Below are positions 1 to 64,000 of a DNA stretch of 64,000 nucleotides, piece after piece; within the stretch, counting starts at the first letter, position 1; each line of letters begins with the position of its first letter. The stretch comes from Marnyiella aurantia (lineage in GTDB: Bacteria > Bacteroidota > Bacteroidia > Flavobacteriales > Weeksellaceae): positions 248,001 through 312,000 of the forward strand of contig NZ_CP059472.1 of assembly GCF_014041915.1 (NCBI RefSeq), written 5' to 3'. Below the pieces are notes generated by a model. The model was given only the letters and a program-made list of their open reading frames with translations, was not told the origin of the DNA and searched no databases. The position numbers and the translations under genes are program-made.

Positions 1-2
1 AG

Positions 3-377
3 ATTAACCCATTGGATATCAAGCCCTATCAGATTGAAGGTATGGGTAAGAATCTGCTCCCTTCGGCATTGCTGTTTGATCAGATTGACCAGTTTGTTAA
101 GGTTAACGACGAAATGTCGGCCTACCGGACAAGAGAGATCGCCTTAAAAGAGGCTATTATGGGTGGTTACACGTGTGGTGCCGTAACCCAGGGACTTATT
201 CAGTATGCAGCAGCAAATAATTTCGGTCCTGACGATTTGGTAGTCCTTATCTTCCCGGATCATGGGTCCAGATATATCACCAAGGTGTACAGTGATGAGT
301 GGATGGCTCAACAGGGATTCGTGAACAACTGCGTGCACAATTACGACGAGGTTTTCAAAACCGAATACATCAAATAA
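3..377 (+). CDS. PLP-dependent cysteine synthase / cystathionine beta-synthase family, C-terminal part (5' cut by window)
   Basis: The reading frame is open from base 3 and lacks its N-terminal two thirds because the window begins inside the gene. The visible 124 residues match the C-terminal end of fold-type II PLP enzymes that make cysteine or cystathionine. Recognisable stretches are the IEGMGK segment, GGYTCGAVTQG (the small-domain glycine-rich region) and FPDHGSRYITKVYSDEW, which corresponds to the conserved FPDxGxRYLxxxxxDxW end of the family. The catalytic lysine would lie upstream of the window. No CBS regulatory domain follows, so this is a short cytosolic type. O-acetylserine sulfhydrylase and CBS cannot be told apart from this piece. 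A strong hairpin terminator follows 16 bp after the stop. Confidence 0.82.
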   Translation: MNPLDIKPYQIEGMGKNLLPSALLFDQIDQFVKVNDEMSAYRTREIALKEAIMGGYTCGAVTQGLIQYAAANNFGPDDLVVLIFPDHGSRYITKVYSDEWMAQQGFVNNCVHNYDEVFKTEYIK

Positions 378-393
378 AACATCTCTTTTATAC

Positions 394-425
394 AGCCTTT
401 TGCCTTGTGCAAAAGGCTTTTTTTT
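394..425 (+). terminator. Rho-independent terminator of the cysteine synthase gene
   Basis: A perfect 10-bp stem (AGCCTTTTGC at 394-403 pairing with 409-418) with a 5-nt loop is followed by a run of T to 425. It separates the cysteine synthase gene from spt. Confidence 0.9.
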
Positions 426-440
426 ACGTTGCATTTTAGC

Positions 441-448
441 TAACTTTG
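441..448 (+). promoter_or_regulatory. Bacteroidetes-type -7 element of spt
   Basis: TAACTTTG fits the Flavobacteriia -7 consensus TAnnTTTG and lies 32 bp before the spt start codon. No TTG at the usual -33 spacing is seen, because that position falls in the upstream terminator T-run. Confidence 0.5.
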
Positions 449-480
449 CAGCCAATATTTTTACAATAAACCCAAATTAA

Positions 481-1755
481 ATGGTAGATATTTTTGAACG
501 GATCAAACAGAATCCCGGACCACTGGGACAGTTTGCAGATTACGCAGAAGGTTATTTTGTATTTCCTAAACTGGAAGGACCTATAGGACCCCGTATGCAG
601 TTTCAGGGACGTGAGGTTGTTTTTTGGAGTGCCAATGACTACCTGGGACTCTGCAACCACCCTGAAGTTCTGGAAGCCGATGCAAAAGCAGCTGCAGAAT
701 ATGGAATGTTTTATCCGATGGGTGCCCGTGCAATGTCCGGCGAGACTGCCCAACACCAGCAACTGGAAAACGAACTGGCTGAATTTGTTGAAAAAGAAGC
801 TGCCTACCTGCTGAACTTCGGGTATCAGGGAATGGTTTCCACAATTGATGCCTTGGTTTCCCGTCATGATGTAATTGTTTATGATGCAGATTCTCACGCC
901 TGTATAGTAGACGGTGTGCGTTTGCATATGGGTAAAAGTTTTACCTTCAAGCATAACGACATGGCCAGTCTGGAGAAAAACCTGGCACGTGCCACCAAAG
1001 TAGCCGAGGAAAACGGTGGTGGAATCCTGGTGATTACCGAAGGTGTTTTCGGGATGCGCGGTATGCAGGGTAAAATTAAAGAAATTTGCGACCTTAAATC
1101 CAAGTTCAACTTCCGTCTTTTGGTTGATGATGCCCATGGTTTCGGTACATTAGGTAAAACAGGTGCCGGTGCCGGTGAAGAACAGGGCTGCCAGGACCAG
1201 ATCGATATTTACTTCTCCACTTTTGCCAAATCAATGGCAGGATTCGGAGCATTTATTGCGGGCGACAAAGAGATCATCAGAATACTGAAATATAACCTCC
1301 GTTCTCAGGTTTTTGCAAAATCTTTGACAATGCCTATGGTAATCGGTGGGTTGAAAAGGTTGGAACTTTTGCGCACCAGACCTGAGATTAAGGAGAAACT
1401 TTGGGAAAATGTGAACAAGCTGCAAAATGGTCTGGCTGAACGAGGCTTTAACCTGGGTAATACCAATACCTGCGTTACGCCGGTGATGATGCAGGGATCC
1501 ACAGTAGAAGCTACCATGCTTGTGAAGGACCTTCGTGAAAACTACGGTATCTTTACTTCAGTGGTGATCTATCCGGTGATACCAAAAGGAATGATCCTGC
1601 TGAGACTTATTCCAACCGCATCGCACACAGATGCTGAAATCAACGAAACACTGGATGCATTTGATGCGATCCATGACAAATTGACTTCCGGTGTGTATAA
1701 AGAACAGGAGAAGAAACTACTGGAGGAACAGGGTTTGTCTTTTAAAGCAGATTAG
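481..1755 (+). CDS. spt: Serine palmitoyltransferase-like alpha-oxoamine synthase (aminotransferase class I/II)
   Basis: The predicted cytosolic 424-residue PLP enzyme condenses L-serine with an acyl-CoA to start sphingolipid synthesis. Visible hallmarks are FWSANDYLGLCNHP near residue 48, DADSHACIVDG with the PLP-stacking histidine at 139, LVDDAHG at 214-220 with the PLP-binding Asp, and FSTFAKSMAGFG, whose Lys250 should form the Schiff base. The close relatives KBL and BioF share this fold. The long acidic C-terminus and Bacteroidetes context favour serine palmitoyltransferase, because these bacteria make sphingolipids. The ATG at 481 is the only sensible start: the leader is short and the -7 element sits at 441. 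A terminator at 1776 closes a single-gene unit. Confidence 0.82.
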   Translation: MVDIFERIKQNPGPLGQFADYAEGYFVFPKLEGPIGPRMQFQGREVVFWSANDYLGLCNHPEVLEADAKAAAEYGMFYPMGARAMSGETAQHQQLENELAEFVEKEAAYLLNFGYQGMVSTIDALVSRHDVIVYDADSHACIVDGVRLHMGKSFTFKHNDMASLEKNLARATKVAEENGGGILVITEGVFGMRGMQGKIKEICDLKSKFNFRLLVDDAHGFGTLGKTGAGAGEEQGCQDQIDIYFSTFAKSMAGFGAFIAGDKEIIRILKYNLRSQVFAKSLTMPMVIGGLKRLELLRTRPEIKEKLWENVNKLQNGLAERGFNLGNTNTCVTPVMMQGSTVEATMLVKDLRENYGIFTSVVIYPVIPKGMILLRLIPTASHTDAEINETLDAFDAIHDKLTSGVYKEQEKKLLEEQGLSFKAD

Positions 1756-1775
1756 TCCTCATAAAAAATTTATGG

Positions 1776-1807
1776 AACCGTCTTACACCCAGTAAGGCGG
1801 TTTTTTT
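1776..1807 (+). terminator. Rho-independent terminator of spt
   Basis: An 11-bp stem with one G-T wobble (AACCGTCTTAC at 1776-1786 against GTAAGGCGGTT) is followed by seven T, about 20 bp after the spt stop. Confidence 0.85.
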
Positions 1808-1913
1808 GGCTCTAAACCGGTCCGAAAACAAAGCGTATAAACTGATACAACCAGCGTATTGCTGATATCCTCTTTTTGGTATAACTTAGTTTGACCGTCA
1901 AAAACTTTTTACC

Positions 1914-3080
1914 ATGGCCGTATTTATCATCAGCAACCGGGAAATCTCTCAGGTTAAGGAAGGAACAAAAACCGTATCCAAATTCTGTTTCGAAAGCCAG
2001 ACAGGCACCTCCAGTTTCCGCATCGCCAAATTTATGGGCTTTAAGCCGCCATTGGCCGATGGCATAAGCAAGAAGGAATATAAAAATCTCCTGAAAACAC
2101 ATTCTGACAGTTCACATGAGATACTGTCTGATTACTTTGACTATGATTACCTACCGGTGAAGGAAGTTCTTCTGGAACTCAAACACAAAGGTAAGGCCTC
2201 ACAGGACAAACTGAACCGGTTACGCGGCAGCCAGCGGATGTTTTATGAGTTCTACAGTACCATGCTGGAAACAAAATCAGGTAAGCGAGGGGATCTGCTC
2301 GTGTTCATTCATGGGTATTCGTATACGTTCAGCGATGAGTTGGAAGCCATTGAAACCCTTAAACGACAGTACATTGACAATCCCGAATCACCGGTGCAGA
2401 ACCTGCTTTTGCTGAGCTGGCCGGGTTCAAAATCACTTTTTCCCTATACCTATATCGACGACAAGAGAAACTCTATAGACGCGGGAATGGTATTTTACAA
2501 GATGATGCTGAAATACAATGAATTCATCAAACAGGTGCTGGCCGATCCCGAACTCGATTTCTGTGGGCAGCGCATCCATCTGATGGCGCATTCCATGGGA
2601 AACCGGCTGCTGAGGAGCGCTTTAATCTGCATGAAAACCAGTGGTATTATGAAAGTCCTGGACCAGGTGCTTTTGCTGAACTCCGACATTTCAGTAAATT
2701 CATTTGACAAAGAAGATGAGTCACTTTACAAACTTACCAAACTGGCCAACCGGATTTCGGTATATATCCATAAAAGCGATGATGTTCTTTCCATCTCTAC
2801 CCTATCCAAAAACATCCTCTCGCCCAGACTTGGCAAATACGGACCGGTGGGCATAAAAAACCTGCCGGATAACGTAGTAATTGTAGACTGTTCGCACACT
2901 AGAAATGATCTTGGAAGCAAGCTGCAAGATATTGCAGACCACTGGGGTTATCTCACCAGTTCGGAGGTGCAGCGCGATATTTTTGCTACGCTGAGAGGCG
3001 AACACGAAGAACTTATAGCACACAGGAATCTACATAAAAAACACGACCGCTACTTTCAGATCGGCGAGAGTCAGGCATAA
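1914..3080 (+). CDS. Alpha/beta hydrolase of the DUF900 family
   Basis: The product is 388 residues and has the serine-hydrolase plan of DUF900 proteins. LLVFIHGYSYTF at about 128-139 supplies the oxyanion HG motif, LLLLSWPGS follows at about 164-172, and the nucleophile elbow AHSMGN at 225-230 places the catalytic Ser at 227. A late DCSHTRNDLG segment probably carries the acid/histidine part. There is no signal peptide, so it is probably cytosolic. The substrate is unknown; family members are generally annotated only as esterase or lipase-like hydrolases. The gene stands alone between the spt terminator and the convergent atpDC terminator. Confidence 0.75.
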   Translation: MAVFIISNREISQVKEGTKTVSKFCFESQTGTSSFRIAKFMGFKPPLADGISKKEYKNLLKTHSDSSHEILSDYFDYDYLPVKEVLLELKHKGKASQDKLNRLRGSQRMFYEFYSTMLETKSGKRGDLLVFIHGYSYTFSDELEAIETLKRQYIDNPESPVQNLLLLSWPGSKSLFPYTYIDDKRNSIDAGMVFYKMMLKYNEFIKQVLADPELDFCGQRIHLMAHSMGNRLLRSALICMKTSGIMKVLDQVLLLNSDISVNSFDKEDESLYKLTKLANRISVYIHKSDDVLSISTLSKNILSPRLGKYGPVGIKNLPDNVVIVDCSHTRNDLGSKLQDIADHWGYLTSSEVQRDIFATLRGEHEELIAHRNLHKKHDRYFQIGESQA

Positions 3081-3116
3081 AAAAAGCTCCATTTCTGGAG
3101 CTTCTGTTTTATTCGG
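3078..3116. terminator. Bidirectional terminator between DUF900 hydrolase and atpC
   Basis: The stem AGCTCC (3085-3090) / GGAGCT (3097-3102) has a seven-A tract on the left and a T-rich tract on the right. It can end the plus-strand hydrolase and, with the better U-run, the minus-strand atpD-atpC unit. Confidence 0.75.
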
Positions 3117-3129
3117 ATTCAGGATTCAG

Positions 3130-3411
3130 TCATTCTGCTAGAATGATGCCCTGGTTATTGTTGAATTCAATAACCCCGCTCTTCACTTTGAAAGAGTAAA
3201 CGTTCTCCTTTTCGTTCTCGCGAACAAATTTCTCCGCATACTTTTCTCCGATGGAATCTGTAAAGATTCTGATCTTTCCGTTTATCAGAGAGGCAACAAT
3301 GGCAGCATGGTCCTTCTTGATATGGAAATCACCGTTCTTTCCGGGAAGCAAAACGGATTTCACTTCGCCTTCAAAGACTACAAATTCCGGAGTTAAAATT
3401 TTTATGTTCAT
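3130..3411 (-). CDS. atpC: F1-ATP synthase subunit epsilon
   Basis: This 93-residue protein starts MNIKILTPEFVVFEGEVKSV and contains PGKNGDFHIKKDHAAIVASL, the beta-sandwich core of epsilon subunits. It couples gamma rotation to catalysis in the F1 sector at the cytoplasmic membrane. It ends right after the N-terminal domain and lacks the C-terminal helical hairpin used for inhibition in Escherichia coli; this short form is usual in Bacteroidetes. It lies 76 bp downstream of atpD. The other atp genes are not here, which fits the split atp arrangement common in this phylum. Confidence 0.93.
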   Translation of the reverse strand: MNIKILTPEFVVFEGEVKSVLLPGKNGDFHIKKDHAAIVASLINGKIRIFTDSIGEKYAEKFVRENEKENVYSFKVKSGVIEFNNNQGIILAE

Positions 3412-3427
3412 GTCAATCTAGATTTGA

Positions 3428-3451
3428 AGATTTCAGATTTCAGATTTCAGA
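3428..3451. repeat. AGATTTC heptamer tandem repeat between atpD and atpC
   Basis: Three full copies plus a 3-nt partial copy of AGATTTC stand in the 76-bp spacer (3412-3487). They are followed by a degenerate stretch made of similar GATCTGA and TATCTTGTGTCTGA words. It is transcribed within the atpDC unit. Function unknown. Confidence 0.7.
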
Positions 3452-3487
3452 AAGTCTAAGGTCTGAGATCTGATATCTTGTGTCTGA

Positions 3488-5077
<1,590 letters not shown>

Positions 5078-5098
5078 CAACACTTAAATTTCACCCTT

Positions 5099-6019
5099 TT
5101 GAATATCGTCCGAAACTTATATGAATACCAGGAAAAAACACCGCTGGCACTGTCTATAGGTATGTTCGACGGGGTGCACCGCGGCCATCAGACCATCATA
5201 AACCAGCTCAATACTATTGGACATGAAAAGGGTTTGCAGTCGGCCATCCTCACCTTTTGGCCGCATCCGCGTACGGTATTCAACCCGAAGGATGACCTGA
5301 AACTGCTGAACACCATCGACGAGAAGATCTATCTACTTGAAAAGAACGGTGTGGAGCATCTTTTCCTGAAAGAATTTGACGAACATTTCCGCAATCTCAG
5401 CGGTGCCGAATTTGTAAAGCAAATCCTTGTAGAAAAGCTGAATGTAAAGCATCTGATCATTGGTCACGACCATACCTTCGGCAAGAACAAAAGCGGTGAT
5501 TTTAATCTCTTGAAGGAAATGTCTGCCGAATGTGGCTTTGAAGTCCAGCAGGTGCAAGCTGTGAATTACCACGCCAAAAACATCAGTTCCACCCAGATCA
5601 GAAATGCACTGGCGGCGGGTAATGTAACGGAGGCCAACGATATGCTCGGCTATGTATTTTCGGTCTCAGGAACAGTGGTCAATGGAAGAAAGATAGGACG
5701 TACCATCGGTTATCCTACGGCAAATATTGAGACCGATCCCTTAAAGCTTTTGCCAAAAAAAGGTGCTTATATCGTGGAAGTCTTTGTAAAAAACCAAAAA
5801 TACAAAGGAATGCTGAGCATCGGCACCAACCCTACCGTCAACGGCACTTCCCTGTCCACCGAAGTTTATATCCTGGATTTTAATGAGGATATCTACGGTG
5901 AAGAAATTTCAGTGAACTTCCGTTCCTTTCTGCACGATGAAATTAAGTTTGAATCCCTGGAAAAGCTGATTGAAAGACTGGATGAGGATAAGCTACTGAC
6001 TGAAAAATTCACTTTTTAA
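5099..6019 (+). CDS. ribF: Bifunctional riboflavin kinase / FAD synthetase
   Basis: The enzyme phosphorylates riboflavin to FMN and adenylates FMN to FAD in the cytosol. The N-terminal nucleotidyltransferase half shows SIGMFDGVHRGHQ at about 19-31 and GHDHTFGKNKSGDF near 119. The C-terminal flavokinase half shows GRTIGYPTANI and the NPTVNG stretch. The open frame reaches back to 5012, but the promoter -7 element at 5070 rules out that start. TTG at 5099 gives a 306-residue protein of normal family length and is the likely initiator. The gene overlaps the convergent MmcQ-type gene by 4 bp. Confidence 0.9.
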   Translation: MNIVRNLYEYQEKTPLALSIGMFDGVHRGHQTIINQLNTIGHEKGLQSAILTFWPHPRTVFNPKDDLKLLNTIDEKIYLLEKNGVEHLFLKEFDEHFRNLSGAEFVKQILVEKLNVKHLIIGHDHTFGKNKSGDFNLLKEMSAECGFEVQQVQAVNYHAKNISSTQIRNALAAGNVTEANDMLGYVFSVSGTVVNGRKIGRTIGYPTANIETDPLKLLPKKGAYIVEVFVKNQKYKGMLSIGTNPTVNGTSLSTEVYILDFNEDIYGEEISVNFRSFLHDEIKFESLEKLIERLDEDKLLTEKFTF

Positions 6020-6369
6020 GATCCCTGTACCTCTGTCTGCTTTTTCTTTGTCAATGATTTAAAGATAAGTTCATACGACTGATCGATCAACTGTAGGATC
6101 AATTCCTTTTTCAGGCCTTCGCACACCACCGAGTTCCAGTGAGTCTTGTTCATGTGGTACGCACCCGTAATCTGAGGATGCTGGGCTCGCAGATCGGCGC
6201 TCCATTCCGGGTCGGTTTTTACGGAAATAGTCAGTGGCTGCTGCTCCAGCGGGATCAGGAGGAACATTTTGCCGCCTACTTTAAGCACCAAAGTCTCCTT
6301 ATCGAAGGGGAATGTTTCTTTCACTCCTTTTTTGGCATTACAATATGCCAGTATTTCGTCAATTTCCAT
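6016..6369 (-). CDS. MmcQ/YjbR family protein (double-wing DNA-binding-like fold)
   Basis: This 117-residue protein has the features of the MmcQ/YjbR (DUF419) family: an N-terminal MEIDEILAYCNAKKGVKET, then FPFDKETLVLKVGGKMF, the LTISVKTDPEWSADLR strand region, the AYHMNKTHWNSV segment and a C-terminal helix. Members are small cytosolic proteins of unclear function with a CyaY-like or double-wing fold. The ORF is open to 6483, but family alignment supports the start at 6369. The stop overlaps the ribF stop by convergent genes sharing TTAA. No terminator is visible there. Confidence 0.75.
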   Translation of the reverse strand: MEIDEILAYCNAKKGVKETFPFDKETLVLKVGGKMFLLIPLEQQPLTISVKTDPEWSADLRAQHPQITGAYHMNKTHWNSVVCEGLKKELILQLIDQSYELIFKSLTKKKQTEVQGS

Positions 6370-6448
6370 AATGTGGTCTTGCACATCAATATTAATTAAA
6401 ATTCCGTAAATTTCAGTCATAAGAACTAAGAACTGCAGATCAGAATTT

Positions 6449-7105
6449 ATGAAAGCACTCATTATAGGAGCCACCGGCGCCACCGGAAAAGATTTGGTAA
6501 ATCAACTGCTGCAGGACAGCGAATTCACTCGGGTGGTTGTTTTTGTGAGAAAACCCCTGACACTCCAGCATCCAAAACTTAGCGTACATATTGTCGATTT
6601 TGATAAACCAAACGAATGGAAAGATCTGGTGAAGGGCGATGTCGCCTTTTCCTGTATGGGTACCACACTGAAGGACGCTGGCAGCAAAGAGGCGCAGCGC
6701 AAAGTGGATTATGATTACCAACTGAACTTTGCCAAAAGCGCGAAAGAAAACGGTGTGGACGATTTTATTCTGGTGTCTGCCTATGGCGCGAGCCCAAAAT
6801 CAAAGATCTTTTATTCCCGAATGAAGGGTGAGCTGGAGGAGGAAATAAAAAAGCTGCATTTCAATAAACTGACCATCTTCAGCCCCGGCATGCTGGACCG
6901 ACATGATTCGGAACGTACAGGCGAAGTGCTGGGCGGCAAGATCATTAAATTTGCCAATAAACTGGGCATCCTGGAACAGCAGAAACCTTTGCCAACTCCC
7001 GTGCTGGCTAAAGCTATGATCAATGCGGCACGGATAAAATCCAACGGTTATTCCAAGATCAAACTGGGCAATATTTTCAGTTTTGCAGCAAAAAAGAACG
7101 GCTGA
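6449..7105 (+). CDS. NAD(P)-binding atypical short-chain dehydrogenase (NmrA/HTATIP2-like)
   Basis: The 218-residue protein starts with the Rossmann glycine motif GATGATGKDL at 7-16. It has DVAFSCMGTTLKDAGSK after the second beta unit and FILVSAYGASPKSKIFYSRMKGELE, in which Tyr and Lys follow the atypical-SDR pattern YxxxKxxxE. Such proteins bind NAD(P)H and may act as oxidoreductases or redox sensors; the substrate is not evident. It is likely cytosolic. It runs divergently from the MmcQ gene, and its stop codon TGA lies in the loop of the hairpin that ends the convergent peroxidase gene. Confidence 0.75.
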   Translation: MKALIIGATGATGKDLVNQLLQDSEFTRVVVFVRKPLTLQHPKLSVHIVDFDKPNEWKDLVKGDVAFSCMGTTLKDAGSKEAQRKVDYDYQLNFAKSAKENGVDDFILVSAYGASPKSKIFYSRMKGELEEEIKKLHFNKLTIFSPGMLDRHDSERTGEVLGGKIIKFANKLGILEQQKPLPTPVLAKAMINAARIKSNGYSKIKLGNIFSFAAKKNG

Positions 7106-7114
7106 TTGCCGTTC
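7091..7114 (-). terminator. Terminator of the glutathione peroxidase gene, overlapping the SDR stop codon
   Basis: GAACGGC (7096-7102) pairs with GCCGTTC (7108-7114). On the minus strand the hairpin is followed by a U-run from the plus-strand A tract at 7090-7095. The loop holds the TGA stop of the plus-strand SDR gene. Confidence 0.65.
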
Positions 7115-7120
7115 TGTGTA

Positions 7121-7690
7121 TTATTTAAGGTGCTTTGTAATGGCGCCGTCGGTTGGTTTGGTTGTACTGATGTACGAATCTATAAGCTTACCGTTTTCAT
7201 CAACAAGAAACTTCGTGAAGTTCCAAAGGATGGTGGTGTTTTTTACACCGTTCAGTTCTTTTTGGGTCAGGAACTGGAATAATGGCGCGGCATCATCTCC
7301 TTTTACTGAAACCTTAGCCGCCATCGGAAAGGTAACCCCGAAGTTTTTCTGGCAAAAGGCACCTATTTCTTCGTTTGTTCCCGGTTCCTGTCCGCCGAAA
7401 TTATTGGCCGGGAACCCTATCACCACCAGCTTATCCTTGTAAGTGTTTGAAAGTTCTTCCAGATCAGCATACTGTGAGGTGAATCCACATTCTGAAGCCG
7501 TGTTGACAATCAGGATTTTCTTGCCCTTATAATCGGCGAGATCAATCTGTCCGCCGTCCAGGCTTTCCACTTTGTAATCGTATATACTTTTCATAGCATT
7601 TGATGTTTCCGGTGACTGTTCCTTTTTCATATTGGTGCAGCTCTGCAAAAACGCACCTGTAGCGAGAAGGAAGATGAATATTTTTTTCAT
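7121..7690 (-). CDS. Glutathione peroxidase-like thiol peroxidase, predicted lipoprotein
   Basis: The 189-residue precursor starts with a lipoprotein signal whose lipobox FLQSC puts the lipidated Cys at 18, so the mature protein is probably anchored in the envelope. The catalytic domain shows NTASECGFTSQY with the peroxidatic Cys at 68 (cysteine, not selenocysteine), FPANNFGGQEPG at 93-104 and WNFTKFLVD with the Trp and Asn of the catalytic tetrad. It would reduce peroxides, probably with thioredoxin-like donors, as in most bacterial Cys-type members. The 11-bp spacing to the upstream LolA-like gene suggests one transcript driven from the -7 element at 8385. Confidence 0.88.
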   Translation of the reverse strand: MKKIFIFLLATGAFLQSCTNMKKEQSPETSNAMKSIYDYKVESLDGGQIDLADYKGKKILIVNTASECGFTSQYADLEELSNTYKDKLVVIGFPANNFGGQEPGTNEEIGAFCQKNFGVTFPMAAKVSVKGDDAAPLFQFLTQKELNGVKNTTILWNFTKFLVDENGKLIDSYISTTKPTDGAITKHLK

Positions 7691-7701
7691 GATTAATTGT
7701 G

Positions 7702-8364
7702 TCAGAATTTAAAAGTGTTGTCCGGGAAGACTTTGTTTGTCTCAATTTTATTGATCAGGATCACATAATCGCTGTCCTTTTTTGCGGATGAAGATTCAAT
7801 CCTGAAAGGCATCATCAGACTGCCGATTTTCTTATAATCGCTGTACACCAGGCTTTCGTCTTTCTTCACTTCCTTCAGCAACTGGTAATTTTTTGTATCG
7901 AAATAATACAGGGAGGTATTTACATTTTTGGTAAGTTCTACTTTGTGGCAATAGATGTTACCCACTTTCTCCTTTCCAAGATATTTCGCCTCAAAACCTT
8001 TGCTTTCCCAGTCTATGAAATCATTGTCGAAGCTTGCAGCCATATAATTCGGATACTCCTGGAGTTTGTTATTGGCGTAATTCATGGCGTACCCTTTTTT
8101 ACCGTCGTACCCTTCAATTGCGGTTTCTTTCTTTCCGACTATTATAGAAGTCTTTGTAAGATTAGGTCGCTGCTGGTAAATTTTAATAGGGTATTCGTCA
8201 TTAATTCCGAGGGTTACTCTGCCCTGAAGCATTACGGTATTCAGGAGTTTCCAGTTGGTCAGCCCGCCTGTCAGTTCTATATTTTTGTCAATGATCTCCT
8301 TTGCGGTTTGTGCCGATACCATTCCGCACACCATTACCATCAGCACTACAATTATCTTTCTCAT
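7702..8364 (-). CDS. Exported LolA-like / outer-membrane lipoprotein-sorting family protein
   Basis: The 220-residue protein has a Sec signal peptide ending around VSAQ (residues 1-19). A mature part follows with AKEIIDKNIELTGG, then alternating short strands such as VMLQGRVTLG and KGYAMNYANNKL, and a LYYFDTKNYQLLKEVKK stretch. This beta-rich pattern resembles the periplasmic LolA/LppX-like half-barrels that bind lipids or lipoproteins. No lipobox is seen. The exact ligand is unknown. It probably heads a two-gene unit with the peroxidase gene. Assignment is by fold pattern only. Confidence 0.55.
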   Translation of the reverse strand: MRKIIVVLMVMVCGMVSAQTAKEIIDKNIELTGGLTNWKLLNTVMLQGRVTLGINDEYPIKIYQQRPNLTKTSIIVGKKETAIEGYDGKKGYAMNYANNKLQEYPNYMAASFDNDFIDWESKGFEAKYLGKEKVGNIYCHKVELTKNVNTSLYYFDTKNYQLLKEVKKDESLVYSDYKKIGSLMMPFRIESSSAKKDSDYVILINKIETNKVFPDNTFKF

Positions 8365-8384
8365 TCAGTCAGTCAAATATTTTT

Positions 8385-8392
8385 CAAATATA
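8385..8392 (-). promoter_or_regulatory. -7 element for the LolA-like / peroxidase unit
   Basis: CAAATATA on the plus strand reads TATATTTG on the minus strand, a perfect TAnnTTTG, 21 bp upstream of the start codon at 8364. No TTG is found at -33. Confidence 0.5.
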
Positions 8393-8401
8393 TACTATTA
8401 T

Positions 8402-9145
8402 TTATTCACCGATCTGCTGGCTTTTCAGGATTAGTTTGGCCTTTTCAAGATCTTCGGGAACATCAATTCCAACGCCTATAAAATCAGTTTCAATCATTTT
8501 GATCTTCATGCCATGTTCCAGGTAGCGTATGCACTCTATTTTCTCGGCAGATTCCAGCGGACTAATGGGCAAACGTGCAAACTGAAGCAGCGCCGACTTT
8601 CTGAAGGCATAAACGCCGATATGCTTATAATATTCTGTGGCGAAAGATCTTTCGCGCGCATACGGAATGACAGACCTGCTGAAATACATTGCAAATCCGT
8701 TCAGGTCGGTTATAACTTTTACATTATTCGGATTCTCAATTTCCTCCGTGTCCGAAAGTCTGATTTTCAGTGACGCAAGTGAAATCTGGTACAGCGGGTC
8801 ATTTTTAAATACGTCAATGAGCTGTTTTAAAGGTTCAAGTTTAAGGAAAGGCTCATCGCCCTGAACATTGACTACAATATCACAGTCTATATTCTGAACA
8901 GCCTCTGCAATACGGTCACTGCCTGTTTCGTGCATGCCCGTTATCACCGCCTTACCACCAATTGCTGATATTTCGTTATAAATGATTTCTGAATCAGTAG
9001 CCACAAAAACTTCATCAAAAAGACCGGTGGAAATTACATTTCCGTAGGTGGTAGAAATCACAGTTTTGTCGCCCAGCAACTGCATCAGTTTTCCGGGAAA
9101 GCGGCTGGCTTCATAGCGGGCGGGTATTACGGCAATAATTTTCAT
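8402..9145 (-). CDS. kdsB: 3-deoxy-manno-octulosonate cytidylyltransferase (CMP-KDO synthetase)
   Basis: The enzyme activates KDO with CTP for lipopolysaccharide core assembly. The 247 residues begin [19 protein letters not shown], the nucleotide-binding signature of the family. Further on are [15 protein letters not shown], which carries the metal-binding Asp region, and [19 protein letters not shown] near the C-terminal third. It is cytosolic. It lies 56 bp after the phosphohexomutase gene on the same strand, so the two sugar-activation genes may be co-transcribed. Confidence 0.95.
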
Positions 9146-9201
9146 CAGGGTAAACTTTTAACGTTAAGTTTTATATTTTTTCTGTGCCGTGGTTCATTCA
9201 C

Positions 9202-10920
9202 TTAAAGCTTCAGATCCGCTTTTACCTGCACAATTTTGTGCTCCAGCTGCTTCAGTTTTAAACTGAACTCCGCTTCTGAATTTACGGAATCCTTTACAGA
9301 GACATAAAACTTAATCTTTGGCTCAGTCCCCGACGGGCGAACGCAAACTTTTGTCCCATCCTCCGTATACCAAATCAGGACATTTGATTTTGGAATATCA
9401 TCCATGACGGATTTCATATCTGTAGCCACGTTGACCATGGACTGCTCCTGGAAATCCTTGATTTCGGCAACCGGCGAGCCGGCAATAGACTTTGGCGGAT
9501 TCTCGCGGAATTCACGCATCATTTCCACGATTTCTTCGGCCCCGGTTCGGCCTCTTTTCACCACGTTGATGAGCCCCTCATAGTACATCCCGATCTCTTT
9601 ATAGATCTCGATCATGTACTGGTACATTGTTTTGCCGTTGGCTTTGCACCAGGCAGCAATTTCGCATGCCAGCAAAATGGAGCCGCAGGAATCCTTGTCC
9701 CGCACGAAATCTCCGGTCATAAAACCGAAACTTTCCTCGCCACCACATATAAATTTCTCCTGACCTTCAAAATCACGGATCATCTTGCCTATCCACTTGA
9801 AACCGGTAAGTCCTACTTTGCAGTCTACACCGAATTTTTCGGCTACATCAAAAAAGACATCTGAAGTTACGATGGTGGAACCGATGAATTCCTTACCTGT
9901 GATCCTGCCCGCTTTCTGCCATTGATCAAGGATGTAATAGGTCAGGATAGTATTACACTGATTTCCGTTCAGCAGCTGCATCTCGCCGTCCAGGTTGCGG
10001 ACCGCGATGCCAAGTCTGTCGCCATCCGGATCGGTACCGATCACGATATCGCCGTTGGTGATGCGCGCCAGGTCCATTGCCATTTCGAGTGCCGCAGGTT
10101 CTTCCGGATTCGGGGAAGCCACTGTGGGGAAGTTTCCGCTTGGTATCATCTGTTCCTTTACAAGGTCAATTTTGGTGAATCCGGCCTTCTTCAAAGCTTG
10201 AGGAACAGTGGTATACGTGGTGCCATGGATGGAGGTGAAAACGATATTCAGATTATCGTAACCTGTTTTATCCTCCTGGTAAAGCGAGTTTTCAATACAG
10301 GCGTCGATATAGACAGCATCCTGCTCCTCTCCTATCCACTCAATAAGTTCATCATTTCCGGTAAACTTAATCTCCTCAAATTTCACTGCGTAAACTTCTT
10401 TGATAATGGCCGCATCATGTGGTGGAACAATCTGCGCACCGTCGTTCCAGTACACTTTATAACCGTTATACTCCGGTGGATTGTGTGAGGCAGTGAGTAC
10501 GATTCCGGCATTGCATTTTTTATCGCGCACCGTGAACGAAAGTTCGGGTGTCGGGCGGTGTTCTTTAAAAAGCAGAACTTTGATACCGTTGGCCGTGAGT
10601 ACATCGGCGCACATCTTTCCGAATTCTTTGGAATTATTGCGCACATCATAGGCGATTGCGACTTTTATTTCCTCACCTGCAAACTGTGAATTAAGATAAT
10701 TGGCAAGTCCCTGCGTGGCCTGACCAAGCGTATAACGGTTCAAACGGTTGGTGCCCACACCCATAATACCGCGCATGCCACCGGTCCCGAATTCGAGTTC
10801 GCGGTAAAAGGAGTCTTCAAGTTCGTCCGGATTTCCGGCAATCCACTGTTTAATGATTGATTTGGTATCGTCGTCAAAAGTATCGGTAAGCCAGAGCTGT
10901 GCTTTTTCTAATGTGGTCAT
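9202..10920 (-). CDS. Phosphoglucomutase / phosphomannomutase family (alpha-D-phosphohexomutase)
   Basis: This 572-residue cytosolic enzyme interconverts hexose 1- and 6-phosphates. It shows the four family signatures: GTGGMRGIMGVG near the N-terminus, TASHNPPEYNGYKVYW at 143-158 with the phosphoserine at 145, the metal loop GTDPDGDRLGIAV, and the sugar and phosphate loops CGGEESFGF and VRPSGTEPKIKFY. Length and architecture match the PgcA/PGM2 branch common in Firmicutes and Bacteroidetes. Whether glucose or mannose is preferred is not decidable from sequence alone. It lies upstream of kdsB. Confidence 0.92.
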   Translation of the reverse strand: MTTLEKAQLWLTDTFDDDTKSIIKQWIAGNPDELEDSFYRELEFGTGGMRGIMGVGTNRLNRYTLGQATQGLANYLNSQFAGEEIKVAIAYDVRNNSKEFGKMCADVLTANGIKVLLFKEHRPTPELSFTVRDKKCNAGIVLTASHNPPEYNGYKVYWNDGAQIVPPHDAAIIKEVYAVKFEEIKFTGNDELIEWIGEEQDAVYIDACIENSLYQEDKTGYDNLNIVFTSIHGTTYTTVPQALKKAGFTKIDLVKEQMIPSGNFPTVASPNPEEPAALEMAMDLARITNGDIVIGTDPDGDRLGIAVRNLDGEMQLLNGNQCNTILTYYILDQWQKAGRITGKEFIGSTIVTSDVFFDVAEKFGVDCKVGLTGFKWIGKMIRDFEGQEKFICGGEESFGFMTGDFVRDKDSCGSILLACEIAAWCKANGKTMYQYMIEIYKEIGMYYEGLINVVKRGRTGAEEIVEMMREFRENPPKSIAGSPVAEIKDFQEQSMVNVATDMKSVMDDIPKSNVLIWYTEDGTKVCVRPSGTEPKIKFYVSVKDSVNSEAEFSLKLKQLEHKIVQVKADLKL

Positions 10921-10963
10921 TATTTTTTGTGTTTATGGTTATGAATGATGAGAGTTGAAGGCT

Positions 10964-11419
10964 GGAAGATGGAAGCGGGAAGTCGGGATTCATTTCCTAC
11001 CCGAAAACTACACCCCTATTTCAGTTGGTTTCTGAATGCTACAATTTGGTTCATCAGGTTAAAAATTTGATTGTATAAATTAATAAATTTTTCGTCATTT
11101 ATATACGTTCTCCTATTTGCTTTATAGAGACAGGTTAGCACTTCACCAAGCGAACGTATGGCACATCCTAAAAACTTTCGGAATTCAGCCGCCGACTGTA
11201 AAATAGAACCATCGGAAATATTTAAAGCAATAGAATCTGCCGCGGTGCATATTTGAGATGACAGATTATAGATTTCTTTTTTGGGTAAAGCTTCCTACAG
11301 CTGATTGATTTCTTCTCCTAAATCCATTGTTTTCTGCCAAATAATTAATTTGTCAAATTTAAAACTCATGGTTTAAGGTTAGACCGTTATTTTCTTCCTT
11401 CTCTCTACTTCCATCTTCC
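10964..11419. repeat. 12-bp inverted repeats flanking the four-helix-bundle pseudogene
   Basis: GGAAGATGGAAG at 10964-10975 and its exact reverse complement CTTCCATCTTCC at 11408-11419 bracket the pseudogene at 11016-11369. Both copies sit in similar purine- or pyrimidine-rich low-complexity sequence. The gene-free interval 10921-11429 otherwise holds only the pseudogene. Confidence 0.65.
11016..11369 (-). pseudogene. Four-helix-bundle protein (23S rRNA intervening-sequence family), broken by a premature stop
   Basis: Reading the minus strand from the ATG at 11369 gives MSFKFDKLIIWQKTMDLGEE, which matches the start of the S23/IVP four-helix-bundle family. Codon 25 is TAG (11297-11295). The same frame then continues without further stops through KKEIYNLSSQI, the family core ADSIALNISDGS, AEFRKFLGCAIRSLGE and FNLMNQIVAFRNQLK, and ends at TAG 11016-11018. 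The full length would be about 117 residues, the normal family size, so a single nonsense change is the only visible lesion. The family was first seen inside 23S rRNA insertions and is scattered singly in Bacteroidetes genomes; its function is not known. Flanking inverted repeats suggest past mobility. Confidence 0.85.
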
Positions 11420-11429
11420 TTGCTCCATT

Positions 11430-12131
11430 CTACTCCAGCACTTTATTCTGCACATTTGCCGTTTTGTCAATTTTAAATGCACGGATAGGATCGTTATAGT
11501 AAAGAAACTTGGCTGTATGGCCTATTTTTCCTTTCAGCGAATCCTTAACATTTACTTCAGCATAATTTCCGTTCCGCGAGTCAATATTCAGGTTTGTAAT
11601 CATCCAGTATGGGGCGATCAGATTGGCTGTATCAGCAATTTTTATCACCGCGTCGCGCGTTTTACCCTGAAAATTGGCGCGGCTGGTATTCCGCAAATCA
11701 ATTTCAGCGCGGCGGGTATTTACAGAGCCGATAAATTTAGCATTATCTTTTAGGTTAAGCCGGAAATTGTCGGTTTTAATCTCGCTGGAAAGGGTCATTT
11801 CAGCAGAATCTGCAATTGCGATTTTCTCCGGGCTGTATTTGGAGTAAATGTTTATATTGTAAAAATCCACTCCCTGAGTCTCCCTTTTCTCCTCGATGAA
11901 AAGCGTCTTATCTTTTACGTTGATTCGCAGATTGTCCAGGATATTCGGATAGGTTTCCACATTCACAAAATTATCCGGCGACCGAAGATAGAACACCCGA
12001 AACTTCCCCTTCAGTTCTAATCTTGTGAACTCTTCCACCTTAATATCACGGCTTTCAATATCCCCTTTTGGCGAAATCTTTCCACAGGAAAGCAGGCCGA
12101 GCAGCAAAAGTATAAAAAAACAGTGTTTCAT
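11430..12131 (-). CDS. GIN-domain (DUF2807) lipoprotein
   Basis: The 233-residue precursor begins with a lipoprotein signal peptide whose lipobox LLSC places the lipidated Cys at about 16. The mature chain is a repetitive beta-helix-like series (VEEFTRLELKGKFRVFYL, IAIADSAEMTLSSEI, NLKDNAKFIGSV, RNTSRANFQGKT, DSRNGNYAEVNV), which is the pattern of the head GIN domain found in Bacteroidetes surface or periplasmic proteins. Its role is unknown; the alternative label of auto-transporter adhesin head domain is only a domain name. It follows the glycosyltransferase gene by 24 bp on the same strand, so co-transcription is likely. Confidence 0.75.
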   Translation of the reverse strand: MKHCFFILLLLGLLSCGKISPKGDIESRDIKVEEFTRLELKGKFRVFYLRSPDNFVNVETYPNILDNLRINVKDKTLFIEEKRETQGVDFYNINIYSKYSPEKIAIADSAEMTLSSEIKTDNFRLNLKDNAKFIGSVNTRRAEIDLRNTSRANFQGKTRDAVIKIADTANLIAPYWMITNLNIDSRNGNYAEVNVKDSLKGKIGHTAKFLYYNDPIRAFKIDKTANVQNKVLE

Positions 12132-12155
12132 TTTACAGGTTTCTTTTACAGTACA

Positions 12156-13106
12156 TTACAATACTTCGTCTATATGATAATGTTTATTGTCGCGCGTAGT
12201 TCTTATAATCATTTCGCCCAGGAAGCCCGCGATAAACAGCAGTGAGCCCATAATCATCATTGTAAGTGCGATAAAGAACCACGCATTGTCAGTCAGAAGA
12301 TGACCGTAAATTCCGCGTGACACATCAATAAGTTTGGAAACTCCCAGCCACAGAGCGGACAGGAATCCGATGATGAACATTACGGTACCTACCGCACCGA
12401 AGAAGTGCATTGGTCTGCCGCCGAAACGGCTTACGAACCAAAGGGTAATCAAATCCAGAAAGCCGCGTACGAAACGTTCAGTCCCGAACTTGGAGGTGCC
12501 ATAAGGTCTGGCCTGGTGCTGAACTTCTTTCTCCGTGATCCTGCGGAAACCCGCATTAGCGGCCAGCACCGGGATATAGCGGTGCATATCGCCATAAACG
12601 TCAATGGATTTTACAACCTGCTTTTTATACGCTTTAAGGCCGCAGTTAAAATCGTGAAGCTCTACGCCGGAAACTTTTCTGGCAGCTGAATTGAAAAGTT
12701 TAGAAGGCAGATTTTTGGTCATCACATTGTCAAACCTTTTCTTTTTCCAGCCTGAAACTATATCGTAATCCTCCTCTTTCACCATCTGATAAAGCTCGGG
12801 AATCTCCTCCGGGAAATCCTGCAGATCCGCATCCATGGTGATGATCACGTCGCCGTGAGCTCTTTCGAAGGCGGCGTGCAGCGCCTGGGATTTGCCGTAA
12901 TTACGCGAAAACCGGATTGCATTGATCTGGGGATGCTGTACTTTCAGGTTTTCTATAATGCTCCAGGACAGGTCGGTACTGCCATCGTCTACAAACCAAA
13001 CTTCATAGGTCAGGTTCGCGCCTCTGCATACTGTATCAATTCTGGAAAAAAGTTCTTCCAGGGATTCCTCTTCATTTAGTAAGGGGATGATGATGGATAA
13101 ATTCAT
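12156..13106 (-). CDS. Family 2 glycosyltransferase with two C-terminal membrane helices (DPM1/ArnC-like)
   Basis: The 316-residue protein starts MNLSIIIPLLNEEESLEEL, the GT2 N-terminus. It contains VDDGSTDLSW near 40 and DADLQDFPEEIPEL near 92 (the nucleotide-sugar and DxD-like aspartates). Two hydrophobic helices follow, about residues 235-260 and 275-300. This is the plan of dolichyl/undecaprenyl-phosphate sugar transferases (DPM1, ArnC, GtrB). It would move a sugar from a nucleotide donor to a lipid-phosphate carrier at the inner membrane. Donor and acceptor are not identifiable. It sits between the GIN lipoprotein and the DUF4199 gene on the same strand. Confidence 0.85.
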   Translation of the reverse strand: MNLSIIIPLLNEEESLEELFSRIDTVCRGANLTYEVWFVDDGSTDLSWSIIENLKVQHPQINAIRFSRNYGKSQALHAAFERAHGDVIITMDADLQDFPEEIPELYQMVKEEDYDIVSGWKKKRFDNVMTKNLPSKLFNSAARKVSGVELHDFNCGLKAYKKQVVKSIDVYGDMHRYIPVLAANAGFRRITEKEVQHQARPYGTSKFGTERFVRGFLDLITLWFVSRFGGRPMHFFGAVGTVMFIIGFLSALWLGVSKLIDVSRGIYGHLLTDNAWFFIALTMMIMGSLLFIAGFLGEMIIRTTRDNKHYHIDEVL

Positions 13107-13129
13107 TGGGTTGAATAAAATGGAATATA

Positions 13130-13705
13130 TTATTTAGTGGTTCTGCCCCGGAAAAATGCTCCGAAAAACAGCGATAAAATTAAGTAAAAAATAAGGATTG
13201 CCGCAAAGTAGGACGAAAATAGCCTGAAGGTAAGCATGTCTTTATCCTTTACGCGTTCCGGTTCAAAACTCTGGATTCGCTGTCGGTACTTAATCTCCAG
13301 TTCTTCAATGTCTTCCTTCTTTGCCAACACCTGTTTGGCAGACTCATATTCTTTGTTCAGTTCAGCTTTCTGGCGTTCCACGTACTGATAGTTCAAAAGG
13401 TCTTTGGCATCGCTATCTACAAAGTTCAGGAATACAAACATAGATACTACAGACAGAAATCCGCCCACAAACATGGGTGTAAAAGCTTTGCTGAAGGCAT
13501 CTTTAAAAGAAATTATGCCTTTCGATTTCCAGTAGCTGTTCACCGACAGATAAGCAAAGACACAGTACAGCAACGGAAGTACAAACGCATTGGCTATGAG
13601 GCTGTTGTTAAAGTAGTCTACTCCGCTAATAAAGTAAATGGCGAAGAAAATCAACATGGTGATAACGTAGAGAATGATACCCAGGGTAACAGGATTTTTG
13701 GACAT
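13130..13705 (-). CDS. DUF4199 family membrane protein
   Basis: From the ATG at 13705 the protein has 191 residues. It has N-terminal hydrophobic helices (about residues 5-25 and 36-52), a third around 80-98, a charged coiled-coil-like loop rich in Glu and Lys (about 105-150), and a last helix before the C-terminal GRTTK. This topology is typical of DUF4199, a family seen mostly in Bacteroidetes and of unknown function. The open frame could run to 13807, but that extension would lie across the SRP RNA gene and its promoter, so the shorter start is preferred. It may be co-transcribed with the glycosyltransferase 23 bp downstream. Confidence 0.75.
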   Translation of the reverse strand: MSKNPVTLGIILYVITMLIFFAIYFISGVDYFNNSLIANAFVLPLLYCVFAYLSVNSYWKSKGIISFKDAFSKAFTPMFVGGFLSVVSMFVFLNFVDSDAKDLLNYQYVERQKAELNKEYESAKQVLAKKEDIEELEIKYRQRIQSFEPERVKDKDMLTFRLFSSYFAAILIFYLILSLFFGAFFRGRTTK

Positions 13706-13720
13706 AAATTGAATTAAAGT

Positions 13721-13749
13721 TTGAAGTTTTGTAAAAATTTGTATATTTG
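13721..13749 (+). promoter_or_regulatory. Promoter of the SRP RNA gene
   Basis: A perfect -7 element TATATTTG at 13742-13749 has TTG at 13721-13723 with an 18-bp spacer, as expected for the Flavobacteriia primary sigma factor. It lies just upstream of the RNA 5' end. Confidence 0.75.
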
Positions 13750-13753
13750 CACC

Positions 13754-13846
13754 GGCAAGTCCTACACAACCAGCTCCTGTGAATCCTCCAGGGTGGGAAC
13801 GCAGCAAAGGTAAACGGTTGTAGCGGTGTGATGTAGATCGCTTGCC
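13754..13846 (+). ncRNA. ffs: Signal recognition particle RNA, small bacterial type (4.5S)
   Basis: About 93 nt form one long hairpin. GGCAAG at the 5' end pairs with CTTGCC at the 3' end, CTAC..AACC pairs with GGTTGTAG, and the tip holds CCTCCAGGGTGGGAACGCAG followed by CAAAGG, which is the conserved domain IV Ffh-binding loop (GGGAACGCAGCA). A seven-T run starts two bases after the last stem and serves as terminator. A well-formed promoter lies directly upstream. This RNA and Ffh target nascent membrane proteins to the Sec machinery. The exact ends are inferred from stem pairing. Confidence 0.88.
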
Positions 13847-13852
13847 ATTTTT

Positions 13853-14539
13853 TTATTTCCTGATTTCAAGGATTTCGCCAAGTTTTGGCAGTACCAACTC
13901 CACTCCCCTTTCCTTAAACTTCATATCAGCGGCCTTATGGTCAATTTTGATAGGTTCAAAAGTGTCGAAATGACATCCGATCACCTTTGGTGTTTTAATC
14001 AATTCAGCGGCTGCAAAGGCTGCTTTTTCTGCACACACTGTATAGTGGCCACCGATGGGCAGGACAGCCAGATCGATTTTACCAAAAAACCTCGGCAGGA
14101 TTTCCATTTCAGCAGAAATGCCTGTATCGCCGGCAAAATAGATTGTTATATCTGATGTTTTCAGCATATAACCTGCCGGTTCGCCACCATATCTTCCGTC
14201 GGGGAAAGAACTGGTGTGACTGGCCGGAACCATAGAAATTTCAAGATCTTCAATTTTTGTAGTTCCGCCGAAATTCATGTCGATGGATTGCGGATGCTCA
14301 TAATAAGCACAGATTTCAGGTTGCCCAATAAGTTTTGCGTCCGGGTGATGATGAAGAACCTCCTTCACATCGGCTGTGTGATCGCCATGGGCATGCGTGA
14401 TTAATACGTAGTCGATGGTCTGTGCTTCCAAATCGAAGCCGGATTCAGCTTTGCCGAAATTGTAAAAAGGGTCGCTCAGGATATTCTTGCCTTTGTGGCT
14501 GAACAGAAAACAGTTCTGTCCGAGGTACTGAATTTTCAT
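13853..14539 (-). CDS. UPF0173 metal-dependent hydrolase (metallo-beta-lactamase fold)
   Basis: The 228-residue cytosolic protein has the beta-lactamase-like start MKIQYLGQNCFLF, and a metal-binding motif THAHGDHTAD near 49-58 (HxHxDH). Further metal ligands appear in VPASHTS, YFAGDTG and the late GCHFDTFEPI. This order matches UPF0173/UlaG-like hydrolases. The substrate is unknown, and related proteins act on lactones, nucleotides or RNA. The coding region ends just beside the convergent SRP RNA T-run. Confidence 0.85.
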   Translation of the reverse strand: MKIQYLGQNCFLFSHKGKNILSDPFYNFGKAESGFDLEAQTIDYVLITHAHGDHTADVKEVLHHHPDAKLIGQPEICAYYEHPQSIDMNFGGTTKIEDLEISMVPASHTSSFPDGRYGGEPAGYMLKTSDITIYFAGDTGISAEMEILPRFFGKIDLAVLPIGGHYTVCAEKAAFAAAELIKTPKVIGCHFDTFEPIKIDHKAADMKFKERGVELVLPKLGEILEIRK

Positions 14540-14595
14540 TTCTATATGTTTTGTAGTTTGGTTAATAAAATTTTATCGGTATATCTTTTAATTAG

Positions 14596-14718
14596 GGGGC
14601 GCTCCTACGGAGCGCCCCGCATCTTACCATGTTTCTCCCGCTACACAGATAGCGTTCCTACGGAACGCGTTGCATCATATTTCCCCGCTGCTACTAAGGT
14701 AGCGCTCCTACGGAGTGC
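14596..14718. repeat. Three palindromic repeats with core CTCCTACGGAG
   Basis: Three hairpins share the TAC loop. The first is a 10-bp stem at 14596-14618 (GGGGCGCTCC/GGAGCGCCCC), the second a 7-bp stem at 14652-14668 (GCGTTCC/GGAACGC), and the third a 7-bp stem at 14702-14718 with one wobble. Loop centres are 53 and 50 bp apart, and the spacers share CCCGCT and TAGCG words. A compensatory change (GCGCTCC to GCGTTCC with GGAGCGC to GGAACGC) supports selection or copying of the hairpin. They fill most of the gene-free interval 14540-14821. Confidence 0.8.
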
Positions 14719-14821
14719 CCTACTTAACTTTTTATCTGCAGCTGCAAAGATACTGTTGCTACAAGACGTCATTTGTGATTATAACGCTTGATCTCAAGCA
14801 TTTTATTTATCTTTATTGCGC

Positions 14822-15751
14822 TTAAAAATAATTAAGTCCGAATGCGATCAGAATACTCATGACCAGCGTAAGGATTCCGATCTGTTTAAGGAACGGATCC
14901 AGTTCCTTGGGGTCTTTTACCTGCATTATTCTTCTCCTCAGCGCCATCATGGGGAACATCAGGATAAAGAATATATAAGCATAATAATTACCACGGTTCT
15001 GCAGTTCGTTCATCATCATAAATACTAAAACAAGCAGTAAAGGCAGTTGCAGCAGGATGATCTCATATACCATGGCGTATCTGAAACCCATCCTTAGTGC
15101 CAGTGTTTTCTTACCGCTTAACGCGTCACTTTCCATATCGCGCATATTGTTCAGGTTAAGCACGGCCGCGCTCAGCATTCCGATGGCTGTGGCCGGCAGA
15201 AGCATGTCCCAGTGGAAGGTTTTGGTAAACAGGAAGTAACTTCCGCATACTGCCACGAGTCCAAAGAAAACAAACACGAACAGGTCGCCTAGACCCAGAT
15301 AGCCATAAGGTTTCCTGCCGACTGTATATCCTACAGCTGCCAGAATACAGGTAATTCCGAGAGCTACAAAGATGTAGAATTCATTCATCAGATTCTCCCT
15401 GAAGAAGGCCAGATATAGAAGCACCACAGTTGCAGACAAGGAAAGTACGGCGAAAAGGATCACTGCATTCCGCATTTGCTGCGCGGTTATCCGGCCGGAA
15501 GCTACTGCCCGCTGCTCAGCTTCATCGGCACGAAGTGCATCAGTACCTTTTATGCCGTCGCCATAATCATTGGCAAAATTGGAAAGGACCTGATACAATA
15601 GGGTTACCAGCATTGCCAAAGCAAAAATCCGCCAGTCCCAGGTACCTCCCTGCTCCAGAATCCGCCATCTGGCGATGAATGAGCCTACAATAATCCCGCT
15701 CATCGAAAGTGGCAGTGTACGGAGCCTCGCGGCTTTTATCCAGTCAGTCAT
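14822..15751 (-). CDS. menA: 1,4-dihydroxy-2-naphthoate polyprenyltransferase
   Basis: This integral membrane UbiA-family enzyme attaches the polyprenyl chain to dihydroxynaphthoate in menaquinone synthesis. The 309 residues contain about eight or nine hydrophobic helices. The first Asp-rich motif is NFANDYGDGIKGTD, and the second conserved region is NNMRDMESDALSGKKTLALR. The N-terminus IKAARLRTLPLSMSGI is typical of MenA. It is on the same strand as menB, with the two PH-domain genes between them. Confidence 0.93.
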   Translation of the reverse strand: MTDWIKAARLRTLPLSMSGIIVGSFIARWRILEQGGTWDWRIFALAMLVTLLYQVLSNFANDYGDGIKGTDALRADEAEQRAVASGRITAQQMRNAVILFAVLSLSATVVLLYLAFFRENLMNEFYIFVALGITCILAAVGYTVGRKPYGYLGLGDLFVFVFFGLVAVCGSYFLFTKTFHWDMLLPATAIGMLSAAVLNLNNMRDMESDALSGKKTLALRMGFRYAMVYEIILLQLPLLLVLVFMMMNELQNRGNYYAYIFFILMFPMMALRRRIMQVKDPKELDPFLKQIGILTLVMSILIAFGLNYF

Positions 15752-15786
15752 ATACTATCTTTAATTCTAATTACTATTTTTCGGAA

Positions 15787-17298
15787 TCACATCCAGCTTT
15801 TTTCAGAACTTTCTACCTTATACAGGCTGTGATTAACCAGTTTGCGAAGTTTACTGTAACCCGCACTGCGGAAAGTTACTTTTCCGCCCGCTGTAAAGAA
15901 CGTTGCAGATCCCAGATCACTTTTGTTCTGCCAGAAATACTGCTTCAGCTTTATTGCCTGAATTTTCTCGGTTTCAATCGTTTTTTTCTGAATATCCCAT
16001 ATCCCGGACTGTACCGAAATAAAGTCCTCGTTGTAATACAGCCGGCTGTTCCGGAAAGCCATAATCAGCAATACTTCTGCGACCACGGCATAAATGGCCA
16101 CAAGACCTATATAAGATTCGTCCAGTCGTCCCGTCATAAATAGCAGAGTTATCGGTATTACAACAAAACTCAGGTTTCCCCCTATAAGCTTACGGAAATC
16201 AGGCTTCAGTGAGTTGCTGAAATGTGGAATCCGGGTCCAGACAAAGTTGAGGATATCCTCCTTTTCCCTGCTGCTGCAGCCCGGAATGGTGTTATAACTG
16301 TCTTTATTATTTTCATCGCCCGATATCTGACTGATCCGAAGTTGCAGAACATTTACTTTTTTCTGCAGAAAGTTCTGTATTTCAGTGACCATCTGTACTT
16401 TACTTCTGCTGATAAGTGCATTTTTAGTACTCAGTAAGCCATATTCAAGTGATAGACGCTCTTCACCTTTGGTGATTCTCATGCCGAAATAAATGACCAG
16501 GTTCACCACAAGGTTTACAATGATACCCAGTATAAAAAAAACAGCAACCAGCATAAAAATTCCAAGCACCGGGACCTGATGAAGTAAAGCCGTCTTTACA
16601 TGATCTGCTCCGTTGTTAACGATGTACTCTTCAATTGACTGCTCACGTATAAACTCCAAAGCGTTCTGACCAACATAGATGGCAATACCTACAAGGCCAA
16701 GGAAACTTTTAAGATAATTAGCGGTCAGTCCGTACTTGATCAGGGATGCCATTGATATGGTAATGCGTTCGGTCACCTTTTTATTAAAAACAGCTCCCGG
16801 CGCAGGTTCAGTGCTCAATAAAGTAGCTGTTTGGTGATCCATAAGGTATTCCTTCAGTTCACGCGCATTTTCAAGTGAAATAGCATTTACGGTAACCTCT
16901 TTTTTATCACTTCCCGGACTGTCCACCTCCAGCTTATAAATATTCAGCAGGCGGTGAATTAAAGGTTGATTGATATTAACTTCCTGAATCTTATTTTTTT
17001 CAATGCTGACTTTTTTCCGGTTGATAATGCCGCTGCTGATAACCAGCTCACCGCTCTTCTCATTGATGAAGTAAGAAAAATTTCTGTACTGAAGATAAGC
17101 CACCAGCGACATCACCAGAAAAACGGTAATTGTACCCGCTATATAAAAAACGAGGCTGCCCGGATTTTTATCACGGATGAAGAAAAGTACATATAAAGGC
17201 CATGCGGCCTTCAGGAATTTCCCGAAGTTGATGAGCGTAAGCAGAAGGATTCCGATCTTAGACTGCCGGCGGGGAATGCTAAACGGGATGTTCGTCAT
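15787..17298 (-). CDS. PH-domain membrane protein, YdbT-like (bPH2 repeats)
   Basis: The 503-residue protein carries several pairs of hydrophobic helices, each followed by a bacterial PH-like (bPH2, YdbS/YdbT) segment. Signatures are YFINEKSGELVISSGIINRK, KKVSIEKNKIQEVNINQPL and, near the C-terminus, IWDIQKKTIETEKIQAIKL. It is thus an inner-membrane protein with cytoplasmic PH domains. Function is not known; in Bacillus, related proteins help export or protect against certain bacteriocins. Its start overlaps the 3' end of the next bPH2 gene by 20 bp, so the two are translationally linked and probably form one complex. Confidence 0.8.
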   Translation of the reverse strand: MTNIPFSIPRRQSKIGILLLTLINFGKFLKAAWPLYVLFFIRDKNPGSLVFYIAGTITVFLVMSLVAYLQYRNFSYFINEKSGELVISSGIINRKKVSIEKNKIQEVNINQPLIHRLLNIYKLEVDSPGSDKKEVTVNAISLENARELKEYLMDHQTATLLSTEPAPGAVFNKKVTERITISMASLIKYGLTANYLKSFLGLVGIAIYVGQNALEFIREQSIEEYIVNNGADHVKTALLHQVPVLGIFMLVAVFFILGIIVNLVVNLVIYFGMRITKGEERLSLEYGLLSTKNALISRSKVQMVTEIQNFLQKKVNVLQLRISQISGDENNKDSYNTIPGCSSREKEDILNFVWTRIPHFSNSLKPDFRKLIGGNLSFVVIPITLLFMTGRLDESYIGLVAIYAVVAEVLLIMAFRNSRLYYNEDFISVQSGIWDIQKKTIETEKIQAIKLKQYFWQNKSDLGSATFFTAGGKVTFRSAGYSKLRKLVNHSLYKVESSEKSWM

Positions 17299-17908
17299 GC
17301 GGACTGCTGTTAAGGGTGGATCTATCGTGAGTATAATCCTGATTTACTGCAGATAAATTATCATTTGTTAAAGAATCACTTAAAGCCTTCTCACTGTCAA
17401 TTTTAGTTAAAATAAGTTGGTTGAAGCTTTCGGCTATGCCTTTGGGAAGACCGTTAATGGAGAGGTCCGAACCACCCCCACCTGCGGTAAATACCGTCAG
17501 AGATTTCAGTCCCAGGGAACGTGAGAGCCAGCCTTCTTCCAGGGCAGTGTGCTGTATTCTGTTAAAGGGTATAATGATGATGCTTTTGCTGATGAGTCCG
17601 TACTGATAGATAACGTCCCGCTCGCGGAAGGCATATTTCCGCTGGCCAAATGCCAGGATCTGGTAGCCAAAGTTAAAGAGTACAAGTCCCAGAATTATGC
17701 TGAGGAACATCCAGATATAGTCAGCAAGGACTTCTTTCAGAAAAAAATATCCTGTTGCGGCAGCCCCCATGACTATCAGTGAGAAGATAATGCTGTTCAC
17801 GATAATCACCTGCAGGTATTTTGGAGAAACAGGCGTCAGTTCCACCTCCTCAAACCTTGGCAGGTCATGATCCAGCACCTTATCATTTTTAAATTCGGAC
17901 ATTGTCAA
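17279..17908 (-). CDS. PH-domain membrane protein, YdbS-like (bPH2)
   Basis: The 209-residue protein has two adjacent hydrophobic helices (about residues 33-52 and 60-82) followed by the bPH2 core KYAFRERDVIYQYGLISKSI and FNRIQHTALEEGWLSRSLGL. This is the small YdbS partner of the larger YdbT-like protein encoded downstream with a 20-bp overlap. The Ser/Asp-rich C-terminus is less conserved. The gene lies 12 bp after menB, so it probably belongs to a menB-ydbS-ydbT-menA transcript; a direct link to menaquinone is unproven. Confidence 0.8.
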   Translation of the reverse strand: MTMSEFKNDKVLDHDLPRFEEVELTPVSPKYLQVIIVNSIIFSLIVMGAAATGYFFLKEVLADYIWMFLSIILGLVLFNFGYQILAFGQRKYAFRERDVIYQYGLISKSIIIIPFNRIQHTALEEGWLSRSLGLKSLTVFTAGGGGSDLSINGLPKGIAESFNQLILTKIDSEKALSDSLTNDNLSAVNQDYTHDRSTLNSSPHDEHPV

Positions 17909-17920
17909 TATTTGATGCTG

Positions 17921-18760
17921 TTAAGAAATCCACTGGTTTTCACCAAAATCAGGCTTTCTTTTCTCCAGGAACGCGTTGCGGCCTTCCTTTGCTTCTTCTG
18001 TCATATAGGCAAGTCTTGTAGCTTCTCCGGCAAATACCTGCTGGCCCACCATACCGTCGTCGGTCAGGTTCATAGCAAACTTCAGCATACGGATGGACAT
18101 CGGGGATTTGCCCAGGATTTCCTGAGCCCATTCGTAAGAAGTATCCTCCAGTTCCGCGTGTGGAATCACGGCGTTCACCATTCCCATCGCTTCAGCTTCG
18201 CGGGCACTGTAGTTCCTTCCCAGGAAAAAGATTTCACGTGCTTTTTTCTGCCCTACCATTTTAGCCAGATAAGCAGAGCCGTAACCACCGTCGAAACTTG
18301 TTACATCGGCATCGGTCTGTTTAAAAATCGCGTGTTCTTCACTTGCCAGAGTAAGGTCGCACACTACATGTAAGGAATGTCCGCCACCTACAGCCCAACC
18401 GTTTACCACAGCGATAACCACTTTAGGCATAAAACGGATCAGGCGCTGAACTTCCAGGATGTTAAGACGGTGACGCCCGTCATCGCCCACATACCCTTTC
18501 TCGCCACGTGCTTTTTGGTCGCCGCCACTGCAGAAGGCATGACCGCCATCCTTCGGACTCGGGCCTTCACCTGTAAGAAGAACTACACCAACGGAGGAAT
18601 CCTCGGAAACATGATAGAATGCATCATAAAGTTCTGAAGTGGTTTTAGGTCGGAAAGCATTACGCACTTCCGGTCTGTTGATAGCAATCCTTGCTACACC
18701 TGCTCTTTTTTTATAAGTGATGTCATCGTATTCCTTTACGGTGGTCCAGTCTGTATTCAT
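17921..18760 (-). CDS. menB: 1,4-dihydroxy-2-naphthoyl-CoA synthase
   Basis: This crotonase-fold enzyme closes the naphthoate ring of menaquinone from O-succinylbenzoyl-CoA. The 279 residues show RPEVRNAFRPKTTSEL, the oxyanion loop region AFCSGGDQKARGEKGYVG, NGWAVGGGHSLHVVCDLTLA and DADVTSFDGGYGSAYLAKMV, all diagnostic of MenB. The open frame extends to 18811, but the conserved start MNTDWTTVKEYDDI maps to the ATG at 18760. It leads the run menB-bPH2-bPH2-menA. Confidence 0.95.
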   Translation of the reverse strand: MNTDWTTVKEYDDITYKKRAGVARIAINRPEVRNAFRPKTTSELYDAFYHVSEDSSVGVVLLTGEGPSPKDGGHAFCSGGDQKARGEKGYVGDDGRHRLNILEVQRLIRFMPKVVIAVVNGWAVGGGHSLHVVCDLTLASEEHAIFKQTDADVTSFDGGYGSAYLAKMVGQKKAREIFFLGRNYSAREAEAMGMVNAVIPHAELEDTSYEWAQEILGKSPMSIRMLKFAMNLTDDGMVGQQVFAGEATRLAYMTEEAKEGRNAFLEKRKPDFGENQWIS

Positions 18761-18888
18761 CGGTATAATTTGCGGTAAAGGTATGGATTTTGAGACGCTT
18801 TTCCAAAGCAATATGCCGCCGGAAGAACGGGCGGTTATTCTAAAATAGTTGCCCTCGCTCCTGAATCCCTTTCTGTCTTGGAGAAATG

Positions 18889-18927
18889 AAAAAAGCTGCC
18901 CGCACAGAGAGTTTGACAGCTTTTTTT
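18889..18927 (-). terminator. Terminator downstream of the small ORF at 18990-19250
   Basis: AAAAAAGCTG at 18889-18898 pairs with CAGCTTTTTT at 18917-18926. On the minus strand the hairpin ends in a U-run. It separates the small minus-strand gene from menB. Confidence 0.6.
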
Positions 18928-18989
18928 AACAGACGGAAAATCAGTGCCCCAATGGGGAATAAGAGGCTTCGCTCTAATAAATGTTTCCA

Positions 18990-19250
18990 TTAAGAATTCA
19001 CAGAATTGCGGCGCCCGGAAGTTTCCGAATCGATTCTTGTAAGACGCGGACATTTGTAAAGATAAAATTCGGTTTTAAACATCCTTCTGCATCTCGCGAT
19101 TTCAGCATTCTGAATAATTTTAATCTCCTCTTTGATTACGTTTTCACTGACTTTAAACATCTTCTTCAACTCATCATAGCATAGAAGGTTCACATTGTCT
19201 GTTGTACTGATGTTTTCCCTAAGGAATTTTCTTAAAGTGGTTTGCGACAT
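18990..19250 (-). CDS. Small basic protein with a helix-turn-helix-like segment, unknown
   Basis: From the ATG at 19250 the product has 86 residues. It is rich in Lys and Arg, with an N-terminal MSQTTLRKFLREN and a CYDELKKMFKVSENVIKEEI stretch whose spacing resembles a winged or simple helix-turn-helix. I do not recognise the family. The frame is open further to 19298, but that extra part is unusually hydrophobic and AT-rich. A terminator lies at its 3' side, which supports a real transcript. It could be a small DNA-binding protein; this is inference from residue pattern only. Confidence 0.4.
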   Translation of the reverse strand: MSQTTLRKFLRENISTTDNVNLLCYDELKKMFKVSENVIKEEIKIIQNAEIARCRRMFKTEFYLYKCPRLTRIDSETSGRRNSVNS

Positions 19251-19447
19251 ATAATATTTGTTTTTGATTAAGAGTGTAATATAGTGAATTATTACCAATT
19301 ACACAAATTATGTAAAGTGTTTTTTAGTATATGGTCCGAATGGCGCAGATTAAGTTTAGCCTGCGCTGGCCTTTTAATTGATGTTGTTTTCCCGATAAGA
19401 TGCAAACTTCATGCTTATCTGTTGGTATAAATCTAAAATATTCAGAT
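19251..19447. other. AT-rich intergenic region with one GC-rich hairpin
   Basis: The gap between the small minus-strand ORF and the DUF421 gene is AT-rich. GCGCAG (about 19344-19349) can pair with CTGCGC (19362-19367), followed by a short T-rich stretch. No clear -7 element, RNA gene or ORF is seen. Confidence 0.3.
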
Positions 19448-19981
19448 ATGGAATGGATTCCAAATGACTGGCAAAGTATTTTTATGCCGGAAATGCCACT
19501 GTTTGAAACCTTTGCAAGGGCTGCAATTCTTTATTTTTTCATTCTTCTTGTTTTGCGTTTCCTCCCCAGACGGACTACCGGTGAACTGGGAGCCATGGAC
19601 CTTGTCTTTATCTTACTTATCACTGAAAGTGCTTCTCACGCATTGGGCGATTTCACAACATTGGGTGACGGACTGGTGATGCTTACTGTTTTTATACTCA
19701 TAAATTATATTGTAAATCAGCTCACTTACCGAACTGTTTTTTTTCGCAAGCTGTTTGAGCAGTCGCCACTTCCTGTGGTACAGAACGGAAAACTTCTTTA
19801 CCGCAACATGCGGAAAGAATTACTGACGAAAGATGAGCTAATGGCGGGCTTGCGTGAAAACGGCATCGAAGATATTTCCCAGGTTAAGGAGGCATTTGTG
19901 GAGGGTGAAGGGCAACTGTCCTTCATTAAATTCAGTACGCAGGAAGATATTCATCACAAAAAGAAAAAACCGGGCAAATAA
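19448..19981 (+). CDS. DUF421 / YetF-like membrane protein
   Basis: The 177-residue product has two or three N-terminal membrane helices (ARAAILYFFILLVLRFL, and GLVMLTVFILINYIVNQL) with the characteristic GELGAMDLVFILLITESA between them. A small cytoplasmic domain containing PLPVVQNGKLLYRNMRKELL and DELMAGLRENGIEDISQVK follows. This is the standard DUF421 plan. Function is not established; Bacillus homologues (YetF) are small membrane proteins that affect spore germination in other lineages. The start at 19448 (MEWIPNDW) is preferred over the upstream 19400, which adds an unlikely polar leader. Confidence 0.75.
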   Translation: MEWIPNDWQSIFMPEMPLFETFARAAILYFFILLVLRFLPRRTTGELGAMDLVFILLITESASHALGDFTTLGDGLVMLTVFILINYIVNQLTYRTVFFRKLFEQSPLPVVQNGKLLYRNMRKELLTKDELMAGLRENGIEDISQVKEAFVEGEGQLSFIKFSTQEDIHHKKKKPGK

Positions 19982-20114
19982 TTAGTACATAAACTGTTAC
20001 AATTACTGAATTGTCAGCAGATACTGGAAAAATATAAAAATATTTATGATATAAAAGTTTGGAAATTACGCTGATTTTATGTAAACTTTGTGTAAACCAA
20101 TTAAATACTATGAG

Positions 20115-20480
20115 ATGACTTCTACGAATTATATTGGATTTTTCCAGCGGCGCGATGTTCTGCTGAAGGCAGTAAACAGTTTCGGTGTCGCAGGTTTTAA
20201 ACCTGAAGCACTGATTGCACAGGATTCAGAGGATTATCCTCTGATGCTTTCCGTAAAGCTAAATGATGAATATGACCTTCAGATGGCATCCAATATCTTT
20301 AAATTTTACGGCGTAACCCATGTGGACGAGATTAGCGGTAGGATAGATAATGCCGACGAGCTCAGACGTATTATTTCAATCCATTCCCGGCAGCAAATCT
20401 ACTCGCCGAAAGGCAGCGGAGCGCATAAACATTTCCATGAAGGTATGAATGCCGAAATTCAGTCCTTCCATAATGAATGA
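20115..20480 (+). CDS. Hypothetical protein, small soluble
   Basis: From the ATG at 20115 the product has 121 residues (MTSTNYIGFFQRRDVLLKAV at the start) and ends with a His-rich GSGAHKHFHEGMNAEIQSF. No signal peptide or membrane segment is visible. The mixed alpha/beta pattern, with a SVKLNDEYDLQMASNIFKFY stretch, suggests a compact single domain, possibly of the general-stress type, but I cannot assign a family. It has its own terminator 7 bp after the stop and stands alone upstream of rsh. Confidence 0.55.
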   Translation: MTSTNYIGFFQRRDVLLKAVNSFGVAGFKPEALIAQDSEDYPLMLSVKLNDEYDLQMASNIFKFYGVTHVDEISGRIDNADELRRIISIHSRQQIYSPKGSGAHKHFHEGMNAEIQSFHNE

Positions 20481-20486
20481 TCTTAC

Positions 20487-20513
20487 AACCTGTGCTGCCG
20501 CGCAGGTTTTTTT
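20487..20513 (+). terminator. Rho-independent terminator upstream of rsh
   Basis: A 9-bp stem with one wobble, AACCTGTGC (20487-20495) against GCGCAGGTT (20500-20508), is followed by a seven-T run. It insulates rsh from the hypothetical gene. Confidence 0.85.
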
Positions 20514-20583
20514 ATCGCCAATGCTTTAGCTGACGCTGGTTAGGTAAGAATTTTGTACTTTCGTCTGCTAAAGATGGGCAACG

Positions 20584-22788
20584 ATGGTATATGACTTAGA
20601 ACAGGAGAAACAGGAAATTCTGGCGCGGTACAAGGACCTCATTTCCAATACGTACCGTACTCTGGATGAGGAGCAGAACAAACTGATCCGGAAGGCTTTT
20701 GATATTGCACTGGACGCGCACAAGGACCAGCGGCGCAAGTCCGGTGAGCCTTACATTTATCATCCAATAGAAGTAGCAAAGATTGTTGCCAATGAAATTG
20801 GACTTGGCGCCACATCAATCGCATGTGCCCTGCTGCACGATGTTATTGAGGATTCTGAATACACGCATGAAGACCTGGAGAAACTTTTTGGGGAGAAGAT
20901 AGCGAAAATCGTAAATGGACTTACGAAGATTTCGATAATGAATCACCAAAATATTTCCATTCAGTCCGAAAACTACAGGAAACTGCTTCTTACACTCTCT
21001 GAAGATTTCCGCGTAATCCTGATTAAAATTGCGGACCGGCTGCACAATATGCGTACACTGGAAAGCATGCGTCCGGACAAACAGAAGAAGATAGCATCGG
21101 AAACAGTTTATATTTATGCACCTCTCGCCCACAGACTGGGCCTTTACAATATAAAGTCGGAACTGGAGGATCTTTCGCTTAAATACAATAACCCTGAAGT
21201 ATATGCGGAAATCGATCATAAACTGGAACTGGCTAATGAGCAAAGGCACAAATATGTAGATGAGTTTACCAATGAAGTCTCAGAACGCCTGAAGGAGGAA
21301 AACCTGAGTTTTACAATTAAAGGGAGAGCAAAGGCAATATCGTCCATCTACCGAAAAATGGTAAAGCAAAGTGTGCTTTTTGAGGAGGTTTATGATAACT
21401 ATGCGATACGCATCATTTACAAATCGGATGCAAGGAATGAGAAGTTCCTGGCATGGAAAATATACTCCATCGTAACCGATCTCTATCACAGTAATCCGCA
21501 GCGGATGCGCGACTGGATCACACAGCCACGTTCCACCGGGTATGAAAGTCTGCATCTCACCGTATTGGGTCCGGATAAAAAATGGATTGAAGTTCAGATC
21601 CGGTCCGAAAGAATGGACGATATTGCCGAGAAAGGTGTGGCTGCGCATTATAAGTACAAGGAGGGATACCGGCCGAATTCTGATGAGAAAAATTTTGAAA
21701 AGTGGGTGACCACTATCCGTGAAGTTCTGGAAACACAACAGCATCTCACAACGACAGAGTTACTGGATAATATTAAACTCAACCTCTACTCCAAGGAGGT
21801 ATTTGTGTTTACCCCTCAGGGCGAAATTAAGATTCTTCCCGTAGGATCTACGGCACTCGATTTTGCATTCTCAGTGCATTCCGACCTTGGAACACGGTGC
21901 CTGGGAGCAAAGGTGAACGGAAAACTGGTTCCTATATCACATGTGCTGCAGAACGGTGATCAGGTGGATATCCTCTCCTCACAAAACCAAAAACCCAAGT
22001 CCGACTGGCTGGATTTTGTAGTTACCTCCAAAGCAAAATCAAAAATCAAGAGCTACCTGAATTCGACGAAAAACCACCTGGTTAGCGAAGGGAAAGAGAT
22101 TTTGCAGCGTAAGCTGCGACATGCAAAAATTGCTTTTAATGATGAAGAAATCAACCGAATGCAGAAATTCTTCAACCTGAAAACGTCGCAGGAGCTCTTC
22201 CTCTTTTTCCAGGATGGAACGCTGGACACAGGCGATCTTAGAAAATACATTGAAAGTAAAAGTGTCTTCAATAATCTGCTGAATCGTTTTCGAAAGTCAC
22301 CTGTTAAAAATCTTGCTTTCGAAGAGCCGGCGCAAACCAATCTTGATATGATTGTTTTCGGCAAGGATGAAGAGAAACTGAATTACACTTTTGCAAAATG
22401 CTGCAATGTGATTCCCGGAGATAAGATTTTCGGTTTTATCACCATTTCCGAAGGAATCAAAATTCACAGTGACAACTGTCCGAATGCCATCAATCTGCGG
22501 GCACAGTATGACTACCGTGTGATGGAGGCCAAATGGGTTAATGCCGAAAGTTTCAAGAACCGTATTAAGATCGAGATTGAAGGTCTGGACAGGATGGGTA
22601 TGATCAATGACATTACTCAGGTCATCAGTAACTCTATGAGTATTGATATGAAGAGTATGACCATCGCATCCAACGACGGTATTTTTACCGGCAGCATCAA
22701 TCTGGAAGTCAAAAACCGAAGCCAACTAGAAGAAACATTCAAGCAGCTTAAAAATATCAGCGGAATTTCTAAAGTACAACGAATATAG
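20584..22788 (+). CDS. rsh: Bifunctional (p)ppGpp synthetase / hydrolase, RelA/SpoT homologue
   Basis: The 734-residue cytosolic protein has the full long-RSH domain order: HD hydrolase, synthetase, TGS, helical linker with Cys motif (FAKCCNVIPGD) and C-terminal ACT. The hydrolase site looks intact: His60, His85-Asp86, Glu89-Asp90 and the later IADRLHNMRTL. The synthetase shows GRAKAISSIYRKM, RMRD at 307-310, TGYESLHLTVLGP and WIEVQIRSERM. The basic RMRD motif replaces the acidic EXDD of pure RelA and fits bifunctional enzymes. It would set ppGpp levels during starvation. It is followed by nhaA 12 bp downstream. Confidence 0.95.
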   Translation: MVYDLEQEKQEILARYKDLISNTYRTLDEEQNKLIRKAFDIALDAHKDQRRKSGEPYIYHPIEVAKIVANEIGLGATSIACALLHDVIEDSEYTHEDLEKLFGEKIAKIVNGLTKISIMNHQNISIQSENYRKLLLTLSEDFRVILIKIADRLHNMRTLESMRPDKQKKIASETVYIYAPLAHRLGLYNIKSELEDLSLKYNNPEVYAEIDHKLELANEQRHKYVDEFTNEVSERLKEENLSFTIKGRAKAISSIYRKMVKQSVLFEEVYDNYAIRIIYKSDARNEKFLAWKIYSIVTDLYHSNPQRMRDWITQPRSTGYESLHLTVLGPDKKWIEVQIRSERMDDIAEKGVAAHYKYKEGYRPNSDEKNFEKWVTTIREVLETQQHLTTTELLDNIKLNLYSKEVFVFTPQGEIKILPVGSTALDFAFSVHSDLGTRCLGAKVNGKLVPISHVLQNGDQVDILSSQNQKPKSDWLDFVVTSKAKSKIKSYLNSTKNHLVSEGKEILQRKLRHAKIAFNDEEINRMQKFFNLKTSQELFLFFQDGTLDTGDLRKYIESKSVFNNLLNRFRKSPVKNLAFEEPAQTNLDMIVFGKDEEKLNYTFAKCCNVIPGDKIFGFITISEGIKIHSDNCPNAINLRAQYDYRVMEAKWVNAESFKNRIKIEIEGLDRMGMINDITQVISNSMSIDMKSMTIASNDGIFTGSINLEVKNRSQLEETFKQLKNISGISKVQRI

Positions 22789-22799
22789 AATCAGATTTA

Positions 22800-23948
22800 A
22801 TGAAGTTAACCACCTATTTTCAAAAATTTTTCCAAAGTAGCCAGTCATCAGGCATTTTATTGCTGGGCTGCGTAATTATTTCACTACTTATAGCAAATTC
22901 CGGCGCCGGTTCATCTTTTGCCGACATTCTTCAGTATCAATTAGGACCATACAGTACTTCCGTATGGATTAATGACGGCCTGATGGCTATATTTTTCCTG
23001 CTGGTAGGTTTGGAAATTAAAAGGGAAATTGTGGAAGGTGAACTTTCAAGTTTTAAGAATGCTTCTTTGCCCATTTTTGCAGCAATTGGAGGCATGGTAG
23101 TTCCTGCGCTTATATTTGCATTCTTTAACTCAGGCACAGAATATGCTAATGGCTGGGGAATTCCGATGGCTACAGATATCGCATTCTCGCTTGCCATCGT
23201 GGCTATGCTGGGTAGCAGGGTTCCGGCCTCTATTAAGATTTTTCTTGCTGCCCTGGCTATAGTGGATGATTTAGGTGCGATTATGGTGATTGCAATTTTC
23301 TACACAGAGCAGATACACTGGATCTACCTTCTTTTCACTGCTCTGGTCATAATTTTATTGATTTTTCTGAACCGATTTAAGGTTACACGTCATATCTATT
23401 ATCTTATTCCCGGGATATTCCTGTGGTATTTTATGCATCACTCCGGAATCCATGCCACTATTGCCGGTGTAATCCTTGCCTTTACCATACCAACCAATGC
23501 ATCTCATACTGAAATTTCACCGCTGGAGAAACTGGAACACCGCCTGCACACTCCGGTGAATTTTCTGATAATGCCCTTATTTGCCCTGGCCAATACCAAT
23601 ATCCTTTTTAAAAGCGGTATGGTAGAGGGACTTTTCTCTACCCTGGGTTACGGGATTATCCTGGGTCTTGTAGCTGGAAAACTGATTGGAATCACTCTGT
23701 TTTCAGGAATTGCTATCCGCACAAAGTTAAGTTCACTTCCGGCCGACAGTAACTGGACTCAGATGATTGGAACAGCACTGCTGGCAGGAATTGGATTCAC
23801 GATGTCCATTTTTATCGCACTGCTTTCTTATAAAGGTCATCTGGAGATTCAGGAAGAAGCCAAATTTGCCATTTTGGTAGCTTCGGCCATTTCCGGAGTT
23901 TCAGGTTATTTCATTCTGAGACAGGCAGGACGAAAAAAAACAACCTGA
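22800..23948 (+). CDS. nhaA: Na+/H+ antiporter NhaA
   Basis: This 382-residue inner-membrane protein has about 12 hydrophobic helices. It carries the NhaA hallmarks WINDGLMAIFFLLVGLEIKRE near 56-76, GIPMATDIAF with the transport Asp126, and ALAIVDDLGA with the paired Asp156-Asp157 that bind Na+. It exports Na+ in exchange for protons and supports pH and salt tolerance. Twelve bp separate it from rsh, so it may share that transcript. It converges with yihY with a 2-bp gap and no visible terminator between them. Confidence 0.95.
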   Translation: MKLTTYFQKFFQSSQSSGILLLGCVIISLLIANSGAGSSFADILQYQLGPYSTSVWINDGLMAIFFLLVGLEIKREIVEGELSSFKNASLPIFAAIGGMVVPALIFAFFNSGTEYANGWGIPMATDIAFSLAIVAMLGSRVPASIKIFLAALAIVDDLGAIMVIAIFYTEQIHWIYLLFTALVIILLIFLNRFKVTRHIYYLIPGIFLWYFMHHSGIHATIAGVILAFTIPTNASHTEISPLEKLEHRLHTPVNFLIMPLFALANTNILFKSGMVEGLFSTLGYGIILGLVAGKLIGITLFSGIAIRTKLSSLPADSNWTQMIGTALLAGIGFTMSIFIALLSYKGHLEIQEEAKFAILVASAISGVSGYFILRQAGRKKTT

Positions 23949-23950
23949 TT

Positions 23951-24970
23951 TCAGAGCTTGGGATGATTGTCCGTTGGCGTTTCAAGTATAATCTGGTGTT
24001 CTTGATTTACTTCACCATTATCAAAATGTATAATGGGTTTTGGAATTTCCTTCTGCAGTTCATCGGCAATCAGTTTGTCCAGTCTCACACGCCGGATGGC
24101 CAGGTTCAGTTCATTGCCGAACAGCAGTAAATATACATTCACGTTTACCCATACCATAAGCAGGATCATGGTGCCGATAGAACCGTAAAGTACATTGTAA
24201 GTGGCAAAATTACGGGCGTAAATAGCAAACAGATAGGTAGTGAGTACAAAAAGAACGGTTGTAAGCAGGGCGCCCGGCACGGCCTGTTTAAACCGGGTAA
24301 TTTTCACAGTGCCTACCCAGTAAAACAAGGCCAGCAGGAAGAAATAGAACAGGGGAAACGAGATAAACCCGATTATTTTGGAAAGGTTATCTACAAACCA
24401 TGATATATCATATGCCGGCTTAAACCACTTGAGTACAAGTTCGGCATAGTATACCCCAAAGAGAGCCAGAAATATAACGCTGATAAAAGCTATGGTAATA
24501 AAGAATGCGGTGATGAACTCTTTTACGTCATGGTGTTTCTCGTCCGTATTTTCGTTGAATCCATCAATAAGGGCAAAGGTTCCGTTGGTTGCAAAAAACA
24601 ATGCCAGAATAATGGTGATTTTACTTATGGAAGTTGTGTTTGGAATAATTGTATTCTTTATATACCCAATTACATCTGCTTCAATCCTTCCGGGGAATAT
24701 TCGGTGCATAAGCACATCAAATATGTAAAACTGCAATCTATCATAATACGGCAGATAAGGCATTATGGAAAGCAGAAAGAGGATAAAGGGAAACAGTGAA
24801 AAGACGAAATTCCACGATATCGCGCCGGCAGTCCGGCCAATTTTGTTTTTGAAAACCCCCTGAATATAAATATCGAACATTTTCCACAGTGATACGCCCA
24901 GAAAAGGAATATGGATGCCGTCCAGGAACTGATGAATTTTTCTTATGAAGTGTGGGGTTCTAAAAGTCAT
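23951..24970 (-). CDS. YihY/BrkB family inner-membrane protein
   Basis: The 339-residue protein has six hydrophobic helices and the family pattern AGAISWNFVFSLFPFILFLL (about 43-62), NGTFALIDGFNENTDEKHH, and FKQAVPGALLTTVLFVLTTY followed by FATYNVLYGSIGTMILLMVW. YihY proteins are often mislabelled ribonuclease BN; they are membrane proteins, probably transporters, with no proven substrate. It runs divergently from rlmH, and the promoters of the two overlap at 24976-24996. Confidence 0.88.
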   Translation of the reverse strand: MTFRTPHFIRKIHQFLDGIHIPFLGVSLWKMFDIYIQGVFKNKIGRTAGAISWNFVFSLFPFILFLLSIMPYLPYYDRLQFYIFDVLMHRIFPGRIEADVIGYIKNTIIPNTTSISKITIILALFFATNGTFALIDGFNENTDEKHHDVKEFITAFFITIAFISVIFLALFGVYYAELVLKWFKPAYDISWFVDNLSKIIGFISFPLFYFFLLALFYWVGTVKITRFKQAVPGALLTTVLFVLTTYLFAIYARNFATYNVLYGSIGTMILLMVWVNVNVYLLLFGNELNLAIRRVRLDKLIADELQKEIPKPIIHFDNGEVNQEHQIILETPTDNHPKL

Positions 24971-24975
24971 TCAAC

Positions 24976-24996
24976 TATATTTGCAGCACAAATATA
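24976..24996. promoter_or_regulatory. Overlapping divergent -7 elements of yihY-type gene and rlmH
   Basis: TATATTTG at 24976-24983 faces rlmH and CAAATATA at 24989-24996 is a perfect TATATTTG facing the yihY-type gene. Only 5 bp separate them. Each promoter body therefore extends into the opposite coding region, and the leaders would be only about 10 nt long. Confidence 0.65.
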
Positions 24997-25000
24997 AGCA

Positions 25001-25474
25001 ATGCGAATCAATTTACTGTGTATAGGCAAGACGTCGAGCACCGAAATAAAGGGCCTTATTGATTATTATATGACCCGTCTGCCCAGACATTGGAACTTTG
25101 AACTTATTGAAATTCCTGATGTTAAAAACGCCGGAAACTTCTCCCCTGACTTGCTGAAAAAAGAGGAAGCCAAACTTTTTCTGAACTATATAGAATCTTC
25201 GGATATTACGGTTTTGTTGGACGAAAATGGTAAACAGTTTACAAGTCGTGAATTTGCGGGAAAAATGGATGTCTGGATGAATTCTTCAGTAAAGAAAATC
25301 AATTTCCTTATCGGTGGTGCCTACGGTTTTGCCCCGGAGCTTCATCAGAGTACGGGCGGTACGCTTTCACTTTCCAAAATGACATTTACGCATCAGATGA
25401 TACGGCTTTTCTTTGTGGAACAACTGTACAGGGCAGATCAGATCCTGCAGGGTAAACCTTACCACAACGACTGA
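25001..25474 (+). CDS. rlmH: 23S rRNA (pseudouridine-1915 N3)-methyltransferase
   Basis: The small SPOUT-class methyltransferase (157 residues) modifies helix 69 of 23S rRNA. Visible hallmarks are the N-terminal MRINLLCIGK, DENGKQFTSREFAGKMD and the knotted cofactor-binding region INFLIGGAYGFAPEL, followed by LSLSKMTFTHQMIRLFFVEQ and the C-terminal YHND. It is cytosolic and acts on the assembled ribosome as a dimer. Its promoter overlaps that of the divergent membrane protein gene. Confidence 0.95.
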   Translation: MRINLLCIGKTSSTEIKGLIDYYMTRLPRHWNFELIEIPDVKNAGNFSPDLLKKEEAKLFLNYIESSDITVLLDENGKQFTSREFAGKMDVWMNSSVKKINFLIGGAYGFAPELHQSTGGTLSLSKMTFTHQMIRLFFVEQLYRADQILQGKPYHND

Positions 25475-25484
25475 CAATCCGGCC

Positions 25485-26300
25485 CTATTTAACCTCGCAC
25501 TTTTTCAGCAGGTCGTTGATCAGATATTTCTCAAAACCGGTTTTCAGTGCTTTTTCAAGGTTTATGCAGGCATCTGTAGCACGGTTGGTCTCAAACTGGA
25601 TACGGGCTTTTGTTACATAGGACAGTGAGAATTTTGGATCCAGCTTGATAGCCCTGTCCACATCAGCAGTGGCTTCCTTATGTTTTTTCATGGCCAGATA
25701 AACGGCGGCCCTGTTATTATAAAGCAGACTTTCCGGCTTTTCAGAAATGAGCGTATTATAATCCTTAAGTGCCGCATCAAGCTTCCCGGAATTCATCTTG
25801 AAGGTCGCATAGTTGGTTCGGGCAATAAGGTTTTCGGGCGCAATGGAAATCAGGTACTGATAATCCTTTTCGGCCAGATCATTTTTCTTCAGGTCTTCAT
25901 AAACCTTAGCACGTGTCAGGAACAGTTCCGCATTTTCGCTGTCCAGTAAGAGACCTTTCGCGGCAAAATCCAAAGCATTCTGCTTATTACCCCACTGCGC
26001 ATGCATAGAACTTAAGTTGATATAGGTCTCCAAAATATTGGGGTCCGCTTTCAGTGCATTCTGGTAGGAAGCAAATGCCTGCTGGCGGTTGCCGAGCCGG
26101 CGCTGGGAAGTCCCCAGATTATTATAGTACTGCGCTTTCAGTTTGCCTATCCGCTCCTTATCGGCAAGCGAAGCATAGCCAGCTTCTGCACATTTGTAAT
26201 CGGCTTTTTTAAAGCATTCGTCAGCCGCTTTGGAATCCTGCAGCTGTGCTGAGCCCATTATAGCTATTGCAAGGGTAAGAAAAGTAGAGATTTTTTTCAT
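25485..26300 (-). CDS. Exported tetratricopeptide-repeat protein
   Basis: A Sec signal peptide (residues 1-18, ending GSAQ) precedes about six TPR units. Examples are YYNNLGTSQRRLGNRQQAFA, NLSSMHAQWGNKQNALDFA, AKVYEDLKKNDLAEKDYQY and NRAAVYLAMKKHKEATADV. The total length is 271 residues. The protein is likely periplasmic and serves as a scaffold; no enzymatic domain is seen. It lies 4 bp after the PAP2 gene in a run tatA-pap2-TPR on the minus strand. Confidence 0.8.
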   Translation of the reverse strand: MKKISTFLTLAIAIMGSAQLQDSKAADECFKKADYKCAEAGYASLADKERIGKLKAQYYNNLGTSQRRLGNRQQAFASYQNALKADPNILETYINLSSMHAQWGNKQNALDFAAKGLLLDSENAELFLTRAKVYEDLKKNDLAEKDYQYLISIAPENLIARTNYATFKMNSGKLDAALKDYNTLISEKPESLLYNNRAAVYLAMKKHKEATADVDRAIKLDPKFSLSYVTKARIQFETNRATDACINLEKALKTGFEKYLINDLLKKCEVK

Positions 26301-26304
26301 CGCA

Positions 26305-26865
26305 TCAAATGAGTTTTTTGTTGATCACTTTAAGGCTTAATGCTGCAAAGAGTCCGCCTAAAAGGTAACCTACTCCACCTCCCATAAGAACATCCAGTGG
26401 AAAGTGAACGCCCAGATAAATGCGGCTGTAGGAAACTATAGCGGCCCAAAGGAAAAGGAAGAGTGGAAACCACCCGAACTTCTTCTTCAGCATGACCGTC
26501 ATAAAGTTAGCAATAAAAAATGTATTGGACGCGTGCGCCGAATAGAAGCCAAAACTTCCGCCACACTCCACCTCACGCATTAGGTTTTCCAGAATCGGAT
26601 CATGACATGGCCGCAGTCTGGCAATCCCAACCTTAAAAATACCTGCCAGCTGATCTGAAACTGCGACGCCCAATGCGATGAAGACCAGCATATAGATAAG
26701 AGCCCGCCAGCCATAAGTGCGCAGAAGCACAATAAGAAACACCATATACAGTGGAATCCATATCCACTTTTCGGAGATCATCAGCCAGAAATTATCGAAG
26801 GTGTGATTTCCAAGACCATTCAGAAACAGAAAAATCTCCTTATCTAATGCTATTAACTCCTGCAT
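26305..26865 (-). CDS. PAP2-family membrane phosphatase
   Basis: This 186-residue membrane protein has the three phosphatase motifs of the PAP2 superfamily. KVGIARLRPCHDP is motif one, GFYSAHASNTF motif two with its catalytic His, and SRIYLGVHFPLDVLMGG motif three. About five hydrophobic helices surround them. It probably dephosphorylates lipid phosphates such as undecaprenyl pyrophosphate or phosphatidylglycerophosphate on the periplasmic face. The substrate cannot be fixed from sequence. It overlaps no gene but is spaced only 4 bp from each neighbour, which indicates an operon. Confidence 0.88.
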   Translation of the reverse strand: MQELIALDKEIFLFLNGLGNHTFDNFWLMISEKWIWIPLYMVFLIVLLRTYGWRALIYMLVFIALGVAVSDQLAGIFKVGIARLRPCHDPILENLMREVECGGSFGFYSAHASNTFFIANFMTVMLKKKFGWFPLFLFLWAAIVSYSRIYLGVHFPLDVLMGGGVGYLLGGLFAALSLKVINKKLI

Positions 26866-26869
26866 TGGG

Positions 26870-27187
26870 CTAGCGGCTTACGGGTCCTTGGTGGGAATCG
26901 GAAAGCTGATCGGTCTTGCTCTTAGCTGTAAGGTCCAGATCCCGTCTCAGTTCGTGGGTTGGATCGTATTCCTTGGCGGCTTCCTTAACCTTTTCAATCT
27001 CACGCTTTATCTCAGCAACGGGATTATCGGTCTCCTTCAATATTTCGGTCTTTATATCCTCCATTGCACCCTTCATCTTGCGGACTCCAAGGCCCAGGTC
27101 GCGTGCGATGGACGGAATTTTATCCGGACCGAACAGAACAATAATTGCGAGTATAACTACGATAATTTCAGAGAAACCTAATTCCAT
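26870..27187 (-). CDS. tatA: Twin-arginine translocase subunit TatA/TatB type
   Basis: The 105-residue protein has an N-terminal membrane helix (ELGFSEIIVVILAIIVLFGP), the FGPDKIP hinge, an amphipathic helix ARDLGLGVRKMKGAMEDIK and a charged tail. It forms the Tat pore for folded proteins. The ORF can start at 27208, but a perfect -7 element TATTTTTG (27199-27192) lies inside that extension. The ATG at 27187 is therefore the start and the message may be almost leaderless. It leads the operon with the PAP2 and TPR genes. TatA and TatB cannot be separated with certainty. Confidence 0.88.
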   Translation of the reverse strand: MELGFSEIIVVILAIIVLFGPDKIPSIARDLGLGVRKMKGAMEDIKTEILKETDNPVAEIKREIEKVKEAAKEYDPTHELRRDLDLTAKSKTDQLSDSHQGPVSR

Positions 27188-27191
27188 GGCG

Positions 27192-27199
27192 CAAAAATA
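27192..27199 (-). promoter_or_regulatory. -7 element of the tatA operon
   Basis: CAAAAATA on the plus strand reads TATTTTTG, a perfect TAnnTTTG, only 4 bp before the tatA start codon. It implies a leaderless or near-leaderless transcript and fixes the start codon choice. Confidence 0.5.
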
Positions 27200-27321
27200 C
27201 AAAAACAAATCTCAACACATTAAAGGAAAATTCCGGAAGGTTAACAATTTAGACCCTGGCCTTACAGTTTCCTTCGGTGAAATCACATTGTGCCCGAGAT
27301 ACCCCTAAAGACCGGCACTTT

Positions 27322-28551
27322 TTATGATTTACGGGCTTTTTTTCGGTGGAAAACATAGTAAACAAATCCGGCACTTGCAGCCATTAACAGAAAACCTAAA
27401 AAGAACGGAGCACCCGCAAACTGAAACGGGGCCTGGTCATGAGTGAAATAATAGAAAACATTGGTCATAAGTGGCGGTCCAATGATGGATGTGATACTAA
27501 CCACAGAAGTTAGTGCCCCCTGAATATCGCCCTGTTCATTAGCCGGTACCTTGGAAGATATGACAGACTGCAGGGCCGGACCGGCTATACCACCCAGGCA
27601 ATACAGAAGCAGTATGGCAAACATCATCCACTCCTCATAGGCGAATGCGAACAGAAACATTCCCACGCTGTATAACATTATACCGTAAAGTATGCTCCGT
27701 TCAGTACCGAACCTCGGATGGACTTTGCGGATAAGGAAACCCTGCACCACGGCGGTGACAGCTCCCATTACACCCAGCGAAATTCCCACCATCTTCTCGT
27801 CCCAGCTGAAGCGGTACATGGTGAAGAACGCCCAGTTGGTCTGTACAGCATGTGCCGCAATATAAACAAGGAACCAGGCCATCATAAGATACAGTATGGC
27901 CGGATACCGCCGGATATTTAGCAGTGTACCCACAGGGTTAGCCCGTCTCCAGCTGAAGTTACGCCGGTTTTCTTTTCCCAGACTTTCAGGCAATACAAAG
28001 ATTCCATAGAGGAAGTTGAGTAAACAGAGGATACCCGCAGCGATAAATGGCACGCGTGGACCGAACTGGCCCAGAAGTCCGCCGATTACCGGTCCCAGGA
28101 TAAATCCAAGTCCGAAGGCTGCGCCAATCATCCCGAAATTCTTTGAACGGTTGCTGTCATCAGAGATATCAGCAATATAGGCGCTCGCTGTTGTTATACT
28201 TGCGCCGGTAACTCCCGAGAATATCCGGCCAACAAAAAGCCAGAATATGGTTGGCGCCCAGGCCTGGATGAAAAAATTAAGTGCAAAACCAAGCAGCGCA
28301 AATAATATGACCGGCCGCCGTCCGTACTTGTCACTCAGATTGCCTAGTACCGGCGCAAAGAGGAACTGCATAAAGGCATAGGCGAAACTCAGCCAGCCGC
28401 CATACTGCGAGGCTACGCTTAAATCTGCGTCATGTATCAGTTCTTTTATCAGCGACGGAACTACGGGAATAACAATTCCCCAGCCGGTAATATCAACCAA
28501 AAGGGTAATGAATATAAACCCAATGGCTGCCGATTTATTATTTTTTTTCAC
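27322..28551 (-). CDS. Major facilitator transporter, TCR/TetA-like (DHA1 family)
   Basis: The 409-residue inner-membrane protein has 12 predicted helices. It carries DHA1 motifs: DITGWGIVIPVVPSLI in helix 1, GNLSDKYGRRPVILF (motif A) in the loop between helices 2 and 3, and FGLGFILGPVIGGLLGQFG (motif C of drug:H+ antiporters). The closest pattern is the tetracycline-type efflux branch. Many Bacteroidetes carry such genes without being tetracycline resistant, so the substrate should be left open. It is a single gene. Confidence 0.85.
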   Translation of the reverse strand: MKKNNKSAAIGFIFITLLVDITGWGIVIPVVPSLIKELIHDADLSVASQYGGWLSFAYAFMQFLFAPVLGNLSDKYGRRPVILFALLGFALNFFIQAWAPTIFWLFVGRIFSGVTGASITTASAYIADISDDSNRSKNFGMIGAAFGLGFILGPVIGGLLGQFGPRVPFIAAGILCLLNFLYGIFVLPESLGKENRRNFSWRRANPVGTLLNIRRYPAILYLMMAWFLVYIAAHAVQTNWAFFTMYRFSWDEKMVGISLGVMGAVTAVVQGFLIRKVHPRFGTERSILYGIMLYSVGMFLFAFAYEEWMMFAILLLYCLGGIAGPALQSVISSKVPANEQGDIQGALTSVVSITSIIGPPLMTNVFYYFTHDQAPFQFAGAPFFLGFLLMAASAGFVYYVFHRKKARKS

Positions 28552-28640
28552 AGGTGCGAAGGTAAGAATTAATCTAAAACTGCAGAAACCAGATCAGCTT
28601 CCGGAAACTGAAATTAAAGTGGTCCGGATCAAGTTTACGC

Positions 28641-28670
28641 AAAAAAAATATCCCCATAAATGGGGATATT
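28641..28670 (-). terminator. Terminator of secDF
   Basis: AATATCCCC (28647-28655) pairs perfectly with GGGGATATT (28662-28670) around a 6-nt loop. On the minus strand an eight-U run follows. It lies 20 bp after the secDF stop. Confidence 0.92.
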
Positions 28671-28689
28671 CACTATATATAAAATGAAA

Positions 28690-31602
28690 TTAATTGCGTG
28701 TTGTGCCGGCTACATCTTCTACTATGGGATCCTCAGCGATTGCCTTGGTACCCTTTTTCTTAAGAAGGTCGTAAGATACGGCTGAAGCAATAAACCACGT
28801 GGAATACGTTCCGAATCCTACACCGATTAGAAGTGCAAACATAAACCCTCTTAAATTTTCGCCGCCAAAAATGAAGATGGCCAGGATTACAAGGAAGGTA
28901 GCAAAGGCGGTGTTAAAGGTACGTCCCAGGGTACTGGAGATTGAATCGTTAAACAGATTCTCCAGAGTAAGGGATTTTTTATCCTTTAAATATTCCCGGA
29001 TTCTGTCAAAGATGATTACCGTATCGTTGATGGAGTACCCCAATACTGTAAGCAGTGCCGCAATAAAGTCCTGATTGATCTCCATACTGAAAGGCATTAT
29101 ATTTCTCAGGATAGAATAAGCACCCAGGATTACGATAGCATCATGGACCAGAGAGGCAATCGCGCCTGTGGAGAACTGCCATCTCTTAAATCGTAAGAGA
29201 ATATACAGGAAGATACCCACAAGCGCTATTAACAGCGCCATAGCGCCACCGGACTTAATATCGTCGGCAACGGTAGGTCCTACTTTTACTGAACTGATGA
29301 TCCCGTACGTAGTGTCTTCACCACCTTTAAAGTTCCTGACAGAAGCGTCCGCGGGCAGAAACTGCTTAAGACCCTCGAACAGCTTTTGTTCTACAGCCAT
29401 ATCAGCTTCTACAGATTCCTCATTGATCATATAATCGGTAGTGATCTTGAGTTGGTTGTCCGTACCGAAGGTCTTTACATCAACAGCGTTCTGATCACCG
29501 TCCTTGGCAACGAATATCTTCTGCAGACTTTCATCAGCTTCCACAGGATTAACAGATTTGTCGAAACGCACTACATAACTCCGCCCACCGTTAAAGTCTA
29601 CACCAAATTTAAATCCTTGGGTAAAGATTGATAGCAAACAGATAACAGTAAGTATTGCTGAGAAGATATAGGCAAACTTTCTCTTTCCGATGAAATTAAT
29701 CCATGTATTACGGAAAAGGTTTTTAGTCATTGGTGTCCAAACGGAAAGACCTTTGCCTTTTTCAAGACGGTTGAAGATCATTACCCTTGTTAAAAGTACA
29801 CAGGTAAACATTGACATCAGGATACCGATACCCAGGGTTACCGCAAAACCTTTAATAGGACCCGTTCCGAATACATAAAGTACAATTGCAGTAAGCAACG
29901 AAGTAATGTTTCCGTCAATAATGGCAGATAATGAGAAGTTGAAACCTTCTTTATAGGCCTCCTTGATATTTTTGCCCAGGAAGAGTTCCTCTTTCGTTCT
30001 TTCATAGACGATCACGTTGGCATCAATAGCCATGGCCATCGAAAGCACAATACCGGCAATACCCGGAAGCGTAAGTGTAGCATCTACTGAATCCATAATT
30101 CCAATCAGGAAAAACAGGTTAAAGACCATAGCAATAACCGCGTAAACACCCGCTCCACCGTAATAGAAAATCAGGTACACCACAATAATCAGGAACGCAA
30201 TAATGAATGACCACATACCGGACTGAATAGATTCAGCACCCAGGGATGGCCCTACCACTTCAGCCTGCACGATCTTTGCACCGGCAGGAAGTTTACCCGC
30301 GCCAAGTACATTTACGAGATCCTGAGCCTCTTCCTGAGAAAAGTTTCCGGAAATCTGTGTTCTTCCGCTGGGAATAGCTTCGTTTACATTTGGCGCTGTA
30401 TATACAACGTTATCCAGGGTAACAGCTACCGGCTTTCCAACGTTTTTCTCGGTCATAGTTTTCCAGTCCTTGGCACCTTTGGAATCCATCTGCATGTCCA
30501 CCACTACTCTGCCCAAATCATCATATCCGATGTTTGCAGATTCTACCGCACCGTCTACAGGTGCTTTTTGTGAAGCGTTGCTGCGGATAGCGTAAAGGAC
30601 AAGGTTATTCTCGTTTCCTGCATCAGGTTTGTAACCCCAGAAGAAATTTGTGTATTTAATATTTGCCGGCCTTGCATCCTTAGCAATCTGGCTGTTTAAT
30701 ATTTTATTAATGGTAGCTGTGTCGCTCAGTTTAATGTTACCAACTCCGTTTGCAGCCATAGTATTAAGCTGGAGCAGGTTCATCAGGTTCGTCGTTTTCG
30801 GAACTCCGATCGAGTCTCCTTTTACGGCGATGATTTGGGAAAGCTGCTCAAAATAAGGAGCAACCTCCTGAAGCTGCTGCACTTCCCAGAACTGTAGTTT
30901 TGCGGAAGTCTGAAGCATTTTCTTTACACGGTCGATGTCCTTCACACCCGGCATCTCCACAGAGATACGCCCTGTTCCGGGTACACGCTGCACATTTGGT
31001 TGAGTTACGCCCATCTTGTCTATACGCGTACGGATAACCTCGTAAGCTGTTCCGGTAGAAAGCTCAATTCTGTTGCGCACGATTTTCTTAACCTCCTCGT
31101 CATTGGTATTGAACCTGATTTCTGTAAGGTTAGGATTACCGAAGATTTCAGGGTCTGCAAGTTTAAGATTAGCACCTTTCTGCTTATTTACAGCATCAAA
31201 CTCAACGAAAAAGTTATCGATATAAGAGCGGGTTGAATTCTTCTGTACTTCATCTGTACGGTTCAGCGCCTCAATAAGGATTGGATTTTCAGAGTAATTG
31301 GTCAGGTTGCTGATAAGGTCCCTTTGGTTGATTTCCAAAAGAACATTAATCCCGCCCTTAAGGTCCAAACCAAGTTTCATCTCTTTTTCCTTGGCACCCG
31401 AGTAGTGGAGTTTCGTAAACCCAAGATTAAGAGTGTCTTTGGAAAGCCGGTCCAGCTCCTTTTGGTACTTCACAGGATCACCTGCCGAAATTTCTGTAGC
31501 CTGCTTTTCAACCTTACTGGTATACCACGTGGGCAGCAGCTCGTTGATGCAGATTAAGCCTAGAATAACCGCTATAAGCGTAATAAATCCTTTTCCTTGC
31601 AT
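28690..31602 (-). CDS. secDF: Fused protein translocase subunit SecDF
   Basis: A single 970-residue membrane protein joins SecD and SecF, as is usual in Bacteroidetes. The N-terminal half has helix 1, a very large periplasmic P1 domain (about residues 40-460, with GLDLKGGINVLLEI and VEMPGVKD), and helices 2-6 with AIDANVIVYERTKEEL. The second half starts around 620 with GVDFNGGRSYVVRF, and ends with SINDTVIIFDRIREYL and DSISSTLGRTFNT. It uses the proton gradient to help pull secreted proteins across the membrane with SecYEG. A -7 element at 31630 and a strong terminator make it a single-gene unit. Confidence 0.96.
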   Translation of the reverse strand: MQGKGFITLIAVILGLICINELLPTWYTSKVEKQATEISAGDPVKYQKELDRLSKDTLNLGFTKLHYSGAKEKEMKLGLDLKGGINVLLEINQRDLISNLTNYSENPILIEALNRTDEVQKNSTRSYIDNFFVEFDAVNKQKGANLKLADPEIFGNPNLTEIRFNTNDEEVKKIVRNRIELSTGTAYEVIRTRIDKMGVTQPNVQRVPGTGRISVEMPGVKDIDRVKKMLQTSAKLQFWEVQQLQEVAPYFEQLSQIIAVKGDSIGVPKTTNLMNLLQLNTMAANGVGNIKLSDTATINKILNSQIAKDARPANIKYTNFFWGYKPDAGNENNLVLYAIRSNASQKAPVDGAVESANIGYDDLGRVVVDMQMDSKGAKDWKTMTEKNVGKPVAVTLDNVVYTAPNVNEAIPSGRTQISGNFSQEEAQDLVNVLGAGKLPAGAKIVQAEVVGPSLGAESIQSGMWSFIIAFLIIVVYLIFYYGGAGVYAVIAMVFNLFFLIGIMDSVDATLTLPGIAGIVLSMAMAIDANVIVYERTKEELFLGKNIKEAYKEGFNFSLSAIIDGNITSLLTAIVLYVFGTGPIKGFAVTLGIGILMSMFTCVLLTRVMIFNRLEKGKGLSVWTPMTKNLFRNTWINFIGKRKFAYIFSAILTVICLLSIFTQGFKFGVDFNGGRSYVVRFDKSVNPVEADESLQKIFVAKDGDQNAVDVKTFGTDNQLKITTDYMINEESVEADMAVEQKLFEGLKQFLPADASVRNFKGGEDTTYGIISSVKVGPTVADDIKSGGAMALLIALVGIFLYILLRFKRWQFSTGAIASLVHDAIVILGAYSILRNIMPFSMEINQDFIAALLTVLGYSINDTVIIFDRIREYLKDKKSLTLENLFNDSISSTLGRTFNTAFATFLVILAIFIFGGENLRGFMFALLIGVGFGTYSTWFIASAVSYDLLKKKGTKAIAEDPIVEDVAGTTRN

Positions 31603-31629
31603 TATAATACAACATTAAAATTTAGTCGG

Positions 31630-31637
31630 CAAATATA
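31630..31637 (-). promoter_or_regulatory. -7 element of secDF
   Basis: CAAATATA on the plus strand gives a perfect TATATTTG on the minus strand, 27 bp upstream of the secDF start codon. The rest of the gap to 31807 is very AT-rich, with no other signal seen. Confidence 0.5.
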
Positions 31638-31807
31638 ATGTTTTTATTAGCACTTTTCACATTATTTTAACATTTACACTTCTTTATTTTACGGTTTTTT
31701 GAAGGACTTTCAAGAAAATGTGCATTATATTAATTTTAAATATTTTATTGTAAAATCATCTGCTGAACATCGCTGTAAATTCATAAATAATTATAAATGA
31801 TGTTATT

Positions 31808-33166
31808 ATGCGAAAATTCTCCTACCTCAGTATTTTCCTGATCAGTATCCTGATTCATTCTCAAACCGTTACTCTTCAGGAATTCAGCACGGGTTTTACA
31901 GCCCCGGTCGAGATTACTCACGCCAATGACACACGCCTTTTCGTGGTGCAGCAAACCGGACAGATAAAGATTGTACAGTCTACCGGTGCTGTAAACGCCG
32001 GCAACTTTCTGGACATCAGCAGCAAAATTACCTATGGCGGCGAACGCGGTCTGCTGGGACTGGCCTTCCACCCCCAGTACAGTACCAATGGGTACTTTTT
32101 TGTATACTATAATGACCTTTCGGGCAATATTACTGTCTCACGTTACAGTGTGAACGCTGGCGATCCCAATATGGCTAATCCGACATCGGAAAAGATACTT
32201 CTGAATATCCCAAAACCATTCAGCAACCACAATGGCGGCAGTATTCACTTTGGTGCCGACGGTTTCCTGTATATATCCACCGGTGATGGCGGCAGCGGCG
32301 GAGATCCTAATAACAACGGCCAGAATAAGAACGCCTTGCTGGCCAAACTTTTAAGGATTGACGTAAACGCCACAGGACCTTATAATATTCCGGCAGGTAA
32401 TCCATTTATAGGAGTGGACGGCGCCGATGAAGTCTGGGCCTACGGCCTTCGAAATGCCTGGAAATTCTCCTTTGACCATGTGGCAGGCAATATTATGCTT
32501 GCCGACGTGGGCCAAAACCAGATCGAAGAAATTAACAGGATGCCGGTCACCCAGCCCGGAATTAACTATGGCTGGCGGTGTTATGAAGGAAATTCAACGT
32601 ATAATGCTGCCGGATGTGCTGCAGCTTCCACAATGACCTTTCCGGTAGCCACCTATAACCATTCGGGAGGTAAATGCTCAATAACCGGCGGTTATGTGTA
32701 CCGGGGAGCACTATATCCGGCATTTACGGGTAAATATTTCTTCGCTGATTACTGCTCAGCTCAAATTGGAATGATGAGTCCGGACAATACAGTCACATGG
32801 ACAACGGCTTTCAGCGGAAACAACTTTTCTACCTTCGGTCAGGATGCACAGAAAGAACTTTATGTGGGGTCCATCAATAACGGAAAAATTTATAAAGTTA
32901 CGACTACCACCCTCGGCACTCAGGAAAACGTGGCTGGTGGAGTTAAAATATATCCGAATCCGGCCTCGGGAATAATATCCGTACAAGGTGTAACCGGGAC
33001 AGATCGGACAGCAGATTTTACCAATGCTGAAGGCCGAATGGTGCATAGAACGAAACTTAACGAGGGCGGCAGTGTTGATATTTCGCGTTTGGTTCCGGGA
33101 ATCTACTTTGTAAATATTTACGCGGATAATGTGAAGGTGTTTACGGAAAAGTTGATGGTGAAATAA
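31808..33166 (+). CDS. Secreted PQQ-dependent sugar dehydrogenase-type protein with T9SS sorting domain
   Basis: The 452-residue precursor has a Sec signal peptide (1-19, ending IHSQ). A six-bladed GDH-type beta-propeller follows (about 22-350), with FVVQQTGQIKIVQ, GGERGLLGLAFHP, NHNGGSIHFGADGFLYISTGDGG (its catalytic His and Ca-binding part), YGLRNAWKFSFD and INYGWRCYEG. The C-terminus from about 375 (VKIYPNPASGIISVQG to KLMVK) is a type-A type IX secretion sorting domain, so the enzyme is exported to the surface or medium. It would oxidise sugars or sorbosone-like substrates with PQQ. It is a lone gene. Confidence 0.88.
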   Translation: MRKFSYLSIFLISILIHSQTVTLQEFSTGFTAPVEITHANDTRLFVVQQTGQIKIVQSTGAVNAGNFLDISSKITYGGERGLLGLAFHPQYSTNGYFFVYYNDLSGNITVSRYSVNAGDPNMANPTSEKILLNIPKPFSNHNGGSIHFGADGFLYISTGDGGSGGDPNNNGQNKNALLAKLLRIDVNATGPYNIPAGNPFIGVDGADEVWAYGLRNAWKFSFDHVAGNIMLADVGQNQIEEINRMPVTQPGINYGWRCYEGNSTYNAAGCAAASTMTFPVATYNHSGGKCSITGGYVYRGALYPAFTGKYFFADYCSAQIGMMSPDNTVTWTTAFSGNNFSTFGQDAQKELYVGSINNGKIYKVTTTTLGTQENVAGGVKIYPNPASGIISVQGVTGTDRTADFTNAEGRMVHRTKLNEGGSVDISRLVPGIYFVNIYADNVKVFTEKLMVK

Positions 33167-33170
33167 GAAA

Positions 33171-33340
33171 TTATTGTATTATAATTGCTCGGGCTCTGTT
33201 GTTATCTTTCGCGGGCGCCTTCTCCATGATTTTGATGTTGTTATCCTTAATCTCCACCAAACCGTCGTCCTGCATTTAGGTCTGTGCGTCAAGCGCAGTC
33301 GGTAGCTTCCGAAACGCAGTCTGCCAGTCGACACATTAAG
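33171..33340 (-). pseudogene. Relic of the 3' end of a second hemN
   Basis: Reading the minus strand, MCRL at 33336 is followed after a deletion and frameshifts by QDDGLVEIKDNNIKIMEKA. This matches the intact hemN C-terminal region MCRLETSWNWQS...EMQDDGLVELSENAIKITEKG encoded at 34363-35742. About 17 nt between two CTGG words are missing relative to hemN, and stops occur in every frame. The fragment covers roughly 60 codons. The intact hemN is about 1.2 kb away on the same strand, with a TPR gene between. It is not expressed as a functional protein. Confidence 0.8.
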
Positions 33341-33369
33341 CGCATGATAAGAATCACCTGTAAGATTGA

Positions 33370-34242
33370 TTAAAAATGGTTAGTGTTCACGTCATTTTCT
33401 TTAGCAATCCTATAAAAATCTTTCTCTTTCTCCCCTTTCTTCATTTCATTAAAAATAATTTGTATCATTTGTTGTGAATCTTTTGTGTACTGTGAACCCT
33501 CTTTTACGTAAATTTTATGTGCTTTAATAATATTAGTTAGTGCATTTTCGTAATCTTCTAAGAACGCAAAACTTCTCCCTAAACCATAGTATCCTTCAGC
33601 ATAATTTGGATGAAATTTTATCAACTTTTTATAATACTCACCTGAGGTTTTGTAGTCGTGTTTTAGATTATACACTACTGCAATATTCATTAACGCAAAA
33701 TCTCCTTCCGGAAAAATGTCTAAGGATTTTTGATAAAATTGAATAGCCTCTTCATATTGATCGATTTTCCTATATGACATTGCAATATCATCTAAAGCTA
33801 AGACGAAATTAGAATCATTTTTTAACGCTAATTGAAAAGCTTCAATTGCTAATTTATAATTTTCTGCATCCATAAAATCTTTCCCAATTTTATAGGAATT
33901 TGTTGCATTTAAATTTTCGGAATACCGATAATACAGTTTGGTCTTTTCTTCAAGTAGAGCATTTTGATCAATACTGCAAATTAATTTTACAATTGAGTCA
34001 ACTTCAGATAAAGTATTCTTCATCCCATCAACAGTCGAAATTTTCTTAAAATTCTCTTTACGATCAGTTTCTATTAAAGATTCTGTCAATGATTTGGAGA
34101 TACATTCTATGTAATTCTCATCATTTAAGGTCCTTATTTTTTTGACACATTCGCAAGCTTTTTCCGCCGCTTTTTGCTCTAAAGTCTGACCATAGAAATT
34201 AAAACTTACAAATACAATGATAAGTGATATTGCTTTTTTCAT
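33370..34242 (-). CDS. Exported TPR protein, AT-rich insertion between hemN and its relic
   Basis: From the ATG at 34242 the product has 290 residues, with a signal peptide MKKAISLIIVFVSFNFYGQ. A Cys-containing N-terminal domain (ACECVKKIRTLND, YIECISKSL) follows, then about four TPR units (AENYKLAIEAFQLALK, KIDQYEEAIQFYQKSLDI, KHDYKTSGEYYKKLIK, LEDYENALTNIIKAH). The N-terminal region recalls exported proteins that sense or bind partners, but no family is certain. Base composition is clearly more AT-rich than in both neighbours, which suggests acquisition. A promoter at 34279-34308 rules out the longer ORF start at 34320. Confidence 0.75.
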   Translation of the reverse strand: MKKAISLIIVFVSFNFYGQTLEQKAAEKACECVKKIRTLNDENYIECISKSLTESLIETDRKENFKKISTVDGMKNTLSEVDSIVKLICSIDQNALLEEKTKLYYRYSENLNATNSYKIGKDFMDAENYKLAIEAFQLALKNDSNFVLALDDIAMSYRKIDQYEEAIQFYQKSLDIFPEGDFALMNIAVVYNLKHDYKTSGEYYKKLIKFHPNYAEGYYGLGRSFAFLEDYENALTNIIKAHKIYVKEGSQYTKDSQQMIQIIFNEMKKGEKEKDFYRIAKENDVNTNHF

Positions 34243-34278
34243 AGAGTTATTTACGTTTTTACTGAAAATTGAACATTT

Positions 34279-34308
34279 CAAATTTACTTTATTAAATATC
34301 AATTTCAA
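34279..34308 (-). promoter_or_regulatory. Promoter of the AT-rich TPR gene
   Basis: On the minus strand TAAATTTG (34286-34279) is a perfect -7 element with TTG at 34308-34306 and a 19-bp spacer. The start codon at 34242 follows after a leader of about 30 nt. Confidence 0.7.
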
Positions 34309-34313
34309 TAAAA

Positions 34314-34341
34314 AAAGCAACTTTTACAAGTCGCTTTTTCA
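34314..34341 (-). terminator. Terminator of hemN
   Basis: AAAAAGCAACTT and AAGTCGCTTTTT form a 12-bp stem with one mismatch around TTAC. On the minus strand it ends in a U-run. It lies 22 bp after the hemN stop and just upstream of the TPR gene promoter. Confidence 0.75.
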
Positions 34342-34362
34342 TTTCTATATTGGATTCCCAAA

Positions 34363-35742
34363 TTAAATCGTCATCGAAAAAATCCGGGTTTCCGGTTTGT
34401 TCCGCATCATCCGTAAATCAAAGGTCATGGCTACATTCCTTGTGAATGCCCGGCCCTTCTCCGTGATTTTAATTGCATTTTCGGAGAGCTCCACCAATCC
34501 GTCATCCTGCATTTCCTGCAGTGCTTCCAGTGCGTTTGGAAGTTCGGGGAAAGTGCTCTGCCAGTTCCACGACGTCTCCAGTCGGCACATGATGTTCAGG
34601 ATGTGCTGGCGGATGTTAAGGTCTTCTTCATTCAGGATATGTCCGCGGAATACCGGAATCCTACCTTCGTCTACACGTTTCTGATAATCCTCCACAGTCT
34701 TTTCATTCTGCGCAAAGGCATACCACGAATCAGAAATTGCGCTCATACCCAAGCCAATCATCAGCTGAGTCTTACCGGATGAATAGCCCATGAAATTCCG
34801 GTGGATGTTGCCTGAAACCATAGACTGGTAAAGATCGTCGTGCGGTAGAGCGAAATGGTCCATCCCAATCTCGATGTATCCGAGTTCTTCGAGCAATCTT
34901 TTGCCGTTTTCATACAGTTTACGCTTTTCTTCTCCACTTGGCAGGTCATTTTCATCAAATCCGCGCTGACCAACACCTTTAATCCACGGCACGTGAGCGT
35001 AAGAATAGAAAGCCAGACGGTCCGGCTTCAGTTCCAGGGTCCGGTGGATCGTATATTCCATTTTCTCCCAAGTATGGAACGGCAGTCCGAATACCAGGTC
35101 ATGGGACACACTGGTATAGCCGATTTCGCGCGCCCAGTTGGTCACCCTTTCTACATTTTCAAAGGGTTGGATGCGGTTAATGGCTTTCTGTACCTGAGGA
35201 TCATAATCCTGAACACCAAAACTGCAGCGACGGAAGCCCAGGTCGTAAAGGGTCTGCAGATGTTCGCGTGAAGTATTGTTTGGATGACCTTCAAAGGAAA
35301 ATTCAGGATGCTCAGCAATTTCAGCTTTGGCAAAAATACCTTCCAGCAGAGTTTTTAAGTTCTGCGGCGAAAAGAAAGTCGGCGTACCGCCACCCAGATG
35401 GAGTTCCTTTATTTTCGGTTTTGCGTCCGGCGATGACTTGTCAGAGGCTAAAAGTTCCAGATAAAGATCCCATTCCTTCAGCACACTTTCCAGGTAAGGA
35501 GTTTCTACCGAGTGTTGTTTAGTAATCCTTTTGTGGCAGGCGCAGAAGGTGCAAAGCTGCTCGCAGAACGGCAGGTGGATGTAGATCGAGATTCCTTCAG
35601 CATCATTGGATTCGCCAAAAGAGCGGATTACCGAATTCTGCCATTGTTCCGGCGTAAATGCTTCTTCATCCCAAAAAGGAACTGTTGGATATGAAGTATA
35701 ACGCGGTCCCGGAATATTATATTTATCGATTAGTGAATTCAT
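34363..35742 (-). CDS. hemN: Oxygen-independent coproporphyrinogen III oxidase
   Basis: This radical-SAM enzyme decarboxylates coproporphyrinogen III to protoporphyrinogen IX without oxygen. The 459 residues carry the iron-sulfur motif with Cys60, Cys64 and Cys67 in HLPFCEQLCTFCACHK. They also show LHLGGGTPTFFS, FEGHPNNTS and FGVQDYDPQVQKAINR, and the HemN C-terminal domain DDGLVELSENAIKITEKGR. The Cys-Ala-Cys after the third ligand and the overall length fit true HemN rather than HemW. A -7 element lies at 35795 and a terminator at 34314, so it is monocistronic. A degraded copy of its 3' end lies at 33171-33340. Confidence 0.94.
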   Translation of the reverse strand: MNSLIDKYNIPGPRYTSYPTVPFWDEEAFTPEQWQNSVIRSFGESNDAEGISIYIHLPFCEQLCTFCACHKRITKQHSVETPYLESVLKEWDLYLELLASDKSSPDAKPKIKELHLGGGTPTFFSPQNLKTLLEGIFAKAEIAEHPEFSFEGHPNNTSREHLQTLYDLGFRRCSFGVQDYDPQVQKAINRIQPFENVERVTNWAREIGYTSVSHDLVFGLPFHTWEKMEYTIHRTLELKPDRLAFYSYAHVPWIKGVGQRGFDENDLPSGEEKRKLYENGKRLLEELGYIEIGMDHFALPHDDLYQSMVSGNIHRNFMGYSSGKTQLMIGLGMSAISDSWYAFAQNEKTVEDYQKRVDEGRIPVFRGHILNEEDLNIRQHILNIMCRLETSWNWQSTFPELPNALEALQEMQDDGLVELSENAIKITEKGRAFTRNVAMTFDLRMMRNKPETRIFSMTI

Positions 35743-35794
35743 TGGAAGTTTTTTGATGAAAAATGTCTGTACAGTCGCTGCCGATTTCAGACTG

Positions 35795-35802
35795 CAAAAA
35801 TA
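35795..35802 (-). promoter_or_regulatory. -7 element of hemN
   Basis: CAAAAATA on the plus strand gives a perfect TATTTTTG on the minus strand, 52 bp upstream of the hemN start codon. No TTG is evident at -33. Confidence 0.45.
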
Positions 35803-35849
35803 CGAAATAAGTTACGGGTGAGAAATTAACGCTGATGAGATTTGGCAGG

Positions 35850-36878
35850 CTACAGCTTCAAGTTCATTTTCAAAATTCGGCCTTTTCCGGCAAAAATTAT
35901 TGTATTCCTGTCAGTCCACTCGCAAACATACAGACCCTTTTCATTGGATATGGTAGTCCATGTCTTGCCAAAGTCTCTGGATAGTTCCACGTTTTGGTCG
36001 CCTACAGCTATAATATCTTTTCCCCCGGAGCGCGGCCGGATTTTAACGCAGCTTTTGTAACCTCTGTTTTTTCCTGACGCCTGAACCGTCCAGGTCTGCC
36101 CCCCGTCTATGGTGGTTGCTATATTGTTAATGTTTTCGGATTGTTTCGTGTAATCACCACCAACGGCAATACCGAACTTGTCTTTATAAAAATCGATGGC
36201 ATAAATACCTTGGGAGGAACTTCCCTGGATAAAGGGTGTGTTAAATACGGACCAACTTTCATTTCTTAGGTCTAGCCTGAAAATTCTCGAAGTCGCACCA
36301 CCGCTAGCAATCCACAGGTAGTTTTTGGACGATGCCATATTGGAATTGCTGGCGGCGAATGCGGCTTCGCCTTTATTCATTTTCGGTTTGCCTTTTTGGT
36401 CAGTGATGTACCACTGGTTTTTACCTTTGCGGTTAGAGACCGCGAGTTTCAGATTCAGGTCAGTATCCGGATCACTGAAGGCGTATCCCAGATCATCATT
36501 TACGAAATGCAGTGCGTCATAAAATGCGGTTTTTGCAGTGTCCCGTAATACAACCTGTTTTGCCAGTGTCCTTTTATTTATCTTGAACATCAATGCCGGA
36601 CTTTCGATAGTAATGGCATAAAAATCTGTTTTATTCTGGCCCAGCGTGCGGAACTGAAGTTTTTCATCAGTTAATACCTTTTGCTTTTTATCCCTTGCAT
36701 CTACCAGACTCACATAACCGAATTTGGATTCGGTACCGGAATACCAAACTTTATGGTCCCAGATCTCCAGTGCGCGGATGGAAATTTTATCTTCAAGCAG
36801 GATCTCAGTTTTTACCTGCTGCCCGTTCACACAGAAGACAGATATAATGAAAAGGATTACTATTGATTTCTTTAGCAT
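35850..36878 (-). CDS. Exported beta-propeller protein with BNR/Ycf48-like repeats
   Basis: A signal peptide (1-19, ending CVNGQ) precedes a beta-propeller-like chain of about 320 residues. Repeats carry BNR-type turns such as TTIDGGQTWTVQASGKN and LSRDFGKTWTTISNEKG, with SSKNYLWIASGGATSRI and KFGIAVGGDYTK between. This resembles WD40/YVTN or Ycf48-like photosystem assembly propellers; in Bacteroidetes such proteins are often annotated as oxidoreductase without proof. It is probably periplasmic or surface-exposed. It is followed by an APC permease gene on the same strand, with a terminator before its own start region. Confidence 0.7.
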   Translation of the reverse strand: MLKKSIVILFIISVFCVNGQQVKTEILLEDKISIRALEIWDHKVWYSGTESKFGYVSLVDARDKKQKVLTDEKLQFRTLGQNKTDFYAITIESPALMFKINKRTLAKQVVLRDTAKTAFYDALHFVNDDLGYAFSDPDTDLNLKLAVSNRKGKNQWYITDQKGKPKMNKGEAAFAASNSNMASSKNYLWIASGGATSRIFRLDLRNESWSVFNTPFIQGSSSQGIYAIDFYKDKFGIAVGGDYTKQSENINNIATTIDGGQTWTVQASGKNRGYKSCVKIRPRSGGKDIIAVGDQNVELSRDFGKTWTTISNEKGLYVCEWTDRNTIIFAGKGRILKMNLKL

Positions 36879-36889
36879 GGTATAAAAAT

Positions 36890-36913
36890 AAAAAATCCCA
36901 CCGTAAGGTGGGA
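36890..36913 (-). terminator. Terminator of the APC permease gene
   Basis: TCCCACC (36896-36902) pairs with GGTGGGA (36907-36913) around GTAA. On the minus strand a U-run follows. It lies 7 bp after the permease stop. Confidence 0.88.
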
Positions 36914-36919
36914 CAAATA

Positions 36920-38398
36920 TTAATCAGGATTATTTACTTTAGAATGTTTCCGTCCGTACAGGAAGTAGATAACAAAACCTAAGGCCAGCCAGATGGCCAG
37001 ACGTTCCCAGCTTTCACCCGGCAGTCCTATCATTAAGGTTACGCAGATAATAACGCCTAAAATAGGTACTAACGGTACCAGTGGTACTCGGAATCCGCGC
37101 ACAGCGTCGGGATTCGTCTTACGCATCACGATTACGCCTATACATACAAGTGAGAATGCGAACAGGGTTCCGATGCTCACCATATGCCCCAGGTCGGATA
37201 CAGGTACAAATCCTGCAAAAAGGCTTACAAAGATCATGAAGATGATATTCGTTTTCCACGGGGTCTGGCTCTTCTTATGAAGGTCAGAGAAAAACTTTGG
37301 CAGGAGCCCGTCCACACTCATACTGTAGAAAACACGGCTCTGACCCATCAGCATCACTAACATTACAGAGGTATAACCCGCGATGATGGCAATGGTAAGT
37401 GCAGAGTTGATGAAGGTATATCCCGTACGTGCAAAAGCGGTAGTAACCGGACTGGCATCACCTCTGAAATTCACATAATTTTCAAGCCCTGTTAACACAT
37501 AGGAGAAGAGTACATATAAAATAGTGCACACAACCAATGAGCCAATAATACCTATAGGCATTCCTTTCTGCGGATTCTTTGCTTCCTGTGCTGCGGTACT
37601 TACCGCATCAAAACCGATAAACGCGAAGAACACCACACCCGCTCCCCGCAGAATCCCACTCCAGCCATACTGACCGAAATAATCACTCTGGAAAAAGTCG
37701 AAGAAGCCCATTGACCCCTGACTAACCAGTTGCTCACCTTCATTCACCGGAATGAACGGACTGTGGTTATCAGGATTGATAAAGCCCCAGCCAAGTACGA
37801 TGAACACCAATACAACGGTCACTTTAAGGATAACAAGTACATTGTTAATCAGCGCTGATTCTTTGGTGCCTTTAATCAGTAGTAAGGACAGCAGGCAGAC
37901 AATCATTATAGCGGGCAGATTCAGCATTCCCGGTGTTTCGTCCCAGGGCCCGTGCAGCAAAGCATTGGGAATTTCTATCCCGAAGGTTAAGAGGAATTTG
38001 GCCACATATTGCGACCACGAGGCAGCTACGGTAGCAGCACCTAACGCATACTCCAGCACAAGATCCCAGCCGATGATCCAGGCAATAAATTCACCCATCG
38101 TTGCGTAGGAATACGTATAGGCACTCCCTGCCACCGGAATCATGGAAGCAAATTCAGCATAACAGAGACCGGCAAATGCGCAGCCCAGAGCCGCTAATAT
38201 AAACGAGTATACTACCGCAGGCCCGGCATTATCGGCTGCAGCGATACCCGTAAGCGAGAAAAGTCCGGCACCGATTATGGCTCCGATTCCCAACGCTACA
38301 AGTGAGCTGGCGCTTAAGGTTCTTCGAAGTCCTTTTTCCGAATCTTCCGCTGTTCTGAGCAGCTGACTTAGAGATTTTGTTTTCCAGAGGTTTGACAT
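36920..38398 (-). CDS. APC-family amino acid permease (cationic amino acid transporter type)
   Basis: The 492-residue inner-membrane protein has about 12-13 hydrophobic helices. It carries the APC unwound-helix motif GIGAIIGAGLFSLTG near 37-51 and the second marker FFAFIGFDAVSTAAQEAKNPQK. MIPVAGSAYTYSYATMGE and RVFYSMSVDGLLPKFFSD also match the CAT/YfnA branch. It would import amino acids by proton symport. Substrate choice is not readable. It is a single gene with its own terminator and is divergent from pnuC. Confidence 0.9.
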   Translation of the reverse strand: MSNLWKTKSLSQLLRTAEDSEKGLRRTLSASSLVALGIGAIIGAGLFSLTGIAAADNAGPAVVYSFILAALGCAFAGLCYAEFASMIPVAGSAYTYSYATMGEFIAWIIGWDLVLEYALGAATVAASWSQYVAKFLLTFGIEIPNALLHGPWDETPGMLNLPAIMIVCLLSLLLIKGTKESALINNVLVILKVTVVLVFIVLGWGFINPDNHSPFIPVNEGEQLVSQGSMGFFDFFQSDYFGQYGWSGILRGAGVVFFAFIGFDAVSTAAQEAKNPQKGMPIGIIGSLVVCTILYVLFSYVLTGLENYVNFRGDASPVTTAFARTGYTFINSALTIAIIAGYTSVMLVMLMGQSRVFYSMSVDGLLPKFFSDLHKKSQTPWKTNIIFMIFVSLFAGFVPVSDLGHMVSIGTLFAFSLVCIGVIVMRKTNPDAVRGFRVPLVPLVPILGVIICVTLMIGLPGESWERLAIWLALGFVIYFLYGRKHSKVNNPD

Positions 38399-38566
38399 TT
38401 CAAATTTTTTAAGAATTTACGAAAGTATAAAAATTTTGCAGTAATTAACATTTTATATGCTTTTTAATGCAGACTTCAATTTCAAAAAATATCTCCACTA
38501 CAATTTCTTCTGCCGATAATCCAATTGATACCAAACACTTATGTGCGGATTATCTTCCGGAATTTT

Positions 38567-38574
38567 TATCTTTG
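38567..38574 (+). promoter_or_regulatory. -7 element of pnuC
   Basis: TATCTTTG is a perfect TAnnTTTG only 6 bp before the ATG at 38581. It implies a leaderless pnuC message, and argues against the longer ORF start at 38467. There is no TTG at -33, so it is only a candidate. Confidence 0.4.
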
Positions 38575-38580
38575 GCCCGC

Positions 38581-39264
38581 ATGAATCTCCATGATCTTTT
38601 CCTCAAGCCGTATGAGAGTTACGAAACCTCCCAGATTGTTCTGGAGGCCGCTGCCGCCCTGTTTGGGCTGCTGAGTGTTTTCTTCTCGGTTCGCAAAAAC
38701 ATCTGGGTCTACCCCACCGGCATCATCTCAACTGTGCTTTACGTTTATATTCTCCATCAGTTCGGACTGTGGGGCGATATGCTCATCAACGTATATTACA
38801 GCATTATGAGTGTATACGGCTGGATTCTCTGGGCCAAAAGTTCAGAAGACCATATTCATGTAAATGTTTCATGGACTGCAAAAAAGGAATGGCTCTTTTC
38901 GGCGGTTCTTTTTGCAGTAAGTCTTTTTCTGATTACAGTAGTCTACTACTATAAACCTTTGCTCGACGAAGTTTCTGAAAATCCTGCCGCCGGACTTCAG
39001 CATCTGGACTGGGCCAACTGGCTCGATGTCCTTACAACCGCCATTTTCCTGGTGGGCATGTGGCTGATGGCCAAACGCAAGATTGAAAACTGGATTTTCT
39101 GGATCATTGGCGACCTGATCTGCGTTCCCATGATGCTTTATAAAGGCCTCGGAATAACATCGGTACAGTATCTGGTCTTTACGGTAATGGCTTACATCGG
39201 CTATCTGGAGTGGAAAAACGGCGCTGTCCGCGCAGACATTCCACATAAATCATCATCCGAATAG
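38581..39264 (+). CDS. pnuC: Nicotinamide mononucleotide / nicotinamide riboside transporter PnuC
   Basis: From the ATG at 38581 the protein has 227 residues with about seven hydrophobic helices. PnuC features are RKNIWVYPTGIISTVLYVYI (the conserved Trp region), DMLINVYYSIMSVYGWILWA and the C-terminal WIFWIIGDLICVPMMLYKG followed by YIGYLEWK. It takes up a nicotinamide-containing NAD precursor. The frame is open upstream to 38467, but a -7 element at 38567 and normal family length support the shorter start. No riboswitch could be recognised upstream. Confidence 0.88.
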   Translation: MNLHDLFLKPYESYETSQIVLEAAAALFGLLSVFFSVRKNIWVYPTGIISTVLYVYILHQFGLWGDMLINVYYSIMSVYGWILWAKSSEDHIHVNVSWTAKKEWLFSAVLFAVSLFLITVVYYYKPLLDEVSENPAAGLQHLDWANWLDVLTTAIFLVGMWLMAKRKIENWIFWIIGDLICVPMMLYKGLGITSVQYLVFTVMAYIGYLEWKNGAVRADIPHKSSSE

Positions 39265-39318
39265 ATCCTGAATTGAGTATATTGCACAGTCTTTCACTTA
39301 GCTTAATTCATCTATTAT

Positions 39319-40095
39319 ATGCAGAATACAGTTCAGTTTTATAAATACCAGGGTACCGGAAACGATTTCGTGATTATAGACAACCGTGACCTTCAGTTTC
39401 CCAAAAACAGTGAACGTATAAAACACCTTTGCGACCGCAGGTTTGGAATTGGTGGCGACGGACTCATCCTTCTGGAAAATGACCCGCAGGCCGATTTCAA
39501 AATGGTGTACTATAATGCCGACGGAAATGAAAGTACAATGTGCGGTAACGGCGGACGCTGCCTGGTGGCTTTTGCTCATTTTCTGGATCTGTTTGAAGAG
39601 AAAACTACCTTTATAGCTGTCGATGGTCTACATGAAGCTGCAATTAGCAACGGAAACGTAAAACTGAAAATGATTGATGTAGATGAAATCAAAAAAGACG
39701 GCGACAGTTCAGTCCTGAATACCGGCTCCCCTCACTTCGTGCAGTTCGTGAATTCTGTCCCGGACTTTCCGGTGTTTACCAAAGGACATGAAATACGTAA
39801 CAGTCCAGCTTACTGTGCCGAAGGCATCAACGTTAATTTTGTTGAAAAACTTTCGGACAGTTCCATTTTCGTGCGTACTTATGAGCGCGGTGTGGAAGAT
39901 GAAACCTACAGCTGCGGCACCGGCGCCACGGCCTCAGCCTTGGTTCTGATGCAGGATAAAGATATTCGTTCAGTCAATGTGAAAGTTTTAGGCGGAAATT
40001 TGAAGATCTACGCCGAACAACACGGATCTTCGTTCACCGATATCTGGCTTGAAGGACCTGCGGTTCAGGTTTTCAGCGGCAAGATCTCAATTTAG
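39319..40095 (+). CDS. dapF: Diaminopimelate epimerase
   Basis: The enzyme converts LL- to meso-diaminopimelate for peptidoglycan and lysine synthesis. The 258 residues have the two catalytic cysteines in the classic contexts: MCGNGGRC with Cys75 and SCGTGATAS with Cys199. YQGTGNDFVIID near the N-terminus and RTYERGVEDETYSCG are also diagnostic. It is cytosolic and independent of cofactor. It is followed by a small hypothetical gene and then mltG, so a cell-wall gene group is likely. Confidence 0.96.
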   Translation: MQNTVQFYKYQGTGNDFVIIDNRDLQFPKNSERIKHLCDRRFGIGGDGLILLENDPQADFKMVYYNADGNESTMCGNGGRCLVAFAHFLDLFEEKTTFIAVDGLHEAAISNGNVKLKMIDVDEIKKDGDSSVLNTGSPHFVQFVNSVPDFPVFTKGHEIRNSPAYCAEGINVNFVEKLSDSSIFVRTYERGVEDETYSCGTGATASALVLMQDKDIRSVNVKVLGGNLKIYAEQHGSSFTDIWLEGPAVQVFSGKISI

Positions 40096-40140
40096 TCATA
40101 CCAACGTAGCCGGTTTCGTTGGTTAGCGAGTTATTAGATA

Positions 40141-40512
40141 ATGGAACTTCCTCATAATTTTCCTGATAAAGAAAAACGGGATGCGGTCCGCCGGCATATT
40201 CAGTCGCTCATTCGCCTTAACTCTGCGGCAGTTCATGAATGGTCCGCAGTAGTAGGTCTTGAATTTGTAGCCGAAAATGAACCCGAAGGTAACGTCTGCT
40301 TCGCCCGAAGCCCCGCGATCCGCGATGACTACCGCACCATATTTACGGCTGAAGATCTGCTGGACTATGTGATGGCTGTCTTATATTCTGAAGTATCCGC
40401 TCTACCGTCCCTTGATTTTGCTGAAGTGGATGTAAAGGATATCCTGCAGCCCACAGATTCCCAAACCTTTTGGAAACTTGTTCGCAATGGCCGGCAACTG
40501 CGTTCAGTCTGA
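40141..40512 (+). CDS. Hypothetical protein between dapF and mltG
   Basis: The 123-residue product has no signal peptide or membrane helix. It starts MELPHNFPDKEKRDAVRRHI and has a central AVVGLEFVAENEPEGNVCF strand region, then FTAEDLLDYVMAVLYS and LQPTDSQTFWKLVRNGRQLR. The pattern is a small alpha/beta domain of unknown family. The 45-bp distance to dapF and same strand make co-transcription plausible. No function is proposed. Confidence 0.55.
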   Translation: MELPHNFPDKEKRDAVRRHIQSLIRLNSAAVHEWSAVVGLEFVAENEPEGNVCFARSPAIRDDYRTIFTAEDLLDYVMAVLYSEVSALPSLDFAEVDVKDILQPTDSQTFWKLVRNGRQLRSV

Positions 40513-40634
40513 CCTGGATTATTTTCATCGTCTGCATTCCGAAGGAATGACCGGCTGATCGTTAATTACCTGTCAACTGTCACAAAGACTCTTCTCTCGG
40601 CTGGCATATTCGTTCCTCTATTCTGATGAATCAT

Positions 40635-40781
40635 GGTGTTGCCACCACGGCACAAAATTCGCTTACCGGACTAAAAATGCAAACAAGGACAACACCGGAG
40701 CTTGGTTAATCCAATCCCGCAGCAGGTGACATCCTGATTAAATAAATAGACGGAATCGAAGTGAATAAAGCCTTCCACTAA
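40635..40781 (+). pseudogene. Possible relic of a PDZ-domain gene in the gap before mltG
   Basis: The 334-bp gap 40513-40846 has no intact gene. One plus-strand frame from 40635 reads GVATTAQNSLTGLKMQTRTT, then after a stop SNPAAGDILIK, a second stop, and IDGIEVNKAF. Joined, GDILIK and IDGIEVN look like the conserved turn of PDZ domains (GDxIxxIdGxxV). With two stops in 49 codons it can only be a decayed piece. The rest of the gap shows nothing recognisable. Confidence 0.3.
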
Positions 40782-40846
40782 CAAAAAATACCGCATTTTT
40801 GCACTCGCAAATTCTCGTTGTATAAACTCAGCAAAATTCCAGCTAA

Positions 40847-41872
40847 ATGAAAAAAACAGCAGCAATTCTAATTATCGCCGTTATAATCGTAGGAGGCTTC
40901 TTCGGCATCCGTTTCTACAATAAATACTTCGCCGATAATGTAGCCAAAGAAGGTTACTTCCATATCCCTACCGGTGCCAATTTTAACCAGATCCTGGATT
41001 CCATAGCTCCATACCTTGAAAACAGGGAAGCTTTTGTTGATGTAGCCAAAGACAAAAGCATGGACCGCTTTTTCCACGCCGGACGGTACCGCGTGCAAAA
41101 CGGCACCAGTAACACGGACCTTGTAAACATGATTAAAGCCGGTAATCAGACTGAAAATACGTTTCGGATTGGTGATTTTGGTGATGTTTACCAAATGGTT
41201 GGGCGTGTATCCAGAAAAACAGAGGTCGATTCACTGAAATTCGTTACCGAACTTAATAAAATTGCCGTTCAGAAAGGCTACAGGAATGCCGAGGACCTCA
41301 AGAAATACTTCTTCATCGATACCTACCAGTTTTTCTGGACCGTGAAACCTGAAGAATTCTTTAAGAAATTTGATGACCAGTACAAAGACTTCTGGACAGC
41401 CGAACGGATTCAGAAAGAAAAACAAAGCGGACTGACGCGAGACCAGATTTATGCCCTGGCCTCCATCGTTTATAAAGAGTCCGGCGGGAAACCCGACGAG
41501 CAGAAAACCATTGCCGGCCTCTATCTGAACCGCTACCGCAAAGGAATGAAACTGCAGAGTGACCCTACGGTAATTTATGCCATTAACAAAGAATCCAATT
41601 TCACTACGCCCATCCGCCGGGTCCTTTACAAGCACCTCAGGCACCCTTCGCCATATAATACATATGCCAACGCCGGCATACCACCCGGACCCATCTGCAT
41701 TACCGATAAAAATTCAGTGGATGCCGTGCTGCATGCGGAAAATAACAATTACATTTTCATGGCTGCAGATCCGGACCGTTTTGGCTTCCACCGCTTCACA
41801 GCCAGCGATGCCGAGCATGTGAAAAACGCCCGTGATTATCAGGCCTGGCTTAATTCCCGCGAAATAAAATAG
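40847..41872 (+). CDS. mltG: Endolytic murein transglycosylase
   Basis: The 341-residue protein has one N-terminal membrane helix (residues 5-22) and a periplasmic YceG domain. It cuts nascent glycan strands and so sets their length. Catalytic and conserved parts are IVYKESGGKPDEQKTIAG with Glu211, YLNRYRKGMKLQSDPTVIY, SPYNTYANAGIPPGPICIT and the end FMAADPDRFGFHRF. Length and order match MltG. It follows dapF and a hypothetical gene, and another 168-bp gap separates it from the receptor gene. Confidence 0.94.
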   Translation: MKKTAAILIIAVIIVGGFFGIRFYNKYFADNVAKEGYFHIPTGANFNQILDSIAPYLENREAFVDVAKDKSMDRFFHAGRYRVQNGTSNTDLVNMIKAGNQTENTFRIGDFGDVYQMVGRVSRKTEVDSLKFVTELNKIAVQKGYRNAEDLKKYFFIDTYQFFWTVKPEEFFKKFDDQYKDFWTAERIQKEKQSGLTRDQIYALASIVYKESGGKPDEQKTIAGLYLNRYRKGMKLQSDPTVIYAINKESNFTTPIRRVLYKHLRHPSPYNTYANAGIPPGPICITDKNSVDAVLHAENNNYIFMAADPDRFGFHRFTASDAEHVKNARDYQAWLNSREIK

Positions 41873-42040
41873 CTTTTAACAAAGATTAACAGCAATACGC
41901 TTTAACAAAATTAACTTTAGAGCGTCTTATTGGTTAACCGGATTTTCAAATCCGCACAGAAATACATTATTTTTTTTGAATATAAAAAAAACGAACGGGC
42001 ACTATAATCAGAGTTTTGCCCATGCAAATTATTTTACAAA

Positions 42041-44563
42041 ATGGTAAAAACAGAAATTAATCAGATTCTCACCAGAAAAGTCCTCGGACTTACCTTCGTA
42101 CTCTCGGCGGCAGCTTTTGCATTTGCCCAGGAAAAAATTACAATAACATCCACTGTAGTGGACCGGGAAAATACTCCTGTGCCTTACGCCTCGGTGACAT
42201 TTACAAATAAAGCAAATCCTGCTTTCAGCGACGCTGCTCTTGCAGATGACAAGGGATTCTATACTTTGCAGCTTGTACCCGGAAATTACGATGTTACTGT
42301 AGAAGCCATTAATTTCAAGAAATCGACCGTTGCAAGACAGATCACGACCGGCGGAACAATGGAGACCATTTCAATTGAAGAAGAGGAAACCGGTTCGGTA
42401 GTGGCACCCACTCAGGAAATTGAAGGCGTTACGCTTACCGTACAGGCTACAAGGCCTTACCGCGTAGAGCTCGACAAAAAAGTATACGATCCTTCCACAG
42501 ATATCATCTCAAAAGGCGGAAATCTACAGGATGTACTTACCAATGTACCTTCAGTTTCTGTAGAAACCGACGGTACCGTTTCCATGCGTGGTAACTCTAA
42601 CGTCCGTTTCCTCATCAACGGAAAACCTTCTGCCCTTCTCGGAATCGACAGCGGTGCCAACGCGCTTCAGTCCATTCCTGCCGACCAGATTGAGCGTATT
42701 GAGGTAATCACCAACCCTTCCTCTAAATTCGAAGCCAGCGGTACAGCGGGTATCCTGAACATCATCCTGAAAAATTCCAAAGGAATGGGTTTCAACGGAA
42801 GTGTGACAGGCAGTATAGGCTACTTGCCCACCACCAACCTGAATACCAACCTGAGCTGGCGTAAAGGAAGCTGGACCTGGTTCCTGAACGGCGGTGGTGG
42901 CTATCGCGAGGGCGAGGGCCGTAATGAAAATAACACCCGTTTCTTCGATCCGGTTACCGGCGCTACCACATCCTATTACGAGCAAAACTCACTTAACAAA
43001 AGTGAGAACGATAACTACAATGCTACCGCCGGATTTTCTGTAGATATTACGGACCGTACCTCCTTTAACCTGTCAGGTATGGGTAGAGCTTATAAAAGCT
43101 TCAGCGATAATAATGTAGACAATATCACTTACAATGCCGCACGTATCGTGGATGATTTTACACAGACCAATGCCCTTGGTAACAGCAGGAACTTCACCAT
43201 TCAGGGCGATGCCGGACTGGATCATAAATTTAATGACAACGGTCACAATATTTACCTGAGCTTAAGTGTTCAGCAAAGCGACAACAGGTCCAATGAGAAA
43301 TCCACAGAACTGGATAACCTGGTACCTCGTTATGAGTCTCAGGGAAACAACCACACCGTCAATAAAGCGGTGATCGGTAAAATTGACTATGAACTGCCTG
43401 TGGGTGAGGTTTCCAAAATCGAAGCCGGATACCGTTTTGACAGTAATAACAATGACTACGACTTCCTGAACCGTGAAACCAATGACCAATTTATAATGCA
43501 AACTGTGAATGGTTTCAGCGGGAACACGGGTTACAGTGAAACGATTAACGCGGCTTACGCACAGTTCAAAAGTAAGGTGAACAAATTGGGCTATCAGTTA
43601 GGTCTTCGTGCTGAGCATTCAGACATTGGTATCGATTACCTGAGCCTGAGTGGAGATGCGTCCAGCAAGGACAAGAATTATATCGGATTTTTCCCAAGTG
43701 CCTTCCTGAGCTATGATTTGGGCAGCACCAACAACCAGCTGTTACTGAACTATTCCAGAAGGATCAACAGACCCCGCTCATGGTTCCTTATTCCCTACCC
43801 GACTTCCCTGGCCAACCGCCAGAACCTCTTCCGCGGTAACGAAGACCTGAACCCCGAGTATATAGATTCATTCGAATTGGGTTATGCCATCCAGAAGCGT
43901 AAGATTACAATCAACCCCACTTTATACTACCGTTCAACCAAGGACGAAACGAGGTTTGTGGTAATGAGTGAATCTCCGGGATCAAAAATTCTTATAACAA
44001 AACCTTTTAATATCGGAAATGAATATCAGTATGGACTGGACCTGAACGCTACGGCAGATTTACTGCCCTGGTGGAAGATCATGGCCAGCGCCGATCTTTT
44101 CGGTTATCAGTCGGAAGGTGAATACTATGACGCCACCACGATGGCCAAACCATTACCTTTTGACGGTTCAGGTTTCTCTACCAGATTCAGGCTTACGAAT
44201 ACATTTAAGGTAGACAAAACCCTGAATATGCAGCTTCAGGGCTTCTACAGAGGGGGTCAGGAAACCGCGTCCAGCATCACCAAGCCCATGTACGTGCTTA
44301 ACTTTGGTGCCAACAAAACGGTGCTGGACGGCAATGGCACTTTGGCCTTCAACATCCAGGACATCCTGGGAACCCGCGGACGGGAATCTACCAATTTTGG
44401 TACCGGCTTCGAAAGAGAGTCTATGATGCGCTGGAATCCCCGCACCTTCAACCTCTCCTTCACCTACCGGTTCAAGCAGGGTGAGAAAGTGGAACAGCCA
44501 AAACGCAAAAAGGACATCAACAACAACTCCTCGGGCGACGACGACATGCAGGGCCCAATGTAA
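42041..44563 (+). CDS. Outer-membrane beta-barrel receptor (TonB-dependent receptor-like) with CarboxypepD_reg domain
   Basis: The 840-residue precursor has a signal peptide (about 1-29, ending AFAQ). A carboxypeptidase-regulatory-like beta-sandwich follows (about 32-110, with TPVPYASVTFTNKANPA and DDKGFYTLQLVPGNYDV). A plug domain comes next (about 130-240, ISKGGNLQDVLTNVPSVSVE, IPADQIERIEVITNPSSKFE, GTAGILNIILKN). A large C-terminal beta-barrel ends in NLSFTYRFKQ plus a Lys/Asn/Asp tail. This is the Bacteroidetes OMP_b-brl_3 type of TonB-dependent transporter; the ligand is unknown. A clean terminator lies 6 bp after the stop, and foreign DNA begins right there. Confidence 0.88.
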   Translation: MVKTEINQILTRKVLGLTFVLSAAAFAFAQEKITITSTVVDRENTPVPYASVTFTNKANPAFSDAALADDKGFYTLQLVPGNYDVTVEAINFKKSTVARQITTGGTMETISIEEEETGSVVAPTQEIEGVTLTVQATRPYRVELDKKVYDPSTDIISKGGNLQDVLTNVPSVSVETDGTVSMRGNSNVRFLINGKPSALLGIDSGANALQSIPADQIERIEVITNPSSKFEASGTAGILNIILKNSKGMGFNGSVTGSIGYLPTTNLNTNLSWRKGSWTWFLNGGGGYREGEGRNENNTRFFDPVTGATTSYYEQNSLNKSENDNYNATAGFSVDITDRTSFNLSGMGRAYKSFSDNNVDNITYNAARIVDDFTQTNALGNSRNFTIQGDAGLDHKFNDNGHNIYLSLSVQQSDNRSNEKSTELDNLVPRYESQGNNHTVNKAVIGKIDYELPVGEVSKIEAGYRFDSNNNDYDFLNRETNDQFIMQTVNGFSGNTGYSETINAAYAQFKSKVNKLGYQLGLRAEHSDIGIDYLSLSGDASSKDKNYIGFFPSAFLSYDLGSTNNQLLLNYSRRINRPRSWFLIPYPTSLANRQNLFRGNEDLNPEYIDSFELGYAIQKRKITINPTLYYRSTKDETRFVVMSESPGSKILITKPFNIGNEYQYGLDLNATADLLPWWKIMASADLFGYQSEGEYYDATTMAKPLPFDGSGFSTRFRLTNTFKVDKTLNMQLQGFYRGGQETASSITKPMYVLNFGANKTVLDGNGTLAFNIQDILGTRGRESTNFGTGFERESMMRWNPRTFNLSFTYRFKQGEKVEQPKRKKDINNNSSGDDDMQGPM

Positions 44564-44568
44564 CACAG

Positions 44569-44597
44569 ATCAGGACGAAAGTCCTGATTTTTTTTTG
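44569..44597 (+). terminator. Terminator of the receptor gene, at the island edge
   Basis: ATCAGGAC (44569-44576) pairs perfectly with GTCCTGAT (44581-44588) around GAAA, followed by nine T. The virE fragment begins about 20 bp further on. Confidence 0.93.
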
Positions 44598-44618
44598 GTA
44601 TTTGATAAATATAATTGA

Positions 44619-45740
44619 GTTGTCGCTTTTTGGAAATACATCTCCGACTTCAAAGAAAATTCAATCCTTCGCGAAATCCAGAAAGCAAAGGTCCGCTGCA
44701 GCATCAACTCCCTCCGGAACCTGCTGCACTCCGACTTCTGCGAAATGTACGATCCGTTCAAAGATTACTTCGAAAATTTGCCGGAATATACGGGTGATAA
44801 AGACCACATCGAAGAATTGGCCTTAACGATTACCACTACTAAACCCGACCTCTGGAAGGAATGTTTCAAAAAATGGTTTGTGGCGATGGTTGCCTGTGTT
44901 CTGGACGAAAAGCAAATCAACCAGGCCGTAATCGTCTTTTCAGGCAAACAGGGACTCGGAAAAACAACCTGGATAGAAAAACTAATGCCCCGGCAACTCA
45001 AACAGTATATCTTCTCTGGAACCGTAAACCCTAATAATAAAGACACTCTAATCCATTTGGCAGAATGCATGCTCATCAACCTGGACGAGCTCGAAAACCT
45101 TAACCGTACTGAAATCGGTTCCCTCAAAGAACTCATCACCAAAACCCATATCCGTATGAGAAAAGCCTACGGCCACAACAACGACAACATGCCACGCCGT
45201 GCCAGCTTCGCCGGCAGCGTAAATACTGCCCAGTTCCTTAACGACACCACCGGCTCCCGTCGCTTCCTCTGCTTCGAGCTCGAGCATATTGAATATCAGC
45301 ATCAAGTAGATATAAACCTGTGCTATGCTCAGGCATATAAACTCTACCAGAAAGGCTTCCGCCATTGGTTCAACCAGGAAGAAATCAAAGACATTAACGC
45401 GAACAACGAGCAGTACCAATTAATGAGCCCGGAAGAAGAACTGTTACTGACTTGGTTTGAACCTGCTACAAGAGAAACAGGAAACGCTTTCCTGAATGCT
45501 TCTCAAATTGGGGTCCGCCTGGCAACGGTTGCGAATATAAATGTGACAGACGGAACTGTCAATAAATTGGGCAAAGCATTAAAAAAACATGGCTTTACAC
45601 GAATAGTAAGAAATAAAAGCTACTTCTACGTCGTAAATGTTCTGGATGTTGATGAAGTAGACAGAAGAGCGCGGAAAAAAGAACATATTGAAACCGATAA
45701 TTCCGAGGTCGGAAAGTTGCCGTACAGATTTCCGAATTAA
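44619..45740 (+). pseudogene. VirE/VapE-family helicase-like gene, 5'-truncated
   Basis: An ATG at 44745 would give 331 residues with the P-loop FSGKQGLGKTTWIEKL, MLINLDELENLNRTEIGSLK and FAGSVNTAQFLNDTTGSRRF, the signature core of the virulence-associated E (PF05272-type) family. In the same frame, family-like sequence continues upstream (FWKYISDFKENS, REIQKAKVRCSINSLRN, LLHSDFCEMYDPFKD) back to 44619, just after a stop, with no start codon there. The N-terminal primase-like region is missing. It is therefore a truncated remnant of a mobile-island gene, perhaps still translated from 44745. Its 5' break abuts the receptor terminator. Confidence 0.8.
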
Positions 45741-45782
45741 TAATCATTTTCTTTAAAAGCAGCCATAAAATTTACAGCCTTT

Positions 45783-45815
45783 AAAAGCAGTGCCAAAAGC
45801 ACTGCTTTTCTTTAT
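45783..45815 (+). terminator. Terminator after the virE fragment
   Basis: AAAAGCAGTGC (45783-45793) pairs perfectly with GCACTGCTTTT (45799-45809) around CAAAA, then a T-rich tail follows. Confidence 0.9.
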
Positions 45816-46105
45816 TTTATGGCAGTAAGGGCAGTAACCACTTTTGGGCAAAAAACTTTTTTTTATTTTTTCTTGAAAAAAAACATATGAATAATACAAC
45901 TTCCGAAGCAAACTAAAACACCCATTTCATTGTGCTGCATTCCACTTCCTAAGATTAATAGGTAAATTTTTGAACTAAAAAATAAATATTTTCTTTTGCT
46001 AAAGTTTGCTTACGTCCTTACTCCCTTTTTACACTTCATTCTTTTTCATTAAATTGCGCTATTGCTATTTCTTAGTGATGAATCTTTATCAGTATATGTA
46101 AAAAT
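45816..46105. other. AT-rich gap before the BREX-like locus
   Basis: About 290 bp without a gene. It includes two near-identical GGCAGTAA/GGGCAGTAA words at about 45822-45840 and long A/T runs. It should hold the promoter of the brxF-like gene, but no good TAnnTTTG element with TTG was found. No tRNA or integrase is visible. Confidence 0.4.
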
Positions 46106-46507
46106 ATGAATTTAGGGCAACGATCAAGGAATAAGATTATTGTACTCACAGAAGAACCGGAAAACTTGATTTTTCTGGATCTCGGCGCTGCAATTTCCTT
46201 AGCATTACAAAATATTCAGGATAAAAAAGACATCTCAAACTTGGCACTTCACAAATTAGAGCTGCTCTTTAGTCAACACACCCTACAAATGGATGATCAG
46301 ACTTATTATTTAGCTTTGAAAAACATCGGGATACTTTTTGAGAAGGAGCTTAATCTCGATATACCTAAAATAGTGGATAGATTTTCACAAAACAATATAT
46401 TGTTCATAAAATGGGAAGGTATCATAGAAAAAGGCAATTTATTCTTCCTAACCAAAGAGAAAGGAATTAAACTAAACATCAATAACCTCAGTTATACCAC
46501 AATATGA
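46106..46507 (+). CDS. brxF: BrxF-like protein of a BREX type-3-like locus, P-loop apparently lost
   Basis: The 133-residue product sits in the brxF position, first in the locus, and its stop overlaps the ATPase start (ATGA). The C-terminal half (ALKNIGILFEKELNLDIPKI, FSQNNILFIKWEGIIEKGNL) follows the pattern I recall for BrxF small P-loop proteins, in which a hydrophobic Walker-B-like strand precedes an Ile-LeuPhe and a late WpG/WeG turn. The N-terminus IIVLTEEPENLIFLDLG stands where a Walker A would be, yet no GxxxxGK[ST] is present. It may be a divergent, non-ATP-binding form. Family assignment rests on position and pattern, not on a search. The gene is AT-rich. Confidence 0.5.
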   Translation: MNLGQRSRNKIIVLTEEPENLIFLDLGAAISLALQNIQDKKDISNLALHKLELLFSQHTLQMDDQTYYLALKNIGILFEKELNLDIPKIVDRFSQNNILFIKWEGIIEKGNLFFLTKEKGIKLNINNLSYTTI

Positions 46508-49500
46508 AATATAAGGACATTATAAGTTTTGAACCGATTACCGAAGTAGTTAAGTTTAGTAGGACTACAGATAGAGAATACCAGGAAGCACTGATCAAAT
46601 CATTCGTATTTTCAGATACTTTTAAAGATTATTTGGTACCGTTAATGGTCAGTAATCTCGATTTTAACGGCTCCAACGAAATATTTGGTCTTCAGGTAGT
46701 GGGTAATTACGGGACAGGTAAATCACATTTAATGTCATTGATTTCACTGATCGCTGAAGATGAAACCTTGCTAAATCTCGTAAGCGATGATGGTGTTAAA
46801 TCGAAAATACAACCCATTGCAGGAAAATTTAAGGTATTGCGTTTTGAATTGGGAAACAGGGAAAGTCTGTGGGATGTGATAACTTTTCAGTTAACAAATT
46901 ATCTTAAATCAGTGGGCGTTGATTTTTCTTTCGACGGCCACGGCCCAAAATCTTACTTTGAAAAACTCATGCTGATGATGGCTGAGTTTGAGGAGAAATA
47001 TCCGGATAAAGGTTTAATGTTGGTTATTGATGAGATGTTGGCTTACTTAAAAAGCCGGGGTACTGCGGATAAGCTGAGTGATGACTTAACCGTCCTCCAG
47101 GCGCTGGGTCAGGCATGTGACCGCTCAAAATTTAAATTTGTTTTTGGCGTCCAGGAAATGATTTATCATGCTCCTGAATTCCAGTTTGCCTCTGAAATGT
47201 TGCGCAAAGTAAAAGACAGATACAAGGACATAAAAATCACAAAAGATGACGTAGCTTTCATTGTTAAAAACAGGCTTCTCCGTAAAGATGAGCATCAGAA
47301 ACAAATGGTAAAGGATCACTTGGATCCCTTTCTCAAGCTTTTTACCGATATGCATGCAAGGACGCAGGACTATATTGAGCTGTTCCCGGTTCATCCCACA
47401 TACTTTGAGAATTTTGAAAAGATTAAGATTGCAAAAAGTCAGCGCGAGATTCTGAAAACTTTATCCGGTCAGTTCGAGGAAATATTGGAGATGGAAATTC
47501 CCAAAGACAATCCAGGCATACTGACTTATGACAGGTATTGGGAGGATATGCAGAAGGATCAGTCCTTAATGTCGGAACCTGATATCAGAAAAGTAAAAGA
47601 AATAACAGATACAGTAAGAGATAAAATTGACACCTACTTTACCGGTGCAAGGGCATCGAAAATCGAAGTGGCAAAAAGGATTACAAATGCATGTGCAATT
47701 AAGGTGCTGCAGCAGGAGCTTCAGAAGCAGAACGGCACAAATGCAGAGCATCTAGTCGACGATTTATGCTTAACGGACAAATTGGCTTCAGACAGGGATT
47801 TTCTTATTGATGTAATTGATACAGCCGCACAACAGATTATCACTGCCACTTCTGGCCAGTATTTCGATAAGAATGCGGATAATGCCGAATACCACTTAAG
47901 GATTGAAGGAGGAATCAATTTTGACCAGAAAATTAAAGACTATGCCGCGACGATGGCAGATGCTCAGAAAGATGAATACTTCTTTAAATTCCTTGAAATT
48001 AATCTTCCTTTAGACTATGACACCTACCGTACAGGTTTCCGTATTTGGGAGCACACCGTAGAGTGGAAATCACACAAAACCTACCGCGAAGGATATATCT
48101 TCTTTGGAAATCCAAATGAGAAATCGACAACGCATCCGCGGCAGCATTTCTACATGTATTTCATGCCAATATTTGATGCTCAGAAGAAACTTCGGAATCA
48201 TGATGAGGACGAAGTATATTTTATTTTCGATAACCTTTCTGCGGAGTTTAAAAATGCAGTGACGCTCTACGGGGCGGCCCTGTCATTGGAAGTAAGGGCA
48301 GACAGTTCCCAGAAACCAATCTATCGGCAGAAAATTGATGAACTGAACAAGAAAGCCCGTGATCTCTTCAATCAGGAATATGTTCAGATCACCAGTGTAG
48401 ACTATATGGGAAAAGAGCTTCCCTTGAGTGGCTACCCCTTACCAGGGGCAGGGGCTTCAAAAGAACAGGTCTTTTCCGAAGTGGCTTCATTGGTCTTTGA
48501 GGAATGGTTTGATAATGAAAGACCGGATTATCCAAAATTTACCCAGCTAAATACACCCGTTACTAAAGACAATTACATACGGCTGGTAAAACAGGCGCTG
48601 CTTAAAATTGCAAATCCAGAGCAGTCAAACCGTGATGGCGAGGGGATCCTGTCGGGCTTAGGATTATGGATTCCCGGAATGCTCAGTTACGACAATTCAC
48701 CCTATGCACAGAGTCTGTTGCAGATGCTCAGGGCGAAAGGTGATGGTATGGTCCTCAACAAAGACGAAATGATGGAGTTCGTAGAACGAAGCAATAACTT
48801 GTGGCTCACCAAAGATTACCACATCGAAGCGGAACTGCAGTTCGTAGTGATGAGTGCATTGGCCGCACTGGGTGAAATTGAAATTACACTCAATTCCGGA
48901 AAAAGCATCAATTCAACAAACCTTAGTGATCTCAAAGATTTGCTTCCTCAGGATTTCTATTCGTTTACTCATATCAAACAGCCCAAAGGGCTCAATCTGG
49001 CAGCACTGAAACTCTTGTTCACCAATCTCCTCGGCAGGGATTTGAGTGCCCATCTTAAGGATCCTTCCACGTACACGGCATTGGTCGGCTCCGCAACCGA
49101 CTGGGCAAAACGCACCGTTTCTTTATTAAGTAAAATTCAGGGGGGATATATGTTCAAGGGGATTGAAATTATTTCTCCCCTCCAGGCTTCGGATTACCGG
49201 ATTCACTTCACCGCGTTCTCCGGCCTCTGTGACAAACTCGCTGGCTATACATCTGAAGCAAAAATTAAAAACTTTGCCTATACAGTAGAGGACTTAAACA
49301 GACTCCTCCCGGTAAAAACCACGGTGGAATCCTTGGAGAATCAGCTGGCAGAACTCGGCCTCCTGAACGAAGATCTTTCTTATCTGCAGCAGGCGCGCCA
49401 ATATGTCACGGATCCCGAATTTAAAGCAAAAATAGACCATACGGTTGCGCAGCTTCCTGCGGTAGTAGAATCCGGCAGTAAAAAAGAAATGGAAAAGTTC

Positions 49501-50163
49501 AGGAGTGAACTCAGTAAATTAAAAAATGAATATGCAGAATGGTACCTGTCGCTGTATCTCAAATACAGGATAAGCGAACGTGATGATACGCAGAAACAGG
49601 CACTCCTGAATTCTGAGAATCTTGCAGTGTGCACAATTCTTAAGGATGCAGATTTTCTTTCCGCGGGTCAGTATTATGCCTGGAACACAAGCATGCACCA
49701 GCTGAAAGTGGCGGACACCAAAGTTAATAAAGCCGCTGTACTTGCTGTGCCATACCAGGATTTCAACCCTCTGGAATACACCGGCGGACAGGTAATTTCC
49801 GTCGAATCAATGAAACACCAGCTTTCAGAGATCCTTACACAATGGACAGATGTCCTGTTGGAAACAATGGAGGATCCAATGGTAAAAAGAAAATTCAGCC
49901 TCTTGGATCAGGACGATCGGGAATTGCTGGCAGATTTCCAGTCAGGGAAAACCAAACTGTCAAAAGACAATGCATTACAGATAAGAAATGCAGTAATGGA
50001 TCTCCACAAAGGACTGGAAAAAGTGGAACTGGATTTTGAAGCGATTAAAAATACCTTCAACAGACCACTTACTCCGGATGACGCAGTACAGGTATTCAAA
50101 GAATACATAGACGTAATCACAAAGGGAAAGGAACGCGAGAAGATCCGCATTATCCTGAAATAG
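46504..50163 (+). CDS. brxC: BrxC/PglY-like P-loop ATPase (DUF6079 type) of BREX
   Basis: The 1219-residue protein is the large AAA-like ATPase of the locus. Walker A is GNYGTGKS at 67-74 and Walker B is LMLVIDEM at 171-178; FKFVFGVQEMIYHAPEFQF follows, as in the family core. The remaining 900 residues are mostly helical with several coiled-coil-like stretches (EKFRSELSKLKNEYAEWY). In BREX systems this subunit is essential for defence and for host methylation, probably by moving or remodelling the complex on DNA. It overlaps brxF by 4 bp. The last codons lie 26 bp before an inserted toxin-antitoxin-chaperone set rather than directly before pglX. Confidence 0.82.
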   Translation: MKYKDIISFEPITEVVKFSRTTDREYQEALIKSFVFSDTFKDYLVPLMVSNLDFNGSNEIFGLQVVGNYGTGKSHLMSLISLIAEDETLLNLVSDDGVKSKIQPIAGKFKVLRFELGNRESLWDVITFQLTNYLKSVGVDFSFDGHGPKSYFEKLMLMMAEFEEKYPDKGLMLVIDEMLAYLKSRGTADKLSDDLTVLQALGQACDRSKFKFVFGVQEMIYHAPEFQFASEMLRKVKDRYKDIKITKDDVAFIVKNRLLRKDEHQKQMVKDHLDPFLKLFTDMHARTQDYIELFPVHPTYFENFEKIKIAKSQREILKTLSGQFEEILEMEIPKDNPGILTYDRYWEDMQKDQSLMSEPDIRKVKEITDTVRDKIDTYFTGARASKIEVAKRITNACAIKVLQQELQKQNGTNAEHLVDDLCLTDKLASDRDFLIDVIDTAAQQIITATSGQYFDKNADNAEYHLRIEGGINFDQKIKDYAATMADAQKDEYFFKFLEINLPLDYDTYRTGFRIWEHTVEWKSHKTYREGYIFFGNPNEKSTTHPRQHFYMYFMPIFDAQKKLRNHDEDEVYFIFDNLSAEFKNAVTLYGAALSLEVRADSSQKPIYRQKIDELNKKARDLFNQEYVQITSVDYMGKELPLSGYPLPGAGASKEQVFSEVASLVFEEWFDNERPDYPKFTQLNTPVTKDNYIRLVKQALLKIANPEQSNRDGEGILSGLGLWIPGMLSYDNSPYAQSLLQMLRAKGDGMVLNKDEMMEFVERSNNLWLTKDYHIEAELQFVVMSALAALGEIEITLNSGKSINSTNLSDLKDLLPQDFYSFTHIKQPKGLNLAALKLLFTNLLGRDLSAHLKDPSTYTALVGSATDWAKRTVSLLSKIQGGYMFKGIEIISPLQASDYRIHFTAFSGLCDKLAGYTSEAKIKNFAYTVEDLNRLLPVKTTVESLENQLAELGLLNEDLSYLQQARQYVTDPEFKAKIDHTVAQLPAVVESGSKKEMEKFRSELSKLKNEYAEWYLSLYLKYRISERDDTQKQALLNSENLAVCTILKDADFLSAGQYYAWNTSMHQLKVADTKVNKAAVLAVPYQDFNPLEYTGGQVISVESMKHQLSEILTQWTDVLLETMEDPMVKRKFSLLDQDDRELLADFQSGKTKLSKDNALQIRNAVMDLHKGLEKVELDFEAIKNTFNRPLTPDDAVQVFKEYIDVITKGKEREKIRIILK

Positions 50164-50189
50164 CTTACCTATATAAAATTAACTTAAAA

Positions 50190-50732
50190 GTGAATAACTT
50201 TGCAGAAATAATTGAGGTTCAAAGGTTTCGAAAAGTCATCTTTTACACACTGTCAATAAATGGCGGGGACCCTTTATTTATACAGTTTAGAGACACACAT
50301 AATGTAAAAAATAAAGAAAAATTTAGTCACATTTTTAGCTGGATTAAATTAATTGGTAATAAATACGGCGCAGATACCCAATATTTTAGAAACGAGGCTA
50401 AGACAGCTGATGCTGGCGCCTTACCTCCCAAAGGCGTTGATAGAGAGCCCGGCTATGTAGAGTACAATGAAGAAGCAGAAACTTATGAGAATAAACCCAA
50501 TAATTTAAGATTGTATTGCCTGAGAGCAAATAGATCGGTAGTGTTTCTTTTTAATGGTGATATTAAATTAGCGGATAAGGCTAAGGACTGTGATAACGTA
50601 AGAGGCCATTTCAAATTGGCCAATAAATTGTCTGAATTAATTAATAATGCGTTCCGGGAAAAAAACATTCGTTGGATAAATGATGATGCTGAAATTGAAG
50701 TCGACGATGATTTTTTATTGGAATGGGAATAA
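50190..50732 (+). CDS. Putative RelE/HigB-like toxin of a toxin-antitoxin-chaperone set
   Basis: GTG at 50190 starts a 180-residue AT-rich gene. The product has an N-terminal RFRKVIFYTLSINGGDPLF strand pair, IFSWIKLIGNKYGADTQYFR in the middle, and NLRLYCLRANRSVVFLFNGD at about 105-123. This last hairpin is where RelE/HigB-type toxins carry the LRI-Y-R and I-L-F strands. Helices follow (FKLANKLSELINNAFREK). An XRE antitoxin and a SecB-like chaperone gene follow directly. No ADP-ribosyltransferase motif is recognised. The toxin label is inferred mainly from context; a divergent defence effector is the alternative. Confidence 0.5.
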   Translation: MNNFAEIIEVQRFRKVIFYTLSINGGDPLFIQFRDTHNVKNKEKFSHIFSWIKLIGNKYGADTQYFRNEAKTADAGALPPKGVDREPGYVEYNEEAETYENKPNNLRLYCLRANRSVVFLFNGDIKLADKAKDCDNVRGHFKLANKLSELINNAFREKNIRWINDDAEIEVDDDFLLEWE

Positions 50733-50740
50733 AATATAAT

Positions 50741-51127
50741 ATGAAAAAGTTAGGAACTCCAATTACAGATTGGTTAGATAAATATGGCGACCCGGAAATT
50801 GAAAAATTCATAGATAAGAACCTGCAGGTAACCGAAAAAGTCCGCCTTGCCCTCGAAGCAAAAGGATGGAAAGCTGCAGATCTTGCAGCCGCTATGGGAA
50901 AATCCCCCTCCGAAGTATCCAAATGGCTGACAGGCATGCACAATCTAACCCTAAAAAGCATCGTGAAGATGGAAACCGCTTTAGGGATAGAACTCATTCA
51001 TACAGAGGCGGTGAAGGAATACGAATATGTATTTCTCGGGGCAGTGACGGGTACTCAGGAACATATCGCAAAAGCCCAGGCCTATAAAGAGAGTGTGCAG
51101 AGCGAAGTCTACGAAATTGCATTATAA
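50741..51127 (+). CDS. XRE-family helix-turn-helix protein, HigA-like antitoxin
   Basis: The 128-residue protein starts MKKLGTPITDWLDKYGDPEI. The lambda-repressor-type HTH lies at about 33-85 (VRLALEAKGWKAADLAAAMG then SPSEVSKWLTG and LTLKSIVKMETALGIEL). A C-terminal tail follows (TGTQEHIAKAQAYKES), the place where chaperone-addicted antitoxins carry their SecB-binding tail. An ATG at 50723 would add six residues and overlap the toxin gene by 10 bp. The gene is far less AT-rich than the toxin gene. It probably binds the toxin and represses the module. Confidence 0.78.
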   Translation: MKKLGTPITDWLDKYGDPEIEKFIDKNLQVTEKVRLALEAKGWKAADLAAAMGKSPSEVSKWLTGMHNLTLKSIVKMETALGIELIHTEAVKEYEYVFLGAVTGTQEHIAKAQAYKESVQSEVYEIAL

Positions 51128-51129
51128 AC

Positions 51130-51564
51130 ATGGAAAAAAAACAGCCGCAGATCGTTGCTGAAGAAATACACCTGCTCCTTGTGGACACCACAGAGTTCAG
51201 ACTGAACGCAGAGGAATTTCGCAATACAGAAAAGCGCTTGCTCGAAGTAGCCCACAAACTGGCGTATAATCTGAAAGACGAAAAACTGAAGATTGAACTC
51301 GCATTGTCCTTTAAAGATGAAGCGGGTAACGAATTGCTTTTCCTCACCACAGATTATCATTTCCGCGTCGAAAAGCTGGAACAGTTTTACGACCTGAAAG
51401 AAGATGGAACCCCCATCTTCAAAGCGATGATCCTGGCAACAGTCCTTGGGATTGCTTTATCCACTTCACGCGGGATTCTCCTCGAGAAAATGAACGCTGC
51501 AAAGCTGCCTAATATTATCATTCCCGTGGTCTCCCCAGTGAAACTGCTGAAGCAGAAACCGTAA
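51130..51564 (+). CDS. SecB-like chaperone of a TAC-type module
   Basis: The 144-residue product starts 2 bp after the antitoxin gene. Alternating strands (EEIHLLLVDTTEFRLNAEEF, KIELALSFKDEAGNELLFLT, DYHFRVEKLEQFYDL) precede a long helix (FKAMILATVLGIALSTSRGI) and the tail AKLPNIIIPVVSPVKLL. This matches the SecB order of four strands, one helix and the closing LP-x-L-P-P-x-F/x-L motif. SecB-like chaperones next to HigBA pairs form toxin-antitoxin-chaperone systems, several of which defend against phage. Assignment is by fold pattern and position. A terminator follows. Confidence 0.62.
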   Translation: MEKKQPQIVAEEIHLLLVDTTEFRLNAEEFRNTEKRLLEVAHKLAYNLKDEKLKIELALSFKDEAGNELLFLTTDYHFRVEKLEQFYDLKEDGTPIFKAMILATVLGIALSTSRGILLEKMNAAKLPNIIIPVVSPVKLLKQKP

Positions 51565-51582
51565 AGAAACAACAGATCACAG

Positions 51583-51608
51583 ATCCGGTTCCAAAGCCGG
51601 ATTTTTTA
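51583..51608 (+). terminator. Terminator between the TAC-like module and pglX
   Basis: ATCCGG at 51583-51588 pairs with CCGGAT at 51597-51602, extended by a T-G wobble, with six T after it. It would separate brxF-brxC-TAC transcription from pglX. Confidence 0.75.
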
Positions 51609-51625
51609 TATTTAAAAAAATAGCC

Positions 51626-54259
51626 ATGACTGAAAATCTCTTCCCCTCCAATAAAACTGAAAATAAACCGATAACCGTACTCGGCAAAACTTTCGGCTCC
51701 GAAGATGAACGCCGCACTTACTTTCGCGAAGAACTCAGGAAAAAACTGCCTGAACTCAAACAAATGGAAGGCTTCCCCATTGGCGAAGATGAGGACATTA
51801 TCAACTTATCAGATCCGCCGTACTATACTGCCTGCCCCAATCCCTGGTTAAACGATTTGATTGCTGAGTGGGAAGAAGAGAAAAAAGAAATGGAAAAGCA
51901 GGGCCTGCGGTCTGCAGAGTTTGAAGTTAATGCACCATATCCAGAGGACATAAAATCCGGCAAAAATCACGCTATCTACAATGCACATTCTTATCATACT
52001 AAAGTACCACACGAAATCACAACAAAATTTTTGTTTTACTATTCTCAACCTGGAGACATAATTATCGATACATTCGCTGGAACAGGTATGACAGGAGTTG
52101 GTGGATCATTTTGCGAAAATATTACACAAGAACAAGAAGCAATTACGAGAATCAAAAGTGATTTCGCTACATTTAAGAAAGAGATAGCTATAGGAAAAAG
52201 AAAGGTAATCAATATTGATTTATCCTCTGTCGCATCCCATATTTCAAATATTTATAACTCAGATTTTGATAAGAATTCTTTTTTACATTATTATTCAAAA
52301 CTGAAATCTCATTTAGAGCAATTTAAAGAGTATTTCGAGGTTGAACACCATAATGCAAAAGGTACAATTAATTACACTGTTTACTCACAACTGTACACTT
52401 GTAATCAATGCCAAACAGAATTTGATTTTTATATTGCAGCTTATGTGAGTGATAATGAATTAAGAGAAAAAACTAAATGTCCTCATTGTAGTTATGAAGA
52501 ACAGAAGAGTAAATTAACGCCGCTTTACAAGACTAAAATTGATCCTATTACAGGGGATGCAATAAACCAAATATGTTATAAACCAATTCTTATAAATTAT
52601 TCTAATAACAAAAAGAGATTTACAAAAGCACCTTCCACTAATGATATAAAAAGATCTGAGGCTGATTTTATTGATAAAAAATTTGTACCTAATGCTTCAT
52701 TAATTGAAGGGGTTGAAACAAGGAGAAATGATAAATATGGGTATACACATGTTCACCATTTTTACACCAGTAGAACATTAGGTTTTATATCTGAATATTT
52801 AAAATTTATTCAAGACTTCGACCATAAAAATCACTTCTTATTTTTGCTAACTGCGATTCTTCCAAAGTTAACAAAGCTAAATAGGTATATGCCTCAACAT
52901 GGAAGTAGAGCCCTTGTAGGCCCAATGGCAAACACCTTGTATCTGCCGCCCCTATTCGTTGAAAACAACTTCATTGATCAGATGGAATTTCAGTTTAAAA
53001 AGATTACCAAAGCATTGGAAGTCTGCTCAAGACAGACAGTTTCTCAACAATCAGCCACTGATCTATCTAATATTAAAAACGATTCAATTGATTACGTTTT
53101 TATTGATCCTCCGTTCGGCGCAAATATTATGTACTCAGAATTAAATAATATTTCAGAAGCTTGGCTTCAAGTATTAACAAATAATAAAGAAGAGGCTATA
53201 GAAAGTAAAGGTCAAAACAAAGGTAAATTTGAGTATGATAATTTAATGGTAAAATCATTTGGTGAATTATATCGTATTATGAAACCAAATGCATGGATGA
53301 CCATTGAATTCTCGAACACATCATCTGCTATTTGGAACATAATCCAAAATGGAATTAATAGAGTTGGTTTTATTGTTGCAAAAGTTGATGCTCTTAATAA
53401 AACAAGAGGTGGGTTACATGCCATGTTAGGTCCTGTTGCAGTAAAACAGGATTTAGTAATTACGTGCTATAAGCCCTCAACAAAATTGGTTGCTGAAATT
53501 TATAAGAAACAAGATGTTTGGTCTTTTATTTTAGAACACTTAAATCATCTTCCTATATACTTATCCCTGCACAATTCAACCACCGCCATTATCGAACGCA
53601 GTCCAAAAATTCTTTTCGACAGATTAATTTCCTTCTATGTACAGCGCTCGCTCCCGGTTCCAATCGATGCGGGTAAATTTCAGCAGGGTCTCCGGGAGCG
53701 TTTTATAGAACGCGACGGCATGTTTTTCACCCATGAACAGGCTGCAGAATATGAAAAAAAGAAAGCGGAAGTTCCCAACTTTATCCAGCTAAGCATATTT
53801 GTAGCCAGTGAGCAGGATGCCATCTACTGGCTCCGTAATATTTTGGATAAGGCTCCAAAAACTGAGCAGGATCTGCACCCATTATGGATGAAAGAGGTGG
53901 CCACAAACATGCGCAAAGGAGATAATCTCCCGGAAATGCGTACCATCCTTGAAGAAAACTTCTTAAAAGACGATGCAGGAAAGTGGTACGTTCCCGACGC
54001 AGAGAATGAAGCCGATCTGGAGAAACTGCGTAACAGACGCCTGATGAAGATTTTTGAAGATTACAGAGCCGAAGCTTCAAAACCGAAAGGCAAACTCAAG
54101 GAAGTCCGCGTCGAAGCCCTTCGCGCAGGTTTCAAACAGTGTTACCAGGACAAGGACTTCACCACCATCGTAACAGTAGGCGATCGTATTCCGAATAACC
54201 TCCTCATGGAAGACGAAGTCCTGCTCCAGTTTTACGATATAGCGGTTTCAAGAGTATAA
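51626..54259 (+). CDS. pglX: PglX-type DNA methyltransferase of BREX (Zn-ribbon containing), mosaic
   Basis: The 877-residue protein has SDPPYYTACPNP at 62-73, the SAM-binding motif DTFAGTGMTG at 148-157, a zinc-ribbon with CNQC (259-262) and CPHC (285-288), and the catalytic IDPPFGANIMYSEL with DPPF at 494-497. A C-terminal domain of about 225 residues follows. This order fits N6-adenine methyltransferases of the PglXI group that mark host DNA in BREX type 3. The first about 110 and last about 225 codons are near 38-62 percent GC per 60-bp line, whereas the middle falls to about 22-35 percent. That points to replacement of the methyltransferase core. Confidence 0.82.
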   Translation: MTENLFPSNKTENKPITVLGKTFGSEDERRTYFREELRKKLPELKQMEGFPIGEDEDIINLSDPPYYTACPNPWLNDLIAEWEEEKKEMEKQGLRSAEFEVNAPYPEDIKSGKNHAIYNAHSYHTKVPHEITTKFLFYYSQPGDIIIDTFAGTGMTGVGGSFCENITQEQEAITRIKSDFATFKKEIAIGKRKVINIDLSSVASHISNIYNSDFDKNSFLHYYSKLKSHLEQFKEYFEVEHHNAKGTINYTVYSQLYTCNQCQTEFDFYIAAYVSDNELREKTKCPHCSYEEQKSKLTPLYKTKIDPITGDAINQICYKPILINYSNNKKRFTKAPSTNDIKRSEADFIDKKFVPNASLIEGVETRRNDKYGYTHVHHFYTSRTLGFISEYLKFIQDFDHKNHFLFLLTAILPKLTKLNRYMPQHGSRALVGPMANTLYLPPLFVENNFIDQMEFQFKKITKALEVCSRQTVSQQSATDLSNIKNDSIDYVFIDPPFGANIMYSELNNISEAWLQVLTNNKEEAIESKGQNKGKFEYDNLMVKSFGELYRIMKPNAWMTIEFSNTSSAIWNIIQNGINRVGFIVAKVDALNKTRGGLHAMLGPVAVKQDLVITCYKPSTKLVAEIYKKQDVWSFILEHLNHLPIYLSLHNSTTAIIERSPKILFDRLISFYVQRSLPVPIDAGKFQQGLRERFIERDGMFFTHEQAAEYEKKKAEVPNFIQLSIFVASEQDAIYWLRNILDKAPKTEQDLHPLWMKEVATNMRKGDNLPEMRTILEENFLKDDAGKWYVPDAENEADLEKLRNRRLMKIFEDYRAEASKPKGKLKEVRVEALRAGFKQCYQDKDFTTIVTVGDRIPNNLLMEDEVLLQFYDIAVSRV

Positions 54260-54267
54260 CGACGAAT

Positions 54268-54403
54268 AAATCATTCGGTAAACGATGATAAACGCATTAA
54301 TGAATGATTTACTACACATACAGCAACGAAATAATTTGTTATATTTGTATGATAAATCAATCGTTATATTAAGAAATCCGGCTTTATGAATGATAAATCA
54401 ATC
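54268..54403 (+). promoter_or_regulatory. Promoter and operator-like repeats of hipBA
   Basis: A perfect -7 element TATATTTG lies at 54340-54347, 38 bp before the hipB ATG. Upstream, AAATCATTC (54268-54276) and GAATGATTT (54302-54310) form a 9-bp inverted repeat. TGATAAATCAATC occurs twice, at 54350-54362 and 54391-54403, the second copy inside the hipB start. These are candidate HipB binding sites for autoregulation. Confidence 0.55.
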
Positions 54404-54739
54404 AAAAATTTAGAATCCTGGAGCGACAGTGCGCTTTTGCAGTTCATAGGCGCATTTGTGAAGCACCAGCGTTTGCAACAGAACAAAACACAGGACGACC
54501 TGGCAACTGCCGCCGGTATCAGCCGCTCAACCTTAAGTTTATTGGAACGGGGTAATACTGTTACCCTTGCCACATTGATACAGGTATTGCGGATTTTGGA
54601 TCAGTTACATGTTCTGAATGTTTTTCAGATAGAACAGACAGTAAGCCCCTTAGCGTTAGCAAAATTGCAAAAAGAAAAGCGCCAGCGCGCAAGGGGGACA
54701 TTGCATAATGACGGAAATACAGAACAGACAGATTGGTAA
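54386..54739 (+). CDS. hipB: HipB-like XRE antitoxin
   Basis: The 117-residue protein has a clear XRE helix-turn-helix: KHQRLQQNKTQDDLATAAG then SRSTLSLLERGNTVTLATLI (about 27-65), followed by a HipB-like tail with LALAKLQKEKRQRARG. HipB proteins bind HipA and repress their operon. Operator-like repeats lie upstream. The stop overlaps the hipA start (TAATG). It lies in the defence locus between pglX and the helicase gene. Confidence 0.85.
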   Translation: MNDKSIKNLESWSDSALLQFIGAFVKHQRLQQNKTQDDLATAAGISRSTLSLLERGNTVTLATLIQVLRILDQLHVLNVFQIEQTVSPLALAKLQKEKRQRARGTLHNDGNTEQTDW

Positions 54740-56043
54740 TGAAAGTAGCGGAGATTAAAATTTGGGGAAAATTGGTCGGAGCGGTGGCTTGGGACACAGA
54801 AACAGAACTGAGTACTTTTGAATATGACCCAGAATTTAAAAAATTGGGCTGGGAACTGGCACCCCTTAAAATGTCAGTGAAGAATCCTCGGAGTCAGTTT
54901 TCTTTTCCGGAATTAAGGAAGAGTAAAAATGCAGAGCATGACACATTCAAAGGTTTGCCGGGTTTGTTGGCAGACGCACTGCCTGATAGATACGGAAACC
55001 AACTGATTAATCTTTGGCTGGCGCAACAGGGCCGCCCCCAGGATAGTATGAATCCGGTAGAAATGCTCTGTTTTATTGGAACTAGGGGCATGGGTGCACT
55101 GGAATTTGAACCAGCTTCGCTTGTAACCTCAAAACAGACATTTAACATAGAACTTGATAGTTTGGTTTCCACTGCTAAAAAAATGCTCGACCGTCGGGAA
55201 GAGTTTTCCACAAATCTGAATAAACAGGAAGAGCAGGCTGTCGCTGAAATTTTAAAAATTGGTACATCAGCAGGAGGAGCAAGACCAAAAGCGGTCATAG
55301 CTTGGAACGAAAAAACGGGTGTTGTAAAGTCAGGTCAGACAAAAGCACCAAAAGGATTTGAGCACTGGCTCATAAAACTTGATGGCGTAAGTGATGTGCA
55401 GTTGGGAAGCAGTACAGACTATGGTCGTGTCGAAATGGCATATTATGAAATGGCGACCGCATGTGGAATAGAAATGATGCCGTCGCGATTGTTTGAAGAA
55501 AATGGACGGGCGCATTTTATGACCAAAAGATTTGACAGAGAAGGCAATAACATAAAACATCATGTCCAGACTTTTTGTGCGCTGAAACACTATGATTATA
55601 ATCTGGTCAGCAGTTTCAGTTACGAGCAGCTGTTTCAGTGCATGCGCGAATTAAAACTGTCTTATGCTGATGCCGAACAGATGTATAGAAGGATGGTGTT
55701 TAATGTCATTGCACGAAATTGTGACGATCATACTAAAAATTTCTCATTCTTGCTTAGGGAGGGAGCTAATTGGGAACTAGCTCCTGCATATGACATTTGC
55801 CATGCTTATCGCCCTGATAGCAAGTGGGTAAGTCAACATGCTTTAAGCATTAACGGAAAAAGACAGGGCTTTACAAAACAAGATCTGATTACAGTGGGCG
55901 AATCAATAAAATCTAAAAAATCAGAAGCTATTATTGATGAAATAACAGATGTGGTGAGCCAATGGAAAACCTTTGCAGACAAAACCAAAGTTACTCCTTC
56001 TCTGCGCAATGAGATTGGCAAAACTTTATTAAACCTAAAGTAA
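54739..56043 (+). CDS. hipA: HipA-like serine/threonine kinase toxin
   Basis: The 434-residue kinase has the HipA order: N-terminal couple_hipA domain (GKLVGAVAWDTETELSTFEY, LPDRYGNQLINLWLAQQGRP), then the glycine-rich loop GTSAGGARPK at 175-184. The catalytic segment is RNCDDHTKNFSFL at 326-338 and the metal-binding APAYD at 348-352. All key residues look intact. HipA phosphorylates glutamyl-tRNA synthetase in E. coli; targets of other HipAs vary. The TTG at 54733 was rejected in favour of the ATG at 54739. The gene ends 4 bp before the brxHII-type helicase gene, so both are probably on the hipBA transcript. Confidence 0.88.
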   Translation: MKVAEIKIWGKLVGAVAWDTETELSTFEYDPEFKKLGWELAPLKMSVKNPRSQFSFPELRKSKNAEHDTFKGLPGLLADALPDRYGNQLINLWLAQQGRPQDSMNPVEMLCFIGTRGMGALEFEPASLVTSKQTFNIELDSLVSTAKKMLDRREEFSTNLNKQEEQAVAEILKIGTSAGGARPKAVIAWNEKTGVVKSGQTKAPKGFEHWLIKLDGVSDVQLGSSTDYGRVEMAYYEMATACGIEMMPSRLFEENGRAHFMTKRFDREGNNIKHHVQTFCALKHYDYNLVSSFSYEQLFQCMRELKLSYADAEQMYRRMVFNVIARNCDDHTKNFSFLLREGANWELAPAYDICHAYRPDSKWVSQHALSINGKRQGFTKQDLITVGESIKSKKSEAIIDEITDVVSQWKTFADKTKVTPSLRNEIGKTLLNLK

Positions 56044-56047
56044 AGGG

Positions 56048-58819
56048 ATGTGGTACAAAGATAATCCCTGTGAAATCATTGGGCAGAAAGAAGTATTCGG
56101 ACAGCAGATTGCCTGGATACGGTTATTGGATTCCGGCGAATTTCGCGAGGTTCCGCTTGAGGAGGTGGAAGACCGCCAGATCGCCTGTTCCATGCCGTTT
56201 ATTCAGTATGTGGCAATTGCTGCTAAAATCAAAGATGAAATGGCCAGGAAAAATATTCTGGCGCCCTACGAAAGCAGTCTTATTCCTTTGCCGCATCAGA
56301 TTCTTGTACTGGAAAAAGTAATTAAGTCAGGTCACAACCGTTTCCTGCTGGCTGATGAAGTGGGCATGGGAAAGACCATAGAAACAGGCCTTATTCTAAA
56401 GGAACTGAAAATCCGCGATGAGATAAAACGGATCTTGGTCATCGTTCCGAAATCTTCAATGATGCAGTGGCAGAGCGAACTGAAAGAACATTTCAACGAA
56501 GTGTTTCATCTCTATGATTCCGAAATGATTACTTCTATGGCGCGCACATTTGCAAACATCAATGCCGACGAAGAATACAATTTTTGGAAGCAGCACAACC
56601 AGATCATTGTATCCACCGATGCATTAAAGCCACTGGAACGCAGACAGGGCTGGCCTCAGGAACGTATTGATGAGTACAACCGGTATAGGATGGACGCTGT
56701 TCTGGACGCTGATTTCGATTTGGTGATCATTGACGAAGCCCACAAGATGGGCGGAGCGAACAGCCTCGTGTCACGATATGTCCTGGCACAGGAACTGTGC
56801 AACACGGTTCCCAATGTCCTTTTGCTCACCGCAACTCCCCACAGGGGAAAATCAGATCATTTCCGGCGGATATTGCAGCTGTTGGATCCCGATGCTTTTG
56901 CCGGTGAAGGTCTCCCTGAAATTTCTGAGCTCGAACCTTATGTAATCCGTACCGAAAAAAGACTGGCAGTGGATTATGAAGGAAACAGACTTTTTAATCA
57001 CCGCACAACAAACAGATTTGATGTGTTTCTGGATATAAAACGCCATCAGAAACAGATGCAGCTCTATCAGGCGGTAACAGAATATGTACGGCAGGGGTTC
57101 AACGCTTCAAAACGCACTTCCAATAAAGCCACAGGCCTTATCATGATACTGTTTCAGCGTCTGGTCAGCAGTTCCACACAGGCAATCCTTTCTGCGATGC
57201 AGGGAAGGCTGAACCGGCTTCAGGCGGGGGAACAGTCACAACCCGGAGATTTTGAAATCGATGCGGATCAAGCTTCAGATTTTGAAGACTGGGACACACT
57301 GAACCTCGAGGGCATATACCAAAGGGATCATCAGGAATGGGAAGATGAAGAGGAACAGTTACAGAAGTTGATTGATCAGGCACAGGATTGCCTGAACACC
57401 GAGACCGATGCAAAAACAGAATCCCTATTGAAGAAATTGGAGGAACTGCAGCAACTCGAAAACGACAGGAATCTTAAAATCCTCGTTTTTACAGAGTTCC
57501 GTTCCACACAGAAAATGCTGGTTACTTTCTTCCGCAACAGAGGATACATCGTCAGTCACATTCATGGAAGTCAGGATCTTGATGAGAGAAAGAGAGCACT
57601 GTCAGATTTCAGGCAGAAAAGCCAGCTGTTGATTGCCACAGACGCAGCAGGAGAATCACTGAACATGCAGTTTTGCCATATTGTTTTCAATTATGATTTG
57701 CCTTGGAACCCCATGATGATTGAACAGCGGATTGGCCGCGTGGACCGTATTGGACAGAAGTCGCCGGTTCTTGCATTTAATATGTTGACAGATAACAGTG
57801 TCGATGCCCGCGTATATGAAGTAATTGAAGAAAAACTTAGTAACATACTGCACCAGCTCGGCATTGATAAAACATCAGATGTTTTGGACTCTGCCATCGA
57901 CATGAAAAAAGTAAATGGCCTCTACCTTCAGAGCTTGCTCGATCCTGAAAAGTTTGAATTTGCAGGCGACAGGTGGTTACACGAGATACGCAAAAAGCTT
58001 AAGGAATTTAAAAGTACCGAGGGTATTCTTCCTCAGATACAGGAGAAGGACATCAATTGTAGAAAAGCAGCAGAAATAAAACACAGTCCTTTACCATACT
58101 GGCTGGAAGCTCTGGTTACCCAGAATGTGATTTTGAATAAGGGTTCACTTCAGAAAAGTGAGCAGGGCTATACGGATATCACCCTGAAGAATGAGAACAA
58201 AAAAGTAACCTACGATGCAGAAATTGCCGTCAACAACCCCGAGGTCGAGCATCTAACCCTGCAAAACGGTTGGATTAAAAGCATCCTGAATCAGTTGACA
58301 GATTTTGATACAGCTGCCGGTATTCCCGTGATAAGATCAGAAAACGGAGAAGATACACCAGGCTATTGGAGTTTGTGGCAGGTTTCTGCACGCAACAGCA
58401 TGGAACAGAGTATCCATTACCAGAGCTTCTTTCACGCAGATAACGGCAGGCAGTATGCGGTTTATGCAAACGATATTTGGAATAGACTCTTAGATCCGGA
58501 TTCCGCTTTTCGTTTCATTACCGTTGAGAAAAACTTGCAGACCCAGCATTTACTTGAGGTGAGTGGTGTAGCTCTGCATGAAGTGTTTCAGCGGGCCGTA
58601 GCTGAGATGAAGGTAGCAGCAGAAGTTAAAAAAGAAAACCGGAAGAAAGCGTTTTTAGCACAGAAATTAAGGGTGCAGAAAATAGGGATTGAAAATATCA
58701 GGAATTCAAAAATGAATCGTCTGGAAAAAGAATATCAGGACTGGCTGAGAGATTTTGAAAGTAACCAGAAAATAATTCCAGGAATGAAAAACTTAATAAT
58801 AGTTCGCATTGATGGGTAA
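56048..58819 (+). CDS. brxHII: SNF2-family helicase, BrxHII/DrmD-like
   Basis: The 923-residue helicase has an N-terminal RapA-like region (1-80). Then come the Walker A LADEVGMGKTIETG at 101-114, DEAH at 229-232, LLTATPHRGKSDHF at 259-272 and, in the C-terminal lobe, VFTEFRSTQKML, LLIATDAAGESLNMQ and IEQRIGRVDRIGQ. The last 250 residues are helical. In BREX type 3 the gene order brxHII-pglZ is diagnostic; DISARM DrmD is a close alternative by sequence, but no drmA, drmB or drmC is here. It would act as a dsDNA translocase. Its 3' end overlaps pglZ by 8 bp. Confidence 0.85.
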   Translation: MWYKDNPCEIIGQKEVFGQQIAWIRLLDSGEFREVPLEEVEDRQIACSMPFIQYVAIAAKIKDEMARKNILAPYESSLIPLPHQILVLEKVIKSGHNRFLLADEVGMGKTIETGLILKELKIRDEIKRILVIVPKSSMMQWQSELKEHFNEVFHLYDSEMITSMARTFANINADEEYNFWKQHNQIIVSTDALKPLERRQGWPQERIDEYNRYRMDAVLDADFDLVIIDEAHKMGGANSLVSRYVLAQELCNTVPNVLLLTATPHRGKSDHFRRILQLLDPDAFAGEGLPEISELEPYVIRTEKRLAVDYEGNRLFNHRTTNRFDVFLDIKRHQKQMQLYQAVTEYVRQGFNASKRTSNKATGLIMILFQRLVSSSTQAILSAMQGRLNRLQAGEQSQPGDFEIDADQASDFEDWDTLNLEGIYQRDHQEWEDEEEQLQKLIDQAQDCLNTETDAKTESLLKKLEELQQLENDRNLKILVFTEFRSTQKMLVTFFRNRGYIVSHIHGSQDLDERKRALSDFRQKSQLLIATDAAGESLNMQFCHIVFNYDLPWNPMMIEQRIGRVDRIGQKSPVLAFNMLTDNSVDARVYEVIEEKLSNILHQLGIDKTSDVLDSAIDMKKVNGLYLQSLLDPEKFEFAGDRWLHEIRKKLKEFKSTEGILPQIQEKDINCRKAAEIKHSPLPYWLEALVTQNVILNKGSLQKSEQGYTDITLKNENKKVTYDAEIAVNNPEVEHLTLQNGWIKSILNQLTDFDTAAGIPVIRSENGEDTPGYWSLWQVSARNSMEQSIHYQSFFHADNGRQYAVYANDIWNRLLDPDSAFRFITVEKNLQTQHLLEVSGVALHEVFQRAVAEMKVAAEVKKENRKKAFLAQKLRVQKIGIENIRNSKMNRLEKEYQDWLRDFESNQKIIPGMKNLIIVRIDG

Positions 58820-60266
58820 TTCACTGATTGAAAATATCGTTAAAGATTTTAAAGACCACGGGTCTTCTGTTTTGTGCGTGGAAAATAATGACAGGTTTTT
58901 GTACCGGAAAGAGGTGCAGACAGCCTTAAAAGAATCCGGATTTTCTGTTTCAATAGGTTCAAACCTCAAACACCGCATTGATTTTGAATTAAGAGAACCA
59001 GAGGATCGGCTCCTACTCCTTTCACAGGATAATACATCATACCTTGAGGATATAAAATTAAAATCTTTCCCTTTGGAATGGAACCTTGCGTATTATCTTA
59101 AGAACATTCACATCCCATCCGTCATAAACGAGCCACTGGATATTTTGGAGAAAATATTTGTAAAACAGATTTTTAAAAAACACAGCCGCCGTGAAACCGA
59201 ACAGCTTATTGCAGAACTGCAGTCCTTAGCACCATATGCCAAACCTTTTGACCTTGCAAGTTTTGAGTATCAGGTAAAGCAGGATTTAAGCGAAGAAATT
59301 ATCAACTGGGGGGTAGTAATTAGGAGAACTGCAGAGGCGGTCAGAGACACAATAGGTACAGAAGAATTTACTGCAGTTATTAATTCCGTCACTGAAATCA
59401 ATAATGCATTCCAGGACTATCTCGCAATTGGCTACAGTCAGATTAAAAACGCAAGTGCGGTAAAAAAACCTAAGATTGTATCCAAAATTCTTGAGCATTT
59501 GGCGTTCAGTTATCAGGATGAAAAAGTAGCGTTAATAGTCATTGATGGTTTGTCATGGTGGCAGTACATGATGTTGAAGGAAGTTTTGCCTGCTAAAATT
59601 ACTGATGATGTAATTTTTTCCTGGATTCCCTCCATTACACAGCTTTCACGACAGGCAATTTTCAGAGGATGTACTCCGCTTCCGGAATATAAACAGAGTC
59701 CACAGAGTGAGGAAAAGCTTTGGAAAGACTTCTGGAAATCAAAGGGAACAAACGAATTTGAAATTGCGTACCTCCATCAGAACTTCCAGGAAGACCGCTT
59801 ACACGTATTATCCAAATTGGCACTCGTTTACAAAGATTTGGATGATAAGATGCACGCATCAACAGACTATCATGATTTGAAAGGCCTGACGGAAAATTGG
59901 ATTCAGAGAAGCAACATAAGAAACGATGTTCAAAAGTTACTGGCAAACGGTTTTACAGTTTTTCTCACTTCTGATCATGGCAATATTCAGGCACAGGGCT
60001 GGCGCAATTTAACGGGGCGGGAAAAACTCGGAACAAATAAATCCGGCAGCAGAAGCCAGCGTCACCTGGAATACACCGATCAATGGCTGATAGATCAGCT
60101 GTTATCGGACAATCCTGGATTAACAGAAAACGTAATTAAGGAAAATCAGTCACTTTATTTTAAAAACAACTTCAGTTTTTCGTCAGCATCTTCACTGGTG
60201 ACACATGGCGGTGCACATATTCTTGAAGTTTTAATTCCATTTGTAAAGATCAGCAATGAAAAGTAA
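58812..60266 (+). CDS. pglZ: PglZ-domain alkaline-phosphatase-superfamily protein of BREX
   Basis: From the ATG at 58812 the protein has 484 residues. The N-terminal 230 residues are helical. The PglZ core follows with LIVIDGLSWWQYMM at 241-254 (metal-binding Asp), PSITQLSRQAIFRGCTP at 273-289, FLTSDHGNIQAQG at 384-396 and the C-terminal THGGAHILEVLIPF at 464-477. This is the diagnostic PglZ set of all BREX types; the family core is thought to be a phosphodiesterase or nuclease. The upstream TTG at 58809 adds one residue only. It is shorter than most BREX-3 PglZ proteins. It overlaps the following gene by 11 bp. Confidence 0.88.
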   Translation: MGNSLIENIVKDFKDHGSSVLCVENNDRFLYRKEVQTALKESGFSVSIGSNLKHRIDFELREPEDRLLLLSQDNTSYLEDIKLKSFPLEWNLAYYLKNIHIPSVINEPLDILEKIFVKQIFKKHSRRETEQLIAELQSLAPYAKPFDLASFEYQVKQDLSEEIINWGVVIRRTAEAVRDTIGTEEFTAVINSVTEINNAFQDYLAIGYSQIKNASAVKKPKIVSKILEHLAFSYQDEKVALIVIDGLSWWQYMMLKEVLPAKITDDVIFSWIPSITQLSRQAIFRGCTPLPEYKQSPQSEEKLWKDFWKSKGTNEFEIAYLHQNFQEDRLHVLSKLALVYKDLDDKMHASTDYHDLKGLTENWIQRSNIRNDVQKLLANGFTVFLTSDHGNIQAQGWRNLTGREKLGTNKSGSRSQRHLEYTDQWLIDQLLSDNPGLTENVIKENQSLYFKNNFSFSSASSLVTHGGAHILEVLIPFVKISNEK

Positions 60267-60876
60267 ATCGGTAGATATTAACCAGAGAATCCCCTTAGAG
60301 ATTCTTGCAGTCGCATTGCATGGCTACCTCACAGGTAATTATCATGAAAACTATATGCTGGAACAGCTGCGACTGGAATTTAAAGGAGAAAACCGCATAC
60401 GGAAAGCTTTACGGATAATAGGTAAAATCATTACCGATAACCCAATGCAGAAAATGCTGCAGGAAAAAAACGAAGAAATCCTTTTGGCTTTAAAAAAGAA
60501 AGACGACCGCAATTTAATCTTAATTTCCTTGCTCAATGCTGCCTTTCCCTTTTCATTCCATGTTTTACAGATATTTGGCAAGTACCTCTCTGTCCAGGAA
60601 ATGGTAAGCACAGAAACAGTCCTTCGCACACTATCTGCAACATATGGTGGAAACAGGGCAACGGAAAACGGCCTTTACAGTGTCGTCCCGATGTTTATCC
60701 AGGCCGGGCTGCTGCGCAGACCAAAGATGGGTATATATGTATTGAACGAATCATTTACCCCCAGTTCAGACATATCGGCAAAATTGTTTGAAGAATCTTT
60801 TGTATCAGTCAACCTTATTACTGATTTACATGAACGCAGTGTGATGGATCCGTACTTTATTTACATAAAAGCCTGA
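60256..60876 (+). CDS. brxA: BrxA-like (DUF1819-type) small protein of BREX
   Basis: The 206-residue all-helical protein starts MKSKSVDINQRIPLEILAVA and ends MDPYFIYIKA. It has FKGENRIRKALRIIGKIITD, NLILISLLNAAFPFSFHVLQ and a late FIQAGLLRRPKMGIY. The order and hydrophobic pattern fit the BrxA/DUF1819 family, which is the last gene of BREX type 3; BrxA binds DNA in other systems. Sequence matching is weak, so position weighs heavily. It overlaps pglZ by 11 bp, so it is translationally coupled. Confidence 0.55.
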   Translation: MKSKSVDINQRIPLEILAVALHGYLTGNYHENYMLEQLRLEFKGENRIRKALRIIGKIITDNPMQKMLQEKNEEILLALKKKDDRNLILISLLNAAFPFSFHVLQIFGKYLSVQEMVSTETVLRTLSATYGGNRATENGLYSVVPMFIQAGLLRRPKMGIYVLNESFTPSSDISAKLFEESFVSVNLITDLHERSVMDPYFIYIKA

Positions 60877-61069
60877 AATTTAAAATGATAAAACCTTTGC
60901 ATACCATAATTAGTAGAAAAAACAGGGATGTCGAAGCACTGGCGCGACTATAACACCCTTTATATTGTCGCCTTGATTTTATAATACACAATTAAAAGAA
61001 CACTTAATACAAAACATACACAATGATGAAAGATATTGTTATTACTTCTACCTTAACTCAACACTACAA

Positions 61070-64000
61070 ATGAAAATAATTGACATTAAAGATTACCGAA
61101 GATATTACAAATCAATTCGGCCGGTTGCAGATGAACTTGATGAGGATTTCGTTGGAAATTATTACGTTGACAAGAACGGCTCTAAAAAGTATGGCTGGTT
61201 TACGATGTACTATGGTGACAGAGATGGTTTTAGTACTCCCCGGGAAGGGGTAGAAAACTTCCTGAAAAGTTTCCTTGAAATGGCCAGGGACACACAGGCG
61301 GTTTACGAATTCCTGCAAAATGCGGTTGATGCAGGCAGCAGCCATTTTACAATGGTATGGGAGAAAGATGAAGTCGATGGTAATTATTATTTATTAGTGG
61401 CGAATAATGGCAGTATGTTTTCGGTCGAAAATGTCCGGTCAATATTAAATGTCGGATCTTCCACAAAATCTTCTGACAACGATACCATAGGGCAGTTTGG
61501 GATAGGATTCAAATTGGCGCATCGGCTTGTTGGAAAAGATAATGGTCTGGAAGAGTTGATAGGTGAACAATCAGGACCGGTACTTTTTAGTTGGAAGAAT
61601 TATGAGATTCAAAATATAATTGATAATGATCCAATTGAAACAGTTGAAGCGTTCAAAAACTACTATAATGTAGAGAATATAGATTTGCAAATTAATGATC
61701 CTTGGCTATTTAAAATTTTGGTGGCTTGTTTTCCCTGCGCACCTCATAATGCAGACCGCAGCGAGTTACCACGATCAGTTCAGGGTGATTTAAGCACCAC
61801 CAGTCCTTTTTCAGAAGAGGAGTTTTCAACCTTTGCTAGATGGCTGAAGAAACATCAAAATATCCTGTCAGAAAAGCAATACAAAGAAGGATCTATTTTC
61901 TTCATTAAATTGGGTAAAGGTAAACATACGCACTTAGGTCAGAACAATTTGCGCGAGGGCATAAAGTTTTCTCTGGCAGTTCTTAAAGAAACTGAAAATG
62001 ACGAGGAAAAGAAAAGAAAAAAAATTCTTAACACGGTTAAAATTAATAATGAGGATGAAATCACATTTCCTGAACTGGAGTACATTAATTTAGTCGTTTC
62101 CAAAGAATTAGATCAGGATGAATTCTCATACGCGAAATTCGGTATCAATAAATATTCAGATTTAACAAAAGAACAGCAGAACAAATTCAGTGAAAATGCG
62201 GATATAGAAATACTTTTTGGCTTTAGACCATACGATAGTATTGGTAATTACTTTAAAGGTGCTCCAAATTTTTATTTATATTTTCCGCTATCCGAAGAAG
62301 TTCATAATTTTAATTTTATTTTACACTGTAATGCCTTTTATCAGGGCGCATCCAGAACTTTTTTACATGAGGGAACTAAAAATGAAGGGGGCATCAATGA
62401 ACGGTTATTTGAAGTTATAATAGAAAAGATAGATGATACACTTTCCCGGCTTTCGAAATCTGACAATGCCGCGGACAGTAAAAAGTTTCTGCATTTTTAT
62501 GCAGCGCTATTAACTTCGGGCAGAAGCTTTACAAATACGAGAAGATGGATCGACCGACCTTTTGTGGATAAACTCGATAGTCTGTTATTAAAATATATAC
62601 CGGTTAAAAAAAATAATCGGGATGAAGGATATATGGTCATCGACAGACCTGATGACGTTTTCATTAAAAAAACTAATCTTGATGTAGATTTTAATAATAT
62701 AGATGGTGATAAATATTGGTTCTATTGGGATAATGAAAATTATGAAGACATCTGTATAAAAGCTTCCCAGAAACTTGCACTGAAAGATTTTACGATTTAT
62801 AATTTACTCACTGTATCAAAGGTTGAGTACCAACGAATTAACAGTTGGCTGGATAATAATGATGAAAAAACTAAAACCTTTCTTAGAGAAGTTGCTTTAT
62901 TGTCAGATGATGAGATAAAAAGTGACCTCTTAAAGTCAAATCTTTTTAATATTGACCTCCTTCATTTTTCAGATAAATCATTCATGTCTTTGAATGAGTT
63001 TGAAGACCGTGAATCAGAAGGTTACTTTCTAATTTATAAAAATCTTAAGGAGATCCGACATTTACTTGAACGTTCAAATCTCAAAATTTCCGTTGCTAAT
63101 ATCGACGAATTTAGGTTTGAAAGATTTTTTAATTACAAACAGAAAAAAGACAGTCAGTTAAGAGGCCATACGGATCTGACGAGATTTTTTTCTAGGCATA
63201 TTGCCGATGAATTCTTAATCAGATTAAATGAGGAAGAGAAATTTCAAATTTTTACCGCTTTCCGAAAGTTTCAGGATGATAATATAACCACTCGTATTAA
63301 AGAACTTAAACTTCTTTCTGATAACACAGGAAAACCTAAAAAATTCAAGAATATTCTTGCATCAACAGATTATCAATGGCTGGAACCATATATGGTACAG
63401 AAAGATAAATATTTCGATGAATACAGGCAATTTCTGATCACATCAAAAGAAGATATTTATCAGAATATTATTTACACTTATTGGAAAAAAATATTTAATG
63501 GGTTAGCATCGAATAATATGCTGACTGATGCAATATCAAAAGATATAGCTGATCTTTACAGCCTAAGTAAGTGGGAAGAAAAAGAACAATCATCACTGGT
63601 AGAAGTAAAATGCATTAAATATAAGAATGAAATAATTGAAGCTGAACCTGTTCTATACAATAGTGCTTTTCTGAAATTTGCTGCGGAAAAGTACACGGAA
63701 TATCAGGACATTTTACTTAAGTACTTTGATACTTATCTTCCAGATATTGAAAATTTAAAATTTGTCACTGCAGGCTCATTTAATTTAGAAGACCAGGAAA
63801 TACCAACGAGATTAAATAAAGAAAACCTATCTGAGGAGGAAATAAAAATAGTACTGGCATTCTTCAAAATCTTAGAATTAAGTTTCTTCGATGTCAATAC
63901 GATTAGTAAAGAAAGAGACTCATTCACAATTTCATCTAGAAATTCGCTGCATCAATTTTTTGTTTCCCATCCTCTAATTCTAGAGGCGGTAAATAAGTCG
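61070..64000 (+). CDS. Large GHKL (Hsp90/histidine-kinase-like) ATPase, 3' end cut by window
   Basis: From the ATG at 61070 the frame stays open for 977 codons to the last base, so the gene runs off the window. The N-terminus holds a Bergerat ATP-binding fold: EFLQNAVDAGS at 80-90 (N box), ANNGSMFS at 111-118 (G1, with Asn where Asp is usual) and GQFGIGFKLAHRL at 141-153 (G2). The rest is AT-rich and helical without a domain I recognise. Such sacsin- or Hsp90-like ATPases occur in several bacterial defence loci. The gap 60877-61069 before it shows no terminator or clear promoter. Whether it belongs to the BREX locus or begins another system is open. Confidence 0.72.
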   Translation, partial: MKIIDIKDYRRYYKSIRPVADELDEDFVGNYYVDKNGSKKYGWFTMYYGDRDGFSTPREGVENFLKSFLEMARDTQAVYEFLQNAVDAGSSHFTMVWEKDEVDGNYYLLVANNGSMFSVENVRSILNVGSSTKSSDNDTIGQFGIGFKLAHRLVGKDNGLEELIGEQSGPVLFSWKNYEIQNIIDNDPIETVEAFKNYYNVENIDLQINDPWLFKILVACFPCAPHNADRSELPRSVQGDLSTTSPFSEEEFSTFARWLKKHQNILSEKQYKEGSIFFIKLGKGKHTHLGQNNLREGIKFSLAVLKETENDEEKKRKKILNTVKINNEDEITFPELEYINLVVSKELDQDEFSYAKFGINKYSDLTKEQQNKFSENADIEILFGFRPYDSIGNYFKGAPNFYLYFPLSEEVHNFNFILHCNAFYQGASRTFLHEGTKNEGGINERLFEVIIEKIDDTLSRLSKSDNAADSKKFLHFYAALLTSGRSFTNTRRWIDRPFVDKLDSLLLKYIPVKKNNRDEGYMVIDRPDDVFIKKTNLDVDFNNIDGDKYWFYWDNENYEDICIKASQKLALKDFTIYNLLTVSKVEYQRINSWLDNNDEKTKTFLREVALLSDDEIKSDLLKSNLFNIDLLHFSDKSFMSLNEFEDRESEGYFLIYKNLKEIRHLLERSNLKISVANIDEFRFERFFNYKQKKDSQLRGHTDLTRFFSRHIADEFLIRLNEEEKFQIFTAFRKFQDDNITTRIKELKLLSDNTGKPKKFKNILASTDYQWLEPYMVQKDKYFDEYRQFLITSKEDIYQNIIYTYWKKIFNGLASNNMLTDAISKDIADLYSLSKWEEKEQSSLVEVKCIKYKNEIIEAEPVLYNSAFLKFAAEKYTEYQDILLKYFDTYLPDIENLKFVTAGSFNLEDQEIPTRLNKENLSEEEIKIVLAFFKILELSFFDVNTISKERDSFTISSRNSLHQFFVSHPLILEAVNKS

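Follow-up and report, generated by a model that had tools for sequence, protein, structure and literature searches.

Modules inserted at the two junctions beside pglX in a BREX type 3 operon of Marnyiella aurantia

BREX type 3 operons are described with the gene order brxF-brxC-pglXI-brxHII-pglZ-brxA (PMC10799925, PMC12839542). A stand-alone protective gene, BxaP (ORF376), has been reported between PglXI and BrxHII of a type 3 BREX and was counted in 21 of 7308 BREX-bearing MAGs (PMC10799925), and Schlafen, HEPN, PIN and OLD-ATPase genes within BREX loci have been described as auxiliary or backup effectors (PMC12839542). The title of Payne et al. 2024 (bioRxiv 10.1101/2024.01.29.577857) presents the idea that defences can lie embedded within immune systems. 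In the TAC systems CmdTAC, MqsRAC and HigBAC, genes for a toxin, an antitoxin and a SecB-like chaperone occur together, and phage defence has been demonstrated for known TAC systems (PMC9519451, PMC11980606). Use of the junction between pglX and brxHII is thus already in print, as is the idea of embedded defence. A TAC or HipBA system inside BREX-3 was not found in the open-licence PMC literature and may be in print elsewhere. The main text of PMC12839542 contains no HipA, SecB or HigB, and no description of insertion sites flanking pglX was found in the sections of it that were covered.

Here we analysed a window of 64 kb, by which we mean the whole stretch of DNA under study. At 46106-60876 it contained eleven ORFs, all on the plus strand and with the coordinates reported in the first-pass annotation. 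They include the same six genes as canonical BREX type 3, in the same order, but the operon is split at brxC|pglX (slot 1) and at pglX|brxHII (slot 2). The features are as follows.

46106..46507, plus strand, brxF: PADLOC BrxF 3.9e-7 (weak), residues 65-114
46504..50163, plus strand, brxC, PglY-type ATPase: PADLOC BrxC 3.3e-273, DUF6079 4.6e-262; 4-bp overlap with brxF
50190..50732, plus strand, slot 1 putative toxin, first triad gene: PDC-M64A 7.8e-76
50723..51127, plus strand, slot 1 Xre-type antitoxin with C-terminal extension: PDC-M64B 1.2e-68, HTH_3 1.8e-10
51130..51564, plus strand, slot 1 SecB-like chaperone: PDC-M64C 4e-47, predicted SecB fold
51581..51604, plus strand, terminator-like hairpin 3' of the triad: 10 pairs, the only one among five triads
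51626..54259, plus strand, pglX, type 3 methyltransferase: PglX|PglXI 1.6e-276; history differs from the backbone by trees and AU tests
54260..54404, plus strand, predicted hipB promoter region: TATATTTG at -46, probable HipB boxes at 54346 and 54387
54386..54739, plus strand, slot 2 hipB: HTH_3 5.2e-11
54733..56043, plus strand, slot 2 hipA kinase toxin: HipA_C 1e-54 across the full profile, aligned to HipT
56048..58819, plus strand, brxHII helicase: PADLOC BrxHI|BrxHII 1.8e-257; starts 4 bp past hipA
58809..60266, plus strand, pglZ: PADLOC PglZ 4.9e-47, PF08665 3.6e-14; 11-bp overlap with brxHII
60256..60876, plus strand, brxA: PADLOC BrxA 1.7e-9; 11-bp overlap with pglZ

The PADLOC and Pfam profiles confirmed the locus as a BREX type 3 operon, brxF-brxC-pglX-brxHII-pglZ-brxA, split by two modules. 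brxC, pglXI, brxHII and pglZ were linked in canonical order, with the ATPase, the methyltransferase and PglZ all inside BREX families, and the ends were formed by brxF and brxA, whose matches were weak but specific. The top PADLOC model for the helicase is labelled BrxHI|BrxHII, and the BrxHII model also matched (3.5e-78). Slot 1 held adjacent matches to PDC-M64A, PDC-M64B and PDC-M64C, and slot 2 held an HTH antitoxin gene followed by a HipA with kinase and N-terminal domains (Couple_hipA 3.5e-14 in Pfam). The first-pass annotation had proposed this gene order, and had set a toxin/antitoxin/SecB-like triad in the gap after brxC and HipBA in the gap that separates pglX from the helicase; all of this was borne out, and the profile matches, together with recurrent inserts at the same junctions, supported true insertion over misannotation. 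The genome is a single contig of 2,613,493 bases and 99.75% complete, so an assembly artefact is unlikely. As a BREX type 3 system, it would be predicted to methylate the host DNA and to block phage.

The junctions were surveyed in 33 BREX-3-like loci, 31 from the phylum of the window and two from contigs of a viral collection. Inserts were found in slot 1 in 19 of 30 loci, with 11 empty, and in slot 2 in 17 of 24, with seven empty, and none was found in this survey at brxF|brxC (0/26), brxHII|pglZ (0/19) or pglZ|brxA (0/19). These counts exceed what chance would give. An apparent insert at brxHII|brxA in locus L118 was rejected; it is actually pglZ, open in one frame. The count left out loci with only a pglX tail (L019/L037/L132, L021, L035/L131), distant methyltransferases in an ambiguous context (L024/L031, L027/L032, L025/L033), a decayed pglX (L130), loci with pglX only (L140, L141), the cut-off locus L072 of genome G989 and duplicates of the same place. 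Slot 1 of L128 was scored as occupied though its gap had no clear gene on the operon strand. Further occupants of the slots included Schlafen, AbiE, AbiU, HEPN and PARIS-like proteins. Several occupants had no family match, and therefore not every insert is a demonstrated defence gene. Given the insert counts and the types of occupant, both slots are, within this sample, permissive sites for abortive-type defences.

On balance we lean towards a BREX-3 with a fixed frame, brxF-brxC and brxHII-pglZ-brxA, around a variable centre, in which pglX, setting the DNA mark, lies between two permissive slots whose modules would provide layered abortive defence with possible regulatory capture. A second possibility, which we hold to be unlikely while giving it some weight, is that the two junctions are passive landing sites where inserts are tolerated without breaking translational coupling and where the modules are functionally unrelated to BREX. 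Genes overlapped at the three closed junctions in 51 of 64 cases and at the two open junctions in 0 of 54, as this would predict; the occupants were highly diverse, and relatives of HipBA were common outside BREX (82 of 395 genomes). However, 69 of 72 inserted ORFs of at least 100 aa, as called mechanically, shared the operon strand, almost every recognised occupant was an abortive-type or candidate defence gene, the triad lineage sat mostly in BREX and toxin–antitoxin operons in slot 2 lay close against brxHII, as described below.

The triad in slot 1 is the PADLOC candidate PDC-M64. The PDC set reportedly comes from Payne et al. 2024. The SecB-like protein gave no Pfam match and no convincing sequence match in the PDB. 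Its predicted fold resembled E. coli SecB (Foldseek 5e-5, TM about 0.55-0.57, VIA Z 11) and Rv1957, the TAC chaperone of M. tuberculosis (Foldseek 2e-4, VIA Z 9), where the model came from a 3-row alignment and the best of five had a pLDDT of 81.1 and two of five about 33. The predicted fold thus agreed with the earlier reading of the third gene, and by this model the protein would qualify as the SecB-like chaperone of a TAC system. In the antitoxin the HTH_3 domain is followed by a conserved C-terminal extension with a putative role in chaperone addiction. The putative toxin (up to 22 members) had no Pfam match and no PDB profile match, and its AlphaFold2 model, from a 4-row alignment, reached a pLDDT of only 38.5. 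Any resemblance to RelE/HigB is conjectural. The predicted gene trio is that of CmdTAC, MqsRAC and HigBAC, but the putative toxin belongs to another or unplaced family and the whole is nested in BREX. The triad would most likely act as a second, abortive layer, a role made plausible by the profiles, the junction counts and the published TAC and slot 2 precedents. By analogy with the studied TAC systems, a phage product would draw off the chaperone, the antitoxin would fail and the toxin would stop the cell.

The terminator cited in the first-pass annotation as a sign of insertion held up only in part. A hairpin-like site is present at 51581-51604, but such sites were no commoner than in shuffled sequence (16 found compared to 13.8, sd 3.6). 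Furthermore, the four other BREX triads leave just 14-44 bp from the end of the SecB-like gene to pglX, and the hairpin is thus not part of the triad module.

In a joined tree of 23 rows the lineage of the triad toxin comprised seven rows (support 100/99), five of them complete triads in BREX. Both non-BREX members were incomplete: L098 has a toxin and an antitoxin-like gene, with no chaperone found, and L138 is a truncated triad toxin alone. The lineage is thus mostly BREX-bound, and the tie is not strict because of these two members. A BREX-only triad clade was dropped, as the 20-row tree that gave it 100/100 lacked the closest toxins from outside BREX; a clade of the five BREX triads alone was neither shown nor rejected (p-AU 0.315 in the joined tree and 0.378 in the toxin-alone tree). 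Among the viral contigs, the window toxin as query gave no match and the toxin alignment found L138 only, and the triad toxin was not found in the plasmid collection. PglX at E <= 1e-30 was present in two of 296 genomes of the window's family, the window's own included. For the comparison with relatives proposed in the first-pass annotation, this second genome (G021, locus L028) carried the triad at the corresponding junction, and its hipBA site was empty, with 8 bp between the genes.

Trees and AU tests showed that PglX was exchanged relative to the backbone. With PglX as query, L139-L142 were found in the viral contigs and six records in the plasmid collection. Tails of the 3' end of pglX were found as scars in slot 2 and next to orphan HipBA and AbiE modules. 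The orphan HipBA next to a pglX stump was seen in two genomes, on short contigs of 5,460 and 4,337 bases, and the orphan AbiE in one genome; in neither case did the stretches examined carry a further BREX gene. This suggests that the modules can outlive BREX. The tails may stem from insertion by an integrase at the 3' end of the gene or from a tandem pglX copy that decayed. The ORFs scanned nearby, which covered part of the small ORFs, included no integrase.

The hipBA in slot 2 resembles other HipBA systems in its full HipA_C, HipA N-terminal domains and HTH antitoxin, but differs in sitting within a defence operon, and compared to BxaP, at the same junction, it is a two-gene toxin–antitoxin module rather than one gene and is accompanied by the slot 1 module. 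A single clade for the HipA proteins of three BREX loci was rejected (p-AU 0.0001), and thus hipBA entered BREX-3 at least twice by this phylogeny. Among the best 29 non-window loci for HipBA, none lay in an intact BREX on the stretch shown and two adjoined a pglX tail. In the plasmid collection HipA was present in 121 records, every one below 60% identity. The gaps between hipA and brxHII were 4, -1 and 2 bp, and AbiEii overlapped brxHII by 11 bp (-11 bp), so that all four complete toxin–antitoxin operons recognised in slot 2 abutted brxHII within -11 to +4 bp. The window's hipBA is predicted to bring its own promoter region. The probable HipB boxes in it are degenerate, and the consensus behind them is partly circular, being derived from the same regions. 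No clear promoter was found ahead of pglX, where the terminator-like site stands. Because of this promoter region and the end of hipA 4 bp before brxHII, control by HipB may extend to BrxHII, PglZ and BrxA. In the layered reading hipBA was acquired separately, and loss of HipB would probably raise HipA together with BrxHII, PglZ and BrxA.

It could even be that slot 2 modules are chiefly regulators, with the toxin secondary to a HipB or AbiEi repressor that was recruited to control the downstream BREX genes. The tight coupling to brxHII and the promoter region 5' of hipB point this way, as does L018, where AbiEi stands before brxHII without AbiEii (L007 carries AbiEii). We consider it improbable, since HipA retains a full-length kinase domain, slot 2 often holds something other than a toxin–antitoxin repressor (AbiU, AriA-like, Schlafen, PIN) and slot 2 is without an insert in the seven loci noted above.

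The guard role proposed in the first-pass annotation, in which the nested modules would stabilise the operon by killing any cell whose BREX is lost or inactivated, was not borne out and appears very doubtful: in Shewanella putrefaciens, HipAB keeps a composite genomic island stable (PMC8978831), so that stabilisation of surrounding DNA is possible, and a large deletion would take the antitoxin too, but empty slots are common, HipBA and AbiE persist beside pglX stumps, point mutations in BREX would go unpunished, and a guard should never occur without the guarded system, whereas HipBA is found elsewhere and two of seven triad members lie outside BREX. No sequence link of either module to the sensing of BREX inhibition was seen at the locus.

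These findings turn an odd locus into a testable rule, that two of the five BREX-3 junctions accept abortive modules and that the gene they flank is swapped between systems. Nesting becomes predictable, the slots are a place to seek unknown abortive genes, and one can ask directly if an R-M-like system can be controlled by a toxin–antitoxin repressor. A more specific proposal, which we put forward tentatively for BREX-3 of Bacteroidota, is that pglX and its flanking slots form an exchangeable centre that recruits toxin–antitoxin operons, that the slot 2 antitoxin (HipB, AbiEi) governs transcription of BrxHII-PglZ-BrxA and that the 3' end of pglX is the point of module recombination. If true, loss of the antitoxin during infection would arrest the cell and switch on BREX restriction together.

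No tRNA genes were found in the window, and Rfam gave no match across 44500-64000. In the search for island borders, the gene to the left of the operon pointed to regions in relatives that lack collinearity on their far side, and the DNA to the right had no match in four relatives. An ORF 3' of the operon, from 61070 onward, overlooked in the earlier reading of the window, runs past the window edge; its product is TmtA-like, and the next gene along is PDC-S68.

The six genes of a BREX type 3 operon lie in order on the + strand at 46106-60876. The series is split twice: a three-gene module separates brxC from pglX, and hipBA separates pglX from brxHII. The first-pass annotation had proposed this gene set with two inserted modules, and every member was matched by a profile; the matches were weak for BrxF (3.9e-7) and BrxA (1.7e-9) and strong for all remaining members. 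The three-gene module (hereafter the triad) matched the PADLOC candidate PDC-M64A/B/C. Structure prediction yielded no usable fold for its first protein, and the predicted fold of the third (best pLDDT 81.1 among five models, of which two failed) resembles SecB and Rv1957, the chaperone of the M. tuberculosis toxin-antitoxin-chaperone (TAC) system. Both HipA domains are present in HipA, whose kinase region could be aligned to solved HipT proteins.

Inserts of at least 250 bp were scored per junction in 33 loci with BREX-3-type genes, gathered via PglX similarity. This is a convenience sample of non-independent loci, of which 31, counting the window, belong to the window's phylum and two lie on viral-collection contigs. 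Inserts were present between brxC and pglX (slot 1) in 19 of 30 loci and between pglX and brxHII (slot 2) in 17 of 24, and none was seen at brxF-brxC (0/26), brxHII-pglZ (0/19) or pglZ-brxA (0/19). Tandem pglX copies had an insert between them in two of three cases, as did one of two pglX-pglZ junctions with no helicase called between. Genes overlapped in 51 of 64 cases at the three closed junctions compared to 0 of 54 at the two open ones, where slots without an insert measured 0-100 bp. The operon strand carried 69 of the 72 mechanically called inserted ORFs of at least 100 aa.

Occupants of the two slots (L, fetched loci; G, genomes)
Slot 1, triad: five loci (window, G021, a Bacteroidales MAG, Algoriphagus, G704)
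Slot 1, Schlafen-type proteins: L014, L015, L029
Slot 1, PDC-S68, RecD-like: tested in L007; equal-length protein in L010
Slot 1, PDC-S02: tested in L121; equal-length proteins in L126, L129
Slot 2, HipBA: window, L006, L012
Slot 2, AbiEi and AbiEii: L007; AbiEi without AbiEii: L018
Slot 2, HEPN_AbiU2: L006
Slot 2, Schlafen: L015
Slot 2, AbiU and HEC-03B-like: L122
Slot 2, AriA-like: L127
Slot 2, HEC-02A-like: L139
Slot 2, DpdF-like helicase: L012
Slot 2, PIN: L128

Family searches gave no match for the L016 slot 2 protein, two of three proteins in L017, the L030 proteins, the 86-aa ORF of L007 or the 137-aa protein of L010. PglX of BREX-3 type is rare. At E <= 1e-30 it was found in 2 of 296 genomes of the family and 5 of 395 of the class, and at E <= 1e-60 in 13 of 395 of the phylum, the window's genome being counted in all three. 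Tandem pglX copies share one BREX-3 operon in L005, L010 and L029, with a 137-aa protein separating two of the three pairs, and G704 has two different BREX-3-type loci (L118 and L119).

In the backbone tree the window's sister was G021, a genome of the same family (support 99), and in the PglX tree it was the first pglX of L005 (100). Forcing the window together with G021 in the PglX tree was rejected (p-AU 2e-5), as was forcing it together with the L005/L010 pair in the backbone tree (p-AU 1.3e-4). Relative to the backbone, pglX is the exchanged part of the operon. Identity favoured L005 over G021 for pglX (68.8 vs 55.3%) and brxF (38.9 vs 34.8%), and G021 over L005 for the other four BREX genes; the window's brxC and brxHII were nearest to L015 among five loci compared. 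Isolated pglX pieces were found in six genomes, all six C-terminal (about 20, 41, 44, 44, 47 and 112 aa):

L124 4574-4714, pglX 3' piece between slot 2 modules
L128 8072-8194, pglX 3' piece between slot 2 modules
L130 12634-12765, pglX 3' piece, the locus pglX being decayed
L021 9998-10129, pglX 3' piece beside AbiE or HipBA
L131 999-1058, pglX 3' piece
L132 1936-2271, pglX 3' piece

Tails adjoined orphan AbiE or HipBA in L021, G777 and G780, and those of L124 and L128 had 88% DNA identity to the pglX tail of their own locus. Between L130 (12642-13224) and L124, the pglX tail together with the beginning of the gene after it (a DEAD helicase) matched at 95.7% over 583 bp, which suggests that tail and module arrived as a single unit. 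A seventh piece, in G814 (L129), is N-terminal and directly adjoins the pglX there, resembling a broken gene start.

The M64A family was found at 27 places in 24 of 395 Bacteroidia genomes (window's included). Neither brxC nor a whole pglX was present on the examined stretch at any of the 20 places fetched from the 26 outside the window. A toxin was called at 19 of these 20, with at most 40% BLASTP identity to the window's (L098 reaching 44% by multiple alignment), compared to 50-53% by BLASTP and 47-53% in the multiple alignment for the other BREX triads. Once every near row was included (23 rows), the joined triad tree placed the five BREX triads in a supported group (100/99) with two members outside BREX: L098, a toxin with an antitoxin-like gene and no chaperone found, and L138 (4396-4797), a truncated M64A toxin on a viral-collection contig that lacks both antitoxin and chaperone. 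All complete triads seen in this lineage sit in BREX. The lineage is thus mostly BREX-bound, its strict exclusivity being neither established nor rejected (p-AU 0.315 for the five BREX triads alone as a clade). Triad presence required four changes on the backbone tree, three of them forced by well-supported branches, and the triad was thus repeatedly gained, lost or exchanged.

HipA relatives at E <= 1e-60 occurred in 82 of 395 phylum genomes (window's included). Among the 29 best non-window loci (about 1.5 kb examined each) none lay in an intact BREX locus, and in two, L035 and L037 (also numbered L131 and L132), hipB was preceded by the 3' tail of a pglX. A single clade for HipA of the three BREX loci was rejected (p-AU 0.0001), indicating that hipBA entered BREX at least twice; the window's HipA clustered with L006, both tail-bearing orphans and one more (97/92), and the hipBA site is empty in G021. 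The simplest reading would be that hipBA can outlive BREX; with orphan contigs of only 5,460 and 4,337 bases, a BREX remnant could lie past their ends. L132 also carries a RES/Xre toxin-antitoxin (TA) pair (313-1469) that precedes both the pglX tail and HipBA; several TA modules are grouped here, at a place where BREX was apparently lost.

In slot 2, four TA operons were recognised as complete, and all four abutted brxHII tightly, with hipA-brxHII spacings of +4 (window), -1 (L006) and +2 bp (L012) and an AbiEii-brxHII spacing of -11 bp (L007). The Bacteroidetes -7 motif, TAnnTTTG, was present at position -46 relative to hipB in 12 of the 34 regions compared (two being the same place), all three BREX ones among them. 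An 18-bp palindrome-like box was repeated upstream of hipB across regions. The window's box is degenerate, yet scored above mononucleotide shuffles (p 0.001, partly circular because the consensus came from the same regions), and box matches of at least 11/14 within 46001-61000 lay only at 54346 and 54387. The brxC-toxin gap was 26-53 bp across five triads, so slot 1 is probably transcribed from an upstream promoter. A terminator-like hairpin (51581-51604) in the gap between triad and pglX would leave pglX little transcription unless there is read-through or an unseen promoter.

By analogy with CmdTAC and HigBAC (PMC9519451, PMC11980606), a phage protein may draw off the SecB-like chaperone and so disable the antitoxin, leaving the toxin free to halt the cell; HipA might add a second arrest. 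The proposal that the nested modules are guards killing cells upon BREX loss is the weakest, since the modules occur without BREX, BREX loci exist without modules, and punishment would be limited to deletions that remove the antitoxin. Earlier publications already describe an abortive gene, BxaP, in slot 2 of BREX-3 (PMC10799925), auxiliary effectors within BREX (PMC12839542), a type IV enzyme adjoining type 1 BREX genes (PMC8565348) and, in a title, the concept of embedded defence (Payne et al. 2024, 10.1101/2024.01.29.577857). The open-licence literature searched did not show the restriction of inserts to the two pglX-flanking slots, a mostly BREX-bound TAC lineage, scars in the form of pglX tails, or the siting of a TA promoter region ahead of BREX effector genes.

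The defence stretch extends past the window end. Directly 3' of the operon (61070-64000 and beyond, L147 4071-14825) lie two further defence-type proteins, a TmtA-like protein of 2295 aa with sacsin/HSP90-type ATPase and helicase domains, and a PDC-S68 protein of 1278 aa related to the slot 1 occupant of L007. Upstream of the operon, an ORF with a VapE-like domain (44745-45740; PF05272, 5.3e-42) is perhaps a mobile-element remnant. A second, weakly PglZ-like protein (26%) in the window's genome (G000:C1:2379400-2380614) is perhaps the PorX regulator.
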